Part shown: positions 1 to 61,932 of the stretch, one piece after another
How the letters are laid out: every line of letters starts with the position of its first letter
Position numbering within the stretch: position 1 is the first letter of the stretch
Assembly: GCA_022340465.1 (NCBI GenBank)
Contig: JAJDNW010000008.1
Coordinates: 1-61,932, forward strand
Length of the DNA stretch: 61,932 nucleotides
Reading direction: 5' to 3'
DNA from: Deltaproteobacteria bacterium
GTDB lineage: Bacteria > Desulfobacterota > Desulfobacteria > Desulfobacterales > B30-G6
Program-made: the position numbers and the translations under genes
The notes under the pieces: generated by a model
Told to the model about the DNA's origin: nothing
Seen by the model: only the letters and a program-made list of their open reading frames with translations
Database searches by the model: none

Positions 1-657
1 TTTACCCTGATGGAGATTCTGATCGCCCTGCTCATTTTCGGCATCATTGTCACCACTGTCTTCGCCTCCCATCGATCCGTATTCATGAGCGCACCGATTA
101 TCGAAAACAGCGTCGACCTGTATGCCATGTCGGATGCATGCCTGGAGCGCATCGCTCTCGACCTCAGGTCGGCCTGCATCGTTCAGCTTCCTGTCTATGG
201 GAAACCCCAATTCAATGCATCTCCCGATCCTTACCGGGTGGTCGGATATGATGGGGACAACGGCGGAAAAGACGGTCAACGCCTCAGGTTCGCCTCCTAC
301 GCCCATCTTCCCCTCGAGCAGTCCGTGAGGGAGGGCGTCGCCGAGCTTGTCTATTACGAGCGAACCAGGGGAGAGGCGTCGTTTGACCTAATGCGCTCGG
401 ACAGCCTTTATCCTTATCCGGAATTCGAAGCAGACGGCCGCGATCCCGTGCTGTGTGCGGGGCTCAAACGACTGGAGATCACCTATTTCGATCAGGAAGG
501 CACCGATCACACCTACTGGGATTCTGAGTCCGATGAATTCGATTATGCCACCCCCGGAGCCGTAGAGATTCTGATTGAAATGTCCCGGGGCGAAACCGGC
601 GCTGTATTCGAAACCCGGGTGGCCATGCCGGTGGTGCGCAGGGGGATAGAGGAATGA
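1..657 (+). CDS. gspJ: Type II secretion pseudopilin GspJ (5' end cut by window)
   Basis: A minor pseudopilin of the type II secretion pseudopilus tip, inserted in the inner membrane and processed by prepilin peptidase. The window opens at the fourth-class pilin signature: FTLMEILIALLIFGIIV reads in frame from base 1, so the leader peptide and start codon lie just upstream; the ATG at base 10 is an internal methionine. Residues 1-20 are the hydrophobic helix with the conserved Glu five residues after the expected cleavage point, followed by a globular region of about 195 residues. It overlaps gspK by 4 bases (ATGA), as in typical T2SS operons. GspJ rather than GspI or H is inferred from size and from its place directly before gspK. 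Confidence 0.85.
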   Translation, partial: FTLMEILIALLIFGIIVTTVFASHRSVFMSAPIIENSVDLYAMSDACLERIALDLRSACIVQLPVYGKPQFNASPDPYRVVGYDGDNGGKDGQRLRFASYAHLPLEQSVREGVAELVYYERTRGEASFDLMRSDSLYPYPEFEADGRDPVLCAGLKRLEITYFDQEGTDHTYWDSESDEFDYATPGAVEILIEMSRGETGAVFETRVAMPVVRRGIEE

Positions 658-1721
658 AAAGAAAACCCGGCAGTCGGGGAATCGCCCTGCTGATCACCCT
701 TTCCGTCATCACCCTGCTGTTGGTGACGGCGTTGGAGCTGCACCGCAAGGTCCGGGGGGCGCTTTTGGCGTCGGACACGGAAAAAAGCGCGCTCATCCTA
801 AGGCAAAAGGCGACAGCGGGTATTCATGCGGGCATGGCGCTGCTGGTGAAGGACAAGGAAGAAAGCGATATCGATTCCATTCAGGAAGATTGGGCCGACA
901 GTGAAAAAATAAATGAACTCTTGCTGGATCTGCCTTTTGAGGACGGCGTTCCCGCGGTGACCATAACCGATGAACTCGGGAAGATCCAGGCCAACGCCCT
1001 GGTGCAGTTTCCCGAAGGGCGGCAGTTCAATGAGGCCCAGCGCAGCATGTGGGAGCATTTCCTAAACCTGGCCATCTCATCGGAAGAAAGAACGGAAGAC
1101 ACCGAACCGACGGCCATCATCAACTCCATCAAGGACTGGTTGGACTATGGCGACGACGACGCCACGACCGGACTGAGCGGCGCCGAATCCGATTATTACA
1201 TGGATCTTCCCGAAGCGTATCCGGCTAGGAACGGGCCCCTGACGCATCTTGGAGAATTGACCATGATCAAGGGCATTACCGAGGCGCTTTTTCTGGGGGC
1301 GGGCGGTGTGCCGGGAATCGAAAAGTACATGACCGTATTCGGGGTGAGCGGTACCGAAGAAAATCGGTTCACGTTCAAAGGAACGATCAACATCAATACG
1401 GCCGACCACCCGGTCATCGCGGCCATTTTGCCGGTTGAGGATGAGTTTTTGGCGCAGGCCATTTATGAATACAGGGAGGAACGGTCCGACGACAAATTCA
1501 TCCACGACCTTTCGACATCGACCTGGTATAAAAACGCACCCGGGTGCAGCGAGGTTGAAATCGACCCGAATCTGATCATGACGGCCAGCGATGTTTTCAG
1601 AATTTCATCCGAAGCGCGTATGGGGGAAATGAGAACGACTATCAGCGCCGTCGTCAAGCGGGTCAAGGCGCAGAAATCAGCTCGGTGGTATTGTAAAATC
1701 TTGAGCTGGCAGGAAAAATAA
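654..1721 (+). CDS. gspK: Type II secretion pseudopilin GspK
   Basis: The large minor pseudopilin that caps the type II secretion pseudopilus with GspI and GspJ. The start shares four bases with the gspJ stop. The short basic leader ends in SRG, then a hydrophobic stretch (IALLITLSVITLLLVTAL, about residues 10-28) forms the pilin helix. As in the GspK family, the usual position-5 Glu is absent. A long soluble domain of over 300 residues follows, including a helix-hairpin-helix-like GTININTADHPVIAAIL segment near residue 245 that is characteristic of GspK. Length 355 residues is normal for the family. Stop TAA, then 16 bases to gspL. Confidence 0.9.
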   Translation: MKRKPGSRGIALLITLSVITLLLVTALELHRKVRGALLASDTEKSALILRQKATAGIHAGMALLVKDKEESDIDSIQEDWADSEKINELLLDLPFEDGVPAVTITDELGKIQANALVQFPEGRQFNEAQRSMWEHFLNLAISSEERTEDTEPTAIINSIKDWLDYGDDDATTGLSGAESDYYMDLPEAYPARNGPLTHLGELTMIKGITEALFLGAGGVPGIEKYMTVFGVSGTEENRFTFKGTININTADHPVIAAILPVEDEFLAQAIYEYREERSDDKFIHDLSTSTWYKNAPGCSEVEIDPNLIMTASDVFRISSEARMGEMRTTISAVVKRVKAQKSARWYCKILSWQEK

Positions 1722-1737
1722 GCTATACAGAAACCTT

Positions 1738-3189
1738 ATGAGCAGAAAAATTCTGGGCGTAGACATTGGCCGCAACGCTGTTTCGGCTGTACTCGTCAGA
1801 GGCGGCATAAAGGGAAACTGGATCGAGGACCACAGGCGTGTTCCCATTTCCCCGGACGTTTCTTTTGAGGAATCCCTGCCCAGCGCGCTGAATTCGGTTG
1901 CTTCCGAGATGGATATCGAAGGGGCCACCCGCATCGTCGCCTTTCCGGCGGAAGAATTGTCATACCGCAATATCGAAGCACCGTTCAGCGACCGGAAAAA
2001 GCTGCGCCAGATTCTGCCCTATGAACTGGAGACGAACCTGCCGTATCCGCCCGAACAGATTATAATCGATTTCACCGTTCTCAAGGCTTCGGCCGACCAT
2101 GACAGGCATCGCGTATTCGTGGCCGCCGTTCAAGCGGAAAAGGTGGCATTTTACCTCGACCTCTTGAAGGCGCAAGGGATGGAGCCCGACGTAATGTCCA
2201 TCGGCGGGTATTCCCTGGCCCAGGCACTGGTGAGATTTTCGGATGAAAAGGCCGACAGGCTGCTCTTGGCCGTCGAACCTGGGCGGGCCGGGATTTTCCT
2301 GTTATCGGGAGAGGAGATCTGCCTGGTGCGTTCGTTTGGCGTGACGACCGGCTCCGAAGCGGATATTCAAGGTCTCTGCAGGACGGTCCAGCAGACCCTT
2401 GCGGGCTTCGGGATGCGTTCGGGATTGACCTGCGACGTCCAGGAGGTCTTTTTAACGGGAAGCCTGTTTGAAAACCCCGACATGGAAAAAGCCGTAGCCG
2501 CCGGTTTAGATCTTCCGGTTCGCTCCATGGACCTCATCGGCATGAGCGGACTGGTTTCGATCGACACCGAGGGCGTGCCGTGGCGGTTTTCAACCATGGA
2601 TGCCGCCCTTTCCCTGGCATTGTCGGACGTCGTCGGGTTAAACCTGTTAAATTTCCGGCGGGGGCGCTTCGCGGTCCAAAAGGAGTGGAAGGCCCACAAA
2701 AAGGATTTTCTCAAAACCGGCCTGCTGGCCGTGCTGGTTTTGCTGCTCCTGGTGGCCACCTTTACCGTCGATTATTTTTCCATGGAAACACGGTCGGTGC
2801 AGCTGAACAAAGAGATTCGAGGCATTTTTTCGGCGACGTTCCCCGATGTCACCCGTATCGTCGACCCTCTCCAGCAGATGCGTGTCAAGATCAAGGAGAT
2901 TAAAGAGGCCGAAACCTTCTCCGCTGAAATGGGCAGGCCTGTCAAAGCGATCGACATCCTGAACACCCTCAGCCGGAATATTCCTTCCCGGATAGACGTT
3001 CAACTCGTCAGCGTCATCATTGGGACGGACAGTGTTCTCATCTCCGGCGACACCGCCGGATTCGACGCGGTGGACGATATGAAAAGCAGTTTGGAACAGG
3101 CGGCCATGTTCAAGAGTGTCGCCATTTCCTCAACCAACAAGGAAAGAACGGGAAACCGCGTGCGCTTCAAGATAAAGGCGACCATCTGA
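1738..3189 (+). CDS. gspL: Type II secretion protein GspL (PilM-like actin fold)
   Basis: An inner-membrane platform protein linking the secretion ATPase GspE to GspM and GspC. The N-terminal half (residues 1 to about 300) starts with ILGVDIGRNAVSAVLV, the PilM/FtsA-type actin-like opening, and contains the membrane-remote cytoplasmic domain. One transmembrane segment follows (about residues 328-346, LAVLVLLLLVATFTVDYF), then a periplasmic ferredoxin-like domain of about 130 residues. The stop overlaps the gspM start by one base (TGATG), indicating translational coupling. GspL is assigned from architecture and position; a PilM/PilN fusion would be the alternative description. Confidence 0.85.
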   Translation: MSRKILGVDIGRNAVSAVLVRGGIKGNWIEDHRRVPISPDVSFEESLPSALNSVASEMDIEGATRIVAFPAEELSYRNIEAPFSDRKKLRQILPYELETNLPYPPEQIIIDFTVLKASADHDRHRVFVAAVQAEKVAFYLDLLKAQGMEPDVMSIGGYSLAQALVRFSDEKADRLLLAVEPGRAGIFLLSGEEICLVRSFGVTTGSEADIQGLCRTVQQTLAGFGMRSGLTCDVQEVFLTGSLFENPDMEKAVAAGLDLPVRSMDLIGMSGLVSIDTEGVPWRFSTMDAALSLALSDVVGLNLLNFRRGRFAVQKEWKAHKKDFLKTGLLAVLVLLLLVATFTVDYFSMETRSVQLNKEIRGIFSATFPDVTRIVDPLQQMRVKIKEIKEAETFSAEMGRPVKAIDILNTLSRNIPSRIDVQLVSVIIGTDSVLISGDTAGFDAVDDMKSSLEQAAMFKSVAISSTNKERTGNRVRFKIKATI

Positions 3190-3734
3190 TGCAGTGGCTC
3201 AAACCCATAACCATGAAACTCAACCGGCGCGAAAAGCTGGCCGTGATGGCGGGCATCGGCTGCTTGTGCCTGTTCATCGTCGTGAAATTCGGCGTCTTCC
3301 CGTTCATGGACAAAAAGGAACGGCTGCAGCGCAGCCTGAGGACCAGTCAGCACAATCTGGAAGAGATCCGTCTGCTCAGGGCCGAATATGAATCCCTGAC
3401 GCGTGCGGGTGAAAAGGCCAAAAAACGCTTCAAACAGAGGCCCAAGGGGTTTACGCTGCTTTCGTTTCTCGTGCAGCTCGCCGGGGAGGTGGGGATAAAG
3501 GACAGGATGTCTTCCATGAAACCGACGCTGACCCAGCAGAAGGACAGCCCATACAAAGTTTCCCTGGTGGAGATGAAACTGACGGGCCTGAACCTGCAGC
3601 AGGTCACCGAGTATATCTACAAGATAGAAACTTCCAAAAACATGGTCAGCATCAAGAGAATTTCCATGACCAAAAGCGATGATCAGAAAGGTATTTTAAA
3701 CGTTGTTCTCCAGGCGGAGACCCTCGAGGAGTGA
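3189..3734 (+). CDS. gspM: Type II secretion protein GspM
   Basis: A small bitopic inner-membrane protein that pairs with GspL in the secretion platform. It has a short cytoplasmic head, one membrane helix at about residues 20-37 (LAVMAGIGCLCLFIVVKFGVF), a coiled-coil-like charged stretch (about 40-80), and a C-terminal periplasmic ferredoxin-like domain. Length 181 residues is within the family range. Start overlaps the gspL stop by one base; the next gene begins three bases after its stop. Confidence 0.85.
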   Translation: MQWLKPITMKLNRREKLAVMAGIGCLCLFIVVKFGVFPFMDKKERLQRSLRTSQHNLEEIRLLRAEYESLTRAGEKAKKRFKQRPKGFTLLSFLVQLAGEVGIKDRMSSMKPTLTQQKDSPYKVSLVEMKLTGLNLQQVTEYIYKIETSKNMVSIKRISMTKSDDQKGILNVVLQAETLEE

Positions 3735-3737
3735 GCC

Positions 3738-4607
3738 ATGAAAAAGATAAAGAACTGGATACTTTATCCCGGCTACATCCTCGGAATAACCATTGTGTTC
3801 CTCTACATGCTGTTTCCGTCGGAAGCGGCCAAGGGGTACATCACCGGCTATCTGGACCGTCATTATCCCGACTACCAGGTCACGGTAGGAAACGTTGCGC
3901 CGGTATTTCCTCCAGGATTGGTGCTGGAATCAATCTCCCTGGCATACCGGGGGGACAAATACCTGGATCTGACTTGGCTCAAGGTTCGCCCCCGGTACCT
4001 GTCCCTCTTCAAGTCCTGGAAAACATTGCTTCTGGAGGGCCGGGCCTACAGCGGTGATCTCAAGGGTTCCGTCGATTTCCAGAAGGGCCCGTCGATGTAT
4101 CGGATAAAGACGGTTGCCGATCTATCCGGCATCATGCTCGAGGAGTGCGAACCCATACAGACCCTTTCCGGGAGAAAAGTGGCCGGTGTTCTCGGAAGCG
4201 CCATCAGGTACAGCAGTGAAAAGGGACCCGATGGAAAATTGTATGTCGACCTGGCGGTGGCGGATGGCGGGATAGGGCTGACGAATCCGGTTTTCAGCAT
4301 CAGCAATCTGGAGTTTGACCGCCTGGATGCGGAATTGATCGTGGACACGCGCTCTCTCAGGCTCAAACGCTGTGACGTGCGCGGAAAACAGGTTAACGGC
4401 AGTGTGACCGGCATCATCCTTTTTCGAAAGCCAATCGAGAAAAGCCGGCTCGAATTCAAAGGCAATGTCATGCCCCAGCACCTCCTGCTGGCCAGTTTAC
4501 AGAAGGTGCTGCCGAAAAGCCTTCTGCCGTCGAGGAAAGCTGGCGACAAGGGGTATCCGATCAAACTTTACGGAACCATCGAGAAGCCGAAATTCGTTTT
4601 GCGATGA
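3738..4607 (+). CDS. gspN: Type II secretion protein GspN
   Basis: A GspN family protein: an accessory T2SS component common in delta-proteobacteria and in some gamma-proteobacterial systems, with a proposed role at the periplasmic side. An N-terminal membrane anchor (about residues 8-28, ILGITIVFLYMLF) is followed by a beta-rich periplasmic domain. The gene sits between gspM and gspC, overlapping gspC by 4 bases. The assignment rests on order and architecture; the exact function of GspN in this lineage is not established. Confidence 0.75.
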   Translation: MKKIKNWILYPGYILGITIVFLYMLFPSEAAKGYITGYLDRHYPDYQVTVGNVAPVFPPGLVLESISLAYRGDKYLDLTWLKVRPRYLSLFKSWKTLLLEGRAYSGDLKGSVDFQKGPSMYRIKTVADLSGIMLEECEPIQTLSGRKVAGVLGSAIRYSSEKGPDGKLYVDLAVADGGIGLTNPVFSISNLEFDRLDAELIVDTRSLRLKRCDVRGKQVNGSVTGIILFRKPIEKSRLEFKGNVMPQHLLLASLQKVLPKSLLPSRKAGDKGYPIKLYGTIEKPKFVLR

Positions 4608-5461
4608 AAGCCTATTTTACCATAGCCAACATTCTGCTCGTCACCTGTCTTTCGTATTTCGGCGTCGACCTGTTTTACAAGGCGGCCACTTCGAGGATCG
4701 TCACCGCCACTCACATGTCGACTGCCGATGCCGCCGCGCCGTCGGCCGAGAAGGAAACCCTCAGTCCCTTGAGCGAGTACGGGAACATCCAGGAACGCAA
4801 TCTTTTCAATATCGACACAAAGAAGCGCGCCAAAGCCGTTGCCGAAAAGGTCGAAATCGCCGATTTGAAAAAGACTGAACTCAAGTTGAAACTGTGGGGG
4901 ACCGTAACCGGGGAGAAGCAGGAATCCTATGCGGTTATCGAAGATACCAGATTGCGGCGGCAGATGCTGTATCGGGTCGACGATGCGATCCAGAACGCCC
5001 TCATCAAGGAGATTCACAGGGAAAAGGTGATTCTGGATGTCGACGGGACACTGGAAGTCCTGGAGATGGAAAAGGTGAAAAGTGGGCCGCCCTCCAGGCG
5101 TTCGGGTGTACCTTTGCAGCGACAGGCCGGGGGGGGCGGACAGACGAACATCACCCTGAAACGGGAAAAAATCGAGAACGCCGTAAACGATTTGAACTCC
5201 TTGATGAAGAACGTCCGCATACGCCCCCATTTCAAGGACGGGCAACCGGACGGCCTGAGTATATCCGGTATTCGTTCCCGGTCCATCTTCAGCGAAATGG
5301 GGCTGCGCAACGGCGACGTCATCATCGGTGTGGACGGCAACAAGATCGAATCGGTGGACGATGCCCTCAAACTTTACGAGAGCCTCCAGTCGGCCACGGG
5401 CGTCCAGGTTCAGATCCGGCGAAGGGGTCAGCTTCGCGACATCGATTACCGTATCGAATAA
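4604..5461 (+). CDS. gspC: Type II secretion protein GspC (PDZ)
   Basis: The inner-membrane protein that contacts the secretin GspD through its homology region and helps select substrates. One membrane helix near the N terminus (about residues 4-22), a homology-region domain (about 60-160, containing YGNIQERNLFNI), a linker with a glycine run, and a C-terminal PDZ domain (about 205-285, with GLRNGDVIIGVDGNKI). The start overlaps the gspN stop by four bases (ATGA). Placement right before gspD is the conserved gspC-gspD pairing. TAA stop, then a 73-base gap holding a short GC hairpin. Confidence 0.9.
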   Translation: MKAYFTIANILLVTCLSYFGVDLFYKAATSRIVTATHMSTADAAAPSAEKETLSPLSEYGNIQERNLFNIDTKKRAKAVAEKVEIADLKKTELKLKLWGTVTGEKQESYAVIEDTRLRRQMLYRVDDAIQNALIKEIHREKVILDVDGTLEVLEMEKVKSGPPSRRSGVPLQRQAGGGGQTNITLKREKIENAVNDLNSLMKNVRIRPHFKDGQPDGLSISGIRSRSIFSEMGLRNGDVIIGVDGNKIESVDDALKLYESLQSATGVQVQIRRRGQLRDIDYRIE

Positions 5462-5502
5462 TAACAGGTATCTCAAGAATGCAAGGTTGCGGTTTAAATA
5501 AT

Positions 5503-5515
5503 GCGGCTGCGCCGC
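5503..5515 (+). repeat. GCGGC-TGC-GCCGC hairpin, gspC-gspD gap
   Basis: A perfect 5-bp stem (GCGGC/GCCGC) with a TGC loop lies between gspC and gspD. The same hairpin recurs at 9472-9484, on the minus strand at 16760-16772, and as a compensated variant at 57459-57471. This copy lacks the TTTTAYG lead-in of the other three, so it may be only a partial family member. Confidence 0.6.
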
Positions 5516-5534
5516 TGATTGGGGAAGATTATTC

Positions 5535-7595
5535 ATGAGCATGCATAAGGACAATAGCGGAACGATGCAGACACACTGGAAACATATTAAGCTCTTTATT
5601 TTGGTGACCTGCCTGTGCCTGGTGATGTGGCCGTACGGGGTGTCGGCACAAAACGACGAGAAACCGGCGGAGACGAAGGGGAATGCCGAATCGCCCACTC
5701 GACTGGATCCATCGCAGCCGGTGTCCATCGATTTCAACAATGTGGACATCAACGTCCTGATCAAGTTCGTCAGTGAAATGACCGGCAGAAATTTCGTCGT
5801 CGACCAGCGGGTCAAGGGAAAGGTTACCATCATATCGCCGTCGAAGATTTCGGTTGACGAGGCCTACCGCGTGTTCGAGTCCGTTCTGGAAGTGCATGGC
5901 TACACCACGGTGAAAGCCGGCAAGATCATCAAGATCGTTCCGGCGCCGGATGCCCGTTCCAAAAACATCGAGACCCGGTTGAGGGAGGAGAGCGGCGTAG
6001 GCGAGGATAAGGTGGTGACCCAGCTGATCCCCTTGAAGTTCGCCAATCCCAGCGAGGTCAAGAAACTGTTGTCGCCGCTGGTTTCCAAAAGCAGCGTCAT
6101 TCTGGACTACCCACCGACCAATATGCTCATTGTCACCGATGTCTATTCCAACATTCGGCGCCTGCAGAAAATCGTGGAAACCATCGACATCATGGGCATC
6201 GGTCAGGAATTGACCATTCTGCCCCTGGATTATGCCAGCGCCAAGGATCTCGTCAAAATACTGGAGGAAGTATTTTCGGCGAAGAAGACCAGGTCCAAGA
6301 AAAACGCTGTCACGGATACGGTCAATTTCGTGTCCGACGACCGCACCAACACCCTGATCGTTCTGGCCAGCAAGACCAACACACACCGCATCCGGGAACT
6401 GATCGAGATGCTGGACAAGGAGACCCCCAAAGGCAAGGAGGGCATCCACGTGTATTACCTGGAGAACGCCGTTGCGGAAGACCTGGCCACGGTCCTCCAG
6501 GAGCTGCCTACCGATAAAAGCGCCAAGCCAGACTCAAAGGCCCCCCAAAAAGCGCCGGTGATATCCAGCGGGGTGATCATAAAGGCCGACAAGGCCACCA
6601 ACAGCCTGATTATTATGGCCGAGAAGGAGGACTATAAATTTCTGGAGACCATCATCCAGAAGCTGGATATCCCCCGATCGATGGTTTACATCGAGTGCCT
6701 GATCATGGAGGTCAATGTGGAAAAGGATTTCAATCTGGGCACCGAGTGGACCGCTGCAGGCAAGACCTCCTATGAAGGGTACCAGGGTGGTTATGGCGGT
6801 GGGTTCAGCGGCCAGGATCCCGGTTACAGCAACATCGCAGGCCTCGGCGGGGGGGTCACCGGCTACGGCTCCTTCCCCACCGGTTTTTCGGTCGGTGTGC
6901 TGGGTGAGTTCATCGATGTGGGCGGGGTTAAATTCCCCAGCATCGCCGCCGTCATCCAGGCCTACAAAAAAGACAAGGATGTCCACATCCTGGCGACACC
7001 CCAGCTTTTGACCACCGACAACGAAGAGGCCAGCATCAACGTGGGCAAGAACGTTCCTTTTCAGACCCGATCGGCCGCCGAAACCGGTGTCGAAACCTAC
7101 AGCTCCTACGAATACAGGGACGTGGGCATCACGCTGAAGATAACCCCCCATATCAACGAAGAGCGCTTCGTGAGGCTGACCATCTTCGAAGAGGTGACCA
7201 AGCTGGACGAACTGGCGACGACCAACGCGGACCGTCCGACGACCCTGAAGCGCACCATCGAAACCACCGTAATCGTCAACGACGAAAATACGATCGTCCT
7301 CGGGGGGCTGATCGACGACTCCTTTAACCGAACCGAAAACAAGGTTCCCTGTCTGGGGGACATTCCCTTTTTGGGGTGGGCTTTCAAATCGGTGTCCGAA
7401 TCCCGGGAAAAAACCAACCTGTACATTTTTTTGACGCCGCGTGTGATCGAAAACGAGGAGGAGGCCGCCGCCATATACCAGAACAAGCATGAGACGATAG
7501 AGAAGAAAAGGAGCGGCAGCATTAAACTCTACGAAAACGATTCCGTCCATAAGCAGATGCGGTTGGAGGAAGAGAAGCCGAAGAAAACCGAATAG
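5535..7595 (+). CDS. gspD: Type II secretion outer-membrane secretin GspD
   Basis: Forms the gated outer-membrane channel of the type II secretion system. A signal peptide occupies about residues 1-37 (hydrophobic LFILVTCLCLVMWPYGVSA). The N0 domain (about 55-130) and N1-N3 domains (about 150-370, with repeated ATNMLIV-like elements such as RTNTLIVLAS) precede the secretin core. The core ends with the family signature VPCLGDIPFLGWAFK near residue 595, then a charged C-terminal S-domain-like tail. Start ATG has GGGGAAG seven bases upstream. The 686-residue length is normal. The stop is TAG, one of four I counted here; readthrough would reach TGA after eight more sense codons. Confidence 0.95.
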   Translation: MSMHKDNSGTMQTHWKHIKLFILVTCLCLVMWPYGVSAQNDEKPAETKGNAESPTRLDPSQPVSIDFNNVDINVLIKFVSEMTGRNFVVDQRVKGKVTIISPSKISVDEAYRVFESVLEVHGYTTVKAGKIIKIVPAPDARSKNIETRLREESGVGEDKVVTQLIPLKFANPSEVKKLLSPLVSKSSVILDYPPTNMLIVTDVYSNIRRLQKIVETIDIMGIGQELTILPLDYASAKDLVKILEEVFSAKKTRSKKNAVTDTVNFVSDDRTNTLIVLASKTNTHRIRELIEMLDKETPKGKEGIHVYYLENAVAEDLATVLQELPTDKSAKPDSKAPQKAPVISSGVIIKADKATNSLIIMAEKEDYKFLETIIQKLDIPRSMVYIECLIMEVNVEKDFNLGTEWTAAGKTSYEGYQGGYGGGFSGQDPGYSNIAGLGGGVTGYGSFPTGFSVGVLGEFIDVGGVKFPSIAAVIQAYKKDKDVHILATPQLLTTDNEEASINVGKNVPFQTRSAAETGVETYSSYEYRDVGITLKITPHINEERFVRLTIFEEVTKLDELATTNADRPTTLKRTIETTVIVNDENTIVLGGLIDDSFNRTENKVPCLGDIPFLGWAFKSVSESREKTNLYIFLTPRVIENEEEAAAIYQNKHETIEKKRSGSIKLYENDSVHKQMRLEEEKPKKTE

Positions 7596-7664
7596 CGGCC
7601 AGCGTACCGCAAAACCTGAAAAACCGAAGATCTTGAAAAAAACCATTCTCGACACAGAAAAAGC

Positions 7665-9419
7665 ATGATGCAACGCTTAGAACAGATAATGCGGACGCAA
7701 TTCGACGTCTCCGAGAGCGATTTGTCCGAGGCCCTCGAGGCCCGGGATGAAAAGGGCGGCGACATCGGCGAGATCCTTTACAGCAGGGGGAAAATCACGG
7801 AAATGCAGCTTCTGGCGGCACGGGGGATGCAATACGGATTTGCGGTCATGGAAAAGATTCCCCTGGGGAACATCCGCCAGGATTTTACCCGCAAGATTTC
7901 GATCCAGTTTCTCAAAAAATATCATATGCTGCCCCTGGAGGGTTTGAAGCCGTCCTCCGGCGACGCCGTTGCGCAACTGGAAAGTGGCGCTTCGGAAGCG
8001 GAAAAAAAGACGTCAGGGTTCGCCATCGCCATCAACGACCCGGCGGATTTCCAGCCGCTGGACGATCTGTGCAGCATGTTGGGCATGGAGGGCTGCCATG
8101 TCGTGCTGGCGACCAAAGAGGAGATCCTGGCCGCCATCAATTTTGCCTATGACATGGGGAGGGATTCGGCCGAGCAACTGGTCCAGAACATGGAGGAAGA
8201 CGACGGGATGATTTTGAGCGAGATAGAAAGCACCGCCGACCTCCTGGATGACACCAGCGACGCCCCCATCATCAAGCTGGTAAATCACATCCTCTCCCAG
8301 TCCATCAAGGCGAGGGCCAGCGACATTCACATCGAACCGTATCAGGAAAGCTTCAAGGTCCGCTACCGGGTGGACGGCATCCTGTACGATCTGCTGACCC
8401 CTCCCAAATGGATCCAGGCATCCCTTATCTCCAGGATCAAGGTGATGGCCAAGCTGAATATCGCCGAGAAAAGGCTGCCTCAGGACGGACGCCTGGAGGT
8501 GAGAATCGGCAGTACGCAGATCGATGTGCGCGTCTCCACCATTCCCACCACTTTCGGGGAGCGCGTCGTTCTCAGGCTGTTGAACAAAACGAGCTCTCTG
8601 CTGAAAATGACCGACCTGGGGCTCAGTGCGGAAGGGCTGGAGAGGGTGAAGCGGCTCGTGTCTTCACCCAACGGCATCATTCTGATAACCGGTCCCACCG
8701 GCAGCGGAAAAACAACGACCTTGTATGCCATCCTTTCCACCTTGAATTCTCCGGACATCAACATCATTACCATCGAGGATCCGATCGAGTATCAAATCAA
8801 CGGGATCAGTCAAATACAGGTGAACCCGAAAATAGGCCTCACCTTCGCCCGCGGGCTGCGCTCCATTGTACGACAGGACCCCGACGTGGTTCTCGTCGGG
8901 GAGATTCGTGACCATGAAACCGCGGAAATAGCCGTGCAGTCGGCGCTTACCGGGCATCTCGTATTTTCGACCCTGCACACCAACGATTCGGCCGGGGCCA
9001 TTACCAGACTCGTCGACATCGGAATCGAACCGTTTCTCATATCCTCTTCGGTTATTGCGGTCGTGGCGCAGCGTCTGGTGCGCGTGCTGTGCAAGAAATG
9101 CAAGGAACCCTACCATCCCAACGAAACGGTTCTGAACAATATCGGCATCCTGCAGGGCGAAATAGGGGAGGCGACCGTTTTCAGGGCGCGGGGGTGCGAA
9201 CATTGCATCAACACAGGGTATCGAGGCCGTATCGGCATATTTGAAATACTGGAGCTGGAGAGCCGCCTGAAAAGCATGATTCTGGGGTCCTTCGACGCCA
9301 ATCGCATCCAGGAGGAAGCGGTGCGCCAGAACCTTATTTCCCTGCGCCGGGACGGTATTCGAAAGGTCCTGGACGGAGATACCACCATCGAGGAGGTCCT
9401 GCGCGTCACCCAAAAATAA
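7665..9419 (+). CDS. gspE: Type II secretion ATPase GspE
   Basis: A cytoplasmic hexameric ATPase that powers pseudopilus assembly, docking on GspL. An N-terminal MshEN/GSPII_E-N-type domain (about residues 1-160) precedes the ATPase core, with Walker A GPTGSGKTTTLYA near residue 342, an Asp box, Walker B DPDVVLVGEIRD near 404, and a tetracysteine zinc element (LCKKC near 476, GCEHC near 511). At 584 residues it is of usual length. It starts with two consecutive ATG codons and no strong Shine-Dalgarno, so the exact start is soft. It ends this part of the operon; gspF-I would be expected upstream of the window. Confidence 0.95.
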   Translation: MMQRLEQIMRTQFDVSESDLSEALEARDEKGGDIGEILYSRGKITEMQLLAARGMQYGFAVMEKIPLGNIRQDFTRKISIQFLKKYHMLPLEGLKPSSGDAVAQLESGASEAEKKTSGFAIAINDPADFQPLDDLCSMLGMEGCHVVLATKEEILAAINFAYDMGRDSAEQLVQNMEEDDGMILSEIESTADLLDDTSDAPIIKLVNHILSQSIKARASDIHIEPYQESFKVRYRVDGILYDLLTPPKWIQASLISRIKVMAKLNIAEKRLPQDGRLEVRIGSTQIDVRVSTIPTTFGERVVLRLLNKTSSLLKMTDLGLSAEGLERVKRLVSSPNGIILITGPTGSGKTTTLYAILSTLNSPDINIITIEDPIEYQINGISQIQVNPKIGLTFARGLRSIVRQDPDVVLVGEIRDHETAEIAVQSALTGHLVFSTLHTNDSAGAITRLVDIGIEPFLISSSVIAVVAQRLVRVLCKKCKEPYHPNETVLNNIGILQGEIGEATVFRARGCEHCINTGYRGRIGIFEILELESRLKSMILGSFDANRIQEEAVRQNLISLRRDGIRKVLDGDTTIEEVLRVTQK

Positions 9420-9460
9420 TAAAAGGCGCAGTCGATGCGCCCCCGCGAATCGATGGCGTC

Positions 9461-9485
9461 TTTTATGTAACGCGGCTGCGCCGCT
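9461..9485 (+). repeat. 25-bp hairpin repeat, copy 1
   Basis: Lead-in TTTTATGTAAC, then stem GCGGC, loop TGC, stem GCCGC, then T. The same 25-bp pattern occurs at 16759-16783 (minus) and at 57448-57472, where the stem is GCGAC/GTCGC. It lies in the 205-base gap between gspE and the yidD-like gene, after another small dyad (GGCGCA/TGCGCC at 9425-9441). There is no T-run after the stem, so a simple intrinsic terminator is not obvious. Confidence 0.65.
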
Positions 9486-9624
9486 AGTATAAGTTGATAC
9501 CATGATATCGTCTGCGGCGCTTTACCTTCACGCTATTGAATCCAGGGCTTTTGACCGGACTTTCCGCCTTTTCAAGGGGAATAAGGCCCCCATCGGTTAA
9601 TCTTGGGAAACCGGGCTGTCGTTT

Positions 9625-10029
9625 ATGATGTCACCCACTAAACATGTAAGACTTGCAATCTTCACCATTGTGTTGACCACGATGCCGTTGTTGGGAAGCG
9701 CTGAGTCCGCTCTGGCAGGAGATGCATTGCCGCAGGGCGTGATCAAATACGAAGCGGATACGGGTCCCATGGCCTATGCCTTGAAATTTTTTAGCAAGAC
9801 AATTTCGAGGGCTGACGGGCATCGGTGCCCCATGTACCCTTCCTGTTCGGCTTACAGCGCTGAGGCCTTTGAAAAGCACGGTTTCGTGAAAGGCTGGATC
9901 CTGACCAGTGACCGCCTGCTGCGCTGCGGCCGCGACGAGAAACGACTCTCCGAAACCATCTTCATCAATTACCAACCGCATGTATACGACCCCCTGTCGC
10001 GCAATGATTTCTGGTGGAGCCACCCATGA
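9625..10029 (+). CDS. Exported YidD-domain protein
   Basis: Contains the small YidD domain (Haemolytic family) from about residue 45 to 115: HRCPMYPSCSAYSAEAFEKH, then ILTSDRLLRCGRDE. Family members lie beside yidC and are linked to efficient membrane-protein insertion. Unlike classical cytoplasmic YidD, this protein has a hydrophobic N terminus (about residues 9-32, AIFTIVLTTMPLLGSAESALA) that reads as a cleavable signal peptide, so the domain would be outside the cytoplasm. Two ATG codons in tandem open the gene. Its stop overlaps the next start (ATGA), tying it to the TPR gene. The role is unknown; the YidC context is absent. Confidence 0.75.
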   Translation: MMSPTKHVRLAIFTIVLTTMPLLGSAESALAGDALPQGVIKYEADTGPMAYALKFFSKTISRADGHRCPMYPSCSAYSAEAFEKHGFVKGWILTSDRLLRCGRDEKRLSETIFINYQPHVYDPLSRNDFWWSHP

Positions 10030-10967
10030 GCGCGTTCATTAAACACGCAGCGGCGGCTTTGGCCTCGTTGATGCTGCTTTTGTTCAACCTCCCCGCAGCG
10101 GCTTCGGCCGGGCAGGTGGTTCAGGTGGATGCCCGGGAACAGTTTGGCTATGCAGAAAGCCTGTATGCCGGCGGCGACTATCTTTTGGCGGCAGGCGAGT
10201 ACAAACGGTTTGAATATCTGTTCCCCGATCATGACAGCGCCGAAACCGCCGCATTCAAAGTGGGGATGTGTTATCTAAAGGCCGGGCGTTACCCGGATGC
10301 CATAGCATCCTTCAAGGATTGCATGCGCCGTTACCCGGAAGGCCGGCATTACCACGCGTCCCATTTCAAAATCAGCGGCGCCTACGTCGCGAGCGGTCAG
10401 ACCGGCGCAGCCATAGCCACTCTGCAAAACCTCGTCGTGGTCGCCGAAGACGTCGACGTCAGAGACGAGGCCCGATACCGCATGGGCTGGATTTACATCG
10501 GCATGGCGCAATGGGAAAAGGCCCAAGAGGCGTTCGCCCATATCAGCGCGGAAAACAGCGGAGCCTACAGATGCCGTGAACTGTCCGCCAGGCTGGCGGA
10601 AGAAGAGAAGGAAATCCCGCGAAAAAGCCCGAAACTGGCCGGTTCTTTAGCCCTCCTGCCGGGGGGCGGCTATCTGTATTGCGGCCGGTACCAGGATGCC
10701 CTGGCCGCTTTTTTCGTGAACGGTGGCTTGATATGGGCGGCCTATGAGGCCTTCGACAACGAACTGTATGCGTTGGGGTCGGTGATCACCTTCGTGGAAA
10801 TCGGCTTCTATGCGGGCAGCATCTACGGTTCCGTGGCCAGCGCGCACAAATACAATCGCAGAAATGAACGCCGCTGGATAGAGCGGTTGCGACAACAGCT
10901 TAAGGTGAAACTGGCGGCGCGCTATGAAAACCGGGGGGTTGAACTGTCCTTCAACTACACGTTTTAA
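10026..10967 (+). CDS. Exported tetratricopeptide-repeat protein
   Basis: A secreted or envelope TPR protein. The chosen ATG has GGTGGAG six bases upstream and overlaps the yidD-like stop; an upstream in-frame GTG at 10014 is less likely. Residues 1-29 form a signal peptide (LASLMLLLFNLPAAASA). Several TPR helices follow: FGYAESLYAGGDYLLAAGEY, AAFKVGMCYLKAGRYPDAIA, ARYRMGWIYIGMAQWEKAQE. The last third has hydrophobic segments (about 205-270, LALLPGGGYLYCGRYQDAL and a Gly/Ala-rich helix) like the small membrane hairpins of DUF5683-type proteins. Translational coupling suggests it works with the YidD-domain protein. No specific function can be named. Confidence 0.7.
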   Translation: MSAFIKHAAAALASLMLLLFNLPAAASAGQVVQVDAREQFGYAESLYAGGDYLLAAGEYKRFEYLFPDHDSAETAAFKVGMCYLKAGRYPDAIASFKDCMRRYPEGRHYHASHFKISGAYVASGQTGAAIATLQNLVVVAEDVDVRDEARYRMGWIYIGMAQWEKAQEAFAHISAENSGAYRCRELSARLAEEEKEIPRKSPKLAGSLALLPGGGYLYCGRYQDALAAFFVNGGLIWAAYEAFDNELYALGSVITFVEIGFYAGSIYGSVASAHKYNRRNERRWIERLRQQLKVKLAARYENRGVELSFNYTF

Positions 10968-11024
10968 ATCTATTCCCTACGAGAGGCGATGCATGCCATT
11001 CGGAACGTTTTTCCGGCAACCACT

Positions 11025-12749
11025 CTAAATTAACACATCCTTTACAAGCAGCTGAATCTCCTCCCGACCGTTCCACCGGTTAAACTGCGGTTGGAAGGCA
11101 ACCTTTTCAAAGACGTCCACTCCAACGGTTTCTGTCGGGGGATTGAAGTGAATGGCCTGAAAAGCGGGCCCGCGGGTCTGACGCAGGAACATGCGGCGGT
11201 GCCCCCCGCCGACTATTTTTGAGGACAGCACCCGGACATGATCGGCAACGAACAGGGGGGGCGGATTCTGTTCCCCGAACGGTTTCAGCATCTCCAGGTC
11301 ACGGGTAAGGCGCCTGGTGATTTTCCTGAAGTCAAGCGGGCCGTCTATCGGCAGGATAGCTGCGGGCTTTCCCCCGATGGTCCGGTCTTGAACAGCCTGG
11401 TTGAGCGCCTGCCTGAATGCGTCGATCTTTCCGACGGCAATCTGCAGCCCGGCCGCCATGGCATGGCCGCCGTGGGAAATCAGAAGGCCCGAACAGGCTG
11501 AAAGCAGCCTGGACAGGTCGATGCCGGGCACACTCCTTGCCGAACCCTTGGCTACCTCACCGTCCTGCGTGAGAACAACCGCCGGACGGGCATACCGGTT
11601 GACCATTCTCGAAGCAACGATGCCCAATATTCCCAAATGCCACCCGCCGGCACAGAGGACGATGATGTCTCCCTCGAGATTTTCGGGGTGGTCGGTCAAG
11701 TGCCTGTCGATATCCGCTATGACGGCTTTCTCCAGGGACTGTCGCTGTTTGTTGAGTTCGTGAAGGCGTTCCGCCAAAAGAATCGCCTCGTCGTTGTCTC
11801 CCGTTGAAAGGAGCGCCATGGCCGTGTCGGCATGGTCGACGCGGCCGGCGGCATTCAAACGGGGGGCAATGCGGAAGGCGATGTCCCGGGCGCCGACATG
11901 GCTGCGGTCGACGCCGCATCGCTCCATGAGCGCCCGCATGCCCCTGTTACCCCTCTTTTGTAGTGTATTCAGGCCAGTGCAGGCCAAAACCCGGTTCTCA
12001 TGTCTCAAGGGAACCATGTCTGCGATGGTGCCCACGGCAACCAGGTCGCACACCGCCTTGAGGTTGGGTTCCTTGCCGTGCCGCCAGTATCCCCTTTCAC
12101 GCAATTGCATGCGCAGATAGATGAGTAGGTAGAAAATGACGCCGACACCGGCCAGGAATTCCATCCCGGCACTGCATTCCTTCCTTTTAGGGTTGACAAT
12201 GGCCAGGGCAGGGGGGAGCTCGTCGGGTGGTTCATGGTGATCGGTAACGATGACGTCGATGCCCCGCCGGTTGGCTTCGGCAACGGCGTCATGGTCCGAT
12301 GTCCCGCAATCGACCGTGATGATAAGCGATATTTTTCTGGATACGGCATGGAGCGAGACGTGTACCGGTTTCAGACCGTATCCCTCGTTGATCCGGTGAG
12401 GAATGAGATAAGAGACGCGGGCGCCTATCGAATCCAGGAAGCGATAAAGCAGGGTCGTCGCCGTGATGCCATCCACGTCATAGTCGCCGAAAATCAAAAT
12501 GTTTTCTTTTTTGTCAACGGCCGCGATGATGCGCGCGGCGGCTTTTTCGATGTCCAGCAAATGATGGGGAGGACGCAGGTGACTCAAGGACGGCTCGAGA
12601 AACCGCAGGGCGTCATCGGAGGTAAATACAGATCGGTTGTTGAGGAGCCTGGCGATAACCGGGTGGCATCCGAGAGACCGGACCAGCTGCTCGCTGGTAT
12701 CGGTCGCCGGCTTTCGCCACTGCCATTTTTTTTTAGGGGAACGGTCCAT
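11025..12749 (-). CDS. recJ: Single-stranded-DNA exonuclease RecJ
   Basis: A 5'-3' single-strand DNA exonuclease of recombination and mismatch repair, of the DHH phosphoesterase superfamily. Motifs: FGDYDVDGITATTLLY near residue 96 (motif I), VTDHHEPPDELP near 178 (DHH), and HGGHAMAAGL near 436 (DHHA1 domain). A C-terminal OB-like region contains VLSSKIVGGGHRRMFL. At 574 residues the protein is of standard length. It is transcribed against its neighbours on both sides. The stop codon is TAG; the first further in-frame stop is again TAG after 15 codons. No clear Shine-Dalgarno precedes the ATG. Confidence 0.95.
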   Translation of the reverse strand: MDRSPKKKWQWRKPATDTSEQLVRSLGCHPVIARLLNNRSVFTSDDALRFLEPSLSHLRPPHHLLDIEKAAARIIAAVDKKENILIFGDYDVDGITATTLLYRFLDSIGARVSYLIPHRINEGYGLKPVHVSLHAVSRKISLIITVDCGTSDHDAVAEANRRGIDVIVTDHHEPPDELPPALAIVNPKRKECSAGMEFLAGVGVIFYLLIYLRMQLRERGYWRHGKEPNLKAVCDLVAVGTIADMVPLRHENRVLACTGLNTLQKRGNRGMRALMERCGVDRSHVGARDIAFRIAPRLNAAGRVDHADTAMALLSTGDNDEAILLAERLHELNKQRQSLEKAVIADIDRHLTDHPENLEGDIIVLCAGGWHLGILGIVASRMVNRYARPAVVLTQDGEVAKGSARSVPGIDLSRLLSACSGLLISHGGHAMAAGLQIAVGKIDAFRQALNQAVQDRTIGGKPAAILPIDGPLDFRKITRRLTRDLEMLKPFGEQNPPPLFVADHVRVLSSKIVGGGHRRMFLRQTRGPAFQAIHFNPPTETVGVDVFEKVAFQPQFNRWNGREEIQLLVKDVLI

Positions 12750-12880
12750 AGGTCAGCGGCATATACCACGAACGCGCAGGGCGGTGCAAACACGGATTTT
12801 TATATTGAATGACCGCGAGTGATGGTGGTATGCTGTTCCCACTACCCCGATGGCGAAAAAAGAAATGGCGGCAAAAGGAT

Positions 12881-13105
12881 ATGCGCAGTCAAAAGCGGTA
12901 CTACCGTGTCGACAAACGTGAAATCGGTTTCATGAAATTCATATTCGAAGCCTATGACGGCATTGCGAACCTGACGACACTTGATGCAGATATGGGAACA
13001 ATATTAATTAATATACCGGAAGGTTGTAATTTATATGTTGAAAATTTACTTAAAGAATTGGGCCGCGATATACTGATCGAATCGGTAAAAGGGGGAAACG
13101 TATGA
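12881..13105 (+). CDS. DUF4911 domain protein
   Basis: A small protein of about 74 residues resembling the DUF4911 family found in delta-proteobacteria: YYRVDKREIGFMKFIFEAY, then an alternating pattern (GTILINIPEG) and a C-terminal LLKELGRDI. This looks like a compact alpha/beta fold. I chose the ATG at 12881, which gives the family length; AAAGGAT lies only two bases before it, and longer in-frame starts exist (ATG at 12830 region), so the start is uncertain. The stop overlaps the next ATG by four bases. Function unknown. Confidence 0.65.
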   Translation: MRSQKRYYRVDKREIGFMKFIFEAYDGIANLTTLDADMGTILINIPEGCNLYVENLLKELGRDILIESVKGGNV

Positions 13106-13530
13106 GAAAAAAGGTGCTGGGTGGTTTGTTTGTCTGGATCTGTTGCCTGTCCCTGGGCATGGGAACCATGGGAGACCAGACCGCGGTTAAGCCCCCCGAA
13201 CCCGATGTGAATTACACCGCCACGGTGGTTGATCAGGATGATGTTTCCCTGGACCTCGAAAAGTTTACCATGGATGGACAAACCTATCTGACCGGTAAAT
13301 TAGGCAAAGCGGATCTTTCGATTGACTTTGAAAAGATTCGGTCTATTTTGTTTGTAACGGCAGACGGCAAGACAAAAGCGATCGTCACGCTCGACGACCG
13401 GAAGCAGGTCGAACTGACCATCGAACATGACGCCCCGTTTTATGGCATGTCCTCTTTTGCCGATGTGCGCATCGGGCTGCAGGATATCAAGAAAATTCTC
13501 ATTACCGGGCGGAAGCGGGTAGGCGAGTGA
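13102..13530 (+). CDS. Hypothetical exported protein
   Basis: 142 residues with an N-terminal signal peptide (about 1-24, KVLGGLFVWICCLSLGMG) followed by a beta-rich domain. The visible pattern is a run of short strands (YTATVVDQDDVSLDLEKF, YLTGKLGKADLSIDFEKI, TKAIVTLDDRKQVELTIEH). It is coupled to the DUF4911 gene by ATGA and ends two bases before the miaB start, so the three are probably cotranscribed. I do not recognise a named family. Confidence 0.6.
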   Translation: MRKKVLGGLFVWICCLSLGMGTMGDQTAVKPPEPDVNYTATVVDQDDVSLDLEKFTMDGQTYLTGKLGKADLSIDFEKIRSILFVTADGKTKAIVTLDDRKQVELTIEHDAPFYGMSSFADVRIGLQDIKKILITGRKRVGE

Positions 13531-13532
13531 TC

Positions 13533-14948
13533 ATGAGCAAGCTGTTGTACATCAATACCTTCGGCTGTCAGATGAATGTATACGATTCCGAAAGGATCGA
13601 GGGCAGCCTGAAAAAGCTGGGCTACACGGTTACGTCGCTGTTGGAATCGGCAGATCTGGTAATTGCCAACACGTGTGCCATCCGGGCGAAAGCCGAGCAA
13701 AAGGCATTCAGCTTTCTCGGCCGGCTGGCGAAGATCAAACGGAAAAAGCCCGAGCTGATCGTCGGGGTTGGCGGCTGTGTCGCTCAGCAGCAGGGGCGCG
13801 AGATACTGAGGCGGATGCCGCATGTCGATCTCGTTTTCGGAACCCATGCGCTCGGGCGGCTGTCTTCGGCCGTACAAAAGATTGAAAAAAATCGCTGCCG
13901 GATCGTGGACATAGACATGTCTGAAACCGTTGCCGACGAAAAGGCGGCGCCTGCCGGCCTGCCGGCGGAGGGCATAGCGAAATTTGTCACCATCATGCAG
14001 GGCTGCGACAACTATTGCTCCTACTGCGTCGTCCCCCATGTGCGAGGGCGGGAAGCCAGCAGGCACCCGGATGATATCCTCAATGAAATAAAAATGTTGG
14101 TCGATGGCGGCGTCAAAGAGGTGACCCTTCTTGGCCAGAATGTAAACAGCTATGGCATCAAGGAGGGGCTCTGTTCCTTTGCAGGACTGCTGTCGATGAT
14201 CAACCGTGTGAACGGGCTGTCCAGAATACGCTTCACCACCTCCCACCCCAAAGATCTTTCGGATGACCTGATCGAGGCCTTCGGCGATCTGGAAAAACTC
14301 TGCCGCCACATCCATCTGCCCGTTCAATCCGGGTCGAACCGTGTGTTGAAGCGCATGAACCGTAAATACACCCGGGAAGCCTACATGCAAAAGGTGCGGC
14401 GTTTACGCGCGCGGTGCCCGCAGATCGCCATCACCTCCGATATCATTGTGGGCTTCCCCGGCGAGACGACGACCGATGCCGAAGACACCCTGGACCTGAT
14501 GCGGCGGGTGCGGTTTGACAGTCTGTTCGCTTTCAACTATTCCGACAGGCCTTCGGCTCCTTCGCGGAAATTTTCCGGCAAGGTTGCCGCACACGAAAAA
14601 AATGAAAGACTGCAGCGGGTTCTCGCCGCCCAAGCCGTTATCACGGCGGATATCCATGCCGGCATGGTGGGAAAAACGGAACCGGTTCTGATAGAGGGCT
14701 ACAGCAAGCTTCAGGAGACGGAAAAAGGGAAGCCGACGGGGGAGGGGCGGCAATGGTCGGGGCGTACGAGCTGCAATAAAATCGTTAACTTCGATATTGA
14801 CGGGCCGGGCAGGACGACCGGGGACGTCATCGGGAGGACGGTGCCGATAAAAATAGAAAAAGCGCTTTCTCATTCGCTATGGGGAACATGGTGCCGCGAT
14901 GCGGACACCGGGCCGACGACGAAAGGAGAAAACTGTTATGCTGCATAA
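13533..14948 (+). CDS. miaB: tRNA-2-methylthio-N6-dimethylallyladenosine synthase
   Basis: A radical-SAM methylthiotransferase modifying A37 of tRNAs that read UNN codons. The N-terminal UPF0004 domain carries the auxiliary cluster cysteines (FGCQMN, NTCAIR, GGCVAQ). The radical-SAM CxxxCxxC is QGCDNYCSYC near residue 155. TIM-barrel elements such as HLPVQSGSNRVLKRMNR follow, and a C-terminal TRAM domain starts near 380. ATG 13533 was chosen over GTG 13527. The protein runs some 20 residues past the TRAM domain (HSLWGTWCRDADTG...), overlapping the next gene by 11 bases; the tail looks unconserved. Confidence 0.95.
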   Translation: MSKLLYINTFGCQMNVYDSERIEGSLKKLGYTVTSLLESADLVIANTCAIRAKAEQKAFSFLGRLAKIKRKKPELIVGVGGCVAQQQGREILRRMPHVDLVFGTHALGRLSSAVQKIEKNRCRIVDIDMSETVADEKAAPAGLPAEGIAKFVTIMQGCDNYCSYCVVPHVRGREASRHPDDILNEIKMLVDGGVKEVTLLGQNVNSYGIKEGLCSFAGLLSMINRVNGLSRIRFTTSHPKDLSDDLIEAFGDLEKLCRHIHLPVQSGSNRVLKRMNRKYTREAYMQKVRRLRARCPQIAITSDIIVGFPGETTTDAEDTLDLMRRVRFDSLFAFNYSDRPSAPSRKFSGKVAAHEKNERLQRVLAAQAVITADIHAGMVGKTEPVLIEGYSKLQETEKGKPTGEGRQWSGRTSCNKIVNFDIDGPGRTTGDVIGRTVPIKIEKALSHSLWGTWCRDADTGPTTKGENCYAA

Positions 14949-15435
14949 GGTGAGTGTGGCCGGTCTGACCATGGACCCGGCATCGAATACGCCGATCATC
15001 ATCCTGAAAACGGACGAAAGCGAACAGACGATACCCATATGGATAGGGCTTCTGGAGGCCACGTCGATTGCATCGGCACTTCAGGACATAAAATTCGATC
15101 GTCCGATGACCCACGACCTGTTCAAGAATTTGAGTGAGCGTTTGAATATCGTCGTTACGCGTGTCGAAGTCTGCGACTTGAAGGAAAACACCTTTTACGC
15201 CCGCATCTATTTCTCCTCGGAAGAAGGGGGTTTTGACATGGACGCCAGGCCGAGCGATGCCATCGCCATTGCCTTGCGCTTTGATTCGCCGATTTTCGTG
15301 GACGACAGGGTCGTGCAGAAAAGCAAGGCGGGGGAGGGCCCTCCTGAGGTCTTCGACAAAAGCGAAGAGGGGCGAAAGTGGGCTGAATATTTAGAAAAAC
15401 TGAACCCAGAGGATTTCGGAAAATATAAGGTTTAA
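14938..15435 (+). CDS. Bifunctional nuclease (BFN/DUF151) domain protein
   Basis: A 165-residue protein of the BFN (DUF151) family; the founding members have nuclease activity or stress-linked roles, but bacterial members are mostly uncharacterised. Recognisable elements: SNTPIIILKTDESEQTIPIW, then IGLLEATSIASAL, and RPSDAIAIALRFDSPIFV. The ATG at 14938 has AAAGGAG eight bases upstream; it lies inside the 3' end of miaB, suggesting coupling. The C-terminal 40 residues are charged (EEGRKWAEYLEKL). No nuclease activity can be concluded from sequence alone. Confidence 0.8.
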   Translation: MLHKVSVAGLTMDPASNTPIIILKTDESEQTIPIWIGLLEATSIASALQDIKFDRPMTHDLFKNLSERLNIVVTRVEVCDLKENTFYARIYFSSEEGGFDMDARPSDAIAIALRFDSPIFVDDRVVQKSKAGEGPPEVFDKSEEGRKWAEYLEKLNPEDFGKYKV

Positions 15436-15527
15436 TAACTGAAGCGTGGAGGGCGTCGCGTCGAGGGAGACGACGCTCGAAGTTGAAAATCGCCTTTTTT
15501 GACCCCTTGGACCTGTTTCCCGGACGG

Positions 15528-16727
15528 CTAACAGCCGAACACACCATTTTCGTAAATTACCTTGCTTGCCCCTCCTTTCAAACGGGCCGTCACCCGTTTT
15601 TTTTCGGTATTTACCAGGTCCCAATGCAGGGCGGAATCGTTGAAACCGAGGCTTGCTTTTATTTTTTTTGTCAGCCGGGACTTGTCGCCGCTGTAGGTGT
15701 CGGAGTAGGAAGACCCCAGGGCGATGTGGCAGTTGCCGTCCTTTCCGCCGTAATTTTCGTCGAAAAGGGTGTTGGCCATAAACCGGTCGATTTTAGAAAA
15801 CCGCCTGTCGGTGAGAGAAAATTCCCCGATTCTGCAGGCACCCGCGTCCAGGGCCAGTTGCTTGCGCAAAAAAGACTCCCCTCGACCGGCCTCCACCTTC
15901 ACCGCCTTGCCTTTGGCAAAAGAAAGCCTGGCCCCCTCAACCAGATTTCCGTTCCTGTAGGAAGGTTGATCCGCATAATAGGTGCCGCTGGTGCCTCTCC
16001 AGTCCGGAGAGATGAAAATTTCGAAGCTGGGGATGTTGTGACCGGAGATGCCGATCCACCGGCGCCTGTCGCCCGGCGTTACAATGAGGTCCACGTGTGA
16101 CGACTCGATGTGGAGATGCTCGATGTCCAGGCTGTTGAGCCATTTCTTAATGCCGGCGGCCTTTTTGTATATCTCTTTCCAGGACGCTACCGGTTTTGTT
16201 TTGTTCAAAAAGCAGGCTTTGACCACCTGCCGGCTATAGGCGTCCAGGGAGAGGTCGGCGTGCCGGGCCAGCTCTTCGGTCGGGAGCGTGCAGAGCGTCC
16301 AGCTGAAATCGCCTTTCTCTTCCCTTTTGTCCAGGATGTCGCGCACGAATTTGCGGGCGACGGCGGCCTTGCCCAATTTTTTAGGGTCGATGTGGCTCAA
16401 ATGGGTAATGGATTCCGGGGCGTGCAGATAGACACTGCCGTTTAAAGCGTTAAAAAACGGACGTTCGCCCGGGGGTGAAAAGACCAGTTGTTTGCCATTG
16501 GCTTTTTCATAAAAGTCGCATTCCATGCGGGGGGTGCTGTTCATGCGCAGCACGACATGCATGCCCATGTCCAAAAGCTTGGCCTGGAGTATTTCCGCCA
16601 AGCCAAGGGCCGCAAGGTCAAACCTGACCAAGAACAGGTTGCCGCGTTTGATTGTGTTTGTTCGGGAGGTCTTGAGTCCCCATATCAGTATGTCGGCATA
16701 ACGATCGAGTTGTTTTTCCGTAAGCAT
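15528..16727 (-). CDS. M29 family aminopeptidase
   Basis: A cytoplasmic dinuclear-metal aminopeptidase of the thermophilic (AmpS/AmpT/PepS) M29 family, releasing N-terminal residues from peptides. Metal-site regions are visible: NIPSFEIFISPD with a ligand Glu, RIGEFSL with a second Glu, and TLFDENYGGKDGNCHIALGS with the His/Tyr region and final Asp. I chose the ATG at 16727 because GGGGGA lies seven bases upstream; an ATG 15 bases earlier is less likely. Length about 399 residues is typical. The stop is TAG. The gene is isolated, transcribed toward the BFN gene. Confidence 0.85.
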   Translation of the reverse strand: MLTEKQLDRYADILIWGLKTSRTNTIKRGNLFLVRFDLAALGLAEILQAKLLDMGMHVVLRMNSTPRMECDFYEKANGKQLVFSPPGERPFFNALNGSVYLHAPESITHLSHIDPKKLGKAAVARKFVRDILDKREEKGDFSWTLCTLPTEELARHADLSLDAYSRQVVKACFLNKTKPVASWKEIYKKAAGIKKWLNSLDIEHLHIESSHVDLIVTPGDRRRWIGISGHNIPSFEIFISPDWRGTSGTYYADQPSYRNGNLVEGARLSFAKGKAVKVEAGRGESFLRKQLALDAGACRIGEFSLTDRRFSKIDRFMANTLFDENYGGKDGNCHIALGSSYSDTYSGDKSRLTKKIKASLGFNDSALHWDLVNTEKKRVTARLKGGASKVIYENGVFGC

Positions 16728-16758
16728 TGTATGTTCCCCCACACTTATTAAAATTTGC

Positions 16759-16783
16759 GGCGGCGCAGCCGCGTTGCGTAAAA
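16759..16783 (-). repeat. 25-bp hairpin repeat, copy 2
   Basis: On the minus strand this reads TTTTACGCAAC, then GCGGC-TGC-GCCGC, then C. It lies between the small gene at 16799-17044 and the M29 gene, in the direction of transcription of both. It matches copy 1 (9461-9485) at all but a few lead-in bases. See 57448-57472 for the compensated copy. Confidence 0.65.
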
Positions 16784-16798
16784 GTTGCTCCGCAGCGT

Positions 16799-17044
16799 TT
16801 ACTCTTTCAGGAAAAGCGCATGATACTGAGGCTCTGTAAGGTGCCTTTTCAGAAGCCTGGTAATCAGGTTGAACACCTCTTCCAGTTCATCATCGGTCAT
16901 TTTTTCCTTCAATGCTTCCATCAGACGGTCGTCCGAAAATTTTTGGAGATAATACACCAGTGTATCTTCATCGGTTTCACGGTTAAAGCCGAAACCGACG
17001 AAGCCCTGATATTCCTCCACGAATTGGTGCGAGTGCAGGGCCAT
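16799..17044 (-). CDS. Small conserved cytoplasmic protein
   Basis: 81 residues, acidic and helical, with no signal peptide or membrane segment. It contains FNRETDEDTLVYYLQKFSDD and MTDDELEEVFNLITRLLKRH. The start is well supported: AAAGGAG lies seven bases before the ATG. I recall similar small proteins in sulfate reducers annotated only as cytoplasmic protein, but the family has no known function. It lies upstream of the M29 gene on the same strand with 71 bases between. Confidence 0.65.
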   Translation of the reverse strand: MALHSHQFVEEYQGFVGFGFNRETDEDTLVYYLQKFSDDRLMEALKEKMTDDELEEVFNLITRLLKRHLTEPQYHALFLKE

Positions 17045-17103
17045 CTATGTCTCCTTTCACATAATTTTGGATCTTCCGAGGGGCGCGTAATTTTACATTT
17101 ATA

Positions 17104-17182
17104 AAAGGATTCGAGTGAAAGGGAAATGAGCTCATAGCTATCGGGTCATAGCACATGGCACGCTACCAGCTATGAGCTATTA
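17104..17182 (+). repeat. ATGAGCTCATAGCT dyad repeat, copy A
   Basis: Begins AAAGGATTCGAGTGAAAGGG, then left arm ATGAGCTCATAGCT (17126-17139) and right arm CAGCTATGAGCTAT (17167-17180), with about 27 bases between. Copies B (26292), C (30647) and D (35861) share the arms and spacing; copies A and D also share the GGATYCGAGTGAAAG lead-in. The arms can pair into a hairpin in either strand. Confidence 0.7.
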
Positions 17183-17274
17183 GCTGTTTTCCACTCGGCC
17201 TCAGGATGCTATTTTACCTGTCCCCCCGGCCGTATAGCATTTTTTTAAAGATAACGCATGAAAATTATAACCGT

Positions 17275-17303
17275 TTGCAATGGAAACAGGTTTTCAATAT
17301 AAT
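17275..17303 (+). promoter_or_regulatory. Sigma-70-like promoter for the hydrolase gene
   Basis: TTGCAA (17275-17280) and TATAAT (17298-17303) separated by exactly 17 bases. The -10 is a perfect consensus. Predicted transcription would begin near 17310, giving a leader of about 115 bases before the GTG at 17426. Confidence 0.6.
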
Positions 17304-17425
17304 CTATCTCGATTTATTCCAGTATGTAAGACTTGGTGGGTCAGAGCCATTGGTCCCTTATGTGATTAAATGACAGCAAAACACACACATTCAAGTGATC
17401 TTTATCTTTCGCTTTTTAAGGTGCT

Positions 17426-18364
17426 GTGATCTTAAAAAAAAGCCATCCGCTATTGCTCATGCAGACAGCCACCGTTGGATACATAAAGACAAAAAGCGGC
17501 ATCCGCCTCCGCTGGGGAGAATGGAAAACCCGTGTTCCGCACAGGAAGGGGACGGTGGTGGTTCTATCCGGGCGCCGCGAGTATCTGGAAAAATATGACG
17601 AAAGCGCACATGACCTGACATCAAGAGGATATGATGTATTCGGTTTTGACTGGCGCGGGCAGGGGTTGTCTTCCAGGATGTTGAAAAATCCGCGTAAGGG
17701 ATTCGTCCATTCGTATGACGACTATTTGTCCGATCTGACACGTTTCATGGAATCGGTGGCACTGCCGAGAGGAGAGCCGCCGTTTGTTCTGATGGCGCAT
17801 TCCATGGGAGCCCACATCGGGTTGCGGTACCTGCACGACCATTCAAAACCGTTTCAGAGGGCCGTCTTGACCTCGCCCCTGATAGACATCGCCGTGCCGG
17901 GCCCGTTCAGGAAGATAATGCGACTTTATGCCGCTGCGGCGGTGGCAATGAGGATGGGTGAGAGGTATGTGCCGGGCACGGGTGGCGACGATGCAGGGAC
18001 GCAGCAATTCAAAAACAACCGGCTGACGAGTGATTTGATGCGCTTTGAAACGGTGGCCGGCCAGTTGGAGCGGAACCCGGCGCTTGTTGTGGGCGGCGTG
18101 ACCTTTCAGTGGCTCAAGGCGACCCTTGATTCCATCGGCATCGTCGGCAGCCCCGGATTCGCTGAAAAGGTGACTGTGCCCGTGTTGATGGTGACGGCTG
18201 GAAGAGACACCGTCGTTTGCAGGGAAGCCCAGGATGCGATCTGTAAAAGGCTCCCCAGATGCAGTCTGGTTCGAATCGAAGGCGCCAGGCACGAAATTCC
18301 GATCGAGGCGAACTGTTTTCGCGACCGGTTATGGGAGGCATTCGACCGTTTCATGGGAGAATAA
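17426..18364 (+). CDS. Alpha/beta hydrolase, lysophospholipase/monoacylglycerol-lipase type
   Basis: A serine hydrolase of the Hydrolase_4 / PldB group, predicted to cleave an acyl ester such as a lysophospholipid or monoglyceride. The nucleophile elbow is MAHSMGAH near residue 113. FDWRGQGLSS precedes it and is typical of this group. The acid is in VTAGRDTVV near 250, and the catalytic His in EGARHEIPIE near 281. No signal peptide is apparent. The GTG start has AAGGTG very close; the ATG at 17459 is an alternative giving 301 residues. It precedes the LysM gene by about 200 bases on the same strand. Confidence 0.8.
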   Translation: MILKKSHPLLLMQTATVGYIKTKSGIRLRWGEWKTRVPHRKGTVVVLSGRREYLEKYDESAHDLTSRGYDVFGFDWRGQGLSSRMLKNPRKGFVHSYDDYLSDLTRFMESVALPRGEPPFVLMAHSMGAHIGLRYLHDHSKPFQRAVLTSPLIDIAVPGPFRKIMRLYAAAAVAMRMGERYVPGTGGDDAGTQQFKNNRLTSDLMRFETVAGQLERNPALVVGGVTFQWLKATLDSIGIVGSPGFAEKVTVPVLMVTAGRDTVVCREAQDAICKRLPRCSLVRIEGARHEIPIEANCFRDRLWEAFDRFMGE

Positions 18365-18561
18365 ACCCTGGAGAAAAAAATCACCGCCACGATCGGTCAA
18401 CCCCGTATTTGGGATTATCGATCCGTAAAATTTCGTGTTTATACGTGCCGAAACGCAAAAAATTACAATAGGTGTTGATTTTTTCGAATTGTTTTCGTAG
18501 TTGGTGTTCACCAGTTGATAATCTGGATTTTGCAAATCAGGGGCTAATTCCCTTGGGGGTG

Positions 18562-19209
18562 ATGCGAATGCAGTGGAAAGACTCCGACGACGGTTCCGAG
18601 GCGATCGACCAAGAAGCTGACGCTTATTACGAAGAGGAATATTCGCCACTGGGGGTAAAAACAGGTGCCGTCTCTCACGCATCCCAGCGGTTCGGTGCTT
18701 GGATCCTCTGGGTTCCCGCCCTCGTCGTCATACTCATCATCCTTTATCTGTTTCTGCCTGTCGGTAAAGATACCGCTGCAACAACCCGCGTCAAAGCAAT
18801 CGAAGCCCGGCTCGACCTGCTTGAAAAACGCATGCTTACGATTGAAGGTGTGGGCGAGCGGGTCACGCAAATAGAAAAAAATATCAAGAATGACGGGACG
18901 GTAGAAACGCGTTTGGAAAACCTTCAAACCTCGATCGCCAAGCGAATGGATCAAGTGGACAAAGAATTGATCCAGTTGCGAAAAAAAATAGACGCGCAAG
19001 CGAGCAAAAAGCCTGCCGCTCAAGCAGGCGTACAACATCAGGAATCGGCGGTATCGAAGACGTCCACCGCCTATCATGTTGTCGAAAAAGGCGATACGCT
19101 TTACAGCATCGGTCGCCGCTACGGCATTTCCGTGAATAGGCTGCGGCAGATCAACAACCTGGGGTCGAACAGCGTTATTCACGTGGGGCAGAAACTGACC
19201 GTCAAATAA
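18562..19209 (+). CDS. Membrane-anchored LysM protein
   Basis: A bitopic inner-membrane protein with a peptidoglycan-binding end. Order of parts (numbering from ATG 18562): an acidic N-terminal cytoplasmic stretch (about 1-45), one membrane helix (about 48-72, WVPALVVILIILYLFLPV), a coiled coil (about 80-155, with heptads in IEARLDLLEKRMLTIEG), and a C-terminal LysM domain (about 170-215, YHVVEKGDTLYSIGRRYG ... VIHVGQKLTVK). GGGGG just before the ATG supports this start over an upstream GTG at 18472. It is followed after 13 bases by a small membrane protein. Likely envelope-structural or scaffold; no enzyme domain. Confidence 0.8.
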   Translation: MRMQWKDSDDGSEAIDQEADAYYEEEYSPLGVKTGAVSHASQRFGAWILWVPALVVILIILYLFLPVGKDTAATTRVKAIEARLDLLEKRMLTIEGVGERVTQIEKNIKNDGTVETRLENLQTSIAKRMDQVDKELIQLRKKIDAQASKKPAAQAGVQHQESAVSKTSTAYHVVEKGDTLYSIGRRYGISVNRLRQINNLGSNSVIHVGQKLTVK

Positions 19210-19222
19210 CGGGTGATGGGGC

Positions 19223-19630
19223 ATGCTGAAAATAGTTCGGGATTTCAACAGGTACCCGCCCAGCGTTAAAAAGGCGGTTGTACTTACGGCTGGGGCTTGG
19301 GTGTGGTTTTACATCTCTCTGGTGCTGATGGACCGGAGCTCCGACACTTTCGTAATCGAGAGACGTTTTCTCATGATCGGTGTGTGCATGTTAGCACTTC
19401 TGGCCAGCATGAAAAATTGGGCCAGACTGGTGTGCCTCATGGGAAACGTGATGGCGGCCCTGTTCTTCATTTTTTCCGTCGTTGTCCTTATCAAGTTGAA
19501 ATTGATTGTCACTTTTCTGACGATAGAAATCGTTCTGTTGCTGCTCTCCAGTATCTACCTGGCTATCAGGCCTTCGGCACAGTTTTTTAGGGAATACAAT
19601 CTGAAACCGGAACCGGGGGAGGGGACATGA
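19223..19630 (+). CDS. Small integral membrane protein
   Basis: 135 residues with about four hydrophobic segments (near 18-37, 49-65, 70-93 and 95-113). No charged catalytic motif or named family is visible. The stop overlaps the GntR-type regulator start by four bases (ATGA), so the two are cotranscribed; whether it belongs functionally with the LysM gene before it or the regulator after it is unclear. Confidence 0.6.
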   Translation: MLKIVRDFNRYPPSVKKAVVLTAGAWVWFYISLVLMDRSSDTFVIERRFLMIGVCMLALLASMKNWARLVCLMGNVMAALFFIFSVVVLIKLKLIVTFLTIEIVLLLLSSIYLAIRPSAQFFREYNLKPEPGEGT

Positions 19631-20427
19631 GAATCGTCGATCCGTCCAACCCCATGCCCAAGTATCTTCAAATCAGCGCTTGGCTGAAGGAATTGATACA
19701 AAGCGGGCGTTTCAAAAGCGGTGAGAAACTGCCCTCGGAGGTGGAGCTTTCCAACCGGTGCCAGGTGCACCGCAACACCCTGCGTCAGGCAATTGCGGAA
19801 TTGGTTTCCCAGGGAATCCTGCGGAAAGAGAAGGGATTCGGCACCTTCGTCACTTTGTCGAAGCCCCTCTCCGTAAAACATCGCCTCAACAAGATATCGA
19901 GCTTCAAAGACGACCTGAGCGAGATCGGGATACAGGAAAAGAACATCATTTTGAAAGCCGAGGTTGTCGTAGCGCCGACACTCGTTGCGGAAAAACTGGT
20001 TCTGGGGCCCGACGCCAGGGCCGTTGTCATTCGGCGGTTGCGGACGGGAGACGGCGTCCCCCTGATATATGAAGAGAGTTACCTGCCGTACAACATGTTC
20101 AAAAACATCATTCGCATGGATCTCACAGGATCCATGTACAAACTTATCTCGAAACAATTCAATACGGTACTCGAGCGCTGCGAACAGGCTATCATGGCCG
20201 TCAGCCTGGAAAAACGCATAGCACGACTTTTAGCGCTTCCGGAAAATTCGGCCGGGTTGTTCATGGAGAGCGTCACCTTCAACGACGGCAATATTCCCGT
20301 CGAGGTATTGTACTCGTATTACCGTGGCGATAAATACCGGTTCGAGGTCGAACTGGGCCGGTATCGTTTTCAGGAAAACGGCATGAACACAATGATAAAG
20401 CACTTGGGAACTGCAGGTTTGCAATAA
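19627..20427 (+). CDS. GntR-family regulator, HutC/UTRA subfamily
   Basis: A ligand-responsive transcription factor. The N-terminal winged helix-turn-helix (about residues 8-75) shows the GntR pattern: PKYLQISAWLKELI, GEKLPSEVELSNRC, HRNTLRQAIAELVSQGIL, then the GFGTFV wing. A UTRA effector-binding domain follows (about 95-245: RRLRTGDGVPLIYEESYLP, then LFMESVTFNDGNIPVEVLYS). The gene stands directly before ald and its own 3' flank carries a TGTATATACA palindrome, the half-site style of HutC operators. It probably regulates the ald-mttB cluster; repressor is the family norm. The ligand is unknown. Confidence 0.88.
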   Translation: MRIVDPSNPMPKYLQISAWLKELIQSGRFKSGEKLPSEVELSNRCQVHRNTLRQAIAELVSQGILRKEKGFGTFVTLSKPLSVKHRLNKISSFKDDLSEIGIQEKNIILKAEVVVAPTLVAEKLVLGPDARAVVIRRLRTGDGVPLIYEESYLPYNMFKNIIRMDLTGSMYKLISKQFNTVLERCEQAIMAVSLEKRIARLLALPENSAGLFMESVTFNDGNIPVEVLYSYYRGDKYRFEVELGRYRFQENGMNTMIKHLGTAGLQ

Positions 20428-20429
20428 TC

Positions 20430-20439
20430 TGTATATACA
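20430..20439. promoter_or_regulatory. Candidate GntR/HutC operator
   Basis: A perfect 10-bp palindrome, TGTATATACA, three bases after the regulator stop and 122 bases before ald. It resembles the GTNTANAC core reported for HutC-subfamily operators. It sits downstream of TTGCAA at 20419-20424, a possible -35 element. Assignment is by resemblance and location only. Confidence 0.45.
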
Positions 20440-20505
20440 TCTAACCTACTATACGATTAGACAATTTTTTTCTGCCTAAAATGTATTCTGAACACTCTTG
20501 AAATT

Positions 20506-20523
20506 TGAAACGCTCAGCTTAGG
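20506..20523 (+). promoter_or_regulatory. Shared 18-bp motif upstream of ald
   Basis: TGAAACGCTCAGCTTAGG, ending 38 bases before the ald start. It matches 17 of 18 bases at 23911-23928 (before the HAD gene) and the first 13 bases at 45506-45523 (before the MerR-like gene). Possible activator or regulator site, or a conserved transcript start region. Confidence 0.5.
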
Positions 20524-20561
20524 CTCCACTTACCACAACTACATAGAGAAGGAGGATACCC

Positions 20562-21677
20562 ATGTTAATCGGCGTATTGAAAGAGATCAAAATCAAGGAG
20601 AACCGGGTTGCCATGACGCCTGCAGGCGCGGAGCAATTGGTCGCCAAAGGGCACGATGTCCTCATTGAAACCGGTGCGGGCGAGGGATCGGTTTTCCCGG
20701 ACAGCGCCTATGAGAAAGTCGGCGCAAAAATAGCCGGCACTGCGGCCGACGTCTATGAAAAGGCCGACATGGTTATGAAGGTAAAAGAACCCCTGCCTGT
20801 CGAATACCCCATGATTCGCAGCGGGCAAATCGTATTCACCTATTTTCACTTTGCCGCTTCCCAGGAACTGACCCGGGCCATGATCGATTCCGGCTGCATT
20901 GCGATCGCCTATGAGACGGTGGCGTGTGCCAACGGATCCCTGCCTCTATTGACCCCCATGAGCGAAGTCGCCGGAAGAATGGCCATTCAGGAAGGGTCCA
21001 AATACCTGGAGAAGACATTCGGCGGCAACGGCGTCCTCTTGAGCGGTGTGCCCGGCGTCGATCCCGGTACGGTGGTCGTCATCGGCGGCGGGGTGGTCGG
21101 TACCAACGCGGCAAAAATCGCCTGCGGCCTGGGCGCCAAGGTCTACCTCCTGGACACCAACCTGGAAAGGCTGCGTTATCTGAGCGATGTCATGCCGGCC
21201 AACTGTTTCCCGGTCATGTCGAATCCGGCGACGCTGCGCAAGCTGCTGCGGGAGGCGGATCTGGTGGTGGGGGCCGTGCTGATTCCCGGAGCCGTGGCTC
21301 CCAAGCTGGTCACCCGCGATATGCTCAAAATCATGAAAAAGGGATCGGTCATCGTCGACGTGGCCATCGACCAGGGCGGCTGCGTGGAAACCGCGAAAGC
21401 CACCACCCACGACGACCCCATCTTCGAGGTGGAGGGTGTGATTCACTATTGTGTAGCCAACATGCCCGGAGCGGTTTCCTTCACTTCGACCAACGCCCTG
21501 ACCAACGCCACCCTGCCGTACGCCATACAACTGGCCGACAAAGGGTACAAAAAAGCGGCCCTGGACAATCCTGAGATCGCCAAAGGAATCAACGTGATCG
21601 GGGGCAAGGTAACCTACAAGGGGGTTGCCGACGCTTTCGGGATGGCCTACGAACCGCTTGAAAGCGTTTTGTCCTGA
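20562..21677 (+). CDS. ald: Alanine dehydrogenase
   Basis: A cytoplasmic NAD-dependent enzyme that interconverts L-alanine and pyruvate plus ammonium. Family features: MLIGVLKEIKIKENRVAMTP opening, catalytic Lys in VMKVKEP near residue 75, catalytic His in TYFHFAA near 96, the Rossmann VVIGGGVVGTNAAKIACGLG near 172-190 followed by the NAD-selecting Asp (LLDTN), and VDVAIDQGG near 270. At 371 residues it is full length. GGAGGA eight bases before the ATG gives a strong ribosome site. Next to an aminotransferase it likely recycles alanine to pyruvate, so that amino groups leave as ammonium, as in the Ald-transaminase pairs of amine and sulfonate degraders. Confidence 0.95.
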   Translation: MLIGVLKEIKIKENRVAMTPAGAEQLVAKGHDVLIETGAGEGSVFPDSAYEKVGAKIAGTAADVYEKADMVMKVKEPLPVEYPMIRSGQIVFTYFHFAASQELTRAMIDSGCIAIAYETVACANGSLPLLTPMSEVAGRMAIQEGSKYLEKTFGGNGVLLSGVPGVDPGTVVVIGGGVVGTNAAKIACGLGAKVYLLDTNLERLRYLSDVMPANCFPVMSNPATLRKLLREADLVVGAVLIPGAVAPKLVTRDMLKIMKKGSVIVDVAIDQGGCVETAKATTHDDPIFEVEGVIHYCVANMPGAVSFTSTNALTNATLPYAIQLADKGYKKAALDNPEIAKGINVIGGKVTYKGVADAFGMAYEPLESVLS

Positions 21678-21770
21678 CCGTTTTCAAACACGGTGCCAAC
21701 AACCGGTTAACAGAAAAGAGATAGCGTGTTGTTTAAAAGTACCAACCATCAACAGAAAGGAGAATCAACC

Positions 21771-22856
21771 ATGAAACCACTTAAAGATTGGATCGTCCCA
21801 TGGCTTTACACGGCAAGAGAATACAATGTTGGGATATTGGATAAAGCCATGGAAAATCCGCAGAATGCCCGACTGATGCTCAATGAAAATCCCATTCCTC
21901 CCTCGGATAAGGTCATCGAAGCAGTCGTAAATTCTCTACGGAACGGCAACTGGTATCCAGATAGTTTCCTACGTCTGAGAACCAAAATTGGTAAGATGTA
22001 CGGTCTGGGCCCGGACAACGTGGCCCTCTGCAACGGTTCTTCGGATACTATCGACGCCATGATGCGCATATTTCTGCAGCCCCGAGACGAGTTTATCATA
22101 TCTCATCCGACCTTTGAACTGTTCCTGACGAGGGCCGAACTGTGCAATGCCAAGGTTGTGCAGATTCCGGTGAGAGAAGACGACCTGCAATACGACGTGG
22201 ATGCCATGCTGGCCTCCATCAATGAACGCACCAAACTGATGCTGATCATCAATCCCAACAATCCCACGGGGGTTTTCATCGACGACGCCGATCTGATTCG
22301 ATTCTGCGAAACCGGGGTTCCCCTGTGCGTAGACGAAGCCTACCTGGACTACAATCCGGACAGACCTTCCAAGGCCTCCCTGGTTGAAAAATATCCGCAC
22401 GTCTTCCTGTCGGTCACCTTTTCCAAGGCCTATGGGTTCGCCGGCATTCGTTTCGGGTTCGTGCTGGGATCGGAAGAGATGATTGCGGCCTTCAACCGCA
22501 TGTTCCTGCCCTGGAACGTGAGCCGGATGTCCGCAGCGGCGGCAGAAGCCATCATCGACAACCCCGATGAGGTCAGTGCCAAGGTAGAACACAACAACAA
22601 ATGGATGGACATTTTTTCCGAAGAACTCAAAAAACTGGGGCTCAAGCCTTTTCCGGCACACGGCAACTACATGCTGATCGATGGCACCATGACCGGTAAA
22701 TCCACCGAGGAGATCGTGGCGGCGGCTCTCGAACAGAGCATCTATCTCAAAAAGATAGGCGAGATTCACGGTAAAACGGGCTATTTCAGGGTGACCCCGG
22801 GTCTGGATGAAGAGAACGAGCGTTTCCTTACCTTTATTCGCAGCTATTTCGGTTGA
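21771..22856 (+). CDS. Class I/II (HisC-like) aminotransferase
   Basis: A PLP fold-type I aminotransferase of about 361 residues, in the histidinol-phosphate aminotransferase-like branch. Landmarks: LNENPIPPSDKV near residue 38, IINPNNPTGVF near 162 (Asn contacting PLP), VDEAYLDYN near 187 (Asp), the Schiff-base Lys in TFSKAYGFAGIRFGF near 217, and the carboxylate-binding Arg in GYFRVTPG near 340. AAAGGAG eight bases before ATG 21771 sets the start. A biosynthetic HisC would normally sit in a his operon; here it lies between ald and an aldolase, so a catabolic transamination using pyruvate is more likely. The substrate is unknown. Confidence 0.85.
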   Translation: MKPLKDWIVPWLYTAREYNVGILDKAMENPQNARLMLNENPIPPSDKVIEAVVNSLRNGNWYPDSFLRLRTKIGKMYGLGPDNVALCNGSSDTIDAMMRIFLQPRDEFIISHPTFELFLTRAELCNAKVVQIPVREDDLQYDVDAMLASINERTKLMLIINPNNPTGVFIDDADLIRFCETGVPLCVDEAYLDYNPDRPSKASLVEKYPHVFLSVTFSKAYGFAGIRFGFVLGSEEMIAAFNRMFLPWNVSRMSAAAAEAIIDNPDEVSAKVEHNNKWMDIFSEELKKLGLKPFPAHGNYMLIDGTMTGKSTEEIVAAALEQSIYLKKIGEIHGKTGYFRVTPGLDEENERFLTFIRSYFG

Positions 22857-22913
22857 CGTCTTTTCATTTAAAACAAACCGCATTGTTTTTTTACACGATG
22901 ATTGGAGGAAGAC

Positions 22914-23789
22914 ATGTCAATTGTAGATGCAAAAGAGATGCTCATAAAAGCGACCGAGGAAAAGTACGCGGTAGGCGCTTTTAACATTACCAACCTGATT
23001 CAGATGGAGGCGGTGGTAGACACGGCCGTGAAGATGAAAGCCCCCCTCATCATCCAAACCTCCGTGACGCCCTCCCAGTTCCTGAATGCGGCGGTTCTGG
23101 GCAATATTTACCGGACTCTGGCCGAATCCGCCCCGATTCCGATCTGCCTTCACCTGGACCACTGCACGGACGTAGATTACTGCAAGACCTGTGCGGATGC
23201 GGGCTACACCAACATCATGATCGACGCGTCCAAGCAGGATTTCGAAGAGAATATCCGGCAGACGCGCGAGGTGAGCGATTACTGCCACGCCAAAGGCGGC
23301 ATATCAGTCGAGGGGGAACTGGGCACCGTGTCGGGCGTTGAAGACCAGATCAAGGTGGCCGAGGACGAAGCCGCCCTCTGCGACCCCGAGCAGGCCTTGA
23401 AATTCGTTGAAGAATCGGGCATCGACATCTTTGCCCCGGCCATCGGAACGGCTCACGGTGTTTACAAGACAAAAAACCCCAAGCTCGACTTCGACCGCAT
23501 GGAGAAGATCTTTGGGCTGATCAACGGTGACGGAGTCAAAACGCCGCTGGTGGTGCACGGCGGTACGGGTCTGAAGCCGGACGTGGTCAAGCGCCTGGTT
23601 TCCCTGGGTGGATCCAAGTTCAACGTGTCCACGGATTTGAAACACGCCCTCATCGATAGCACCTACGGCTATATCGCGGACCACCGGGACGAGTACAATC
23701 CCGGCAAAATAGACATTGCCGTCAGGCAAGCCATCGCGGACAGAATAGTCTATTGGATCGACCTTTTGGGCAGTGCGGAAAAGGCCTGA
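22914..23789 (+). CDS. Class II (zinc) aldolase, fructose/tagatose-bisphosphate type
   Basis: A metal-dependent aldolase of the FbaA/KbaY/GatY family, about 291 residues. Zinc ligands and catalytic residues appear in order: HLDHCTD near residue 82 (catalytic Asp is in the neighbouring segment), VEGELGTVSGVED near 133, GTAHGVYK near 178, VHGGTGL near 208, and the phosphate-binding FNVSTD near 232. The start ATG follows GGAGGA by five bases. Its place between the aminotransferase and a HAD phosphatase suggests retro-aldol cleavage of a phosphorylated or amino-derived intermediate rather than glycolysis. The actual substrate cannot be told from sequence. Confidence 0.85.
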   Translation: MSIVDAKEMLIKATEEKYAVGAFNITNLIQMEAVVDTAVKMKAPLIIQTSVTPSQFLNAAVLGNIYRTLAESAPIPICLHLDHCTDVDYCKTCADAGYTNIMIDASKQDFEENIRQTREVSDYCHAKGGISVEGELGTVSGVEDQIKVAEDEAALCDPEQALKFVEESGIDIFAPAIGTAHGVYKTKNPKLDFDRMEKIFGLINGDGVKTPLVVHGGTGLKPDVVKRLVSLGGSKFNVSTDLKHALIDSTYGYIADHRDEYNPGKIDIAVRQAIADRIVYWIDLLGSAEKA

Positions 23790-23910
23790 CAATTGGGAAC
23801 GTGGATGTCGGAATGCGAACAAAAACGGAAGGGTCCATGAGGAGTACCTGTCGGCGCACCGCGGTGGCAGTCGATACCTTCGTGTTTTCGTTCGAATCAT
23901 TCGTAAAATC

Positions 23911-23928
23911 TGAAACGCTCACCTTAGG
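23911..23928 (+). promoter_or_regulatory. Shared 18-bp motif upstream of the HAD gene
   Basis: TGAAACGCTCACCTTAGG, one mismatch from the copy before ald, ending 29 bases before the HAD start. Here the last part lies in the palindrome ACCTTAGGT. The 168-base gap it sits in implies a separate transcript start for the HAD-mttB half of the cluster. Confidence 0.5.
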
Positions 23929-23957
23929 TAAGCATGACAGTGTAAGGGAGGAGGAGG

Positions 23958-24719
23958 ATGCCAGAAATAAAAGCAATCTTTTTCGATCAGGACGGTGTGA
24001 TCATCGACACCGAAAAAGATGGGCACCGGGTTGCCTTCAACAAGGCTTTCGAGGCGTTCGGGTATGATTTCGCATGGGATGTGGATAAATACCATGACCT
24101 GCTGCGCGTATCCGGCGGAAAAGAACGCATGCGGGCCTACTTCAAGGAGGAGGGGCTGTTTGCGGACATGTCGGAAGAGGACCTGGGGGAACACATCAAA
24201 AATCTGCACAAGACCAAAACCGGACTGTTTATCAAACTGATCGAGAGCGGCGCCCTGCCGCTGAGAAGCGGCATCCGGCGGTTTATGGAAGAGGGCGTGG
24301 CAGCGGGCCTCACCCTGGGCGTCTGTACCACGGCCAACGAAAGGTCGGCCAACGCCATCGCCAAGGGAATGCTGGGTGACATTCCCTTCAACTTTGTTCT
24401 GGCCGGAGACGTCGTCAGCAAGAAGAAGCCCGACCCGGAAATCTACCTGATGGCTTTGGAAAAGACCGGGTTGGCACCGGAAAACTGCCTCGTGATTGAA
24501 GACTCGCGGGTAGGGGTGCTTGCCGCCAAAGCCGCCGGCATGAACGTGGTGGCCACCACCAATGTCTACACCGAGAACGAAGACCTGGACGATGCCGACA
24601 TCATCGTCAGCTGCCTGGGCGATACCGACGGTGAAAAGGGAACCCTGAAAAAGGGCGACCCGAAACTGCAACACGACGGCGTACTGCGTGTCGAACAGCT
24701 AGTGGCCTATTTTGCGTAA
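23958..24719 (+). CDS. HAD-superfamily phosphatase, CbbY/beta-phosphoglucomutase-like
   Basis: 253 residues. HAD motifs: I, FFDQDGVIIDTE near residue 8 (nucleophile Asp and general acid Asp); II, CTTANE near 120; III, KKKPDPEIY near 156; IV, VIEDSRVGVLAAKAAGM near 180. A C1-type helical cap lies between motifs I and II. The C-terminal 30 residues extend beyond the usual core. A strong GGAGGAGGA lies before the ATG. It is between the aldolase and mttB and shares the 18-bp upstream motif with ald. Phosphatase or phosphomutase activity is expected; it lacks the marks of phosphonoacetaldehyde hydrolase. Confidence 0.8.
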   Translation: MPEIKAIFFDQDGVIIDTEKDGHRVAFNKAFEAFGYDFAWDVDKYHDLLRVSGGKERMRAYFKEEGLFADMSEEDLGEHIKNLHKTKTGLFIKLIESGALPLRSGIRRFMEEGVAAGLTLGVCTTANERSANAIAKGMLGDIPFNFVLAGDVVSKKKPDPEIYLMALEKTGLAPENCLVIEDSRVGVLAAKAAGMNVVATTNVYTENEDLDDADIIVSCLGDTDGEKGTLKKGDPKLQHDGVLRVEQLVAYFA

Positions 24720-24748
24720 ATCGTTTCAAATTTCGATCGAAAAATTGA

Positions 24749-24786
24749 ACAGCTAAAGCTGTCGCGTTCCCCCTGCAAAGGGAACG
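24749..24786 (+). promoter_or_regulatory. Two tandem dyads in the mttB leader
   Basis: ACAGCT-AA-AGCTGT (24749-24762) is followed at once by CGTTCCC, an 8-base loop and GGGAACG (24765-24771 pairing with 24780-24786). The second can form a 7-bp RNA hairpin ending 24 bases before the mttB ATG. No T-run follows, so it is not a standard terminator; it may be an operator or translation-control structure. Confidence 0.45.
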
Positions 24787-24810
24787 TCAGCAAACAAACA
24801 GAGGTGACAA

Positions 24811-26295
24811 ATGACCATTAATTATCAACAGGCCAATCTTCTCAATGCCGGCAGCTTCGGATTGAACGTCCTTAGCCCCGATGACATCGAGCAGATCCAC
24901 AGAGCCACCCTCGATGTTCTCTGGAGCATCGGGCTGAAAGTGATGAGCCCCCGTGCCCGAACCATATTCGGGGATCACGGGTGCCCGGTGGATGAAAAGA
25001 GCCAGATTGTAAAAATCAGACCGGACCTGGTGGAGGACGCCATTCAGTCGACGCCGGCCGCCTATCGCGCGCACGCAATCGATCCGGCAAACGACTACGT
25101 ACCGGGAGGCAAGAAAACCGGGTTCGTCAATTTCGGTGAAGCCGCCCAACTTATCGATCCGGTGACGCGCAAACTGCGGGATGCCACCAAGGCGGACGTC
25201 GACAATACCGTGCGCTTCATTGACAAACTGGACAATGTCGTCGGTTGGGAAAGACCTTTGACCCCCCGCGACCTGGACGAGGACATGGCCAGCATTTACA
25301 ACGCCTACTCCTTTTTCAAACACTCGTCAAAGCACGGCTTTCTGGGCATCTATTCCGTGGAGCACTTTGAAGCGGCGGTAAAGATGGGCGCCGTGCTCGC
25401 CGGCGGAGAGGACAAACTGAGCCAGGCACCGCTGTTCACCTGCTCCGCCGACCCGGTGAGCCCATTGGTCCTGACCGAGGAGGCCACGGACGTCCTGATC
25501 GAGTCCTGCAAATTCGGCATCCCCATCAAAATCAACGGGCTGGGTCTGTGCGGCGGCACCACCTGCGTGGATCTTGCCAGCACCCTGGTGACCCATAATT
25601 CCGAGGTGCTCGGCTCGATTACCCTGGGACAGCTGGTGCGCAAAGGCGCTCCCATGGTCTACGGCAGTTCCACCAGCATCATGGACCTGCGGACGACACT
25701 GGCCGCCATGGGCGCACCGGAAATGGCCATGCTGAGCGCTGCGGTGGCCAAACTCGCCCAGTTCTACAAAATGCCGTCCTGGGTGGGCGGCGGATAGGTT
25801 GACAGCAAGAGACTCGACGCCCAGTCCGGCCACGAGTTCACCCTGACAGCCCTCGTACCCGCGTTGGCAGGTGCCAACATGATTTACGGCGTCGGGATGC
25901 TCGACAGTGCCTTGGCCTGGGACTACGCTTCGGCCATGCTGCAAAATGAATTTCTGGATATGGTCCTGATGGTTGTCAACGGCATCAACGTGTCCGAAGA
26001 AAATATAAACTACGATGTCATCAAACAGGTCGGGCCCGCAGGGGAGTTCATTACCCATGAACACACGCTGAAAAATTTTCGGCGCATGTCCAAAACCCGC
26101 TTCATGAACCGTGACAACCGTGAAAACTGGGAATTGGCCGGATCACCGGATATCGCCGAAAGGGCCTATGAAGCCTCCATGGACATTCTGGAAAACTACC
26201 AGCCGGAACCCCGCCCGGATGCGGTTCAGCAGGAGCTTGACAGCATCTATGCAGAGTTCGAGGCACGCGTTAAGGAACGGAAGGCAAAGAAATGA
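24811..26295 (+). CDS. mttB: Trimethylamine methyltransferase MttB with in-frame amber (pyrrolysine) codon
   Basis: Moves a methyl group from trimethylamine to a cognate corrinoid protein in anaerobic methylamine use. Codon 329 is TAG (25795-25797), flanked by SWVGGG and VDSKRLDAQSG. Reading continues open for 165 further residues with family-typical sequence (LAGANMIYGVGMLDSALAWD) to TGA at 26293-26295. The 494-residue total and the amber position match archaeal MttB (about 495 residues, pyrrolysine at 334). The start has AGAGGTGA before the ATG. No corrinoid protein (mttC), reactivase or pyl gene lies in the window. Pyrrolysine insertion is inferred. The alternative, a nonsense mutation, fits poorly because the site and downstream frame are conserved. 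Confidence 0.9.
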
Positions 26296-26354
26296 GCTCG
26301 TAGCCGGCAGGTCATAGCTCATAGCATCCTATCGGCTGTCAGCTGTGAGCTATG
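26292..26354 (+). repeat. ATGAGCTCATAGCT dyad repeat, copy B
   Basis: Left arm ATGAGCTCGTAGCC at 26292-26305 and right arm CAGCTGTGAGCTATG at 26340-26354. The TGA stop of mttB is bases 2-4 of the left arm, so the element supplies or abuts the stop codon of that gene. Confidence 0.65.
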
Positions 26355-26434
26355 ACCGCTCGAGCCCTGGAACCCTTTTTTCGCTTTCGTGTTTTCGTGA
26401 TTGATTTTAAATTGTAAGGCTCTTGGTACAAACG

Positions 26435-27142
26435 ATGCCGGTTAAAGCCATCATTTTCGACCTCGACGGCACCCTGTTGGACACGCTGGAGGACATTGCC
26501 GATGCCGTCAACCGCGTCTTGCTGGCCGACGGTTTTTCAACCCATCCGCTTGAAGCCTATCGAAATTTTGTGGGAGACGGCAGTGAGATGCTTGTCAAGA
26601 GGGCGCTGCCTGAGGACCGGCGTTCCGAAGATGCCGTCAAGAAGGCGCTCACGGCTTTCAAGGAAAGCTATGGCCGGAGCTGGAACCGCAAGACCCGCCC
26701 TTACGACGGTATTCCGGAACTGCTGGACGAACTCACCAAGCACAGGATTCGGATGGCCGTCTGCAGCAACAAGCCCCACGAATTTACGAAGCTGAGCGTA
26801 GTCGAAATGCTGGGCCGTTGGCGATTCGACCGGGTTCTTGGACAAAGCCGTCAATATCCCCGAAAGCCCGCTCCGGCAATGGCGCTGGCCATTGCGGACC
26901 ACATGCGGATTCATCCCGGAGAAGCGTTGTTTGTCGGCGATTCCGGGGTGGACATGCAGACGGCCGCAGCGGCGGGTATGTTTCCGGTGGGTGCGGCCTG
27001 GGGCTTCCGGACGAAAGCGGAACTGGTGGAAAACGGCTGCAGGTTTCTGGCTCGCCACCCCCGGGAGGTGTTACAGGTGATTTCAGACAGGAATGCCTCA
27101 TCATTGGACATTGCACATCGAAATTCAGGATCACATCGTTGA
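26435..27142 (+). CDS. gph: Phosphoglycolate-phosphatase-like HAD protein
   Basis: A HAD subfamily IA phosphatase resembling Gph, which removes phosphate from 2-phosphoglycolate. Motif I IIFDLDGTLLDT near residue 5, motif II VCSNKP near 109, Lys of motif III in RKPAPAM near 145, and motif IV LFVGDSGVDMQTAAAAGM near 167. It has the C1 cap between motifs I and II. I take ATG 26435; the frame is also open to a TTG 12 bases earlier. It lies after the mttB repeat element, so it may be outside that cluster. The specific substrate is by resemblance only. Confidence 0.78.
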   Translation: MPVKAIIFDLDGTLLDTLEDIADAVNRVLLADGFSTHPLEAYRNFVGDGSEMLVKRALPEDRRSEDAVKKALTAFKESYGRSWNRKTRPYDGIPELLDELTKHRIRMAVCSNKPHEFTKLSVVEMLGRWRFDRVLGQSRQYPRKPAPAMALAIADHMRIHPGEALFVGDSGVDMQTAAAAGMFPVGAAWGFRTKAELVENGCRFLARHPREVLQVISDRNASSLDIAHRNSGSHR

Positions 27143-27180
27143 AAACCAAATGTGGAAAAATGTATTGAGGCGTGTTTCCA

Positions 27181-27867
27181 ATGCACCGCGTCCTCTTCAT
27201 AGGCAACAGCCACACCTATTTGCACCGCATGCCCCTGATTGCGGCCGGGCTTGCAGGCATCTGCGGTTTTGACGTGCAGGTGGCTCAAGCCACCGGTGAA
27301 GGGGCCGGTTTGGCCTGGCACTGGGAAAATCGGACCACGAGAGACAAGCTCGAAAGCGGCGGGTGGACCCATGTGGTGCTCCAGGAGCGCAGCCGGGGAC
27401 CTCTGGAAGATCGGCCTTCCATGTTTCGGCACGCGCGTTTGTTTGACCGGGAGATTCGCCGCCTCGATGCCCGCACGGTGTTTTACATGACGTGGGCCGC
27501 CAGGGAAAAGCCGGAAGACCAGTCAATCATCGCCGAGGCCTATGAGACGATCGCCTTAGAATGCCGCGCATGTCTGGCGCCCGTGGGGCGGGCCTGGGAG
27601 ATCGTGAAAGGGATGCATCCCGGCATGGAGCTGCACCACCGGGACGGCCGCCACGCCGGCAAGGCGGGTGCCTACCTGGCTGCCTGTGTTTTTTGTGGGA
27701 TCTTGTCGGGGGGCGTTCCTCGGCAAACTCTGTCCGGAAGACTTTCGTCAGGGGGGCGCACGCTTGTCAACCTGAGTGAAGATACGGCCGGGGTGCTGCA
27801 GCGGGCGGCCATCGATGCCCTCAGGAACCCAGGAGAAAGTCACGAAGGTCGGCGACACGGCTCATAA
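27181..27867 (+). CDS. SGNH/GDSL-type hydrolase
   Basis: A 228-residue predicted esterase. Block I is VLFIGNSHTYLH, with Ser in a GNSHT context instead of GDS, and the C-terminal block is HHRDGRHAGKAGAYLAAC, with the Asp and His of the triad. No signal peptide was seen. GAGG lies ten bases before ATG 27181; a GTG nine bases upstream is an alternative start. The last 47 bases overlap the convergent HAD gene on the minus strand. Substrate unknown. Confidence 0.65.
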   Translation: MHRVLFIGNSHTYLHRMPLIAAGLAGICGFDVQVAQATGEGAGLAWHWENRTTRDKLESGGWTHVVLQERSRGPLEDRPSMFRHARLFDREIRRLDARTVFYMTWAAREKPEDQSIIAEAYETIALECRACLAPVGRAWEIVKGMHPGMELHHRDGRHAGKAGAYLAACVFCGILSGGVPRQTLSGRLSSGGRTLVNLSEDTAGVLQRAAIDALRNPGESHEGRRHGS

Positions 27868-28819
27868 CCCGGTCCGCGCCCGCGTCGAGGAGCCTTTTTC
27901 CCAAAAGGGTTTTGTCGGGCGACGCATAGGTGACGCCTATGCCGACATAGTCATAGGCTGAACGGGCGGCCGCCATCATGTCGTCGGGCATGTCGCCCAC
28001 ATAAAAAAACCGCCCGTTTTTCCGTCCATGCCCGTCCGCGATGGCGTCCAGCATGAAGGGGTGGGGTTTACTGAACGACACAGGGTTACCTGCCTCTGCG
28101 GCGGCTTTTTCTTCCGCCGCCGTGCAATCGTCGAGCGTCATCATCGTCCGGAAATACGTTTGCAACGCAAAACGATCCAGTGCATGTTCGGCCTCGGCCC
28201 GGGGGCGTCCCGTGGCGATGGCCAGATGGTGCAGTGCCGACAATTCCCCGATAAATGCTTCCGGCAGCAGCAACTCCTCCCTGTCGATCAACCCACTGCC
28301 CCGGTAGACGCGCGGTGAAAAGCCATAGGTGCTTTTAAAAAGTGCACGTCCGAGATAGATTTCCTGAAAAATCTGCTTGATGACATTGCCGCTGCCGACA
28401 TCTCCGGCAGAAAGGCGCCGGATCAAATGGTTGGCAGGGACGGGTCCGTTGTAGTGCAGGTTTTTTAACGGGGTGTCGACGGTGGAGAGATAACGGCCCA
28501 GGTCGGCCACATTGCAGCCGGGGATCGTTTTGGCATGCAGTCCCCAGGCCTCGCCGTCCGGCATGCCTTGCGGCGAATCCACGCGGCGCATGAGGAGCCC
28601 GATGACATGATAGGTCAGTTCCCAGTCGTTGTTCAACCCGCCGGCCTGCTTTACCGCAGACAGGTCCTCCAGGGAAAACAAGGGGTCCGGTAGTGCGTCG
28701 GCTTTGAGCGCCGGCTCGAAAAACAGCTTGACCGTTTGTCTGACCGCGTCGCGATAGGAGTTCGAGACATCCACGATAACGCCGTCCATGTCGAATACGA
28801 TCAAATTGGGCCTGTCCAT
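27821..28819 (-). CDS. HAD-superfamily phosphatase, large (TIGR01548-like)
   Basis: 332 residues. Motif I is VFDMDGVIVDVSNSYRDAV at the N terminus, a pattern I associate with the HAD subfamily TIGR01548; motif II is ATGRPRAEAE near 210, and motif IV YVGDMPDDMMAAARSAYD near 285. The cap is unusually long (about 150 residues, with GLNNDWELTYHVIGLL), which sets it apart from phosphoglycolate phosphatases. AAAGG precedes the ATG. Substrate unknown. It lies downstream of another HAD gene on the same strand, separated by an inverted-repeat element, and overlaps the SGNH gene tail-to-tail. Confidence 0.7.
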   Translation of the reverse strand: MDRPNLIVFDMDGVIVDVSNSYRDAVRQTVKLFFEPALKADALPDPLFSLEDLSAVKQAGGLNNDWELTYHVIGLLMRRVDSPQGMPDGEAWGLHAKTIPGCNVADLGRYLSTVDTPLKNLHYNGPVPANHLIRRLSAGDVGSGNVIKQIFQEIYLGRALFKSTYGFSPRVYRGSGLIDREELLLPEAFIGELSALHHLAIATGRPRAEAEHALDRFALQTYFRTMMTLDDCTAAEEKAAAEAGNPVSFSKPHPFMLDAIADGHGRKNGRFFYVGDMPDDMMAAARSAYDYVGIGVTYASPDKTLLGKRLLDAGADRVMSRVADLRDFLLGS

Positions 28820-28856
28820 ACTTCGACCTTTATGCTGATATCTTGAAGCACGTTAA

Positions 28857-28951
28857 ATAGCGTTTGACACAACCGGATTTGGGCATCTTCACCCGCCACC
28901 GATGACGGAGAGCGGTTTTAGGTTTCGGTTAGTTGTCTTGTCAAACGCTAT
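28857..28951. repeat. 95-bp element with 13-bp terminal inverted repeats
   Basis: ATAGCGTTTGACA (28857-28869) is repeated in perfect inverted orientation as TGTCAAACGCTAT (28939-28951), with 69 bases between that include a further partial dyad (ACAACCG near the left, CGGTTAGTTGT near the right). The right end provides the last codons and stop of the HAD gene at 28941-29690. It looks like a MITE-like or REP-like element; no target-site duplication is evident. Confidence 0.6.
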
Positions 28952-29690
28952 AGCGGGTTCTTCCCATACTATGCCTCCGGCAATCGGTCAATAATTTGTA
29001 GACGGCTTCGATGGAAGGCGCAAAGGAATAGCGTTTCCCGGCGTACTTTTGCCTTTTTGATCCTTCGGGGTCCATCATCACCGGGGTTTCGGCCCAGTCC
29101 AGCAGAGGGATGTCGGTGTATCCGTCACCCACCGCGACGACGCCTCGCACCTGGCCGCCCGCAAGCCGTCTGGCCAGGCGAAGCTTGTCCTCGGACGTGA
29201 TCAAATAGGAATCGATGCCGGCGACCCGGCCGTTTTCATACCGGAGCTGGTTGGCATAAACGGCTTCAAAACAGCTGCGGATGCGGGCCTTGTGCAGAAT
29301 GCGTTCGCTCAGGTCCAGCGTTCCACAACTGACGACCACCATGCGCCAGCCGTCGCCGCACAGACGGTGCAGGGTGTCTCTGTCCTGCCGGGAGATGGCG
29401 GCGGCGATGGATGCGGCCGTCTTGTCCAGCAGGGGAACGGGGGTACCCTTGAGGCACCGGCCGTAAAAACGCTGATACAGTTTCCGCGTGCGGCCTCCGG
29501 TGAACCACTGGCGCCTGTCGGCGTCGATCAGCATGCGCAGCATGCATTTTTGCGGTCGCCAATGCGGCCCCTTGAGCTGATCCAGCCGCAGCCGCATCAG
29601 GGTTTGCTCGCTGTCATAAGGGCGCAACGGGTAAAGGGTCCCGTCGAAATCCCAAATGATCATCCCGGGATCTGGCGGCACCGGGGTCAT
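28941..29690 (-). CDS. HAD-superfamily phosphatase, phosphoserine-phosphatase-like
   Basis: 249 residues. Motif I is IIWDFDGTLYPL near residue 10; motif II VVVSCGTLDLSERIL near 118; motif IV VAVGDGYTDIPLLDWA near 187, the GDxxxD form of the PSP-like subfamily. The cap is short and basic (near 40-80), with no signal peptide. The start overlaps the upstream alpha/beta hydrolase gene stop by four bases, so they are cotranscribed. The C terminus (RTRYSV) comes from the end of the inverted-repeat element, which suggests the original tail was changed by insertion. Confidence 0.7.
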   Translation of the reverse strand: MTPVPPDPGMIIWDFDGTLYPLRPYDSEQTLMRLRLDQLKGPHWRPQKCMLRMLIDADRRQWFTGGRTRKLYQRFYGRCLKGTPVPLLDKTAASIAAAISRQDRDTLHRLCGDGWRMVVVSCGTLDLSERILHKARIRSCFEAVYANQLRYENGRVAGIDSYLITSEDKLRLARRLAGGQVRGVVAVGDGYTDIPLLDWAETPVMMDPEGSKRQKYAGKRYSFAPSIEAVYKLLTDCRRHSMGRTRYSV

Positions 29691-30490
29691 GCAGGCAGGG
29701 ACTTTACCAGGTTTCCGACAGCCGCAAGGTAGGCGGAAAGTCCCCTGGCAAAAATATCGTTATGGTTGGCGCCGGGAATCTGAAGCAGCTTCTTGTTCTT
29801 GGCGGCTGCCGATTCGTAGAGCGCCTCACCGTCGGAGAAGGGAATGATGTGATCGTATTCCGCGTGGATGATCAAGGTCGGCTTGTCGAAACGGCCGATT
29901 TTATCGATGTTCCCGAAACCATTTTCTTCTCTGAACCCCAACCTCCGGGCATCGATGCCCAGGAGCGCGAGGAGGGGGGCGGCCAGGGCAAAACCGCTTT
30001 CGATGATCAGGGCGTCGATTTCATGTGCGTATCGGCCGGCAAGCTCGAGAGCTGAAGCGCTTCCCAAAGAGCGCCCCATGACGATCAGCGGCCCGCAATA
30101 TCCCTTTTCTTTCAGCCAGTTTTTGACGAAGGCGAATATGGCATGGCAATCGCGCATCATGGCGGATACGGTCGGGGTCCCGTCTGAGCGACCGTAGCCG
30201 CGATAATCAACGGGCATGAAATTGATGCCCAGCCGGTTGTAAACCGGGCCCAGTTCATCGTAGTCGGCCACGATCTCTCCGTTGCCGTGAAAAAAGAGGA
30301 TGTTGGCGGCGGTTTCCCCGGAGATGTGGAAACGCGCGCCTATGGACACATCCGGTTCCACAGGGATGGGAACGTCAATACCCGGTGACTCGTTCGGGGA
30401 TAAAGGGTTCTCGGCACGCGGGTGAAACAAAAGCATCGAAACCTCGGGCCTGTCTAAAACGTGATAGTCGTTTGCCGGTTCCGCATTCAT
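29687..30490 (-). CDS. Alpha/beta hydrolase
   Basis: 267 residues without a signal peptide. NILFFHGNGEIVADYDELG gives the oxyanion-hole HGN motif near residue 64; the nucleophile elbow is VMGRSLGSASALEL near 139; the acid is in IIHAEYDHIIPF near 215; and the catalytic His in PGANHNDIF near 245. This layout is like the YfhR/BEM46-type peptidase-related hydrolases. AAGGA seven bases before the ATG supports the start. It is coupled to the PSP-like HAD gene after it. Substrate unknown. Confidence 0.75.
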   Translation of the reverse strand: MNAEPANDYHVLDRPEVSMLLFHPRAENPLSPNESPGIDVPIPVEPDVSIGARFHISGETAANILFFHGNGEIVADYDELGPVYNRLGINFMPVDYRGYGRSDGTPTVSAMMRDCHAIFAFVKNWLKEKGYCGPLIVMGRSLGSASALELAGRYAHEIDALIIESGFALAAPLLALLGIDARRLGFREENGFGNIDKIGRFDKPTLIIHAEYDHIIPFSDGEALYESAAAKNKKLLQIPGANHNDIFARGLSAYLAAVGNLVKSLPA

Positions 30491-30646
30491 GCTGAATCCT
30501 TAAATAATTGACCCATCGGGGTGTTTTTAACGTCATCCCAGCGCAGAGGCTGCCCCGGTGTAATGTTGAGCCGGAGCGGGGATCCGGATCATTCGGCTAA
30601 TCGCTTTCTGGATGCCGGATAAAGTCCGACATGACTTGTTAGGCTA

Positions 30647-30700
30647 TTTAGCTGTCAGGTTGATAGCTCACGACTTGCTATCATCTATGAGCCATGCGCA
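30647..30700 (+). repeat. ATGAGCTCATAGCT dyad repeat, copy C (degenerate)
   Basis: TTTAGCTGTCAGGTTGATAG, then TATGAGCCATGCGC on the right. The central part (CTGTCAGGTTGATAGCTCA) matches copy D best (CTGACAGGTTAATAGCCCA). The left arm is eroded. Confidence 0.55.
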
Positions 30701-30756
30701 TTTTTCAGCTTGGGCCCATACAATTCACATTCTCTCAAGATCGAAGCTAATGTAGC

Positions 30757-30788
30757 GCAGGGCTTTGGCCCTGCCAAGATTTTTTTTT
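30757..30788 (+). terminator. GC hairpin with T-run before manA
   Basis: GCAGGGC (30757-30763), loop TTTG, GCCCTGC (30768-30774), then CAAGA and nine T's (30780-30788). It has the shape of an intrinsic terminator on the plus strand, though the T-run begins five bases after the stem. A related sequence, TGTAGTTCGGGGCTTCAGCC, lies at 37117-37136 before the CapA gene, so it may instead be a repeat. Confidence 0.45.
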
Positions 30789-30803
30789 ACGCCATTTGAT
30801 ATC

Positions 30804-30833
30804 TTGACATCCAAACAACAATGTTATTATGGA
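30804..30833 (+). promoter_or_regulatory. Candidate manA promoter, possibly giving a leaderless mRNA
   Basis: TTGACA at 30804-30809 (perfect -35) and TATGGA at 30828-30833 (18-base spacer). The ATG at 30840 is seven bases past the -10, where transcription would be expected to begin, and no Shine-Dalgarno lies before it. Confidence 0.4.
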
Positions 30834-30839
30834 TTCGGC

Positions 30840-32054
30840 ATGGTGAATTCGATCCATTTGCTTAAAAATCCGATCATGCAATACGCTTGGGGATCACACA
30901 CGGCCCTGGCGGAGCTCACCGGCAGACCGGCCCCCAGCGTCCAACCGGAAGCGGAGCTGTGGATGGGGGCGCATCCCAAAGCGCCTTCCACGGTCATCGT
31001 TGACGGGGGAGGCGATACCTCACTGCTGAAGCTGATCGATGCGCATCCGGTCGACATCCTGGGTCAAGAAACCGCGGCGGCTTATGGGAACCGGCTGCCG
31101 TACCTGTTCAAGGTGCTGGCCATAGAAAAGGCCCTGTCCATTCAAGCCCATCCGGACCTCTCCCAGGCCCGCGACGGATTTCAGCGGGAAAATCGCAGGC
31201 AACTCGCCCTGGACGCGCCGGAGCGCAACTACCGGGACGGCAATCACAAACCCGAACTGATATGCGCCCTGACGCCCTTCTGGGCTTTGAACGGTTTTCG
31301 GGCGGCGGCGGAGATGGAAACTTACTTGCGTCAAGGGTGTGGCCCCCCCCTCGAAAGCGCATTGGAAAACCTATCCGGGGCGCCCGTTGTAGGCGGCTTG
31401 AAGGGCCTTGTCGGCCGGCTTTTGAATATGGGCGCAAAAGAGATATGCGCCATTCTTGACGCAGTTGTCGGCTATGCCCGGGAAAGGCAACCCGGGGATC
31501 CGGTTTTCGATTGGGTGATACGGCTGCACGATATGTTTCCAGGGGATATCGGCGCCCTGTTCCCCTGCATATTGAACCTGGTCCGTCTGGAACCCGGCCA
31601 GGCCATGTACCTGCCGGCCGGTCAGCTGCATGCCTATCTCGGCGGCGTGGGTGTCGAGCTGATGGCCAATTCGGACAACGTACTCAGGGGCGGGCTGACG
31701 TCCAAACACGTGGACGTACCCGAACTGCTTCAAGTTGTTGTTTTCGAGGAACAACCCTTGAAAACGCTTTTTCCCCGCGAAAAAAGTCCTTGTGAAAAGG
31801 TGTATGCGACGCCGGCTGAAGAGTTCGAGCTTTCTGTCATCCATCCATCGGATGGATGCGTTTACCGCTCCGGGGGTAAAAGGAGTGCCGAGATTCTGCT
31901 GGCAACCGACGGCAGGGTCGCGGTTTTTGACGACACGAAAGACACAACGATAGAACTCGTCAGAGGCATGGCGGCAATCGTGCCCGCATCCGTCGATCGC
32001 TACAGCATCAGCGGCCGGGGGACCGTGTACCGTGCGGGGGTGGGGGCTTTATGA
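30840..32054 (+). CDS. manA: Mannose-6-phosphate isomerase, class I
   Basis: A zinc enzyme interconverting mannose 6-phosphate and fructose 6-phosphate, feeding GDP-mannose for surface sugars. Type I PMI features: LLKNPIMQYAWGSHTALAEL at the start, IQAHPDLSQA (zinc ligands Gln/His near residue 100), DGNHKPELICAL (Glu near 137), and the later YLPAGQLHAYLGGVGVELM with the catalytic-site Arg in LRGGLTSKHVDV near 288. I chose ATG 30840 because the family N terminus begins there; the frame is open 75 bases upstream. At 404 residues the length is typical. Confidence 0.93.
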   Translation: MVNSIHLLKNPIMQYAWGSHTALAELTGRPAPSVQPEAELWMGAHPKAPSTVIVDGGGDTSLLKLIDAHPVDILGQETAAAYGNRLPYLFKVLAIEKALSIQAHPDLSQARDGFQRENRRQLALDAPERNYRDGNHKPELICALTPFWALNGFRAAAEMETYLRQGCGPPLESALENLSGAPVVGGLKGLVGRLLNMGAKEICAILDAVVGYARERQPGDPVFDWVIRLHDMFPGDIGALFPCILNLVRLEPGQAMYLPAGQLHAYLGGVGVELMANSDNVLRGGLTSKHVDVPELLQVVVFEEQPLKTLFPREKSPCEKVYATPAEEFELSVIHPSDGCVYRSGGKRSAEILLATDGRVAVFDDTKDTTIELVRGMAAIVPASVDRYSISGRGTVYRAGVGAL

Positions 32055-32090
32055 AAGAGCGTACCGATTATAAATGACGTCGACATTCAT

Positions 32091-33707
32091 TTATTTGCTT
32101 TTTGAGTTCCGCACCATGTAAAACATACCCACCGTTTGAAGCAGCGAGAGCAATACGAAGAACCCGATCCAGGTCGGCAGGCCGGCCACCAGCGGCCTGA
32201 TCCGTCCCCATGCCCAGTAATCCATTGCCAAAACGAAGACGGCGCCCATCAGGTATACATAGGGGTTGCGGATCCACGCGGGCCGTTTCCAGACAATCCG
32301 CTCCTTTCTGCCGAGAAGCAACAGATGGACCCCCCCATAGACTGCAAAGGTGACCAGCATGACCCAGACGACGGGCAGAAAGGGTCCGGCGGCAATTAAT
32401 TCGAAGTAAAAGAGCAGCATGACGCTTTCGCCGAAGATGATGGAAAAGATGGCCGCTGGGGGGAACAGGTTCTTGAGATAGAGACCGAAAATGACGGTCG
32501 GGAAAAGGACGGCCAGGCCGGTGAATGTCTGCGTGGCGATCTGCAGAATGGTGGCGGGCGGTTTATAGGCCAGCAGCAAGCCGGACAGGCTCAGGAAAAC
32601 AACGAAAAGGCGGCCGCTCAGGCTGGTTTTACCGTTGAATTTGCCCCCGATGGGCAGAATGTCCCTGGTGAAAATGGAGCTCAAGGTTAGCAGTTGGGAG
32701 TCCATGGTGGACATCAGAGCGGCCAGTCCGGCGGCGATGACCAGGGCGGCCATGACATCTCCCGATATCAAGGTCATGGTCATGGGCAAAATCTTATCGG
32801 CCTCCTTGCCAACCAGGCCGGGGAAGGAGAGGTGCCCCAACACGCCCACTGAGATCGGCAGGAAAAAAACCAGCGTGCATATCAAAGGGTAGAAAAGCAT
32901 GATTCTGGCTAGGGTGGTCTTGCTTTTGGCGGAAAAAAATCGTTGAAACAGCTGGGGAAACATGGGGTCACAGAAGAACCACAGCATGATAAAGCTGAAC
33001 CAGATACCGTAGGTGTATTTACCGGTTCCGCCCGGACGGGAGAAAAGCTCGGGGTTGGCAAAGAGTATATGGCGGTTGGCTTCGATAAAACCACCGTGGT
33101 GCCGGGCCAGGATTACGAGGGAAGCCAGAAGCAAAAGAAACATGACGACCCCCTGAAAGAGATCGGTCCATGCCACGGCTCTCATCCCGCCGCGCAGGGT
33201 GTAGATCAGGATGATGACGGTAACCAGCACACAGCCCCATACGTACGGCAGGCCAACCAGCGCTTCGAGGGCGTAGCCGGCTGCCATGGGCTGCAGGGCT
33301 AGGTAGGGAACGGTGAAAACGATCATCACCAGGGAAAACAGGAGGCTCAGCACAGGGCTGCCGTAGAGGTTGCGTATCAGCTCCGGGGGTGTGACCGCCC
33401 CGGTCGTTCTGCCGACGTCCCATATCCTTCGCCCGATGATCCAGAAGGTCAGGGCCATGAAGCCGGTACCGAAGCCCATGATCGGGAAAAACGCGTAGCC
33501 GTCACGATAGCCCGCTCCCGAAGTGCCGAAGACGGTGAAGGCGGAGAAATTGGTTGCCACCATGGTGCCCAGGAGAATCAGAGAGCCCAACTTGCGGTCC
33601 GCCAGAAAATAGGTTTCCGGTGACGATTTCAGGCGGGTTCGTGCAATGAAGCCAATGGCGAGGATAATCAGGAAATAGGCGCTCAGAACAATAAGTTTGG
33701 TTATCAT
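32091..33707 (-). CDS. Sodium:solute symporter family transporter
   Basis: An inner-membrane Na+-coupled transporter of the SSS family (PutP/SglT fold), about 538 residues with roughly 13 hydrophobic segments. Family marks: the ATNFSAFTVFGTSGAGYRDG region near residue 65, YTLRGGMRAVAWTDLFQG near 170, and LAALMSTMDSQLLTLSS near 330, the SSS sodium-site signature. GGAG seven bases before ATG 33707 sets the start; the frame is open 72 bases further. Substrate (sugar, amino acid or organic acid) cannot be told. It is convergent with manA. Confidence 0.88.
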   Translation of the reverse strand: MITKLIVLSAYFLIILAIGFIARTRLKSSPETYFLADRKLGSLILLGTMVATNFSAFTVFGTSGAGYRDGYAFFPIMGFGTGFMALTFWIIGRRIWDVGRTTGAVTPPELIRNLYGSPVLSLLFSLVMIVFTVPYLALQPMAAGYALEALVGLPYVWGCVLVTVIILIYTLRGGMRAVAWTDLFQGVVMFLLLLASLVILARHHGGFIEANRHILFANPELFSRPGGTGKYTYGIWFSFIMLWFFCDPMFPQLFQRFFSAKSKTTLARIMLFYPLICTLVFFLPISVGVLGHLSFPGLVGKEADKILPMTMTLISGDVMAALVIAAGLAALMSTMDSQLLTLSSIFTRDILPIGGKFNGKTSLSGRLFVVFLSLSGLLLAYKPPATILQIATQTFTGLAVLFPTVIFGLYLKNLFPPAAIFSIIFGESVMLLFYFELIAAGPFLPVVWVMLVTFAVYGGVHLLLLGRKERIVWKRPAWIRNPYVYLMGAVFVLAMDYWAWGRIRPLVAGLPTWIGFFVLLSLLQTVGMFYMVRNSKSK

Positions 33708-33744
33708 TATGAATCTCCAGCCTTGATATAGGTATCGAATAAGA

Positions 33745-33776
33745 AAAGCCACCCCGATTGAGGTCGGGATGGCTTT
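33745..33776 (-). terminator. Stem-loop upstream of the symporter gene
   Basis: AAAGCCACCCCGA (33745-33757) pairs with TCGGGATGGCTTT (33764-33776), 13 bp with one mismatch and a 6-base loop. On the minus strand the stem ends GGCTTTTCTTATT, a terminator-like tail. It could end the small gene at 33938-34162 or act as an attenuator 38 bases before the symporter ATG. Confidence 0.6.
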
Positions 33777-33937
33777 CACCTGGCATGACCTGTCATTGAA
33801 ACGATTGCTTTTTGGGCTGCTTTTACCGTATCGGTGTGCGTTTTGTCAATCCCGGTGTTCCAACTGTGGGGTCAAGGTCGCAGGCGACGGACATGGAAGC
33901 TCGAGGGGAAGCACACCCGGTTTTTGATGCGTGGCCG

Positions 33938-34162
33938 TCAGTCGGTATGATAGTTCGCCGGATCGTTGACAAATGCGTCGAAATCATATGCTGCCAGAAA
34001 CCTGGATATCATTTCACCGACCTTATCGGCGGTGTCGACCTTGTAGTGGCCCTTCGCATTCCGCCCGGTCATGCGTTTGGCCTGCTCGACGATGGCCTGC
34101 AGGGCTTCGGTGGTCATTTCGACGATGACATTGACGGCGATAGTGGTGTCCGGCTGGCTCAT
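33938..34162 (-). CDS. Small conserved hypothetical protein
   Basis: 74 residues from ATG 34162 (GGGGGA six bases upstream; an ATG 24 bases earlier is possible). The body is IAVNVIVEMTTEALQAIVE, then KGHYKVDTADKVGEMISRF and a Tyr/Asp/Asn-rich end. No signal peptide or membrane segment. I do not recognise the family. The layout, an initial strand then two helices, suits a small DNA- or partner-binding protein, but this is only impression. Confidence 0.5.
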   Translation of the reverse strand: MSQPDTTIAVNVIVEMTTEALQAIVEQAKRMTGRNAKGHYKVDTADKVGEMISRFLAAYDFDAFVNDPANYHTD

Positions 34163-34275
34163 GAAGGGTCCCCCTGCATCTTTCACCTGTTTTAAGGGTG
34201 GATTTTAACTAGTTTTCGTGATTTGTAATGACCTTTACACAACCACGACCACTGATTGCGTGTCAACTGTCAATT

Positions 34276-34911
34276 ATGAAAAATTTAGGCGAGTATCAGC
34301 AAGAGCAACTGGAAGCACTGGCATTGGTCAGAAGCCACCTTGACGGATTGGACGCGGCGTCTCTGGCCGGTCTTGAAGCGCAATGCGCCGATTACCTGTC
34401 ATTTCGGAAGGAAGTGGATCGATTTTTGGAAACATATTTCAGCGGCATTTGTACAGAAGCCTGCTATCGGAGCGGCATGAGCGCCTGCTGTACGCGGGAG
34501 GGCATCATCACCTTCTTTGCAGACGTGGTGGTCAATGCCCTCGCTTCCCCGCGGGAAGCCGTGGAAACCATGCACGCGCGCCTGGTGCAGCCCCATCGGG
34601 GAAACAAGTGCCTCTATCTCGGTGAATCAGGATGCCTCTGGCACGTAAAGCCGCTGGTGTGTGCCATGTTTCTATGCGACAGGGCCGAAAACGAGGTGCT
34701 GGGAGAGGACCCGCAGCTGTGCAACACATGGGAAGAACTGAAGCGGCGTGAAAAAACCTTTCGTTGGCCCGACCGGGCCGTTCTTTTCGACGACCTGGAG
34801 AAGGTGTTCATCGATGCGGGGCATTCGTCGACGCTCATGTACCTGCACAACAGTCCCGGATTGCTTAAAATAAAAAAGTCGGCGCAGAAGAAAAAGGGCT
34901 GCCCAGAATAA
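34276..34911 (+). CDS. Cysteine-rich hypothetical protein
   Basis: 211 residues from ATG 34276, with at least ten Cys in clustered positions: ICTEACYRSGMSACC near residue 67-81 and CLYLGESGCLWHVKPLVCAM near 115-134, then CD and LC further on. The spacing recalls YkgJ-type metal or Fe-S cluster proteins (CxxC/CxxxxxC groups), but I cannot assign the family firmly. A helical N terminus (EYQQEQLEALALVRSHLDG) precedes. It ends three bases before the racemase-like gene, so they are probably cotranscribed. Confidence 0.6.
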   Translation: MKNLGEYQQEQLEALALVRSHLDGLDAASLAGLEAQCADYLSFRKEVDRFLETYFSGICTEACYRSGMSACCTREGIITFFADVVVNALASPREAVETMHARLVQPHRGNKCLYLGESGCLWHVKPLVCAMFLCDRAENEVLGEDPQLCNTWEELKRREKTFRWPDRAVLFDDLEKVFIDAGHSSTLMYLHNSPGLLKIKKSAQKKKGCPE

Positions 34912-34914
34912 AAA

Positions 34915-35838
34915 ATGGACAGGGAGACCGGAAAAAAGATCGACCGCCTTTGCGGTAAAGCGCAGGCCCTGATTGCCGTACTGGATTCAGGCTTGGGCGG
35001 CCTTTCCGTGTGTGCCGAACTCGAAGGGGAGCTGCGCAGGCATCCTATTTTCCGGCATGCACATCTGTCTTATTTCAATGTCTGGCCGGAAGCGGGTCGT
35101 GGCTACAATTCAATGGCGGACGTTGCCGAACGTGTCGAGGTTTTCGACCGTGCCCTGGAATCCGTGAGTACGGCTGAACCGGACATGATTTTGATCGCCT
35201 GCAACACGCTTTCGGTGCTGTACAACCGCACGCGTTTCAGTCGTGCGACTCACATACCGGTAGTGGATATCATCGATTACGGCGTGGATATGATTCATGC
35301 AGAACTGAAAGCCGTCCCGAAAAGCCAGGTTATCCTTCTGGGGACGCGGACAACGATTTCCGAAGGCGTCCACCAGCGGGCGCTCGTGCAGCAGGGGATA
35401 GATCCCGGACGCATTGCGTCCCAGGACTGTCACGGGGTCGCCACCGCAATCGAAAAGGGCCCGCACAGCCCAAGGGTGGCGGACCTGGTCGCGACCTATA
35501 TGGATGAAGCCATGAAGAAGCTTGACGGACGCCAAGCGGTCTTTGCGGCGCTTTGCTGTACCCATTTCGGCTACAGCCGCGACATCTTCCGGCACGCGCT
35601 GCGGAAGCGTCTGACGGTCGATGTAACAATGTTGGATCCGACCCTGGCGATGGGACGGTTTCTGCTGCGGATGGACTGTAACCCGGCATTCGATAGGGGA
35701 AGCGTCACCGTCGACGTGCTATCCAAGATAGAGCTGGCGCCTGCCGGCGTTAGGCAGATATCCGCAATTATCAGGCCGCAGGCACCCGCCACGGCTGATG
35801 CCCTGGAAAGGTATGTGTATAAACCTGATTTGTTTTAA
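34915..35838 (+). CDS. Glutamate racemase-like protein (Asp/Glu racemase family)
   Basis: 307 residues in the Asp/Glu racemase superfamily. AVLDSGLGGLSV near residue 20 matches the MurI substrate loop; the two catalytic Cys contexts are present (ACNTLSVLYNR near 99, and CCTHFGYSRD near 210). MurI makes D-glutamate for peptidoglycan. Differences from classical MurI are a basic N-terminal extension (MDRETGKKIDRL) and a 40-residue C-terminal extension. The next two genes are an ATP-grasp ligase and a CapA-like protein, so a dedicated role in a D-Glu-containing product is possible. Whether this is the cell's only MurI is not visible. Confidence 0.75.
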   Translation: MDRETGKKIDRLCGKAQALIAVLDSGLGGLSVCAELEGELRRHPIFRHAHLSYFNVWPEAGRGYNSMADVAERVEVFDRALESVSTAEPDMILIACNTLSVLYNRTRFSRATHIPVVDIIDYGVDMIHAELKAVPKSQVILLGTRTTISEGVHQRALVQQGIDPGRIASQDCHGVATAIEKGPHSPRVADLVATYMDEAMKKLDGRQAVFAALCCTHFGYSRDIFRHALRKRLTVDVTMLDPTLAMGRFLLRMDCNPAFDRGSVTVDVLSKIELAPAGVRQISAIIRPQAPATADALERYVYKPDLF

Positions 35839-35860
35839 TGCGCCGGGGATTGGAGAAAAA

Positions 35861-35937
35861 AGGATCCGAGTGAAAGAAAAATGAGCTCATAGCTGACAGG
35901 TTAATAGCCCATAGCACGCTCTCAGCTATGAGTTATG
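35861..35937 (+). repeat. ATGAGCTCATAGCT dyad repeat, copy D
   Basis: Lead-in GGATCCGAGTGAAAG, left arm ATGAGCTCATAGCT (35881-35894), right arm CAGCTATGAGTTATG (35923-35937), in the gap between the racemase-like and ATP-grasp genes. It is closest to copy A in lead-in and to copy C in the middle. Confidence 0.7.
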
Positions 35938-36041
35938 CGCTTTTTTCCCCCGGCTCCTTGGCCTCTCAGCTTCCAAGCCTTCAATTTTAGCCGGAGGTGG
36001 TTAACTTTTTAAATTGCCTAGTGATGTTAGGAGTACCGCCC

Positions 36042-37028
36042 GTGAAAAAAGTACTTATTATCACCGGTCCCGCCGGGGATGCCCAGGGTTGGGGGGATCT
36101 CGAGGTGACCCGACAGCTGTGCGGCGCCCTAAACACGCTGGACAAAACGGCCGCATTCGTCTTTGTCGAAAGCAGGGAAGATTTCATGCGGGCGATCGAA
36201 AACAACGCCTTCGACATCGTATGGAGCGCCCTGTACCACATATCCACCAAGACCGACATTGTCGGGCTGAGCCAAGGTGACGGCCTCTGGGTCGCCGATA
36301 TGTTGGATGAAAAGGGCATTCCCTATGTCGGCCCCAATGCCCTGACCATGAAGCAGTTGATTCGGAAAGACTGGACCCACAAGATTCTTCAGAAAAGCCA
36401 TGTGAGCGTGCCCGACAATTTTACGGTCGGCATCGGGGAAGAGATACCGCCGGCGACGTATCCGCTCTTCGTAAAACCCAGCTGTGAGTCCAGGTCCGTA
36501 GGCATCAGCGATGACAGCGTTGTCAATGACCGCGGGCAGCTCGAAAAGGCCATCCGGAGCGTTCATGCAGATTTCGAACAGCCCGCGCTTGTGGAAGCGT
36601 ATCTTCCCGGGGAAGAGTACACGGTGCTGATGCTGTCCAATGGAGAAAACCAGGAATTTTTGCCGGGTATCGTCAAGGTGAATGCCTCCCACTTCGCGCG
36701 GTATCCGATCTTGAGGAGCGATTTGAGGGGGGTGGGACTCACCAAGATTCATCGCCCCGAAAAGAAGGTCGCGGAAAGTGTGGATCTTGCCAGGCGGGCG
36801 GTCGAAGCGCTGAATTGCCTCGACCATGTACGCATCGACATGCGTGCCGACACGCGCGGAGAACTGAAGATCATCGAAGTAAACGGCATACCCGGGCTCA
36901 AGCCTGGAAAAAGCTGGAGCCCTCAAATTTACTCGCTATATCACACCTCTCCCGGCGGTGCCGAAGCGGAATACCGGCAATTGGTGCATTTGATCGTGGC
37001 GTCGGGCTTGAGCCGTTACGGTCTATAG
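36042..37028 (+). CDS. D-alanine-D-alanine-ligase-like ATP-grasp protein
   Basis: A cytoplasmic ATP-grasp enzyme joining an amine to a carboxylate through an acyl phosphate. It starts from GTG 36042 with AGGAG eight bases upstream. The N-terminal domain has KKVLIITGPAGDAQGWG; the ATP-grasp part includes YPLFVKPSCESRSVGIS near residue 145, PALVEAYLPGEEYTVLML near 180, and HVRIDMRADTRGELKIIEVN near 270-285 with the metal-binding Asp/Glu/Asn. The length, about 328 residues, fits Ddl. The N-terminal region differs from Ddl consensus, so another dipeptide ligase is possible. The stop is TAG, followed in frame by TGA seven codons on. Confidence 0.75.
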   Translation: MKKVLIITGPAGDAQGWGDLEVTRQLCGALNTLDKTAAFVFVESREDFMRAIENNAFDIVWSALYHISTKTDIVGLSQGDGLWVADMLDEKGIPYVGPNALTMKQLIRKDWTHKILQKSHVSVPDNFTVGIGEEIPPATYPLFVKPSCESRSVGISDDSVVNDRGQLEKAIRSVHADFEQPALVEAYLPGEEYTVLMLSNGENQEFLPGIVKVNASHFARYPILRSDLRGVGLTKIHRPEKKVAESVDLARRAVEALNCLDHVRIDMRADTRGELKIIEVNGIPGLKPGKSWSPQIYSLYHTSPGGAEAEYRQLVHLIVASGLSRYGL

Positions 37029-37070
37029 CGGTTGCCCCGAATCGTTTGATACGAAATAACGTTCAACATA

Positions 37071-37140
37071 GGCAGGGATAAATCCCCGTGCTGCATAGCA
37101 TTCGGCTTGATACCATGTAGTTCGGGGCTTCAGCCCTGAA
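37071..37140 (+). repeat. Compound hairpin element before the CapA gene
   Basis: Two small hairpins in tandem: GCAGGGATAAATCCCCGTGC (37073 region, GGGAT/ATCCC) and GGGGCTTCAGCCC (37124-37136), followed by TGAAAAATTG. The second resembles the hairpin before manA, including the ATGTAG lead-in. It looks like a genome-wide intergenic repeat. Confidence 0.5.
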
Positions 37141-37151
37141 AAATTGTTAAT

Positions 37152-38381
37152 ATGACTTCTACGAATATGCTGAATTGGGAAGAGGGGATCTGGAAGAACG
37201 AGAATGCCCCGGAGGCCGATGCAGAGGTGCTGATCGCTTCCGACTGGGCTCCCATCAGGGCTTTCGACCGTGTGATCATGGAGACGCCCGAAGGCGTGTA
37301 CGGCGATCTTCTGCCGGTTCTGCGTGAAAGCGACCTCAGGATCGTCAACCTGGAGTGCCCCCTGTGCGGCCATAATACGCCGGTTTGGAAAAGCGGTTCC
37401 GTTTTGAAGGGCAAGGCAGAGCACGTGCGCGGATTGCGTGTGGTGCCCTTCGAAGTCGTGACCCTGGGAAACAACCATGTTTTCGACTATGGCACAACTG
37501 CCTTTGCACAGACCCTGGCGGTGCTGGAGGAAAACGGGATTGCCGCGGTGGGCGCCGGTATGTCGACACGGGAAGCGAAAACGCCGCTGCGATTGGAGGT
37601 GAACGGCATCCGTGTCGGCATCGTCAACTTCAGCGAAGGCGAAGACCTCACCGCCGCCACCAACGGCCCCGGTGTTTTTGGATGGGAAGTCGAGGCGGTC
37701 GCCGCCGTTATAAACGCAATCAAGGCATCCGTGGACATCGTCATCGTCGTCTGCCACTGCGGCTTGGAATACATTCCCATTCCGCCGCCTTACGTGGCCC
37801 GGGCCTTCAGGCATCTGGCCGATGCCGGCGCGCATCTGGTTGTAGGACACCACCCCCACGTGCCGCAGGGTTTGCACATCTACCATCAGGTGCCCATCTG
37901 CTACAGCCTGGGCAATTTCGTTTTTTACCAGGAGACCGACCTGCTTTACCGAAAGGTGGGGTTTTTTGTCAAAGCGGGACTGGCCAAAGGAGCGGTCGCC
38001 TATCTGAAACTCGTTCCCTACGGCATCAGGAAGGCGGGGCTTCATCTCCTTAACCGTGAAGAACGTCAATGGTTTCTAAAAGAGATGCGCACGGTGTCGA
38101 TGCCCCTGGACACGCCTGCCGCTATCGAAGATGCTTGGCACGGCTTTTTACATTACTACGGTACGCAAGGGTTGCGCGGTGAAATAGGGATGATCCTGGA
38201 AAAAATGCGGGATGAGCCGCGGAAAGGCGCCGCCATGCTCAGAAATCGCCTCACCACCATGCAGCACAACCAGCATTGGATCGACATGCTAACCCGCATC
38301 ATGAACGACGACCTGGCAACGTCCCCGCAGTGGGCTTACAACCTTGCCGAGAAATGGCTGACCGCAATCACCATGACATAA
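37152..38381 (+). CDS. CapA-like (poly-gamma-glutamate capsule) metallophosphatase-fold protein
   Basis: 409 residues of the PGA_cap/CapA family, a calcineurin-like fold tied to poly-gamma-glutamate or other surface polymers. LRIVNLECPLCGHNTPVW near residue 60 matches the conserved NLE motif; VTLGNNHVFDYG near 104 the NNH motif; VVCHCGLEY near 200 and VVGHHPHVPQGLHIY near 232 the His-rich motifs; CYSLGNFVF near 252 the end motif. No signal peptide is visible, so a cytoplasmic location is likely, unusual for anchored CapA. It follows the ATP-grasp gene after about 120 bases. Confidence 0.82.
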   Translation: MTSTNMLNWEEGIWKNENAPEADAEVLIASDWAPIRAFDRVIMETPEGVYGDLLPVLRESDLRIVNLECPLCGHNTPVWKSGSVLKGKAEHVRGLRVVPFEVVTLGNNHVFDYGTTAFAQTLAVLEENGIAAVGAGMSTREAKTPLRLEVNGIRVGIVNFSEGEDLTAATNGPGVFGWEVEAVAAVINAIKASVDIVIVVCHCGLEYIPIPPPYVARAFRHLADAGAHLVVGHHPHVPQGLHIYHQVPICYSLGNFVFYQETDLLYRKVGFFVKAGLAKGAVAYLKLVPYGIRKAGLHLLNREERQWFLKEMRTVSMPLDTPAAIEDAWHGFLHYYGTQGLRGEIGMILEKMRDEPRKGAAMLRNRLTTMQHNQHWIDMLTRIMNDDLATSPQWAYNLAEKWLTAITMT

Positions 38382-38478
38382 AGGGTTCGAGAATTCGATG
38401 GGCTCAGGGACCAAGTGGATGCAAATTCGCTGTTCGCCTCTTTTCGATTTTGAGTGGCCTGTCTTCACTCTATTGGGA

Positions 38479-38602
38479 AATGAACATCGAACATCCAACG
38501 TCAACTGTGGTTTATTCGCTTCATGTATTCGGGTTTCCTGGGCCATCAGCCAAAGCAGACAGCCAACCGTTCGATGTTCAGCGTTCGATGTTGGACGTTC
38601 AT
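38479..38602. repeat. Inverted AACATCGAAC-type repeat
   Basis: Left part ATGAACATCGAACATCCAAC (38479-38498) and right part containing GTTCGATGTTGGACGTTCAT (38583-38602), whose reverse complement begins ATGAACGTCCAACATCGAAC. Short units of the form AACATCGAAC recur inside both arms. It fills the convergent gap between the CapA gene and the megasynthase. Confidence 0.55.
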
Positions 38603-38656
38603 CTTAGACCTTCGGCCACTGACTTCTAGGATGTTACCTTCGACCCCCCGACGCCT

Positions 38657-41600
38657 TTACCTGCCGGGCTTGAAGGCCTTGAACAGAGAGGCATCCATCA
38701 CGGCTTCATAACCGGTCATTTTAGCTGCCAGCCGTTTGTTTTCATCCACCAGGAGAAAGTTGCCCGTCATCTTGTGTTTGGTGAGATCGGTCACCTCCAG
38801 CACGGCGGTGACGCCCTTAGCGGGAAACGTCTCGCAATACTGCCGGTAACTGGCGCAGTAACTGGGCAGGGATACCTGGCCGGTCTCCTCATAGCACCAG
38901 ACCGTGGCCATCTGGAAGGCGCAGTCCAGAACAAGGGGATCCGCGATCCAGCCGCTTCGCAAGTGTTCCCGGATCCATCGGGAGGGGGATGGCGCCGATG
39001 ATATCCTGGCGGTCATGCCCCTGGGCGAACAGGATAGGATTTCCTTGATGCCGCGCAGTTCGATACCGTGAAAAAGGATCTCCTCATAGACTTCCCCGGC
39101 ACTGCGGTGGTATCCGTCCTCCGACAGGAAGCGGCCCAGGTCGACTGACGGCGGTTCCGGCATGGCATCCAGCAAAATAGCTTTTCCGCGGGAGTGAATG
39201 ACGTCTTTGCCCTCCAGCATGCCGTCCCGAAGTTCGAGACTCACCTCGTAATGGCCATTCTTTCTGCTGGTCTTGCCCGCAAAGAGGCGGATCAATTTCT
39301 TTTTGTCGACCAGTTTGACCCCTTTGAGAATGCGCATGTCATCCAGGCCGTGCAGCACCAGACCCGGATTTTCGTGCAGTGCTCCGTGACCGAACCACTC
39401 GGTTATCAAGGAGAAGGGGACCACCGGGTTGCCACCGATGACGTGTGACGTCAGGATGGGATAATCATGCGTGTCGATCTCTTTTTTGAACGAGAGCGTC
39501 ATGGGGGGCTCGTCTTCGGGCACCGCCTTACCTGCCGGCGTCCCTTCAGCCGTGGCTGCATCGACATCGATGGATCGGGAAGGCAGTGACGACCCGATAA
39601 CGATCTCCACCGGGTCGTTGCCGGACCGGCCCATGGCGGCCACCAGGCTGCGGGCGCCTTCTTTCAGGGGAATGAGGCCTACATGCTGCTTTTTGAAAGC
39701 CGTGCGGAGAGCGGGTGTCACCATTCCGCCGTCCCAGGGGCCCCAGTTGACGGCCAGCGTGCGGCACGCGGGGTGCTGCCGCGAAAAGGCGGCAGCCATT
39801 TTGTTGAGGGCCTCGTTGGCCATGGCGTAATCCACTTGCCCGGCGTTGCCGATCCTGGCGCTGATGGATGAGAAAATCACCAGGTGTTTCAGCGGGTCGT
39901 TTTTAACGCATGACAGCAGGTTGCGGAGCCCGGACACCTTGGTGCCGTAAACCATATCGAACTGTGATGGGCTTTTGTCGACGATCAACCGGTCTTCGAT
40001 GACGCCCGCTCCGTGAACGATGGCCGTGACAGGGCCCAAGCTGCTGCGAACCGTCTCCAGCGCTTCGGCGACCCGATCATGTTCGCGAACATCCACAGAA
40101 AGATACATGGCTCTTGTCCCGAGGGTTTCCAGCTTTTCCAGGGTGGCCCGCACCTCACGGCTGGCCATGTGCCGTACAAACGATTGTTCTATCTCTTTGG
40201 GTGAAGCGCCGTTGTTGTTGAATTCATTTTCCAGAATGGCCCGCTTTATAGCGGCCGTGTCGTCAAGCCCGCGCAGCCAGGCGGGTTCCGCGGCCGGCTG
40301 GGGAGACCGTCCCATAAGGGCCATGGCGGCGCCCGTCCGTCCGGCCAGTGCTTCGGCCGCTGCGGCGGTCACCCCCCTTGCGCCTCCGGTAACCACGATG
40401 ACGTCGCCGGCGTCCAGGTCAAGCCGGGAGGGCTCGCTTTCAATTGCTTCGTGCGGCTGGTTTTGCAGGACCGGTGTGCGGCGTTGAGTCGACGTCAGGC
40501 CGATTTCCAGGGGGCCGGAGATTGTCGGTTCCATCAGTTCTTCGGCGACCCTGTCGGCGATCGCGGAAAGGTCCTCCCAGAGGGGGTCGATGTCCAGCGC
40601 CCGGCAGGTTACCCCGTGCCACTCGAGGGCGGCGGTCTTTGTCAATCCCGCCAGTCCGCCCATAACAGGGTTGTCGATTTCACGGCCCGCGAATCCGAAT
40701 GCGCCGTCGAGCCTGGTAATCGTGGCAAACAGGAGGTCGTCGCCCCGGTCACCCCGGTGCTTTTCCCGGCGGTCCGGATTTGCGGCGAAGGACTTTGCCA
40801 GTTGAAAAGCGCTTTTTAGAAACACGTCTTCGTCCGCTCGATTTTCGAAACGTTCGGGGGCAGGGATGATCAGGCCGGCGGCATCCGTCAACGTCTGCCC
40901 GTCCAGAATCAGTGCGGCAGCATCGTCCCGGGACAGGACACAGGCCGCAACCCCGCGCTCACCGAGTGATGCGACAAGGGCGGCGGCGAATGGGCCGCCG
41001 TCGTCGAGTAGGTAAAGCTTGCGCCCGGGCCGGAATCGTAAACGGCGGGTTTGGGAACGCAGTGCGTTCTCGACGGTCACGGTCTTCCAGTCGAGGGCGG
41101 GCGCCGGTGATTCGGGAGGACCGGCTTCCTGCGCTTGTTCGTTTACCGGCGGTGCGCTTTCCGACCGCCCGGATGAGCGGCCGGAAGCATCGGTTCCGGT
41201 GGTCGGCACCCGTGGGGCTTCACCGCGGTGTTCGTCGCCGGCATCGCCTGACTCGCTGAGATGGGCGGAGATCTGTCCGAGGGTTTTCAGACTGCCCATC
41301 AGATCCGGGGTTACCTCCGGAAGGCCGGGCATCCGTTCCTCGAGGGTGGACAGGATTTCCACGCGTTTGATGGAATCGATGCCCAGGTCGGCCTCGACGT
41401 CCATGTCCATGCTCAGCATTTCCCGCGGGTAGCCGGTCAGTTCGCTGACCACCTGAATCAGGGTTTGTGATATATCCGTCACTTCGGTGGCGGCGGCGAA
41501 TTCAGCACTACCGGCACGGGAAAGCACATCGCCGGACGAATACACCGGTTGTGCATCGGAGGCGATTCCCCCGATGTGAGCCGCGATTTGTCCCAGTGTT

Positions 41601-44600
41601 TTCAAGGCCGCCATTGTCTCCGGCTCCATCGGCGGCAAATCGGGCAACCGTTCTTCGAGGGTGGACAAAATTTCGACGCGTTTGATGGAATCGATGCCCA
41701 GGTCGGCCTCGATGTCCATGTCCAAGTTCAGCATTTCCACCGGATAGCCGGTCAGATCACTGACGACGTTCAGCAGGGTGGCAGAGGTTGCATCTGACTG
41801 ATCGGACTGCCTGATATTGTGCGAGATGGAATGGTCGGGTTCGATCTGCGACGCGCTCGATTCGGTCGCCGGCGCCGCTGCAGGGGCATGCCCGCGCCGG
41901 GCTTCGACGATTTTCGCAGGGGGTGCGGGGGGCACCTGGGGCCGTTCATGCACACTGCCCGCATCCGGCACGGTGGCCGCCGGCCGACCGGGTTGTGCGG
42001 CCGCGATGCCGAGGGATGCTTCCGCAAGGCGCTGAACGCTTTCCATCATGTGCTGCAGGGTGCGGCCGGAGGCGGCTTGGGTCTCCAGAAATTTCTGGTG
42101 GGCTTCTGCGGTTCTGGCCTGGAGCGCCCGCATTGATCTCAGTCCCTCGGTGACTGTCTTGAGGGCACTTTCCACATGGGTAGACGGCGTGGTCTGTATG
42201 CCGTTCCTGTCTGTATTTTTCATGGCTGGTATTGAAGGCTTGTTCGGGTTTCTGTTGTTAGTGGTGACTGCCGGTGAAGCCGTGGGCACGGCGTTCTCTC
42301 CGGTAAAAATCGAGTGCTTGAGCTGTGGCGGCTTCACGGGTTGCCCGACGGCCGGCGGCCCTTCTGCCGCGGTCCGGACAGGCTTTTTTGACGGCAAGGG
42401 GGGATGCGGTGGAACCGTTGATTGCCCGTGTGTCTGGTCAACAGGCTTTTCCGGGCGATAGTTGGCGCCGCTCAGCATGACGGTCATGCGCTGCTTTTCA
42501 GGGGCGGCGGCTTTTTCTTCCCAGGCGTCTAGAGAAACGGGACAGCCCGTGACGGCAAGCGTGGACAAGGTGCAGGCCAGATCAATGAGGCCGTACTGTC
42601 TTCCACCGGAAGCATCCATGGCAACGGCGTGGAATGACTTCTTGGACAGGATGGTTTTGACAAGGTCGGTGAGGACGCTTTTGGGGCCGACTTCCACAAA
42701 GGTCCGGATGCCCGCGGCATGCATATTTTCGATCATGGATGTAAAACGGACCGGGTTTACCATCTGCCGGGCCAGTGTTTTCACGGCCTGTTCAGGTGTG
42801 GTTTCATAGGGCCGTCCGGTGCTGTTGGCATAGACCGGTATGCTGCCGGAAACGAATTGCGACCTGCGCACCTCCTGTTCGAAGGGGTGTTGTCCCCCCT
42901 GAATCAAGGGGCTGTGAAAGGCCGCCGAAACCGGCAGCCGCATGCCGTGAAGCCCTTTTTCCCTCAAGCGTCCCTCGGCACGTTCGATGCCCTCGATGGG
43001 GCCGGAAAGTACGGCCTGTTCGGGGCTGTTGAAATTTGCCAGGACGACATCGGGGACGTTACGGATAAGGTTCTCGATCGTTCCAAGGGGCGCCTTGACA
43101 GCCAGCATGGTGCCTTCCGGTCCCTTGCCGGCCGCATCTGCCATCGCCTTTCCGCGTACCGCGGACAGACGCATGAATGTTTGCCGGTCGATAAAACCGG
43201 CGGCATGCAGGGCGCTGAGTTCACCGTAGCTGTGACCGCATACGGCATCCGGCTTCAGGCCGAAGCGGCCGAGGATGTCGAACATGGCAAGGCTGATGCT
43301 GCCGATAGCGGGCTGGGCGATATCGGTGCGGTTCAGCTGCTGCCGTTCTTTCGATTGCGACCTTGAAAAGGGCCGTGGAAAAATGGCGTCACTGACAGCA
43401 CTGCCGGCATCCATGAGGCTGTCGGCCAGTTCGAGGGCTTCCAGCCCTTCGGGAAAGATAGCGCACAAGTCGCGGCCCATGCCCTGATATTGGCTGCCCT
43501 GACCGGGAAAGATGAAAGCGAGGTCACCGGGACACCGGCCCTGCATGTAAAAAATCTGTTTCTCGAGGTGGACTTTCCGGCTGGTTTCGGGACGGTCGAT
43601 AGCGGCCGCAGCCTGCTTCAGCATCGCTTTGAGACTGTCCCTGTCAACTGCCGGATCTGCGGTCAGTTCGTGAACAAAGGCGAGGCGCAGGGGGGCGTTG
43701 GCGGAGAATCGGTTCCGGGTGGCAGCGGCCAGCCGATTGATGTCGAGCCGATGGACGGGCCCGGCATCCACACGGCGCTGCATTTCCGCAAGGCCTTTTT
43801 TAAGGTTGTCCTTGTTTTGCGCCGAAAAGGCGAAAATTTCCACCGATCCATCCCAGGACACATCTTTTTTACGGCTGCCGTATTCCTCGAGCACCAGATG
43901 AAAGTTGCTGCCGCCGAAACCGAAGGAACTCACGCCGGCGCGCCGCGGGTGTTCCCGATGGGCCAGCCAGGGTCGGTTCTCCGAATTGATGAAGAAGGGC
44001 GAGTCTTCGATGTCCAGGTCGGGGTCCGGGGCAACGGCCTTCAGGGTAGGGGGCAGCACCTTGTTTTTTAGGGCCAGTGCCGCCTTGATGATCCCGGCGG
44101 CACCGGCTGCCGCTTTGGTGTGGCCGATCATCGATTTGACGGAACCGACAGCGATGGGGCTGTTTCCGGCAATCGCGCCGAATGCCGTTTTCAGCGCGTT
44201 CAGTTCGACTTTGTCCCCCACACGGGTGCCGGTGCCGTGGGCTTCCACAAGGCCGACGGTGGCCGGTTCAACGCCTGCATTTTCATAGGCCCTGCGGAGG
44301 GCCTTGGCCTGTCCTTCGGCATTCGGGGCGTAAATGCTTTGCGACTTTCCGTCGCTGGAACTGCCCATGCCCTTGATAACGGCGTAGATGTTGTCGCCAT
44401 CCTGTTCGGCCCGGTCGAGGCTTTTCAACACGAGCATGCCGAGGCCTTCCCCCAGAACCGTGCCGTCCGCATCTTTCGAAAAAGGACGGATGTCGCCGGT
44501 TTTGGAAAGGATCATGGTTTTCGAAAAGCACATGTGCATGAAGATGTCGTTGATGGTGTCCACGCCGCCGGTAACCACCATGTCACTGCTGCCGGACTGC

Positions 44601-45289
44601 AGTTCCAGCATGGCTAAGTGGACGGCGCTCATGGAACTCGCGCAGGCGGCATCCACGACGCAGTTTGTTCCGCCAAGGTCGAGGCGGTTGCAGATCCTTC
44701 CGGCAACGACATTTCCCAAAAGCCCCGGAAAAGAGTTTTCCTGCCAGGGAACATAGGCGTCGGCAATGCGTTGAACAATATTTTCGACCGATCCCGGGTC
44801 GAGTCCCTCCTTTTGCATAGCGTCCCGCCAAATAGGGTGCCCCAGCCTGGAACCCAGAGGAATAACCATTTCCTGGGTCCCGGTGACCCCTAGTACGACA
44901 CTGGTGCGATCACGGTCGAACTCGCGTCCCGAATGGCCATAGCCGGCGTCCAGGAGGGCGTCCCTGGCGGTTACGAGCGCCAGGAGTTGGGAGGTGTCGG
45001 TGGCTTCAATCGTAGCGGGGGGAATGCCGAACTCGGACGGGTCGAAGGCGATGTGAGGCAAGAAACCGCCGCGTCGGCAATAAACCAGATCGGCTTTCCC
45101 GGGTTCCTGACTGAAGTAGGCCTCCGTGGACCAGTGCGTATCGGGGATGTCGCCGATGGCGTCTCTGCCGCGGGACAGAAGCTGCCAGAACGCCTTGAGT
45201 CCCGGGGACCGGGGGAAGAGACACCCCATCCCGATAATGGCGATGGGCATGTTTTGTATATGATTCGAATCGGTTTCGTTTTTAGGCAT
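38657..45289 (-). CDS. PfaA-like polyketide/PUFA synthase megasynthase (KS-AT-ACP-ACP-KR-DH)
   Basis: An iterative type I synthase of 2210 residues (numbering here runs four higher, from the open frame). KS: 17-470, Cys in VVDAACASS at 220, His in VEAHGTGT at 355 and MIGHTK at 394. AT: 590-900, FPGQGSQYQGMG, Ser in GHSYGEL at 691. A Pro/Ala linker and a helical segment (1040-1100) lead to two tandem ACPs (about 1172-1245 and 1277-1350), each with LGIDSIKRVEIL, Ser 1205 and 1310. KR: 1630-1900, TGGARGV, Tyr 1825. DH: 1945-2200, His 1953, Asp 2126. The LGIDSIKR ACPs and KS type place it with PUFA-synthase-like enzymes; no chain-length or condensation partner, thioesterase or ER is present. PfaD nearby supplies the reductase. 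GGAAAG sets ATG 45289. Confidence 0.92.
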   Translation of the reverse strand: MPKNETDSNHIQNMPIAIIGMGCLFPRSPGLKAFWQLLSRGRDAIGDIPDTHWSTEAYFSQEPGKADLVYCRRGGFLPHIAFDPSEFGIPPATIEATDTSQLLALVTARDALLDAGYGHSGREFDRDRTSVVLGVTGTQEMVIPLGSRLGHPIWRDAMQKEGLDPGSVENIVQRIADAYVPWQENSFPGLLGNVVAGRICNRLDLGGTNCVVDAACASSMSAVHLAMLELQSGSSDMVVTGGVDTINDIFMHMCFSKTMILSKTGDIRPFSKDADGTVLGEGLGMLVLKSLDRAEQDGDNIYAVIKGMGSSSDGKSQSIYAPNAEGQAKALRRAYENAGVEPATVGLVEAHGTGTRVGDKVELNALKTAFGAIAGNSPIAVGSVKSMIGHTKAAAGAAGIIKAALALKNKVLPPTLKAVAPDPDLDIEDSPFFINSENRPWLAHREHPRRAGVSSFGFGGSNFHLVLEEYGSRKKDVSWDGSVEIFAFSAQNKDNLKKGLAEMQRRVDAGPVHRLDINRLAAATRNRFSANAPLRLAFVHELTADPAVDRDSLKAMLKQAAAAIDRPETSRKVHLEKQIFYMQGRCPGDLAFIFPGQGSQYQGMGRDLCAIFPEGLEALELADSLMDAGSAVSDAIFPRPFSRSQSKERQQLNRTDIAQPAIGSISLAMFDILGRFGLKPDAVCGHSYGELSALHAAGFIDRQTFMRLSAVRGKAMADAAGKGPEGTMLAVKAPLGTIENLIRNVPDVVLANFNSPEQAVLSGPIEGIERAEGRLREKGLHGMRLPVSAAFHSPLIQGGQHPFEQEVRRSQFVSGSIPVYANSTGRPYETTPEQAVKTLARQMVNPVRFTSMIENMHAAGIRTFVEVGPKSVLTDLVKTILSKKSFHAVAMDASGGRQYGLIDLACTLSTLAVTGCPVSLDAWEEKAAAPEKQRMTVMLSGANYRPEKPVDQTHGQSTVPPHPPLPSKKPVRTAAEGPPAVGQPVKPPQLKHSIFTGENAVPTASPAVTTNNRNPNKPSIPAMKNTDRNGIQTTPSTHVESALKTVTEGLRSMRALQARTAEAHQKFLETQAASGRTLQHMMESVQRLAEASLGIAAAQPGRPAATVPDAGSVHERPQVPPAPPAKIVEARRGHAPAAAPATESSASQIEPDHSISHNIRQSDQSDATSATLLNVVSDLTGYPVEMLNLDMDIEADLGIDSIKRVEILSTLEERLPDLPPMEPETMAALKTLGQIAAHIGGIASDAQPVYSSGDVLSRAGSAEFAAATEVTDISQTLIQVVSELTGYPREMLSMDMDVEADLGIDSIKRVEILSTLEERMPGLPEVTPDLMGSLKTLGQISAHLSESGDAGDEHRGEAPRVPTTGTDASGRSSGRSESAPPVNEQAQEAGPPESPAPALDWKTVTVENALRSQTRRLRFRPGRKLYLLDDGGPFAAALVASLGERGVAACVLSRDDAAALILDGQTLTDAAGLIIPAPERFENRADEDVFLKSAFQLAKSFAANPDRREKHRGDRGDDLLFATITRLDGAFGFAGREIDNPVMGGLAGLTKTAALEWHGVTCRALDIDPLWEDLSAIADRVAEELMEPTISGPLEIGLTSTQRRTPVLQNQPHEAIESEPSRLDLDAGDVIVVTGGARGVTAAAAEALAGRTGAAMALMGRSPQPAAEPAWLRGLDDTAAIKRAILENEFNNNGASPKEIEQSFVRHMASREVRATLEKLETLGTRAMYLSVDVREHDRVAEALETVRSSLGPVTAIVHGAGVIEDRLIVDKSPSQFDMVYGTKVSGLRNLLSCVKNDPLKHLVIFSSISARIGNAGQVDYAMANEALNKMAAAFSRQHPACRTLAVNWGPWDGGMVTPALRTAFKKQHVGLIPLKEGARSLVAAMGRSGNDPVEIVIGSSLPSRSIDVDAATAEGTPAGKAVPEDEPPMTLSFKKEIDTHDYPILTSHVIGGNPVVPFSLITEWFGHGALHENPGLVLHGLDDMRILKGVKLVDKKKLIRLFAGKTSRKNGHYEVSLELRDGMLEGKDVIHSRGKAILLDAMPEPPSVDLGRFLSEDGYHRSAGEVYEEILFHGIELRGIKEILSCSPRGMTARISSAPSPSRWIREHLRSGWIADPLVLDCAFQMATVWCYEETGQVSLPSYCASYRQYCETFPAKGVTAVLEVTDLTKHKMTGNFLLVDENKRLAAKMTGYEAVMDASLFKAFKPGR

Positions 45290-45361
45290 CATTCTTTCCA
45301 AGCCTGCCGCATGCGTTGCGGCGTTTTTCCAATTCCGGAACAGGGAACCGCTTTAAATTTT

Positions 45362-45392
45362 AATATATATATCACAAACAGCGTGTGATCAA
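45362..45392 (-). promoter_or_regulatory. MerR-style promoter of the megasynthase
   Basis: On the minus strand, TTGATC (45392-45387) and TATATT (45367-45362) are separated by 19 bases, longer than the usual 17. The spacer holds the dyad ATCACA-N7-TGTGAT (45371-45389, arms overlapping the -35). A 19-base spacer with a central dyad is the known layout of MerR-activated promoters. Predicted start is about 65 bases before the ATG. Confidence 0.5.
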
Positions 45393-45413
45393 GGATTAGG
45401 TAAAAATTTAAAG

Positions 45414-45442
45414 TTGTCAAATTGATATAACAACTATATAAT
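45414..45442 (+). promoter_or_regulatory. Promoter of the MerR-like regulator
   Basis: TTGTCA (45414-45419) and TATAAT (45437-45442), 17-base spacer. The dyad AGTTGT-N12-ACAACT (45412-45435) covers the -35 and spacer, fitting autoregulation. The promoter points to the gene at 45563. Confidence 0.55.
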
Positions 45443-45505
45443 CACACAGGTTTCAAATAGATGCAGTCAGATGAAAATATGTTTATTTGGATCATCCTCA
45501 ATAGT

Positions 45506-45523
45506 TGAAACGCTCAGTTGAGC
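45506..45523 (+). promoter_or_regulatory. Third copy of the TGAAACGCTCA motif
   Basis: TGAAACGCTCAGTTGAGC ends 39 bases before the MerR-like gene start, close to the spacing seen before ald. In this copy GCTCAGTTGAGC is a perfect palindrome. Confidence 0.45.
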
Positions 45524-45562
45524 CGTATACACCCCTTGAACTGCATGGCGGTTGGCTGAAAA

Positions 45563-46165
45563 ATGGTAACCTTTTATTCAAACCGGGATATCAGCGAACG
45601 GCTTGGGATCCGTTTGACCAAGTGGAAACGCTGGTCGCGTGAATTTTTACCGCCGGACCCCCTGGGTGGCCTGCGCTCTGGTTATGCGCGTCAATACAGT
45701 ATCGATCAGGCGTTTATCGTGTTTCTCGGCGGACACCTCGTGGCGGATATGCATTTTTCGATACCGGAGGCCAAAAAGATCGCTGCGGATTTGGCCGGCT
45801 GGTTCGAAAAACAGGGACCCCTGGTCGACCGCTCCGGAAATGGGTCGCAAGCAAATTCATCCCATCCATGGCCCAAAGACACGGCGGTCACCATATACAG
45901 ACGCGCTCCTAAGGACCTACATCAGGCTCAAACCGACAGCGGCTTTTTTTACGTCCAAAGGACGTGTCTGGCCGACGAAGGCTTTGAAAAGGGCGGGCCC
46001 CGTGTCCGCAGGGAAACCTATCGTGAAGAGGTGATACCGTCCGCATCGGGAGCGGTGCCCGGCGATGCAGGAGAAACCCTTGAAAAAATAGACGGGCGCA
46101 TATTGTATGCGAGCCAGTTGAGGAACCGCTTCGTAAACAAGTTGCTGGGTACTGCCCCGGCGTGA
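45563..46165 (+). CDS. MerR-type helix-turn-helix regulator
   Basis: 200 residues. The N-terminal segment (about 1-70) has a MerR-like winged helix: YSNRDISERLGIRLTKWKRW, then ARQYSIDQAFIVFLGGHLV, and FSIPEAKKIAADLAGWFEK as a helix. The middle is a variable acidic/Gly-rich linker, and the C-terminal part (RETYREEVIPSASG, then LYASQLRNRFVNKLLG) has no known domain. It is divergent from the megasynthase and upstream of pfaD's end, so it probably controls both. Effector unknown. No clear Shine-Dalgarno; the ATG gives a normal HTH start. Confidence 0.65.
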   Translation: MVTFYSNRDISERLGIRLTKWKRWSREFLPPDPLGGLRSGYARQYSIDQAFIVFLGGHLVADMHFSIPEAKKIAADLAGWFEKQGPLVDRSGNGSQANSSHPWPKDTAVTIYRRAPKDLHQAQTDSGFFYVQRTCLADEGFEKGGPRVRRETYREEVIPSASGAVPGDAGETLEKIDGRILYASQLRNRFVNKLLGTAPA

Positions 46166-46241
46166 GGCTGCAATGCCAACACAACCTGTCAAATGGGTTT
46201 GCTGAATCAGCGGCCTCAGGCAGAGCCTTCCAGTATGAGGA

Positions 46242-46259
46242 AAACCCCTCGAAGGGGCC
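46242..46259. terminator. Weak bidirectional stem-loop between convergent genes
   Basis: CCCCT-CGA-AGGGG (46245-46257) in the gap between the convergent MerR-like and pfaD genes. A run of T (46291-46297) is over 30 bases away, so terminator strength is doubtful. Confidence 0.35.
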
Positions 46260-46407
46260 TGCGCTGCCGTCGGCGCCGATTTGTTACAAGATTTTTTTCT
46301 CTGTTTTTTATATTTCTGTTGAGCAGATATGATACCGGCAAAGGCAAGCAACCCGAGGAACCCGCTAACCCAATGAACTCAATGAACCCGTCGACCCACG
46401 TTGGGCC

Positions 46408-48045
46408 TTACGTGGTGCCCATCAGTTTGCGAATCTCAGACAGGGGTTTGGGCGGGTAGTCCAGCGCATGTCGCGGCAGGGCGACCCCCTGCATCGTCAG
46501 CTGGCTCGCCCGAAGGAGTGTGGCGGCCCCCAGCATGAGATTCATGGCGACTTCCGCGGTATGGCGGTTGTCCGTTCGTTCGAGAAGGGTCCCTTTCGTC
46601 CAGGCGTTGAAGGCCCCGATGGAGGGGCCGCACCATACCTGATAGTCCATTTGACGCGTCGGCTCACCGCTGTTGGCCCAATTCGACGACTGGCCCAGAT
46701 ACGATCGGAACACGAGCGCCATTTTGTGCCGGGGATCGGCGGCCGCTTTTTCAATCTGGGACGGATCGCGGGTCTCGAAAAAGCGACGGGTCCGGCGCCA
46801 TTGCTCGTCGAAGGAGCATCGGAAGTAATCACGTTCCAGAGCCATGCGTTCCTTTTCAGGAATCGATGCATAATTGGGGTGGCGTGTATATAGGTCATAC
46901 AGTTTTGCCGCCTTCAGGGGAAACATGGTACCTCTTTTCAACACCTGGACCTTGACACCCATTTCAAACATGTCCGCCGCGGGAGCCATGGCGACATCCG
47001 CCTGACCGGCTTCGGCCAGCATTTTTCTGACCGTGTCCGATGTACCCGCCTCGACACAGGCCTGATTGATGCTGCCGGTCAGCACATAGGCCGCCCCCAT
47101 GGAAAAGGCGGCCGCCGCGGCACTGGGTGTGGCGATGCCGCCGCCGAGGCCCACATGCAGGGGCGTTGTGAACCCGTGCTTATCGGCCATCTGATTGCGC
47201 AGCGCAAGAATGGTCGGCAGGAGCGTCAAGGCCGGGCGATTGTCGGTGTGCCCACCGGAGTCGGCCTCGGCCGTAACGATGTCGGCCATGGGCACGAAAG
47301 GCGACAGATCCGCTTCCGTTCTGGAAATAAGCCCCTGCTCCACCAGGCGGTCTACTATTTTTACCGGCGGAGGCGAGAAGAATCTTCGGGCGACCTCTTC
47401 ACGGGATATTTTCCCCACGATACGGTTGGGGCAGACGACGGTGCCGGAAGGGTCACGGTGGATGCCTTTTAAACGGTAGTACACGAGTGGCGGCGTCAAA
47501 TCCATATAAGCGGATGCACTGATCAGTTTTATGCCGTGGTCCAGATAGAGTTCCACCGTCTTGAATTCGAGTTCCGGGTCCCCGGGGCTGTGGATGAGGT
47601 TGAAGCCGTAGGGCATGTTTTCCCCGCGGCGTTTGAGCTCGACGGCAGCCTGTTCGATGGCGGTAACGTCGAGGCCTGCGGCGCCGAAGAAACCGATCGC
47701 GCCTGCGCGTCCGGCCGCTTCCACCATATCCACCGATGTGATGGCATTGGCCATGGCGCCGACAACGTAGGCGTAGCGCACCCCCAGGGCCGCTTTGAGA
47801 TCGGGATCCCCCAGAGATTCCGGCGTCAGGGGAGGGACGACGGCCACTAGCGGCTGTGCCGTTTCAGGCCGTTCCAGGGGTGAAAGATGAACATTGCCGT
47901 GGTGCGCGATGTGGATACCGCCGTTCTGCTCGATCAGATAGACCGGCTCACGGACCTCCTGAAGGGCTGCGGCAATGATCTTTTCATAGGGCTCCGGCCT
48001 GATGTCGCCGCCATCCCAGTATCCCAATATGGTGTGATGACCCAT
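46408..48045 (-). CDS. pfaD: PfaD-family enoyl reductase
   Basis: A flavin-dependent, trans-acting enoyl reductase of polyunsaturated fatty acid and polyketide synthases, related to 2-nitropropane dioxygenase. It has 545 residues, as is usual for PfaD. Visible: VGAMANAITSVDMVEAAGRA near 96, GFFGAAGLDVTAIEQA near 117, the FMN-binding ADSGGHTDNRPA near 267, GLGGGIATPSAAAAAFSMGA near 303, and LKRGTMFPLKAAKLYDLY near 375. It supplies the reduction step missing from the KS-AT-ACP-ACP-KR-DH protein. The ATG at 48045 has no clear Shine-Dalgarno. Its substrate is probably ACP-bound trans-2-enoyl chains. Confidence 0.93.
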   Translation of the reverse strand: MGHHTILGYWDGGDIRPEPYEKIIAAALQEVREPVYLIEQNGGIHIAHHGNVHLSPLERPETAQPLVAVVPPLTPESLGDPDLKAALGVRYAYVVGAMANAITSVDMVEAAGRAGAIGFFGAAGLDVTAIEQAAVELKRRGENMPYGFNLIHSPGDPELEFKTVELYLDHGIKLISASAYMDLTPPLVYYRLKGIHRDPSGTVVCPNRIVGKISREEVARRFFSPPPVKIVDRLVEQGLISRTEADLSPFVPMADIVTAEADSGGHTDNRPALTLLPTILALRNQMADKHGFTTPLHVGLGGGIATPSAAAAAFSMGAAYVLTGSINQACVEAGTSDTVRKMLAEAGQADVAMAPAADMFEMGVKVQVLKRGTMFPLKAAKLYDLYTRHPNYASIPEKERMALERDYFRCSFDEQWRRTRRFFETRDPSQIEKAAADPRHKMALVFRSYLGQSSNWANSGEPTRQMDYQVWCGPSIGAFNAWTKGTLLERTDNRHTAEVAMNLMLGAATLLRASQLTMQGVALPRHALDYPPKPLSEIRKLMGTT

Positions 48046-48164
48046 GTAAAATATAGAGACCTTATCCTTAGCTATTAAACATTACGGTTCGAGGTTTTCC
48101 AACGTTAAGCCAACGGCAAGATGCCTTTCAAGGATAAACGCCCTGCAGGACAGATGCATGGCGT

Positions 48165-49067
48165 TTATCCTCTGGGGTGAAATCTTGCATGCATCTTTTT
48201 TAGATGGCTGCGGGCAACGTGCGTATATATCTGTGTCGTCGAAATGTCAACATGGCCCAGCATAACCTGTACGACCCTGAGATCGGCGCCCCCTTCTAAC
48301 AGGTGACTGGCGAAGGAGTGGCGCAGCGTGTGCGGGGTGATGTTTTTGGCAATGCCCGCCTTAAGTGCATATTTTTTCAAAAGCTTCCAGAACCCTTGAC
48401 GGGTCATGGGCCTGCCGGCTCTGGCGACAAAGAGGTACGCACTGCTGTATGTCTTCAAAAGCACGGGCCGGGCATGTTCCGTGTAGCGCCGGAGACTTTC
48501 GCCTGCATAACGGCCGAAAGGCACGACGCGCTCCTTTGAACCTTTTCCGAAGACGCGGGTGAATCCCGCTTCGAGGTTGACATCCTGGAGTTTCAGGCCG
48601 GTCAGTTCCGAAACCCTCAACCCGGCGGCGTACATGAGCTCGATCATGGCCGCGTCCCGGATCCCGACAGGTCTTTCCCTGTCGGGCGCGCTCAGGAGGG
48701 ATTCGACCTCGCGCAAGGACAATACATCCGGCAGTTTCTGCCCCCGTTTGGGAAGTTCCACCACCTGGGTAGGGTTGCTTTCAATTATTTTCTCCTGTCT
48801 CAGAAACCTGAAAAATCCCCTGATGGTGACCAGGTGCCGTGCCCGCGAACCGGTTCCCAGACCGGAAGCCCGCAGGTGTATGAGGTATTGCAGGACTACC
48901 GCCGTGTCGACGGCGGCTATGGTGTCGACTTTCGCTTCACTTTTCAGATATGACAAAAACCTGGCCATGTCCCGGCTGTAGGATTCGATGGTTTTTTCGG
49001 CCAGGCCTTTTTCGACGAGGATATAATTGAAATAGCGGTCGACGAGTTGGTCGAGAGAAGGTGGCAT
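48165..49067 (-). CDS. xerD: Tyrosine recombinase XerD
   Basis: A site-specific recombinase resolving chromosome dimers at dif with XerC. 300 residues from ATG 49067 (AAAAGG five bases upstream). SAM-like N-terminal domain (about 1-100), catalytic domain with R in AGLRVSELTG near 150, K in GKGSKERVVP near 174, HTLRHSFASHLLEGGADL near 246, H in LGHVDISTTQIYTH near 271, and the Tyr in QIYTH. Length and motifs are those of Xer proteins rather than phage integrases. XerC would give the same motifs, so the letter is likely but not certain. Confidence 0.85.
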   Translation of the reverse strand: MPPSLDQLVDRYFNYILVEKGLAEKTIESYSRDMARFLSYLKSEAKVDTIAAVDTAVVLQYLIHLRASGLGTGSRARHLVTIRGFFRFLRQEKIIESNPTQVVELPKRGQKLPDVLSLREVESLLSAPDRERPVGIRDAAMIELMYAAGLRVSELTGLKLQDVNLEAGFTRVFGKGSKERVVPFGRYAGESLRRYTEHARPVLLKTYSSAYLFVARAGRPMTRQGFWKLLKKYALKAGIAKNITPHTLRHSFASHLLEGGADLRVVQVMLGHVDISTTQIYTHVARSHLKKMHARFHPRG

Positions 49068-49150
49068 GACAACCTTTTCCAATCGAATGAAATAATAGTA
49101 GATGCCTTGGCCCATAGGACCAGGATTTCAATACACGATTAAAGTCGGAT

Positions 49151-49169
49151 GATGCCGGAATCCGGCATC
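49151..49169. other. Perfect 9-bp dyad between pepQ-like gene and xerD
   Basis: GATGCCGGA-A-TCCGGCATC, one-base centre. It lies in the 177-base gap between two minus-strand genes. No T-run follows on the minus strand, so termination is only possible, not shown. Confidence 0.4.
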
Positions 49170-49244
49170 GTCGATCACTCAAACCCAGTCCGAGCTAAGG
49201 CCAAAGAAAGTTCTTTCTCCGTTGACGGTCGCCCTTCGATCGGG

Positions 49245-50360
49245 TCACGAGGAAAGCTCGATTTCCAAATCCAGGCGGTTCAACACTTCAGCCTCTTTTT
49301 TTCGGACGACTACCTGGTTTTCAAGACGGACGCCGCCCCATCCCGGCACATAAATGCCCGGCTCCACAGTGACCAGTGCGCATTCATCCAGAGCCGAGTC
49401 CCTCAACGGGCTCAAACGGGGGCCTTCATGGATGGCCAATCCGGTTCCATGCCCCAGGGCGTGGCCGAACTTTCCTTTGAAACCATTTTTTTCGATGTAG
49501 TCGCGTGCGACGCTGTCTACCTGCTTGGTGCTGGCACCGGCGCGGATCGCCTGAATGGCCATCTGTTGGGCCTGTCTGACGGTATCGAAAACCCGGCGGA
49601 ATTCGTCGGAGGCGGCGCCTAAAATCAGGGTCCTGGATGTGTCGGAGCAGTAGCCGTCTACGCGGGCGCCCCAGTCGAACAGGATCGGCTCGCCGACCTG
49701 TATGGCACGATCGGTGGGGACCGCATGGGGCAGGGCGCTGTTGGGGCCTGCCGCAACGATCGTCGGGAAAGAGAGGCTGTCGGCACCGGCTTGGCGCATG
49801 CTTTTTTCCAACAGCCAGGCGACCTCTTTTTCCGTCATGCCCGGCCGCAACAGTGAAATGGTTTCCATGAAAGCGGATTCGGCAACGGCAAGCGCCTTGC
49901 GGGTGGCTTCGATTTCGACCTGCTGTTTGACCACCCGGAGTTCTTCCACGATGTTTTCGGTGGGCGTCAGTTCCACGAGGCTATGCGCCTTTTCCAGGGC
50001 CCGCCGGAACTCATCGAACTGTTTGAAGGAAACCCGGCGGCTTTCGAATCCCATCTTCCGGATTTTCAGCTTTGCGGCAATTTCGGCCAGCGCTTTGGCC
50101 GGGCTCTCTCTGTAGCAGAAAATCGTGCAGTCGCCGGCTTCCTTTTCAGCCTGCAGGAGATAGCGCGAGTCCGTCGCCAGCAACGCATCGTCAGCAGTGA
50201 CGAACAGGAAACCGGCCGATTCGTCGAACTGGCCGTCTTCACCGGTAAAACCACTCAGGTAGCGACGGTTTTCCGCTACCGACACCATCAAACTACCCAA
50301 CGCTTTTTGGGCCAGCTTCTTTCTCAAAGCCTCCCTTCTTGTCTGCATGAGTGTATGCAC
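49245..50360 (-). CDS. M24 family Xaa-Pro aminopeptidase
   Basis: A cytoplasmic metallopeptidase removing N-terminal residues before proline, or an Xaa-Pro dipeptidase. 371 residues: a creatinase N-terminal domain (about 1-130, YLSGFTGEDGQFDE), then the pita-bread M24 domain with metal ligands: Asp pair in LFDWGARVDGYCSDTSRT near 238-250, His in GHGTGLAIHEGP near 310, Glu in TVEPGIYV near 340 and Glu in RLENQVVV near 354. The GTG at 50360 is preferred: GGAGG lies six bases before it, while an ATG four codons on has none. It stands alone, divergent from the CHASE2 operon. Confidence 0.9.
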   Translation of the reverse strand: MHTLMQTRREALRKKLAQKALGSLMVSVAENRRYLSGFTGEDGQFDESAGFLFVTADDALLATDSRYLLQAEKEAGDCTIFCYRESPAKALAEIAAKLKIRKMGFESRRVSFKQFDEFRRALEKAHSLVELTPTENIVEELRVVKQQVEIEATRKALAVAESAFMETISLLRPGMTEKEVAWLLEKSMRQAGADSLSFPTIVAAGPNSALPHAVPTDRAIQVGEPILFDWGARVDGYCSDTSRTLILGAASDEFRRVFDTVRQAQQMAIQAIRAGASTKQVDSVARDYIEKNGFKGKFGHALGHGTGLAIHEGPRLSPLRDSALDECALVTVEPGIYVPGWGGVRLENQVVVRKKEAEVLNRLDLEIELSS

Positions 50361-50394
50361 CCCGAACCTCCTTGATACCGTACCGATACTGGTG

Positions 50395-50424
50395 TTGACT
50401 TTTTAACATTCTTATAGCTAATAT
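50395..50424 (+). promoter_or_regulatory. Promoter of the CHASE2 operon
   Basis: TTGACT (50395-50400) and TAATAT (50419-50424), 18-base spacer, about 85 bases before the cyclase start. It overlaps the divergent promoter below. Confidence 0.45.
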
Positions 50425-50439
50425 AAATGCCGAATTCAA
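50411..50439 (-). promoter_or_regulatory. Promoter of the M24 peptidase gene
   Basis: On the minus strand, TTGAAT (50439-50434) and TATAAG (50416-50411), 17-base spacer. It points to the GTG at 50360 and overlaps the CHASE2 operon promoter face to face. Confidence 0.45.
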
Positions 50440-50509
50440 TTTCAAATTTCCGCACAGAGGGCCGGTGCGGGATGCCTTCGTCACTGGAAAGATGCAACAG
50501 GAACCCTTG

Positions 50510-52756
50510 ATGCTCAACCTGCTGAAAAAAATCTTCAGGCTCAATCCGGTTACGCTCACCGTCATTCTTATCGCTCTCGGCATCCTGCTCTATCTGATCG
50601 AAATACCTTTCCTGGAACTCGTGGAGTTGAAAACCGTAGACCTGCGGTTTGCCGGGAGGAAAAACGTTTCTCAAAATTCCAAGGTCGTTTTAGCGGTCAT
50701 AGATGAAAAAAGCGTCGACCGTGAGGGGAAATGGGTCTGGCCGCGGTCGAAAATCGCCGACCTCGTAACGAAGTTGTCCGATGCCGGCGCCGAGGTAATC
50801 GCCCTGGACCTCGTGATGTCCGAGCCCGATGAAAAAAGTGTGGTGAGCACCATTGCCGGGATCGAACGCAACCTGACGAATCTGGATGCCGACAACAAGG
50901 CATATCTGGAAAAACTGAAAAAGAGCTCCGACAACGACCGACTGCTGGCCGACGCCATCCTTGGATCCAAAGCCAAGGTCGTGCTGGGTTACTTTTTTCA
51001 GATGGAAAAAGAACACAGCGGAGACGAAGACGAGGCGCTGGCGCGAGAGGAGGCACACAGTATTCGCAGCTCCCGTTACGGCATTACGCGTTACCTCAGC
51101 GGATCGGCGATGCAGGCGCCTCTTTTTAAAGCCATGGTTGCCAACGGGAATATTCCTTCCATCGCATCGACCACCGAGTACAGCGGTTATTTCAACATGT
51201 TTCCGGATATCGACGGGGTCGTGCGCTGGATACCGGCCGTCATCAGCTACCGGGACGAGACGTATGCCCCGCTTTCGCTGATGACGGTGAGCGCTCTTCT
51301 CGGCGAGCGCCCTCGGCTGATGGTGGCGGATTACGGCGTCGAAAAGGTCGAAATCGGCCCATACGCTATTCCGACGGATGAACTGGGGCGCATCATGATC
51401 AACTACCGGGGCGACGCCAAAACCTTCCGGCACATATCGATCACCGACATCCTGAACGGAGAGGTCCCGGCGGATGTTTTCAGTGGCAAAATCGTCATGG
51501 TGGGCGCCACGGCCGTGGGTATCTACGACATGCGTGTGACCCCGTTTTCGAGTGTTTTCCCGGGGGTAGAAATCCATGCCAATATCGTTGACAGCGTGCT
51601 TTCGAGAGACTTCCTTTTTCAACCCGCCTGGGCGGGCGTCTTCGACATCGCGGTGATCGTGCTTGCCGGCGCAATCCTCGGCTTCGTCCTGCCCAGGGTA
51701 AGCGTGTTCCCGGGCATTGCAACGGCCGGCCTGCTCTTTTTCGGACACATGTATTTCTGCCGTTATATCTTCAACGCCCGCGGATGGATCCTCAACATGG
51801 TCTATCCCCTGATGGTCATATTGGCGGTGTACATCGGCATCACGGCCTACAAATACCTGGTGGAATCACGGCAAAAACGCTTTATCCGCAATGCCTTTTC
51901 CACCTATCTGGCTCCGACGGTCGTCAAGAAGCTCATCGATTCGCCCGAGACCCTGGAATTGGGGGGGGAGGAGCGGGATATCACGGCATTTTTCTCGGAT
52001 GTCCAAGGGTTCACGAGCATTTCCGAAAAATTGACGCCGGCCGAGTTGGTGGAGCTGCTGAACGAGTTCCTGACCGAAATGACGGACATCATCCTGCAGC
52101 ATGAAGGCACCGTGGACAAGTTCGAAGGAGACGCCATCATTGCCTTCTTCGGAGCGCCCAACGAGCTGGGAAACCAGGCGGAAACGGCGGCAATAACCTG
52201 TGTCCATATGCAGAAACGCCTGCATGAACTGCGTCTGAAATGGAAGAGCGAAGGGCGTCCGGAACTGAAAATGCGGATAGGGTTGTGCACCGGGCCCGCC
52301 GTTGTCGGGAACATGGGTTCCAGAAATCGAATGGACTACACCATGATGGGAGACACGGTCAACACCGCCGCCCGGCTCGAAGGGGTGAACAAGGTTTACG
52401 GCATCTACTCCCTGGTCTGTGAACAAACGTTCAAGCGGGCCGGCGACCGGGTGGTCGGCCGCGAAATTGACGCCATCAACGTTGTGGGCAAGAAGGAACC
52501 CGTCGTGGTCTACCAGCTTCTTGGTTTTCCCGAAGAGACGGATGAAAAAATACGGGGCACGATCCAACACTACGCGGCCGGGCTCCAAAACTACCGGCAG
52601 ATGCGGTGGGATGACGCCCTCGCGTGTTTCCAGGCCGCCCTGGAAATTAGCCCCGATGACGGCCCCAGTATGACCATGGCCGGACGCTGCAGGGAATACC
52701 GCCAAAATCCGCCTGCGGCCGGCTGGAACGGTTCCTACACCATGAAAACGAAATAA
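50510..52756 (+). CDS. CHASE2-domain adenylate/guanylate cyclase
   Basis: A membrane receptor with a class III nucleotide cyclase. Layout (numbering from upstream GTG 50465): signal-anchor helix 30-50; extracytoplasmic CHASE2 domain about 50-388; three membrane helices about 392-410, 416-434 and 443-463; cyclase domain about 503-670. Catalytic features: FFSDVQGFTSIS with metal Asp 512, EGDAIIAFFGAP with the second Asp, and MGDTVNTAARLEG with the transition-state Asn. It ends in a helical tail (AALEISPDDGPS). The ATG at 50510 has AGGA eight bases upstream. The gene is the first of four linked signalling genes. cAMP is the likely product; the ligand is unknown. Confidence 0.88.
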   Translation: MLNLLKKIFRLNPVTLTVILIALGILLYLIEIPFLELVELKTVDLRFAGRKNVSQNSKVVLAVIDEKSVDREGKWVWPRSKIADLVTKLSDAGAEVIALDLVMSEPDEKSVVSTIAGIERNLTNLDADNKAYLEKLKKSSDNDRLLADAILGSKAKVVLGYFFQMEKEHSGDEDEALAREEAHSIRSSRYGITRYLSGSAMQAPLFKAMVANGNIPSIASTTEYSGYFNMFPDIDGVVRWIPAVISYRDETYAPLSLMTVSALLGERPRLMVADYGVEKVEIGPYAIPTDELGRIMINYRGDAKTFRHISITDILNGEVPADVFSGKIVMVGATAVGIYDMRVTPFSSVFPGVEIHANIVDSVLSRDFLFQPAWAGVFDIAVIVLAGAILGFVLPRVSVFPGIATAGLLFFGHMYFCRYIFNARGWILNMVYPLMVILAVYIGITAYKYLVESRQKRFIRNAFSTYLAPTVVKKLIDSPETLELGGEERDITAFFSDVQGFTSISEKLTPAELVELLNEFLTEMTDIILQHEGTVDKFEGDAIIAFFGAPNELGNQAETAAITCVHMQKRLHELRLKWKSEGRPELKMRIGLCTGPAVVGNMGSRNRMDYTMMGDTVNTAARLEGVNKVYGIYSLVCEQTFKRAGDRVVGREIDAINVVGKKEPVVVYQLLGFPEETDEKIRGTIQHYAAGLQNYRQMRWDDALACFQAALEISPDDGPSMTMAGRCREYRQNPPAAGWNGSYTMKTK

Positions 52757-52769
52757 CAGGTAATCGAAC

Positions 52770-55328
52770 ATGGGCATAGTTAAAAGACATCCCGCGCTGT
52801 TTTTCGGCTTGGGCCTTACGGCTCTGTTTCTGATTTTCTGGTTCGTGCGGCTGCCGTTCATAGATGTTCTGGATCTGAAGGTTTACGACATCATGATGAA
52901 ATTCAGGGGGCAGGCCGACAGTCCCAGCAACATCGTCATGGTCGATATCGACGACGCCTCCATAGAGAAACTCGGCAGGTGGCCCTGGCCACGCTCCCTG
53001 ATTGCCAAAGGTGTCGAAAGAATCAATGCCGGCCATCCGAAAGTTATCGGGCTTAATTTGCTTCTGACAGAGCCGGAGACCAGCCCCGGTCTCGAGGAGT
53101 TGGTTAAACTCGAAGAGATGCTTGAAGGGAAGCCGGAAAAGGAGGAGGGAACTGCCAATGCCCGCCTGCTCGGGGCCATAGGGGAAGCCAAGGCGAGGCT
53201 GGACCATGACAAAATGCTCACCGCGGCCATGGCCGCTTCGGGAAATGTGATCCTGCCGTTTTTCTTCAAGGAGGCCGCGGTCACCAGGGAGGAAACCGTT
53301 GAACCCGGCGATCCGATCATGTCCGCCTCCATTCAGAATGTCCATAGAGAGCAGGGTGTCCCGGTGCCGCGCGGCGACGACATCGTGCTACCGATCGACC
53401 CGTTTTTAGAGGCCGCGGCCGGTATCGGACATTTCAACCTGTCCTACGACATGGACGGCACCGCCCGAAAGGAACGCCTGGTTTACGAGTTCGGCGGATT
53501 GTATTTTCCTTCTTACACCCTGAGACTCGCCGCCTATTATCTGAATGTCGGATTGGAGGAAGTGAACGCCGATTTGGGCACGTCCGTGAACCTGGGCTCC
53601 CTGGTGGAGATTCCCACCACGTTCTATTCGGAGCTGCTGGTCAGTTTCAAGGGCCCCCGGGGTTCGTTCAAACGCTTCTCTTACGTTGACGTCATCGACG
53701 ACAAAATTCCAACCACCGTCTTCAAAGACAAGCTCGTGTTGGTGAGCCCCTCGGCGGCCGGTATCATGAATCCGCTGAGCACCCCGACAGACCCGACCAT
53801 GCCTGTTGGCGAGTTCACCGCCCAGACCATATGGGCCATGCTCAACAAGCAGTTCGTCCAAAAGCCGCTGTGGTCCGATATGCTCGAGCTGCTGCTTATT
53901 GTGCTGCTGGGAATCGTCATCGCCGTTATTCTGCCTCGCATGAAAGCCGTTGTTGCCGGGTCTGTTTTTATCGCGATTCTGCTCATTTTTATGTTGGGCG
54001 ACATCTACCTGTTTGTCGCCAGGGGCATGTGGGTGCCGTCCGTGTATCCACTGCTCGAGATCATCATCGGTTATATCGGGGTGGTCAGCCTGGGTTATTT
54101 TGCCACAGAGGCATCCAAGGAGAAAGTGGAAGGCGAGTCTGCCGAAACCAACCGCATGCTCGGGTTGAGTTTTCAAAGCCAGGGAATGCTCGACATGGCT
54201 TTCGACAAGTTCCGACGGGTACCGGTAAACGATGAAATGAAGGATATCCTCTACAATCTTGGACTGGACTACGAAAGAAAACGCCAGTTCAACAAAGCTG
54301 CTTCCGTGTATGAATACATTGAAGGAGCCGACAAGCATTTCAAGGATGTCGTCGGAAGAAAAATGAAGCTCATGCAGGCCAGCGAAACCATGATGTTCGG
54401 CGACCGATTTCTTGCCGGCAGCGGCGAACGCGACATGCTCGATACCGGAAGCGAAATAAAGCCAACCCTGGGCCGTTATGAAGTCGAGAAGCAACTGGGC
54501 AAGGGAGCCATGGGCATAGTGTATCTTGGCAAAGACCCGCGCATCAACAGGACCACGGCTATAAAGACCTTTCGCTTCACCGATGATTTCCAAGAGAGCG
54601 AGATAGCTGAGCTGAAGGAGAAGTTTTTCAGGGAGGCCGAAAGTGCAGGGACGCTTTCGCATCCGAATATCGTCACCATTTACGACGCCGGCGATGAACA
54701 GGATCTGGCCTACATTGCCATGGAATACCTGGAAGGGGAGGATTTGCAAAAATACATCAAGAGGGACAACCTGCTTCCCATGCGCAAGGTTATCTCTTAC
54801 GTCGCCGACATCGCCGACGGCCTCGACTATGCCCATAAACGTGGTATCGTCCACCGGGACATCAAACCGGCCAACGTAATGCTGCTCAAGAACGGCATGG
54901 TCAAAATCACCGACTTCGGCATCGCCAGAATCACGGCCACATCACAGACCCGGACGGGTGTGGTCAAGGGCACGCCGTATTACATGTCGCCGGAACAGTT
55001 TTCCGGCAAGAAGGTCGACGGAAGATCAGATATTTTTTCGCTGGGGGTCATGATGTACCAGCTGTTGACGGCTACCCTCCCGTTCTACGCCGACAACCCG
55101 GCTGCGTTGATGCACAAGATCATGAATGCACCTCATCCGGACCCGAGGAAGGTCAACCCCAAGATCGTAAAACCGCTGGTGCTGATTCTGGACAAGGCGC
55201 TGGCCAAGGACAGGGAAAAGCGGTACCAGACGGCGGCCCGTATGTGTTCACATCTGCGGCAGTTAGGTAACAAAATCGACCAGGTGACGGCTCGGCAAAA
55301 AGCGCGGTCCCACCCTGCCGGACCTTGA
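52770..55328 (+). CDS. CHASE2-domain serine/threonine protein kinase
   Basis: 852 residues: one N-terminal membrane helix (about 10-28), an extracytoplasmic CHASE2 domain (about 30-360), three membrane helices (about 370-445), a helical TPR-like linker (about 455-525), and a Hanks-type kinase domain (about 570-830). Kinase marks: GKGAMGIVYLG (P-loop), AIKTF (Lys), IVHRDIKPANVM (catalytic loop near 692), ITDFGIARI (Mg loop), GTPYYMSPEQF (activation segment), and GRSDIFSLGVMMYQLL. All catalytic residues are present, so it is probably active. Twelve bases after the cyclase, in the same operon. It shares the CHASE2 sensor family with that protein, so both may read one signal. Confidence 0.9.
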   Translation: MGIVKRHPALFFGLGLTALFLIFWFVRLPFIDVLDLKVYDIMMKFRGQADSPSNIVMVDIDDASIEKLGRWPWPRSLIAKGVERINAGHPKVIGLNLLLTEPETSPGLEELVKLEEMLEGKPEKEEGTANARLLGAIGEAKARLDHDKMLTAAMAASGNVILPFFFKEAAVTREETVEPGDPIMSASIQNVHREQGVPVPRGDDIVLPIDPFLEAAAGIGHFNLSYDMDGTARKERLVYEFGGLYFPSYTLRLAAYYLNVGLEEVNADLGTSVNLGSLVEIPTTFYSELLVSFKGPRGSFKRFSYVDVIDDKIPTTVFKDKLVLVSPSAAGIMNPLSTPTDPTMPVGEFTAQTIWAMLNKQFVQKPLWSDMLELLLIVLLGIVIAVILPRMKAVVAGSVFIAILLIFMLGDIYLFVARGMWVPSVYPLLEIIIGYIGVVSLGYFATEASKEKVEGESAETNRMLGLSFQSQGMLDMAFDKFRRVPVNDEMKDILYNLGLDYERKRQFNKAASVYEYIEGADKHFKDVVGRKMKLMQASETMMFGDRFLAGSGERDMLDTGSEIKPTLGRYEVEKQLGKGAMGIVYLGKDPRINRTTAIKTFRFTDDFQESEIAELKEKFFREAESAGTLSHPNIVTIYDAGDEQDLAYIAMEYLEGEDLQKYIKRDNLLPMRKVISYVADIADGLDYAHKRGIVHRDIKPANVMLLKNGMVKITDFGIARITATSQTRTGVVKGTPYYMSPEQFSGKKVDGRSDIFSLGVMMYQLLTATLPFYADNPAALMHKIMNAPHPDPRKVNPKIVKPLVLILDKALAKDREKRYQTAARMCSHLRQLGNKIDQVTARQKARSHPAGP

Positions 55329-55387
55329 CCAGGGAGCGGTTTTATTATACCCTAAACACGGGCTAACTAGCATCTAACAGGACTTAT

Positions 55388-56200
55388 ATGTACGTCATTG
55401 AATCGGCCGGTCTGACAGACATCGGAAGGTATCGAAAAAACAACGAAGACGCTTTGTTTCTGGATGATAACCAGCAACTCTATGTGGTTGCCGACGGCAT
55501 GGGTGGTCACCAGGCCGGGGAGATCGCCAGTGGCATCGTTGTTGAAACCCTGTGGGACTACATCAAACGCTTCGAAAGCGGCGAGGGTGATGTAGAAGAA
55601 CTCGAAGACCAGGACGAGTCGCTGTCCAAAGAAGCCAACCGGCTGCTGGCGGGCATTTATCTGGCCAACAAAAGTGTTTATCATACAGCCCAGGAGAAAG
55701 AAGACTACCGCGGTATGGGGTCGACCGTATCATCGGTGTATTTTACGGAGAATACGCTGATCGCCGCCAATGTGGGAGACAGTCCCATCTACCTTGTTCA
55801 CGACGGGAGCATCGAAATGCTCTCCGTTCAGCATACGGTGCTTGCGGAACAGGCCGCCATGGACCCTCAGGGAGCCGATCAACTGGCGGACGAGTTCAGA
55901 CACATGCTGACGCGTGCCATCGGCGTGGACGAAAACGTAAAAGCAGATATTTCCGAAATCCAGTGTTTCCAAGGCGACATTCTGGTCATCGGCTCCGACG
56001 GCCTGACGGAAGCGATCGAAAAGGAAGAGATCCACGACGTGGTGAAAAGGGAAAAACCGGAAAATGCCTGCCGTACGCTCGTAGACCTGGCCAACGAAAG
56101 AGGCGGGAGAGACAACATTACGGTAATTGTGCTTAAGGTCAAGAAAACCAATATAAGACCGGGTGGTTTTTTTCGATTCCTGTCAAAAATTTTCAGATAA
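55388..56200 (+). CDS. PP2C-family serine/threonine phosphatase
   Basis: A soluble metal-dependent phosphatase that would reverse the neighbouring kinase. 270 residues: IGRYRKNNEDALFL (metal-binding NED), VVADGMGGHQAGEIAS near 33, GMGSTVSSVYF near 117, ANVGDSPIYLV near 134 and IGSDGLTEAI near 200, then RGGRDNITVIVLKV near 237. All metal-binding Asp residues appear present. The gene lies 59 bases after the kinase and 27 before the FHA gene, a standard STK-phosphatase-FHA set. Confidence 0.92.
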   Translation: MYVIESAGLTDIGRYRKNNEDALFLDDNQQLYVVADGMGGHQAGEIASGIVVETLWDYIKRFESGEGDVEELEDQDESLSKEANRLLAGIYLANKSVYHTAQEKEDYRGMGSTVSSVYFTENTLIAANVGDSPIYLVHDGSIEMLSVQHTVLAEQAAMDPQGADQLADEFRHMLTRAIGVDENVKADISEIQCFQGDILVIGSDGLTEAIEKEEIHDVVKREKPENACRTLVDLANERGGRDNITVIVLKVKKTNIRPGGFFRFLSKIFR

Positions 56201-56227
56201 CCAGATAACCGTAAAGAGGACTCCATC

Positions 56228-56932
56228 ATGCCGGTGCTGACACTCAAATTCAAAGACACCAAAATCAATGACTACAGGCTGCAGGAGGGCGGCAATCTGA
56301 CCATCGGACGCAGGGACGCTAACAACATCGTTATCGAAAACCTCGCCGTTTCCGGCTTCCATGCCAAGATCGACTCCATCGACAAGGGGTATCTGCTCAC
56401 CGATCTCAAAAGCAAAAACGGGACGTTCGTAAACGGACAACTCGTCGCGTCGCACTGGCTGGGCCACGGTGATACGATCAATATAGGCAAACATACGCTG
56501 CTGTTCATTTTCGAAGATGGGGAGGAAAGAAGCTCCGCCTCCGGCTCCATGGACAAGACCATGGTGATGGACACCGACAAGTACAGGGATATGTTGTCCA
56601 AAAGTTCCTCCAACGCTGCCGGACAGCTGCGGCAAAGCGAATCCAACGGTGTGCTTTCTTTTCTTTCCGGAGATCTAAAAGAGTACGAAATCAAGAAAAA
56701 GCTTGTCAAAATCGGAAAAGACAACTCTTCAGACATCATCGTCGGCGGACTGATGACGGGAAAGACGGCCGCCACCATAAGCAAACGTCCCAAGGGCTAC
56801 TACCTCAGCTACGTCGGCGGCATGGCCAAACCGAAGGTGAACAACGAGGTCGTCAGGGAGTCGGTGCTGCTCAAGGAGTTTGACACGATCGAAATCGGAT
56901 CCTTAAAAGCCCAGTTCGTATTCAAGTCGTGA
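56228..56932 (+). CDS. Tandem FHA-domain protein
   Basis: 234 residues with two phosphothreonine-binding FHA domains. The first (about 12-95) shows LTIGRRDANNIVIENLAVSG, FHAKID, LKSKNGTFVNG and GDTINIGK. The second (about 145-232) is more divergent (VKIGKDNSSDIIVGGLM, then SKRPKGYYLSYVGG) and lacks the clear SxxH, having TGKTAATI. An acidic linker (about 97-140) separates them. GAGGA precedes the ATG. It is the likely reader of the kinase's phosphorylation. No other catalytic domain is present. Confidence 0.85.
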   Translation: MPVLTLKFKDTKINDYRLQEGGNLTIGRRDANNIVIENLAVSGFHAKIDSIDKGYLLTDLKSKNGTFVNGQLVASHWLGHGDTINIGKHTLLFIFEDGEERSSASGSMDKTMVMDTDKYRDMLSKSSSNAAGQLRQSESNGVLSFLSGDLKEYEIKKKLVKIGKDNSSDIIVGGLMTGKTAATISKRPKGYYLSYVGGMAKPKVNNEVVRESVLLKEFDTIEIGSLKAQFVFKS

Positions 56933-57048
56933 ATGCCCCTATCGAAATGACAAGAACCAAAGCGAGAGGGGAACCGACTGCAACATCACGCTGACGTTCG
57001 CGGAGCGCCACCGGTGAACGACGGCGTGATTGCTTTAAGGAGTACATC

Positions 57049-57432
57049 TTGGATATCAACACGCACCTAGCCATCGACCGTAGGCTCTGCGGCACACCCG
57101 TTGCGATAGACACCCGTTATGCCCGTGTGGAAATGGCCCTTACCGAGGAGATGACCGCCGATGCGGCCGGCCTGGTGCACGGCGGATTCATCTTCGGCCT
57201 GGCCGACTATGCCGCCATGCTGGCTGTCAATGACCCCAATGTCGTCCTGGGTGGAGCCGATGTGACTTTTTTAAAGCCGGTGGCCATCGAAGAAAGGGTT
57301 GTCGCCGAAGCATCCGTTGAAGATGTGAAAGGCAAAAAGCATGTGGTGCACGTCATGGTGAAGCGTGAAACCGAGACAGTTTTTCGAGGTGTCTTCACCT
57401 GCTTTGTGCTGGAAAAGCATGTCCTGGAATAA
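57049..57432 (+). CDS. Hotdog-fold thioesterase (PaaI-like)
   Basis: 127 residues of the 4HBT/PaaI-type hotdog family, which hydrolyses acyl-CoA or acyl-ACP thioesters. Core: VHGGFIFGLADYAAMLAVN near residue 43 and VTFLKPVAIEERVVAEASV near 74. A TTG start codon is supported by AAGGAG six bases upstream; no ATG lies near. It lies after the FHA gene but with 116 bases between, so it is probably independent. Substrate unknown. Confidence 0.75.
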   Translation: MDINTHLAIDRRLCGTPVAIDTRYARVEMALTEEMTADAAGLVHGGFIFGLADYAAMLAVNDPNVVLGGADVTFLKPVAIEERVVAEASVEDVKGKKHVVHVMVKRETETVFRGVFTCFVLEKHVLE

Positions 57433-57451
57433 AATCGCGTGTCACGATTTT
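57431..57451 (+). terminator. AAAATCG/CGATTTT stem-loop after the thioesterase gene
   Basis: AAAATCG (57431-57437), loop of seven bases, CGATTTT (57445-57451), starting within the stop codon of the thioesterase gene. It is the type of hairpin seen at intrinsic terminators but has only a short T-run. It abuts the 25-bp hairpin repeat (57448-57472). Confidence 0.45.
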
Positions 57452-57472
57452 ATGAAACGCGACTTCGTCGCT
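57448..57472 (+). repeat. 25-bp hairpin repeat, copy 3 (compensated stem)
   Basis: TTTTATGAAAC then GCGAC-TTC-GTCGC then T. Compared with copies 1 and 2 (GCGGC-TGC-GCCGC), the stem has G to A in the left arm and C to T in the right at pairing positions, so the stem is kept. The loop differs (TTC versus TGC). Confidence 0.65.
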
Positions 57473-57533
57473 ACAGAAAATATACGGTTTTAGATTGAAG
57501 TTGCCCTGACCAAAATCATAGGAGGTAGTGGGC

Positions 57534-58199
57534 GTGAAGAAAAAAGTGGGTGTTTTGTTGTCCGGTTGCGGTGTGTTCGACGGTTCAGAGATACACGAAT
57601 CCGTGCTGACCCTTCTGTACCTCGACCGTGCCGGCGTTGAAACCATCTGTATGGCTCCCGATATGGAGCAGATGCACGTCGTCAATCATCTGACCCAGGA
57701 GGAAACCGGCGAGCGTCGCAACGTGCTGGTGGAGTCCGCCCGGATTGCGCGGGGAAATATCGTGGATGTCGGAGACGTCAAGGCCGAAACCTTGGACGCC
57801 TTGATCATTCCCGGCGGATTCGGCGCCGCAAAAAATCTGAGTGACTTTGCCGTCAAGGGCGCCCAGGCGGCCGTCGTGCCCGAGGTGGCCGAGATCATAT
57901 CTGCAGTCGTCACCGCGGGAAAACCGGTCGGGGCCATGTGCATAGCGCCCGCCACACTGACCAAGGCGCTGGCATCCCATCACCCGAGTGTCACCATCGG
58001 CAACGACCCGGACACGGCCCTGGCCATCGAGGAAATGGGAGGCGAACATCGTGCCTGCACGGTGGAGATGATTCATCGCGACCAAAATAACCGTCTGGTC
58101 ACCACCCCGGCGTACATGCTGGGACCGGGCATCAAAGATATAGCCGTAGGCATCGAAAAGCTGGTGAACGAAGTGGTGGGCATGATCGGCGAGAAATGA
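57534..58199 (+). CDS. elbB: ElbB/DJ-1-PfpI-type glyoxalase-like protein
   Basis: A DJ-1/PfpI fold protein of the ElbB (YhbL) group, first linked to isoprenoid synthesis and later shown to have weak glyoxalase activity in vitro; its physiological role is unclear. VGVLLSGCGVFDGSEIHESV at the start is near-identical in kind to E. coli ElbB. ALIIPGGFGAAKNLSDFA follows near 84, and the elbow Cys is in VGAMCIAPATLTKAL near 130. The GTG at 57534 was chosen over the one at 57528 because GGAGG then lies eight bases upstream and the E. coli protein begins at this point. Confidence 0.88.
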   Translation: MKKKVGVLLSGCGVFDGSEIHESVLTLLYLDRAGVETICMAPDMEQMHVVNHLTQEETGERRNVLVESARIARGNIVDVGDVKAETLDALIIPGGFGAAKNLSDFAVKGAQAAVVPEVAEIISAVVTAGKPVGAMCIAPATLTKALASHHPSVTIGNDPDTALAIEEMGGEHRACTVEMIHRDQNNRLVTTPAYMLGPGIKDIAVGIEKLVNEVVGMIGEK

Positions 58200-58205
58200 T
58201 TGAAA

Positions 58206-61200
58206 ATGCCCGGACTGACCATTCACTGCAGCAACCGTCTGGAAGTGCTTTTGCAAACGCTCGCCCGGGAGATTGAACGCCCCCTCGATTCCGTTTTTTC
58301 GCCGGAGGTTGTCGTAACCCAGAGCCCGGGAATGGCGCGTTGGATTGCCATGGAACTGGCGCAAATACATCGCATCAGCGCCAATCTGGCATTCCCTTTT
58401 CCCAACGCATTCCTGAAAATGTTGTGTGAAAAGCTTTCCCTCGCGTCGCCTCTGGAAGATCCGTTCGAACCGGCTGTCCTGACCTTCCGGGTCATGCAAA
58501 AACTGCCCGATTGCCTGGACCGCAAGGGATATGACGTCCTGCGAAGCTACCTGGGAGGAGACACGCGCCACATCAGACTGCTGCAGCTGTCCAGGGAAAT
58601 AGCACACCTGTACGATCAGTATTTGGTCTTTCGTCCGGAGATCGTCCTGGAATGGGAACACGGAAGTAACGAGGTGCCCAACGGGCACTCCTGGCAGGCC
58701 GACCTGTGGCGCGAGGTCGTGTCGGGCTGTGAAAACATGCACCGAATAAGCATGCACACCGGCCTCATCGCCAGGCTCCGCAATGGGCCGTCCGCCGTCG
58801 AACACCTACCGGAGAGGGTTTCCATTTTCGGCGTTTCGTATCTGCCCGCCTTCCACCTGCAGATACTGGCCGCCCTGGCCGATACGATCCCGGTCGACTG
58901 GTACCTGTTGAGCCCGTGCCGGCAATACTGGGGGGATGTGGTCACCGATCGTGACATCAGGAGAATAAAGGAAACGTACGCCCGCAAAACCGGTGCCGAC
59001 ACCTACCTTCATCTCGACAAAGGCAACTCGCTGCTGGCATCCATGGGCACCCAGGGCCGCGATTTTCTGAACATGATCGCGGAGCTGGGCTGCGATATCA
59101 AAGAGGAATACCTTCCACCCGAAAGGAGCAGCCTGCTGACAAGCGTTCAGGCCGATATCCTGGACATGCTGGATGCTCCGAAAACGGTTGCAAACGACCG
59201 GACGGTCGCGGGGGCTGACGGTTCCATCGAAATTCATGCCTGCCACAGCATCATGCGCGAAATCGAAGTCCTCCATGACAATCTTCTGCAGATGTTTCAC
59301 CTGGACCCGCAACTGCACCCCCGGGACATTCTGGTGATGACGCCGGACATCGATGCGTACGCCCCTTTTATCCAGGCGGTGTTCGAACGGTCGATCGACG
59401 GGGAACCAACGATTCCCTTCAGTCTGGCCGACCGGTCGTTCATCAACCAGGACAGGGTGTCCGATGCCTTTTTCGCCGTTCTCGACATGGCCGACAGCCG
59501 AATGGAGGCTGAAAGGGTCACCGGTTTTCTCGATCGCGACATCATCCGCGATACATTCAATCTGAGCGAACAGGACGTGGCCACGATCGGTGAATGGGTT
59601 CAGGATCTCAACGTCCGCTGGGGGCTGGATGGGGCCGATCGGCAGACGCACGGTTTGCCGTATTTCGAAGAAAATTCATGGAAAAGCGGCATCGACCGCC
59701 TTTTGCTGGGTTATGCCATGGCGGAACGGGACGGGCAGATGTTCCACGGCATACTCCCCTTCGACGACATGGAAGGAGACCGTGCCCGCATTCTGGGAAA
59801 TTTCCTGGAATACGTCAGCTGCCTCATGGCGGTCATCGAGGATTTGAAAAAGCCAAAAACGCTGGAGGGTTGGGCGACGACCACGGGCAAAATCATCGAC
59901 CGCATGTTTTCGACGGATGCGGCATCGGAGAAGGAGGTGCTCCGGTTGAAGGCACTGGTGGCCGATCTGAAACGGGTTCAGCTTATATCGAAGTACGATG
60001 GCGCTCTGGCCCTGGATGCCCTGGTGTACCTTTTGCGGCATGCCATGCAGAACGTTCCCTTCGGTTCGGGATTTTTGTCCGGCAGCGTCACTTTTTGCGC
60101 CATGCTGCCCATGCGCAGTATCCCTTTCAAGGTCATCTGCCTCATAGGCATGCATGGAAACGCCTTTCCGAGGGAGGGCGGCAAGCCCGGGTTCGACATG
60201 ATGGCGTCGCACCCCAGGCGTGGCGACCGTTCACGCAGAAACGACGACAAATATCTTTTTCTGGAAGCCCTGATTTCAGCCAGAAAAAAGCTTTACATCA
60301 GCTTCATAGGGAGAGACATTCAGGACAATTCCCCGTTGGCTCCATCGGTGCTGGCGAGTGAATTGATGGACTATCTAACCGCGGGGTACGGCGTTGCGGT
60401 CGAAAATATCGTTCGGGAGCACCCGCTCCAGGCCTTTTCCCAGGACTATTTCAGGGTGACGTCGGATCTGTTCAGCTACTCCCAGGAGAACTTTGCCGCG
60501 GCTATGGCATCGCACCGTCCCGAAGCGATGCCCAAGGTCCCGCCGCCCCCCTCATTGCCGGTACCCGGCGATACCTTCAAAACGATGGATGCCGACACGT
60601 TGGGGCTGTTTTTCAGCAACCCGGTCAAGTTTTTCATGCAAAAGCGCATCGGGCTGTTTCTCGAACCGGACGACAAGAGTGCCGAAGACCGGGAACACTT
60701 TCGGCTGGAAGGTCTGGGCGCGTACAGGGCGGGGCTGGATTCTTTAAACTGGGTCAACAAGGGGCGGCCCCTGACGGATCTCAAGGCGGTTTTCAAGGCC
60801 AGAGGCGTGTTGCCGCCCGGGCAGGTCGGGGAGCACGACTATGCCGGTCTGGCTGCGGAGGTGCGGGAAATGATGGGAAGGGTGGGGGAATGGACCTCCG
60901 GCGAAAAGCCCGTGATGCGGGGCATTGACCTGCACCTGGAAAATTTTCGTATCACAGGCACCCTTGCGGATGATTACGGCAACGGCCTGGTTCTGGTGCG
61001 GTTTGCCAACTTCAACGCCGCGGAACTCGTGCGCTTCTGGATCCGCCATCTGTTGCTGTGTGCCGCAGAACCGGAAAAAAAGGAATGGCGCAGTGCGTAC
61101 CTGAGCAGAAATGCCACCATCGTCATCGGTGCGGTTGACAACACCCGAGAGCTTCTGGCATATCTTCTGCGCCTTTACTGGGAGGGACTTTCGCTGCCTC

Positions 61201-61490
61201 TCGCGTTTTTTCCCAAGAGCGCTTACGCCTATGCACACCAACGGATCGTGCAGGCAAAGCCTCCGGGAGAAGCCCTTCGGGCGGCGGCCGGGGTTATGCG
61301 CGGAAACCCGTATGCAAACATAAGGGGAGAAGGAGATGAACCCTATATCCGGTATTACTTTGACGAGGGCGATCCCCTAGGCACAGATTTCGAACGTGCG
61401 GCCCTGGCGGTTTACCAGCCGCTGCTTGCCCACTTGCACAAGATATCCCATAAAAGTATTGCGAGGGACGTAAATGTCCGAACGGTATAA
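58206..61490 (+). CDS. recC: Exodeoxyribonuclease V gamma subunit (RecC)
   Basis: The Chi-scanning subunit of RecBCD, a helicase-nuclease for double-strand break repair. About 1094 residues, as expected. The N-terminal helicase-like domain starts [17 protein letters not shown], with [15 protein letters not shown] and [14 protein letters not shown]. Later family segments include [20 protein letters not shown] near 205, [19 protein letters not shown] near 342, and [20 protein letters not shown] near 628. As in the family, the helicase and nuclease active sites are degenerate. ATG 58206 is preferred over a TTG six bases earlier. Overlaps gpt by 17 bases. recB and recD are not in the window. Confidence 0.9.
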
Positions 61491-61932
61491 CAAAACCTAC
61501 CCCATATCATGGGAGCAGCTTCACCGCGATGCCAAGGCGCTGGCCTGGCGGCTGCTGGAAATGCGGCAGTGGCAGGGAATCGTTGCCATTACGAGGGGCG
61601 GACTGGTCCCCGCGGCGATTATCGCGCGCGAACTGGATATCCACCTGGTGGATACCGTCTGCATCTCAAGTTACAGCTGGCAGGACCAGGGCGGGCTCAC
61701 CGTGCTCAAAGAGGCTCCTGGAGACGGCGAAGGATGGCTGCTCATCGACGATCTGGTGGATACCGGCAAAACAGCTGATATCGCTAGAAAAATGCTGCCC
61801 AAAGCCCATTTCGCAACGGTTTACGCCAAACCCGCCGGCCGGCCGGTCGTGGACACGTTTATCACCGAGGTCAGTCAGGACACCTGGATTCTATTCCCCT
61901 GGGATTCTGAGTCCCGGTTCGTGCAGCCCCTC
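61474..61932 (+). CDS. gpt: Xanthine phosphoribosyltransferase Gpt (3' end cut by window)
   Basis: Purine salvage: converts xanthine, guanine or hypoxanthine and PRPP to the nucleotide. 153 codons are present, ending in frame at the window edge (FVQPL), so only the last few residues are missing. It begins [39 protein letters not shown] near 37 and the PRPP motif [17 protein letters not shown] near 88 match E. coli Gpt, as does [15 protein letters not shown] near 122. GAGGG eight bases before the ATG, inside the end of recC, gives the start. Coupling to recC is probably coincidental. Confidence 0.9.

Follow-up and report, generated by a model that had tools for sequence, protein, structure and literature searches.

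A divergent deltaproteobacterial mttB gene with a probable pyrrolysine codon and a conserved hairpin 3' of the UAG

The mttB reading frame of Deltaproteobacteria bacterium (GCA_022340465.1) contains an in-frame UAG codon, which raises the question of whether this codon is a stop or a sense codon for pyrrolysine (Pyl). The window, i.e. the whole 61,932-nucleotide stretch of DNA that was analyzed, is contig C8 of a draft genome of 4.39 Mb (162 contigs, 95% complete). The frame extends from the ATG at 24811 to the TGA at 26293-26295, and the single TAG at codon 329 with 165 codons after it, as given in a preliminary description of this gene, was confirmed within its 494 codons. A TGA considered as lying inside the gene was rejected, as it is the codon immediately 5' of the ATG. 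The features of the gene are as follows.

24801..24806, + strand: Shine-Dalgarno-like GAGGTG (from the sequence)
24811..26295, + strand: mttB, putative pyrrolysine-dependent methylamine:corrinoid methyltransferase, 494 aa with UAG read as Pyl (TIGR02369, PF06253)
25540..25542, + strand: Leu244, replacing pocket Met249, clade-specific
25795..25797, + strand: in-frame UAG, codon 329, predicted to be read as pyrrolysine (equivalent to Pyl334 of M. barkeri MttB)
25795..25894, + strand: match to Rfam PYLIS_3 (RF02510), 73.7 bits, gathering threshold 38
25863..25878, + strand: conserved hairpin GUUGGC-AGGU-GCCAAC, +68 to +83 from the U of the UAG
25885..25887, + strand: Tyr359, equivalent of catalytic Tyr364 of M. 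barkeri MttB (PMC9842639)
25909..25911, + strand: Ala367, replacing corrinoid-contacting Gly372, clade-specific

When the TAG was treated as a residue, the full product scored 559.7 bits over residues 16-482 against NCBIfam TIGR02369, an equivalog model for the pyrrolysine-containing trimethylamine (TMA) methyltransferase with a cut-off of 525, and 283 bits against Pfam MTTB (PF06253). The codons after the TAG are therefore typical of the family, as had been proposed. The frame 3' of the TAG stayed open in only 19 of 20,000 base shuffles of that part, indicating that its openness is not due to chance. A comparison with solved structures placed residue 329 on the X (Pyl334) of M. barkeri MttB (PDB 7xcl), which bears out its suggested equivalence to the archaeal pyrrolysine. 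The equivalents of Gly110 and Tyr364, both reported to be fully conserved, are also present (Gly109 and Tyr359).

A sequence search identified 13 relatives in named genomes, mostly Desulfobacterales, with 49-84% identity; all 13 contained TAG at the same codon with an open frame beyond it. No relatives of the gene were found in plasmid and viral collections. In the nine relatives at 77-84% identity, 44-66% of the fourfold-degenerate third positions differed, and for the part 3' of the TAG dN was 0.14-0.22 and dS 1.1-2.3, such that dN/dS was low. Synonymous sites are thus nearly randomized while the TAG has been kept. As the TAG is conserved and dN is low relative to dS, we conclude that codon 329 is neither a stop nor a recent nonsense mutation. 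A pseudogene or a split into two genes was rejected on the same grounds. That the UAG is a true stop, leaving either an mttB pseudogene or a 328-aa protein with no further product, is scarcely credible: UAG does serve as an ordinary stop elsewhere in this genome, but purifying selection of the same kind acts on the part after the UAG in the nine relatives, the codon is retained throughout the relatives, and the genome contains the Pyl machinery.

The preliminary description held that the host decodes UAG as pyrrolysine and made this depend on pyl genes being present elsewhere in the genome; a complete set was found on contig C9 (locus L039). This contig encodes tRNA-Pyl, PylSc (323.7 bits), PylB (483.7 bits), PylC (400.6 bits) and PylD (229.8 bits), all of these profile scores exceeding the curated cut-offs, as well as PylSn, which was detected separately (129.6 bits); PylS is therefore split in this genome into PylSn and PylSc. 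The tRNA-Pyl, identified in a scan that covered the loci examined, has a CUA anticodon, and its fold shows 6 bp in the anticodon stem, a D loop of 3 nt and a single base separating the acceptor stem from the D stem. Two UAG-containing mtbB genes, a corrinoid gene, an MtrH/MetH-like methyltransferase gene, a UAG-containing mttB and a non-UAG mttB are encoded on the same contig. Of 29 MttB-family matches genome-wide, four contain an internal TAG at the active-site position, and each of the five mtbB genes has one TAG. An MtmB homologue without UAG that adjoins a corrinoid gene was also observed (G000 C3:10165-11508); it can be compared with the non-pyrrolysine MtmB homologue that is needed for tetramethylammonium use in Methanococcoides (PMC13044021).

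Pyl decoding was described as rare in sulfate reducers, a type of bacterium to which the host may belong, and in a sample of 395 genomes from the phylum pylS was indeed found in only six. Three genomes in this sample carry the window mttB clade, and all three have pylS (P = 1.3e-4 for the two besides the host genome). Twelve carriers were named through the loci. Nine of them have a complete PylSc. In one (G406) a PylSc fragment lies at the edge of a contig, and none was found in the other two, whose genomes are 2.6 and 3.1 Mb in size. A Pyl cassette together with UAG-containing mttB and many non-Pyl MttB paralogues was previously described for marine Deltaproteobacteria with a dual code expansion, which are Desulfobacterales-like (Kivenson 2021; PMC8318568). 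The window gene differs from that case in lying away from the pyl cassette and in a separate clade, and the host has four mttB and five mtbB genes with UAG.

Other genes of the host still use UAG as an ordinary stop. In the examined stretches of the genome about 13 of 83 long open reading frames end at UAG, some of these being Pyl sites, and Pfam-backed genes, e.g. gspD and recJ in the window and an M29 peptidase gene, terminate at UAG; a global reassignment of UAG was rejected on the basis of such genes. Pyl decoding is therefore expected to compete with termination, and some truncated MttB product should be made. At another locus (L043, from 7662-9275 onward), a sugar-kinase-like gene ends in TAG and a transporter-like gene follows in the same frame; read-through at this TAG would fuse the two.

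It is very improbable that another suppressor tRNA inserts an ordinary residue at the UAG. Sequence alone leaves room for such a tRNA, since only the examined loci were scanned for tRNAs, but codon 329 coincides with the Pyl334 position, a dedicated tRNA-Pyl and PylS are present, and the catalytic tyrosine partner is kept only alongside UAG. The Tyr364 equivalent occurs in every UAG-containing mttB copy, and the non-UAG copies nested beside the window clade (L007/L010 on C9 and L012/L015 on C28) have Phe at this position and Ala or Ile at the Pyl position, an apparent fit to loss of pyrrolysine with a matching change of the active site. UAG codon 329 is thus almost certainly a sense codon for pyrrolysine. 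This reading, which is a known kind of biology, is as well established as sequence data allow. In the mechanism that we propose, Pyl-tRNA would compete with release factor at the mttB UAG, and the full-length MttB would use the pyrroline ring at residue 329 to bind an N-methylated amine, whose protonation Tyr359 would assist. A corrinoid protein from another part of the genome would then accept the methyl group, which would finally reach folate. No corrinoid partner gene was seen in the window, and TIGR02370 matches are present on other contigs.

Beyond what was described previously, the gene is one of nine UAG-containing genes of the host, belongs to a divergent clade, and contains a conserved hairpin 3' of the UAG. 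The hairpin has a 6-bp stem and the consensus [G/A]UUGGC-AGGN-GCCAA[C/U]. In the alignment of post-TAG DNA, GCGTTGGCAGGTGCCAAC was nearly invariant, even in a paralogue at 42% protein identity. The hairpin was present in 30 of 37 UAG-containing mttB genes and in 0 of 40 non-UAG homologues. Among genes that were not selected on the motif, the codons were Leu TTG in 29 of 33, Ala GCA in 28 of 33 and Ala GCC in 32 of 34, and in a small control, two non-UAG paralogues that share the ALAGAN peptide used other codons and had no stem. When codons were shuffled such that the protein was preserved (31 non-redundant genes), 0 of 300 shuffles matched the observed pairing; fully paired rows amounted to 84% compared to 3.5% expected. 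RNAalifold supported only the hairpin, and a larger consensus fold around the UAG was rejected.

The outer base pair was GC in 19, AU in 10 and GU in one of the 30 element-bearing genes, and AC in none. In 26 non-redundant element-bearing genes this pair ranked first for covariation among all pairs of columns between -60 and +200; its pair-count covariation score was reached by 0 of 500 shuffles, and slid registers came nowhere close in cells paired. Kinship of the sequences inflates all of these hairpin statistics, and their firmest part is the repeated switching of the outer pair, which occurred about seven times on the tree, with at least four switches forced by well-supported branches. From the alignments, the hairpin is very probably a selected RNA structure.

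The motif also has dyad symmetry, and conservation and a motif scan alone cannot tell RNA from DNA. TTGGC-AGGN-GCCAA could in principle be a palindrome in the DNA that is bound by a protein, i.e. an operator inside the gene. We consider such an operator improbable, as GC/AU covariation of the outer positions with GU allowed and no AC is predicted by pairing and not by independent half-sites. In addition, the motif was found at no other place with ≤1 mismatch in the 0.64 Mb of loci examined, promoters included, and it is missing from non-UAG mttB.

Returning to an RNA hairpin, we compared it with known recoding elements. The window matches the mttB element PYLIS_3 over 100 nt from the UAG, but the Rfam consensus structure, through which alone archaeal mttB DNA was compared, contains no stem at +68..+83, where the window hairpin is strongly constrained and covarying. 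According to a study of mRNA structure in Pyl genes, mttB has no shared structure (Have 2013; PMC3639795). In methanogens, the PYLIS in mtmB is dispensable for read-through but raises the yield (PMC2933860, PMC3639795). The host mtbB genes match PYLIS_2 (RF02509, mtbB), of which a hairpin at a similar distance, +73..+90, is part; 0 of 300 shuffles scored above this mtbB hairpin, but the null maximum was close. UAG-containing mtbB genes in L039, L041, L101, L104, L105, L109, L110 and L113 have an AGAU-loop hairpin at +73..+90 with strong synonymous conservation. The mttB hairpin motif was absent from the mtbB genes. The bacterial SECIS is likewise a hairpin in the coding sequence 3' of a recoded stop, but it follows directly after the codon, whereas the mttB hairpin lies 66 nt past it. 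To our knowledge, there is no dedicated elongation factor for Pyl.

The structure found in mttB is thus of the kind that characterizes a PYLIS-type element, i.e. conserved and covarying 3' of the UAG, and it is new as far as the literature searched shows. We propose that this hairpin, 68-83 nt downstream, may be a cis-acting RNA element that favours read-through in this mttB group; its putative role in promoting UAG decoding has about an even chance of being correct. As the fourth UAG-containing mttB of the same genome (on contig C117) and its clade are without the hairpin, it is not essential for every UAG. We hold the main explanation, UAG as a sense codon for pyrrolysine, with great confidence on the strength of sequence comparisons. 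Ever since PYLIS was put forward for mtmB, it has been debated whether pyrrolysine insertion needs a cis signal. The hairpin of bacterial UAG-containing mttB genes covaries, is fixed at synonymous sites and is absent from non-UAG paralogues with the same peptide, so that the question can be put to a direct test in a standard reporter host.

The window MttB is about 35% identical to M. barkeri MttB (TIGR02369; PDB 7xcl/7xcm), with which it shares the family, the length, the UAG/Pyl position and the Gly110 and Tyr364 equivalents. In a maximum-likelihood tree of 72 members, in which some long branches meet, the window gene was placed in a clade of 11 members (100/100), whose sister group consists of three more distant UAG-containing genes (100/100). 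This clade is apart from the C9-type and M. barkeri-type copies, both of which also occur in the same bacteria. Met249 was replaced by Leu and Gly372 by Ala in 11 of 11 clade members, whereas Met and Gly are retained at these sites in M. barkeri and in the remaining UAG copies. The M. barkeri structures show that Met249 moves aside to let TMA in and that Gly372 is in contact with the corrinoid (PMC9842639). Two further differences from M. barkeri MttB are the lack of an adjacent corrinoid gene and the replacement of Thr111 by Glu, the latter being common to most other UAG copies from these bacteria. What is new here is the hairpin, whose structure is well supported and whose function is putative, and this divergent clade of apparent Pyl-MttB proteins with an altered pocket.

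Several genes around mttB form a conserved cluster or adjoin it.

19627..20427, + strand: GntR/UTRA regulator (HutC/PhnF-like), start of the conserved cluster
20562..21677, + strand: alanine dehydrogenase (TIGR00518, 514 bits)
21726..22856, + strand: HisC-like PLP aminotransferase (just below the TIGR01141 cut-off)
22902..23789, + strand: class II (ketose-bisphosphate type) aldolase
23958..24719, + strand: HAD-family hydrolase directly 5' of mttB (adjacent also in L046, L050 and L052)
26423..27142, + strand: phosphoglycolate-phosphatase-like HAD protein, 3' of mttB (also downstream of mttB in L052)

The regulator, alanine dehydrogenase, aminotransferase, aldolase, HAD and mttB genes are on one strand, and from alanine dehydrogenase on they are separated by 45-170 bp. 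Parts of the cluster lie beside mttB in L046, L050, L051, L052 and L053, and in L050 mttB is followed by genes for a betaine-type ABC transporter and a choline-kinase-like protein. In L098, L099 and L100, from genomes without pylS, the GntR-alanine dehydrogenase-HisC core, or HisC with the aldolase, is present next to transaldolase/transketolase-like genes and SBP_bac_6-type ABC transporters; this core may specify an as yet unassigned amine or amino-sugar pathway.

The window MttB is probably just a divergent trimethylamine methyltransferase with incidental neighbours. Its score exceeds the TMA equivalog cut-off, the neighbouring genes vary among relatives and are not beside mttB in L047-L049, L054 and L095, and the core also occurs without mttB or pylS. 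Arguing against this are the replacements of Met249 by Leu and of Gly372 by Ala throughout the clade, the cluster linkage retained in the five loci listed above, and a TIGR02369 score far below the 773 bits of the C9 copy. Leu244 and Ala367 lower the claim of TMA as the substrate, not that of family membership. The altered pocket and the gene neighbourhood make a methyl donor other than TMA plausible, and such a substrate is a possibility that we put forward tentatively. If so, a Pyl enzyme with an altered pocket could widen pyrrolysine chemistry beyond mono-, di- and trimethylamine. A joint proposal, that the bacterial mttB hairpin raises Pyl insertion and is lost where UAG is replaced, and that the window clade is a Pyl methyltransferase for a non-TMA N-methylated compound whose demethylated product would enter an aminotransferase/alanine dehydrogenase/aldolase pathway, is speculative and rather unlikely to hold in full.

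Two other regions of the window were recorded. The region 38657-48045 encodes a 2214-aa protein with ketosynthase, acyltransferase, ACP and KR domains next to a FabD-like protein, an arrangement that resembles a synthase for polyunsaturated fatty acids or polyketides. At 50465-55328, genes for a CHASE2-adenylate/guanylate cyclase and a CHASE2-protein kinase are neighbours.
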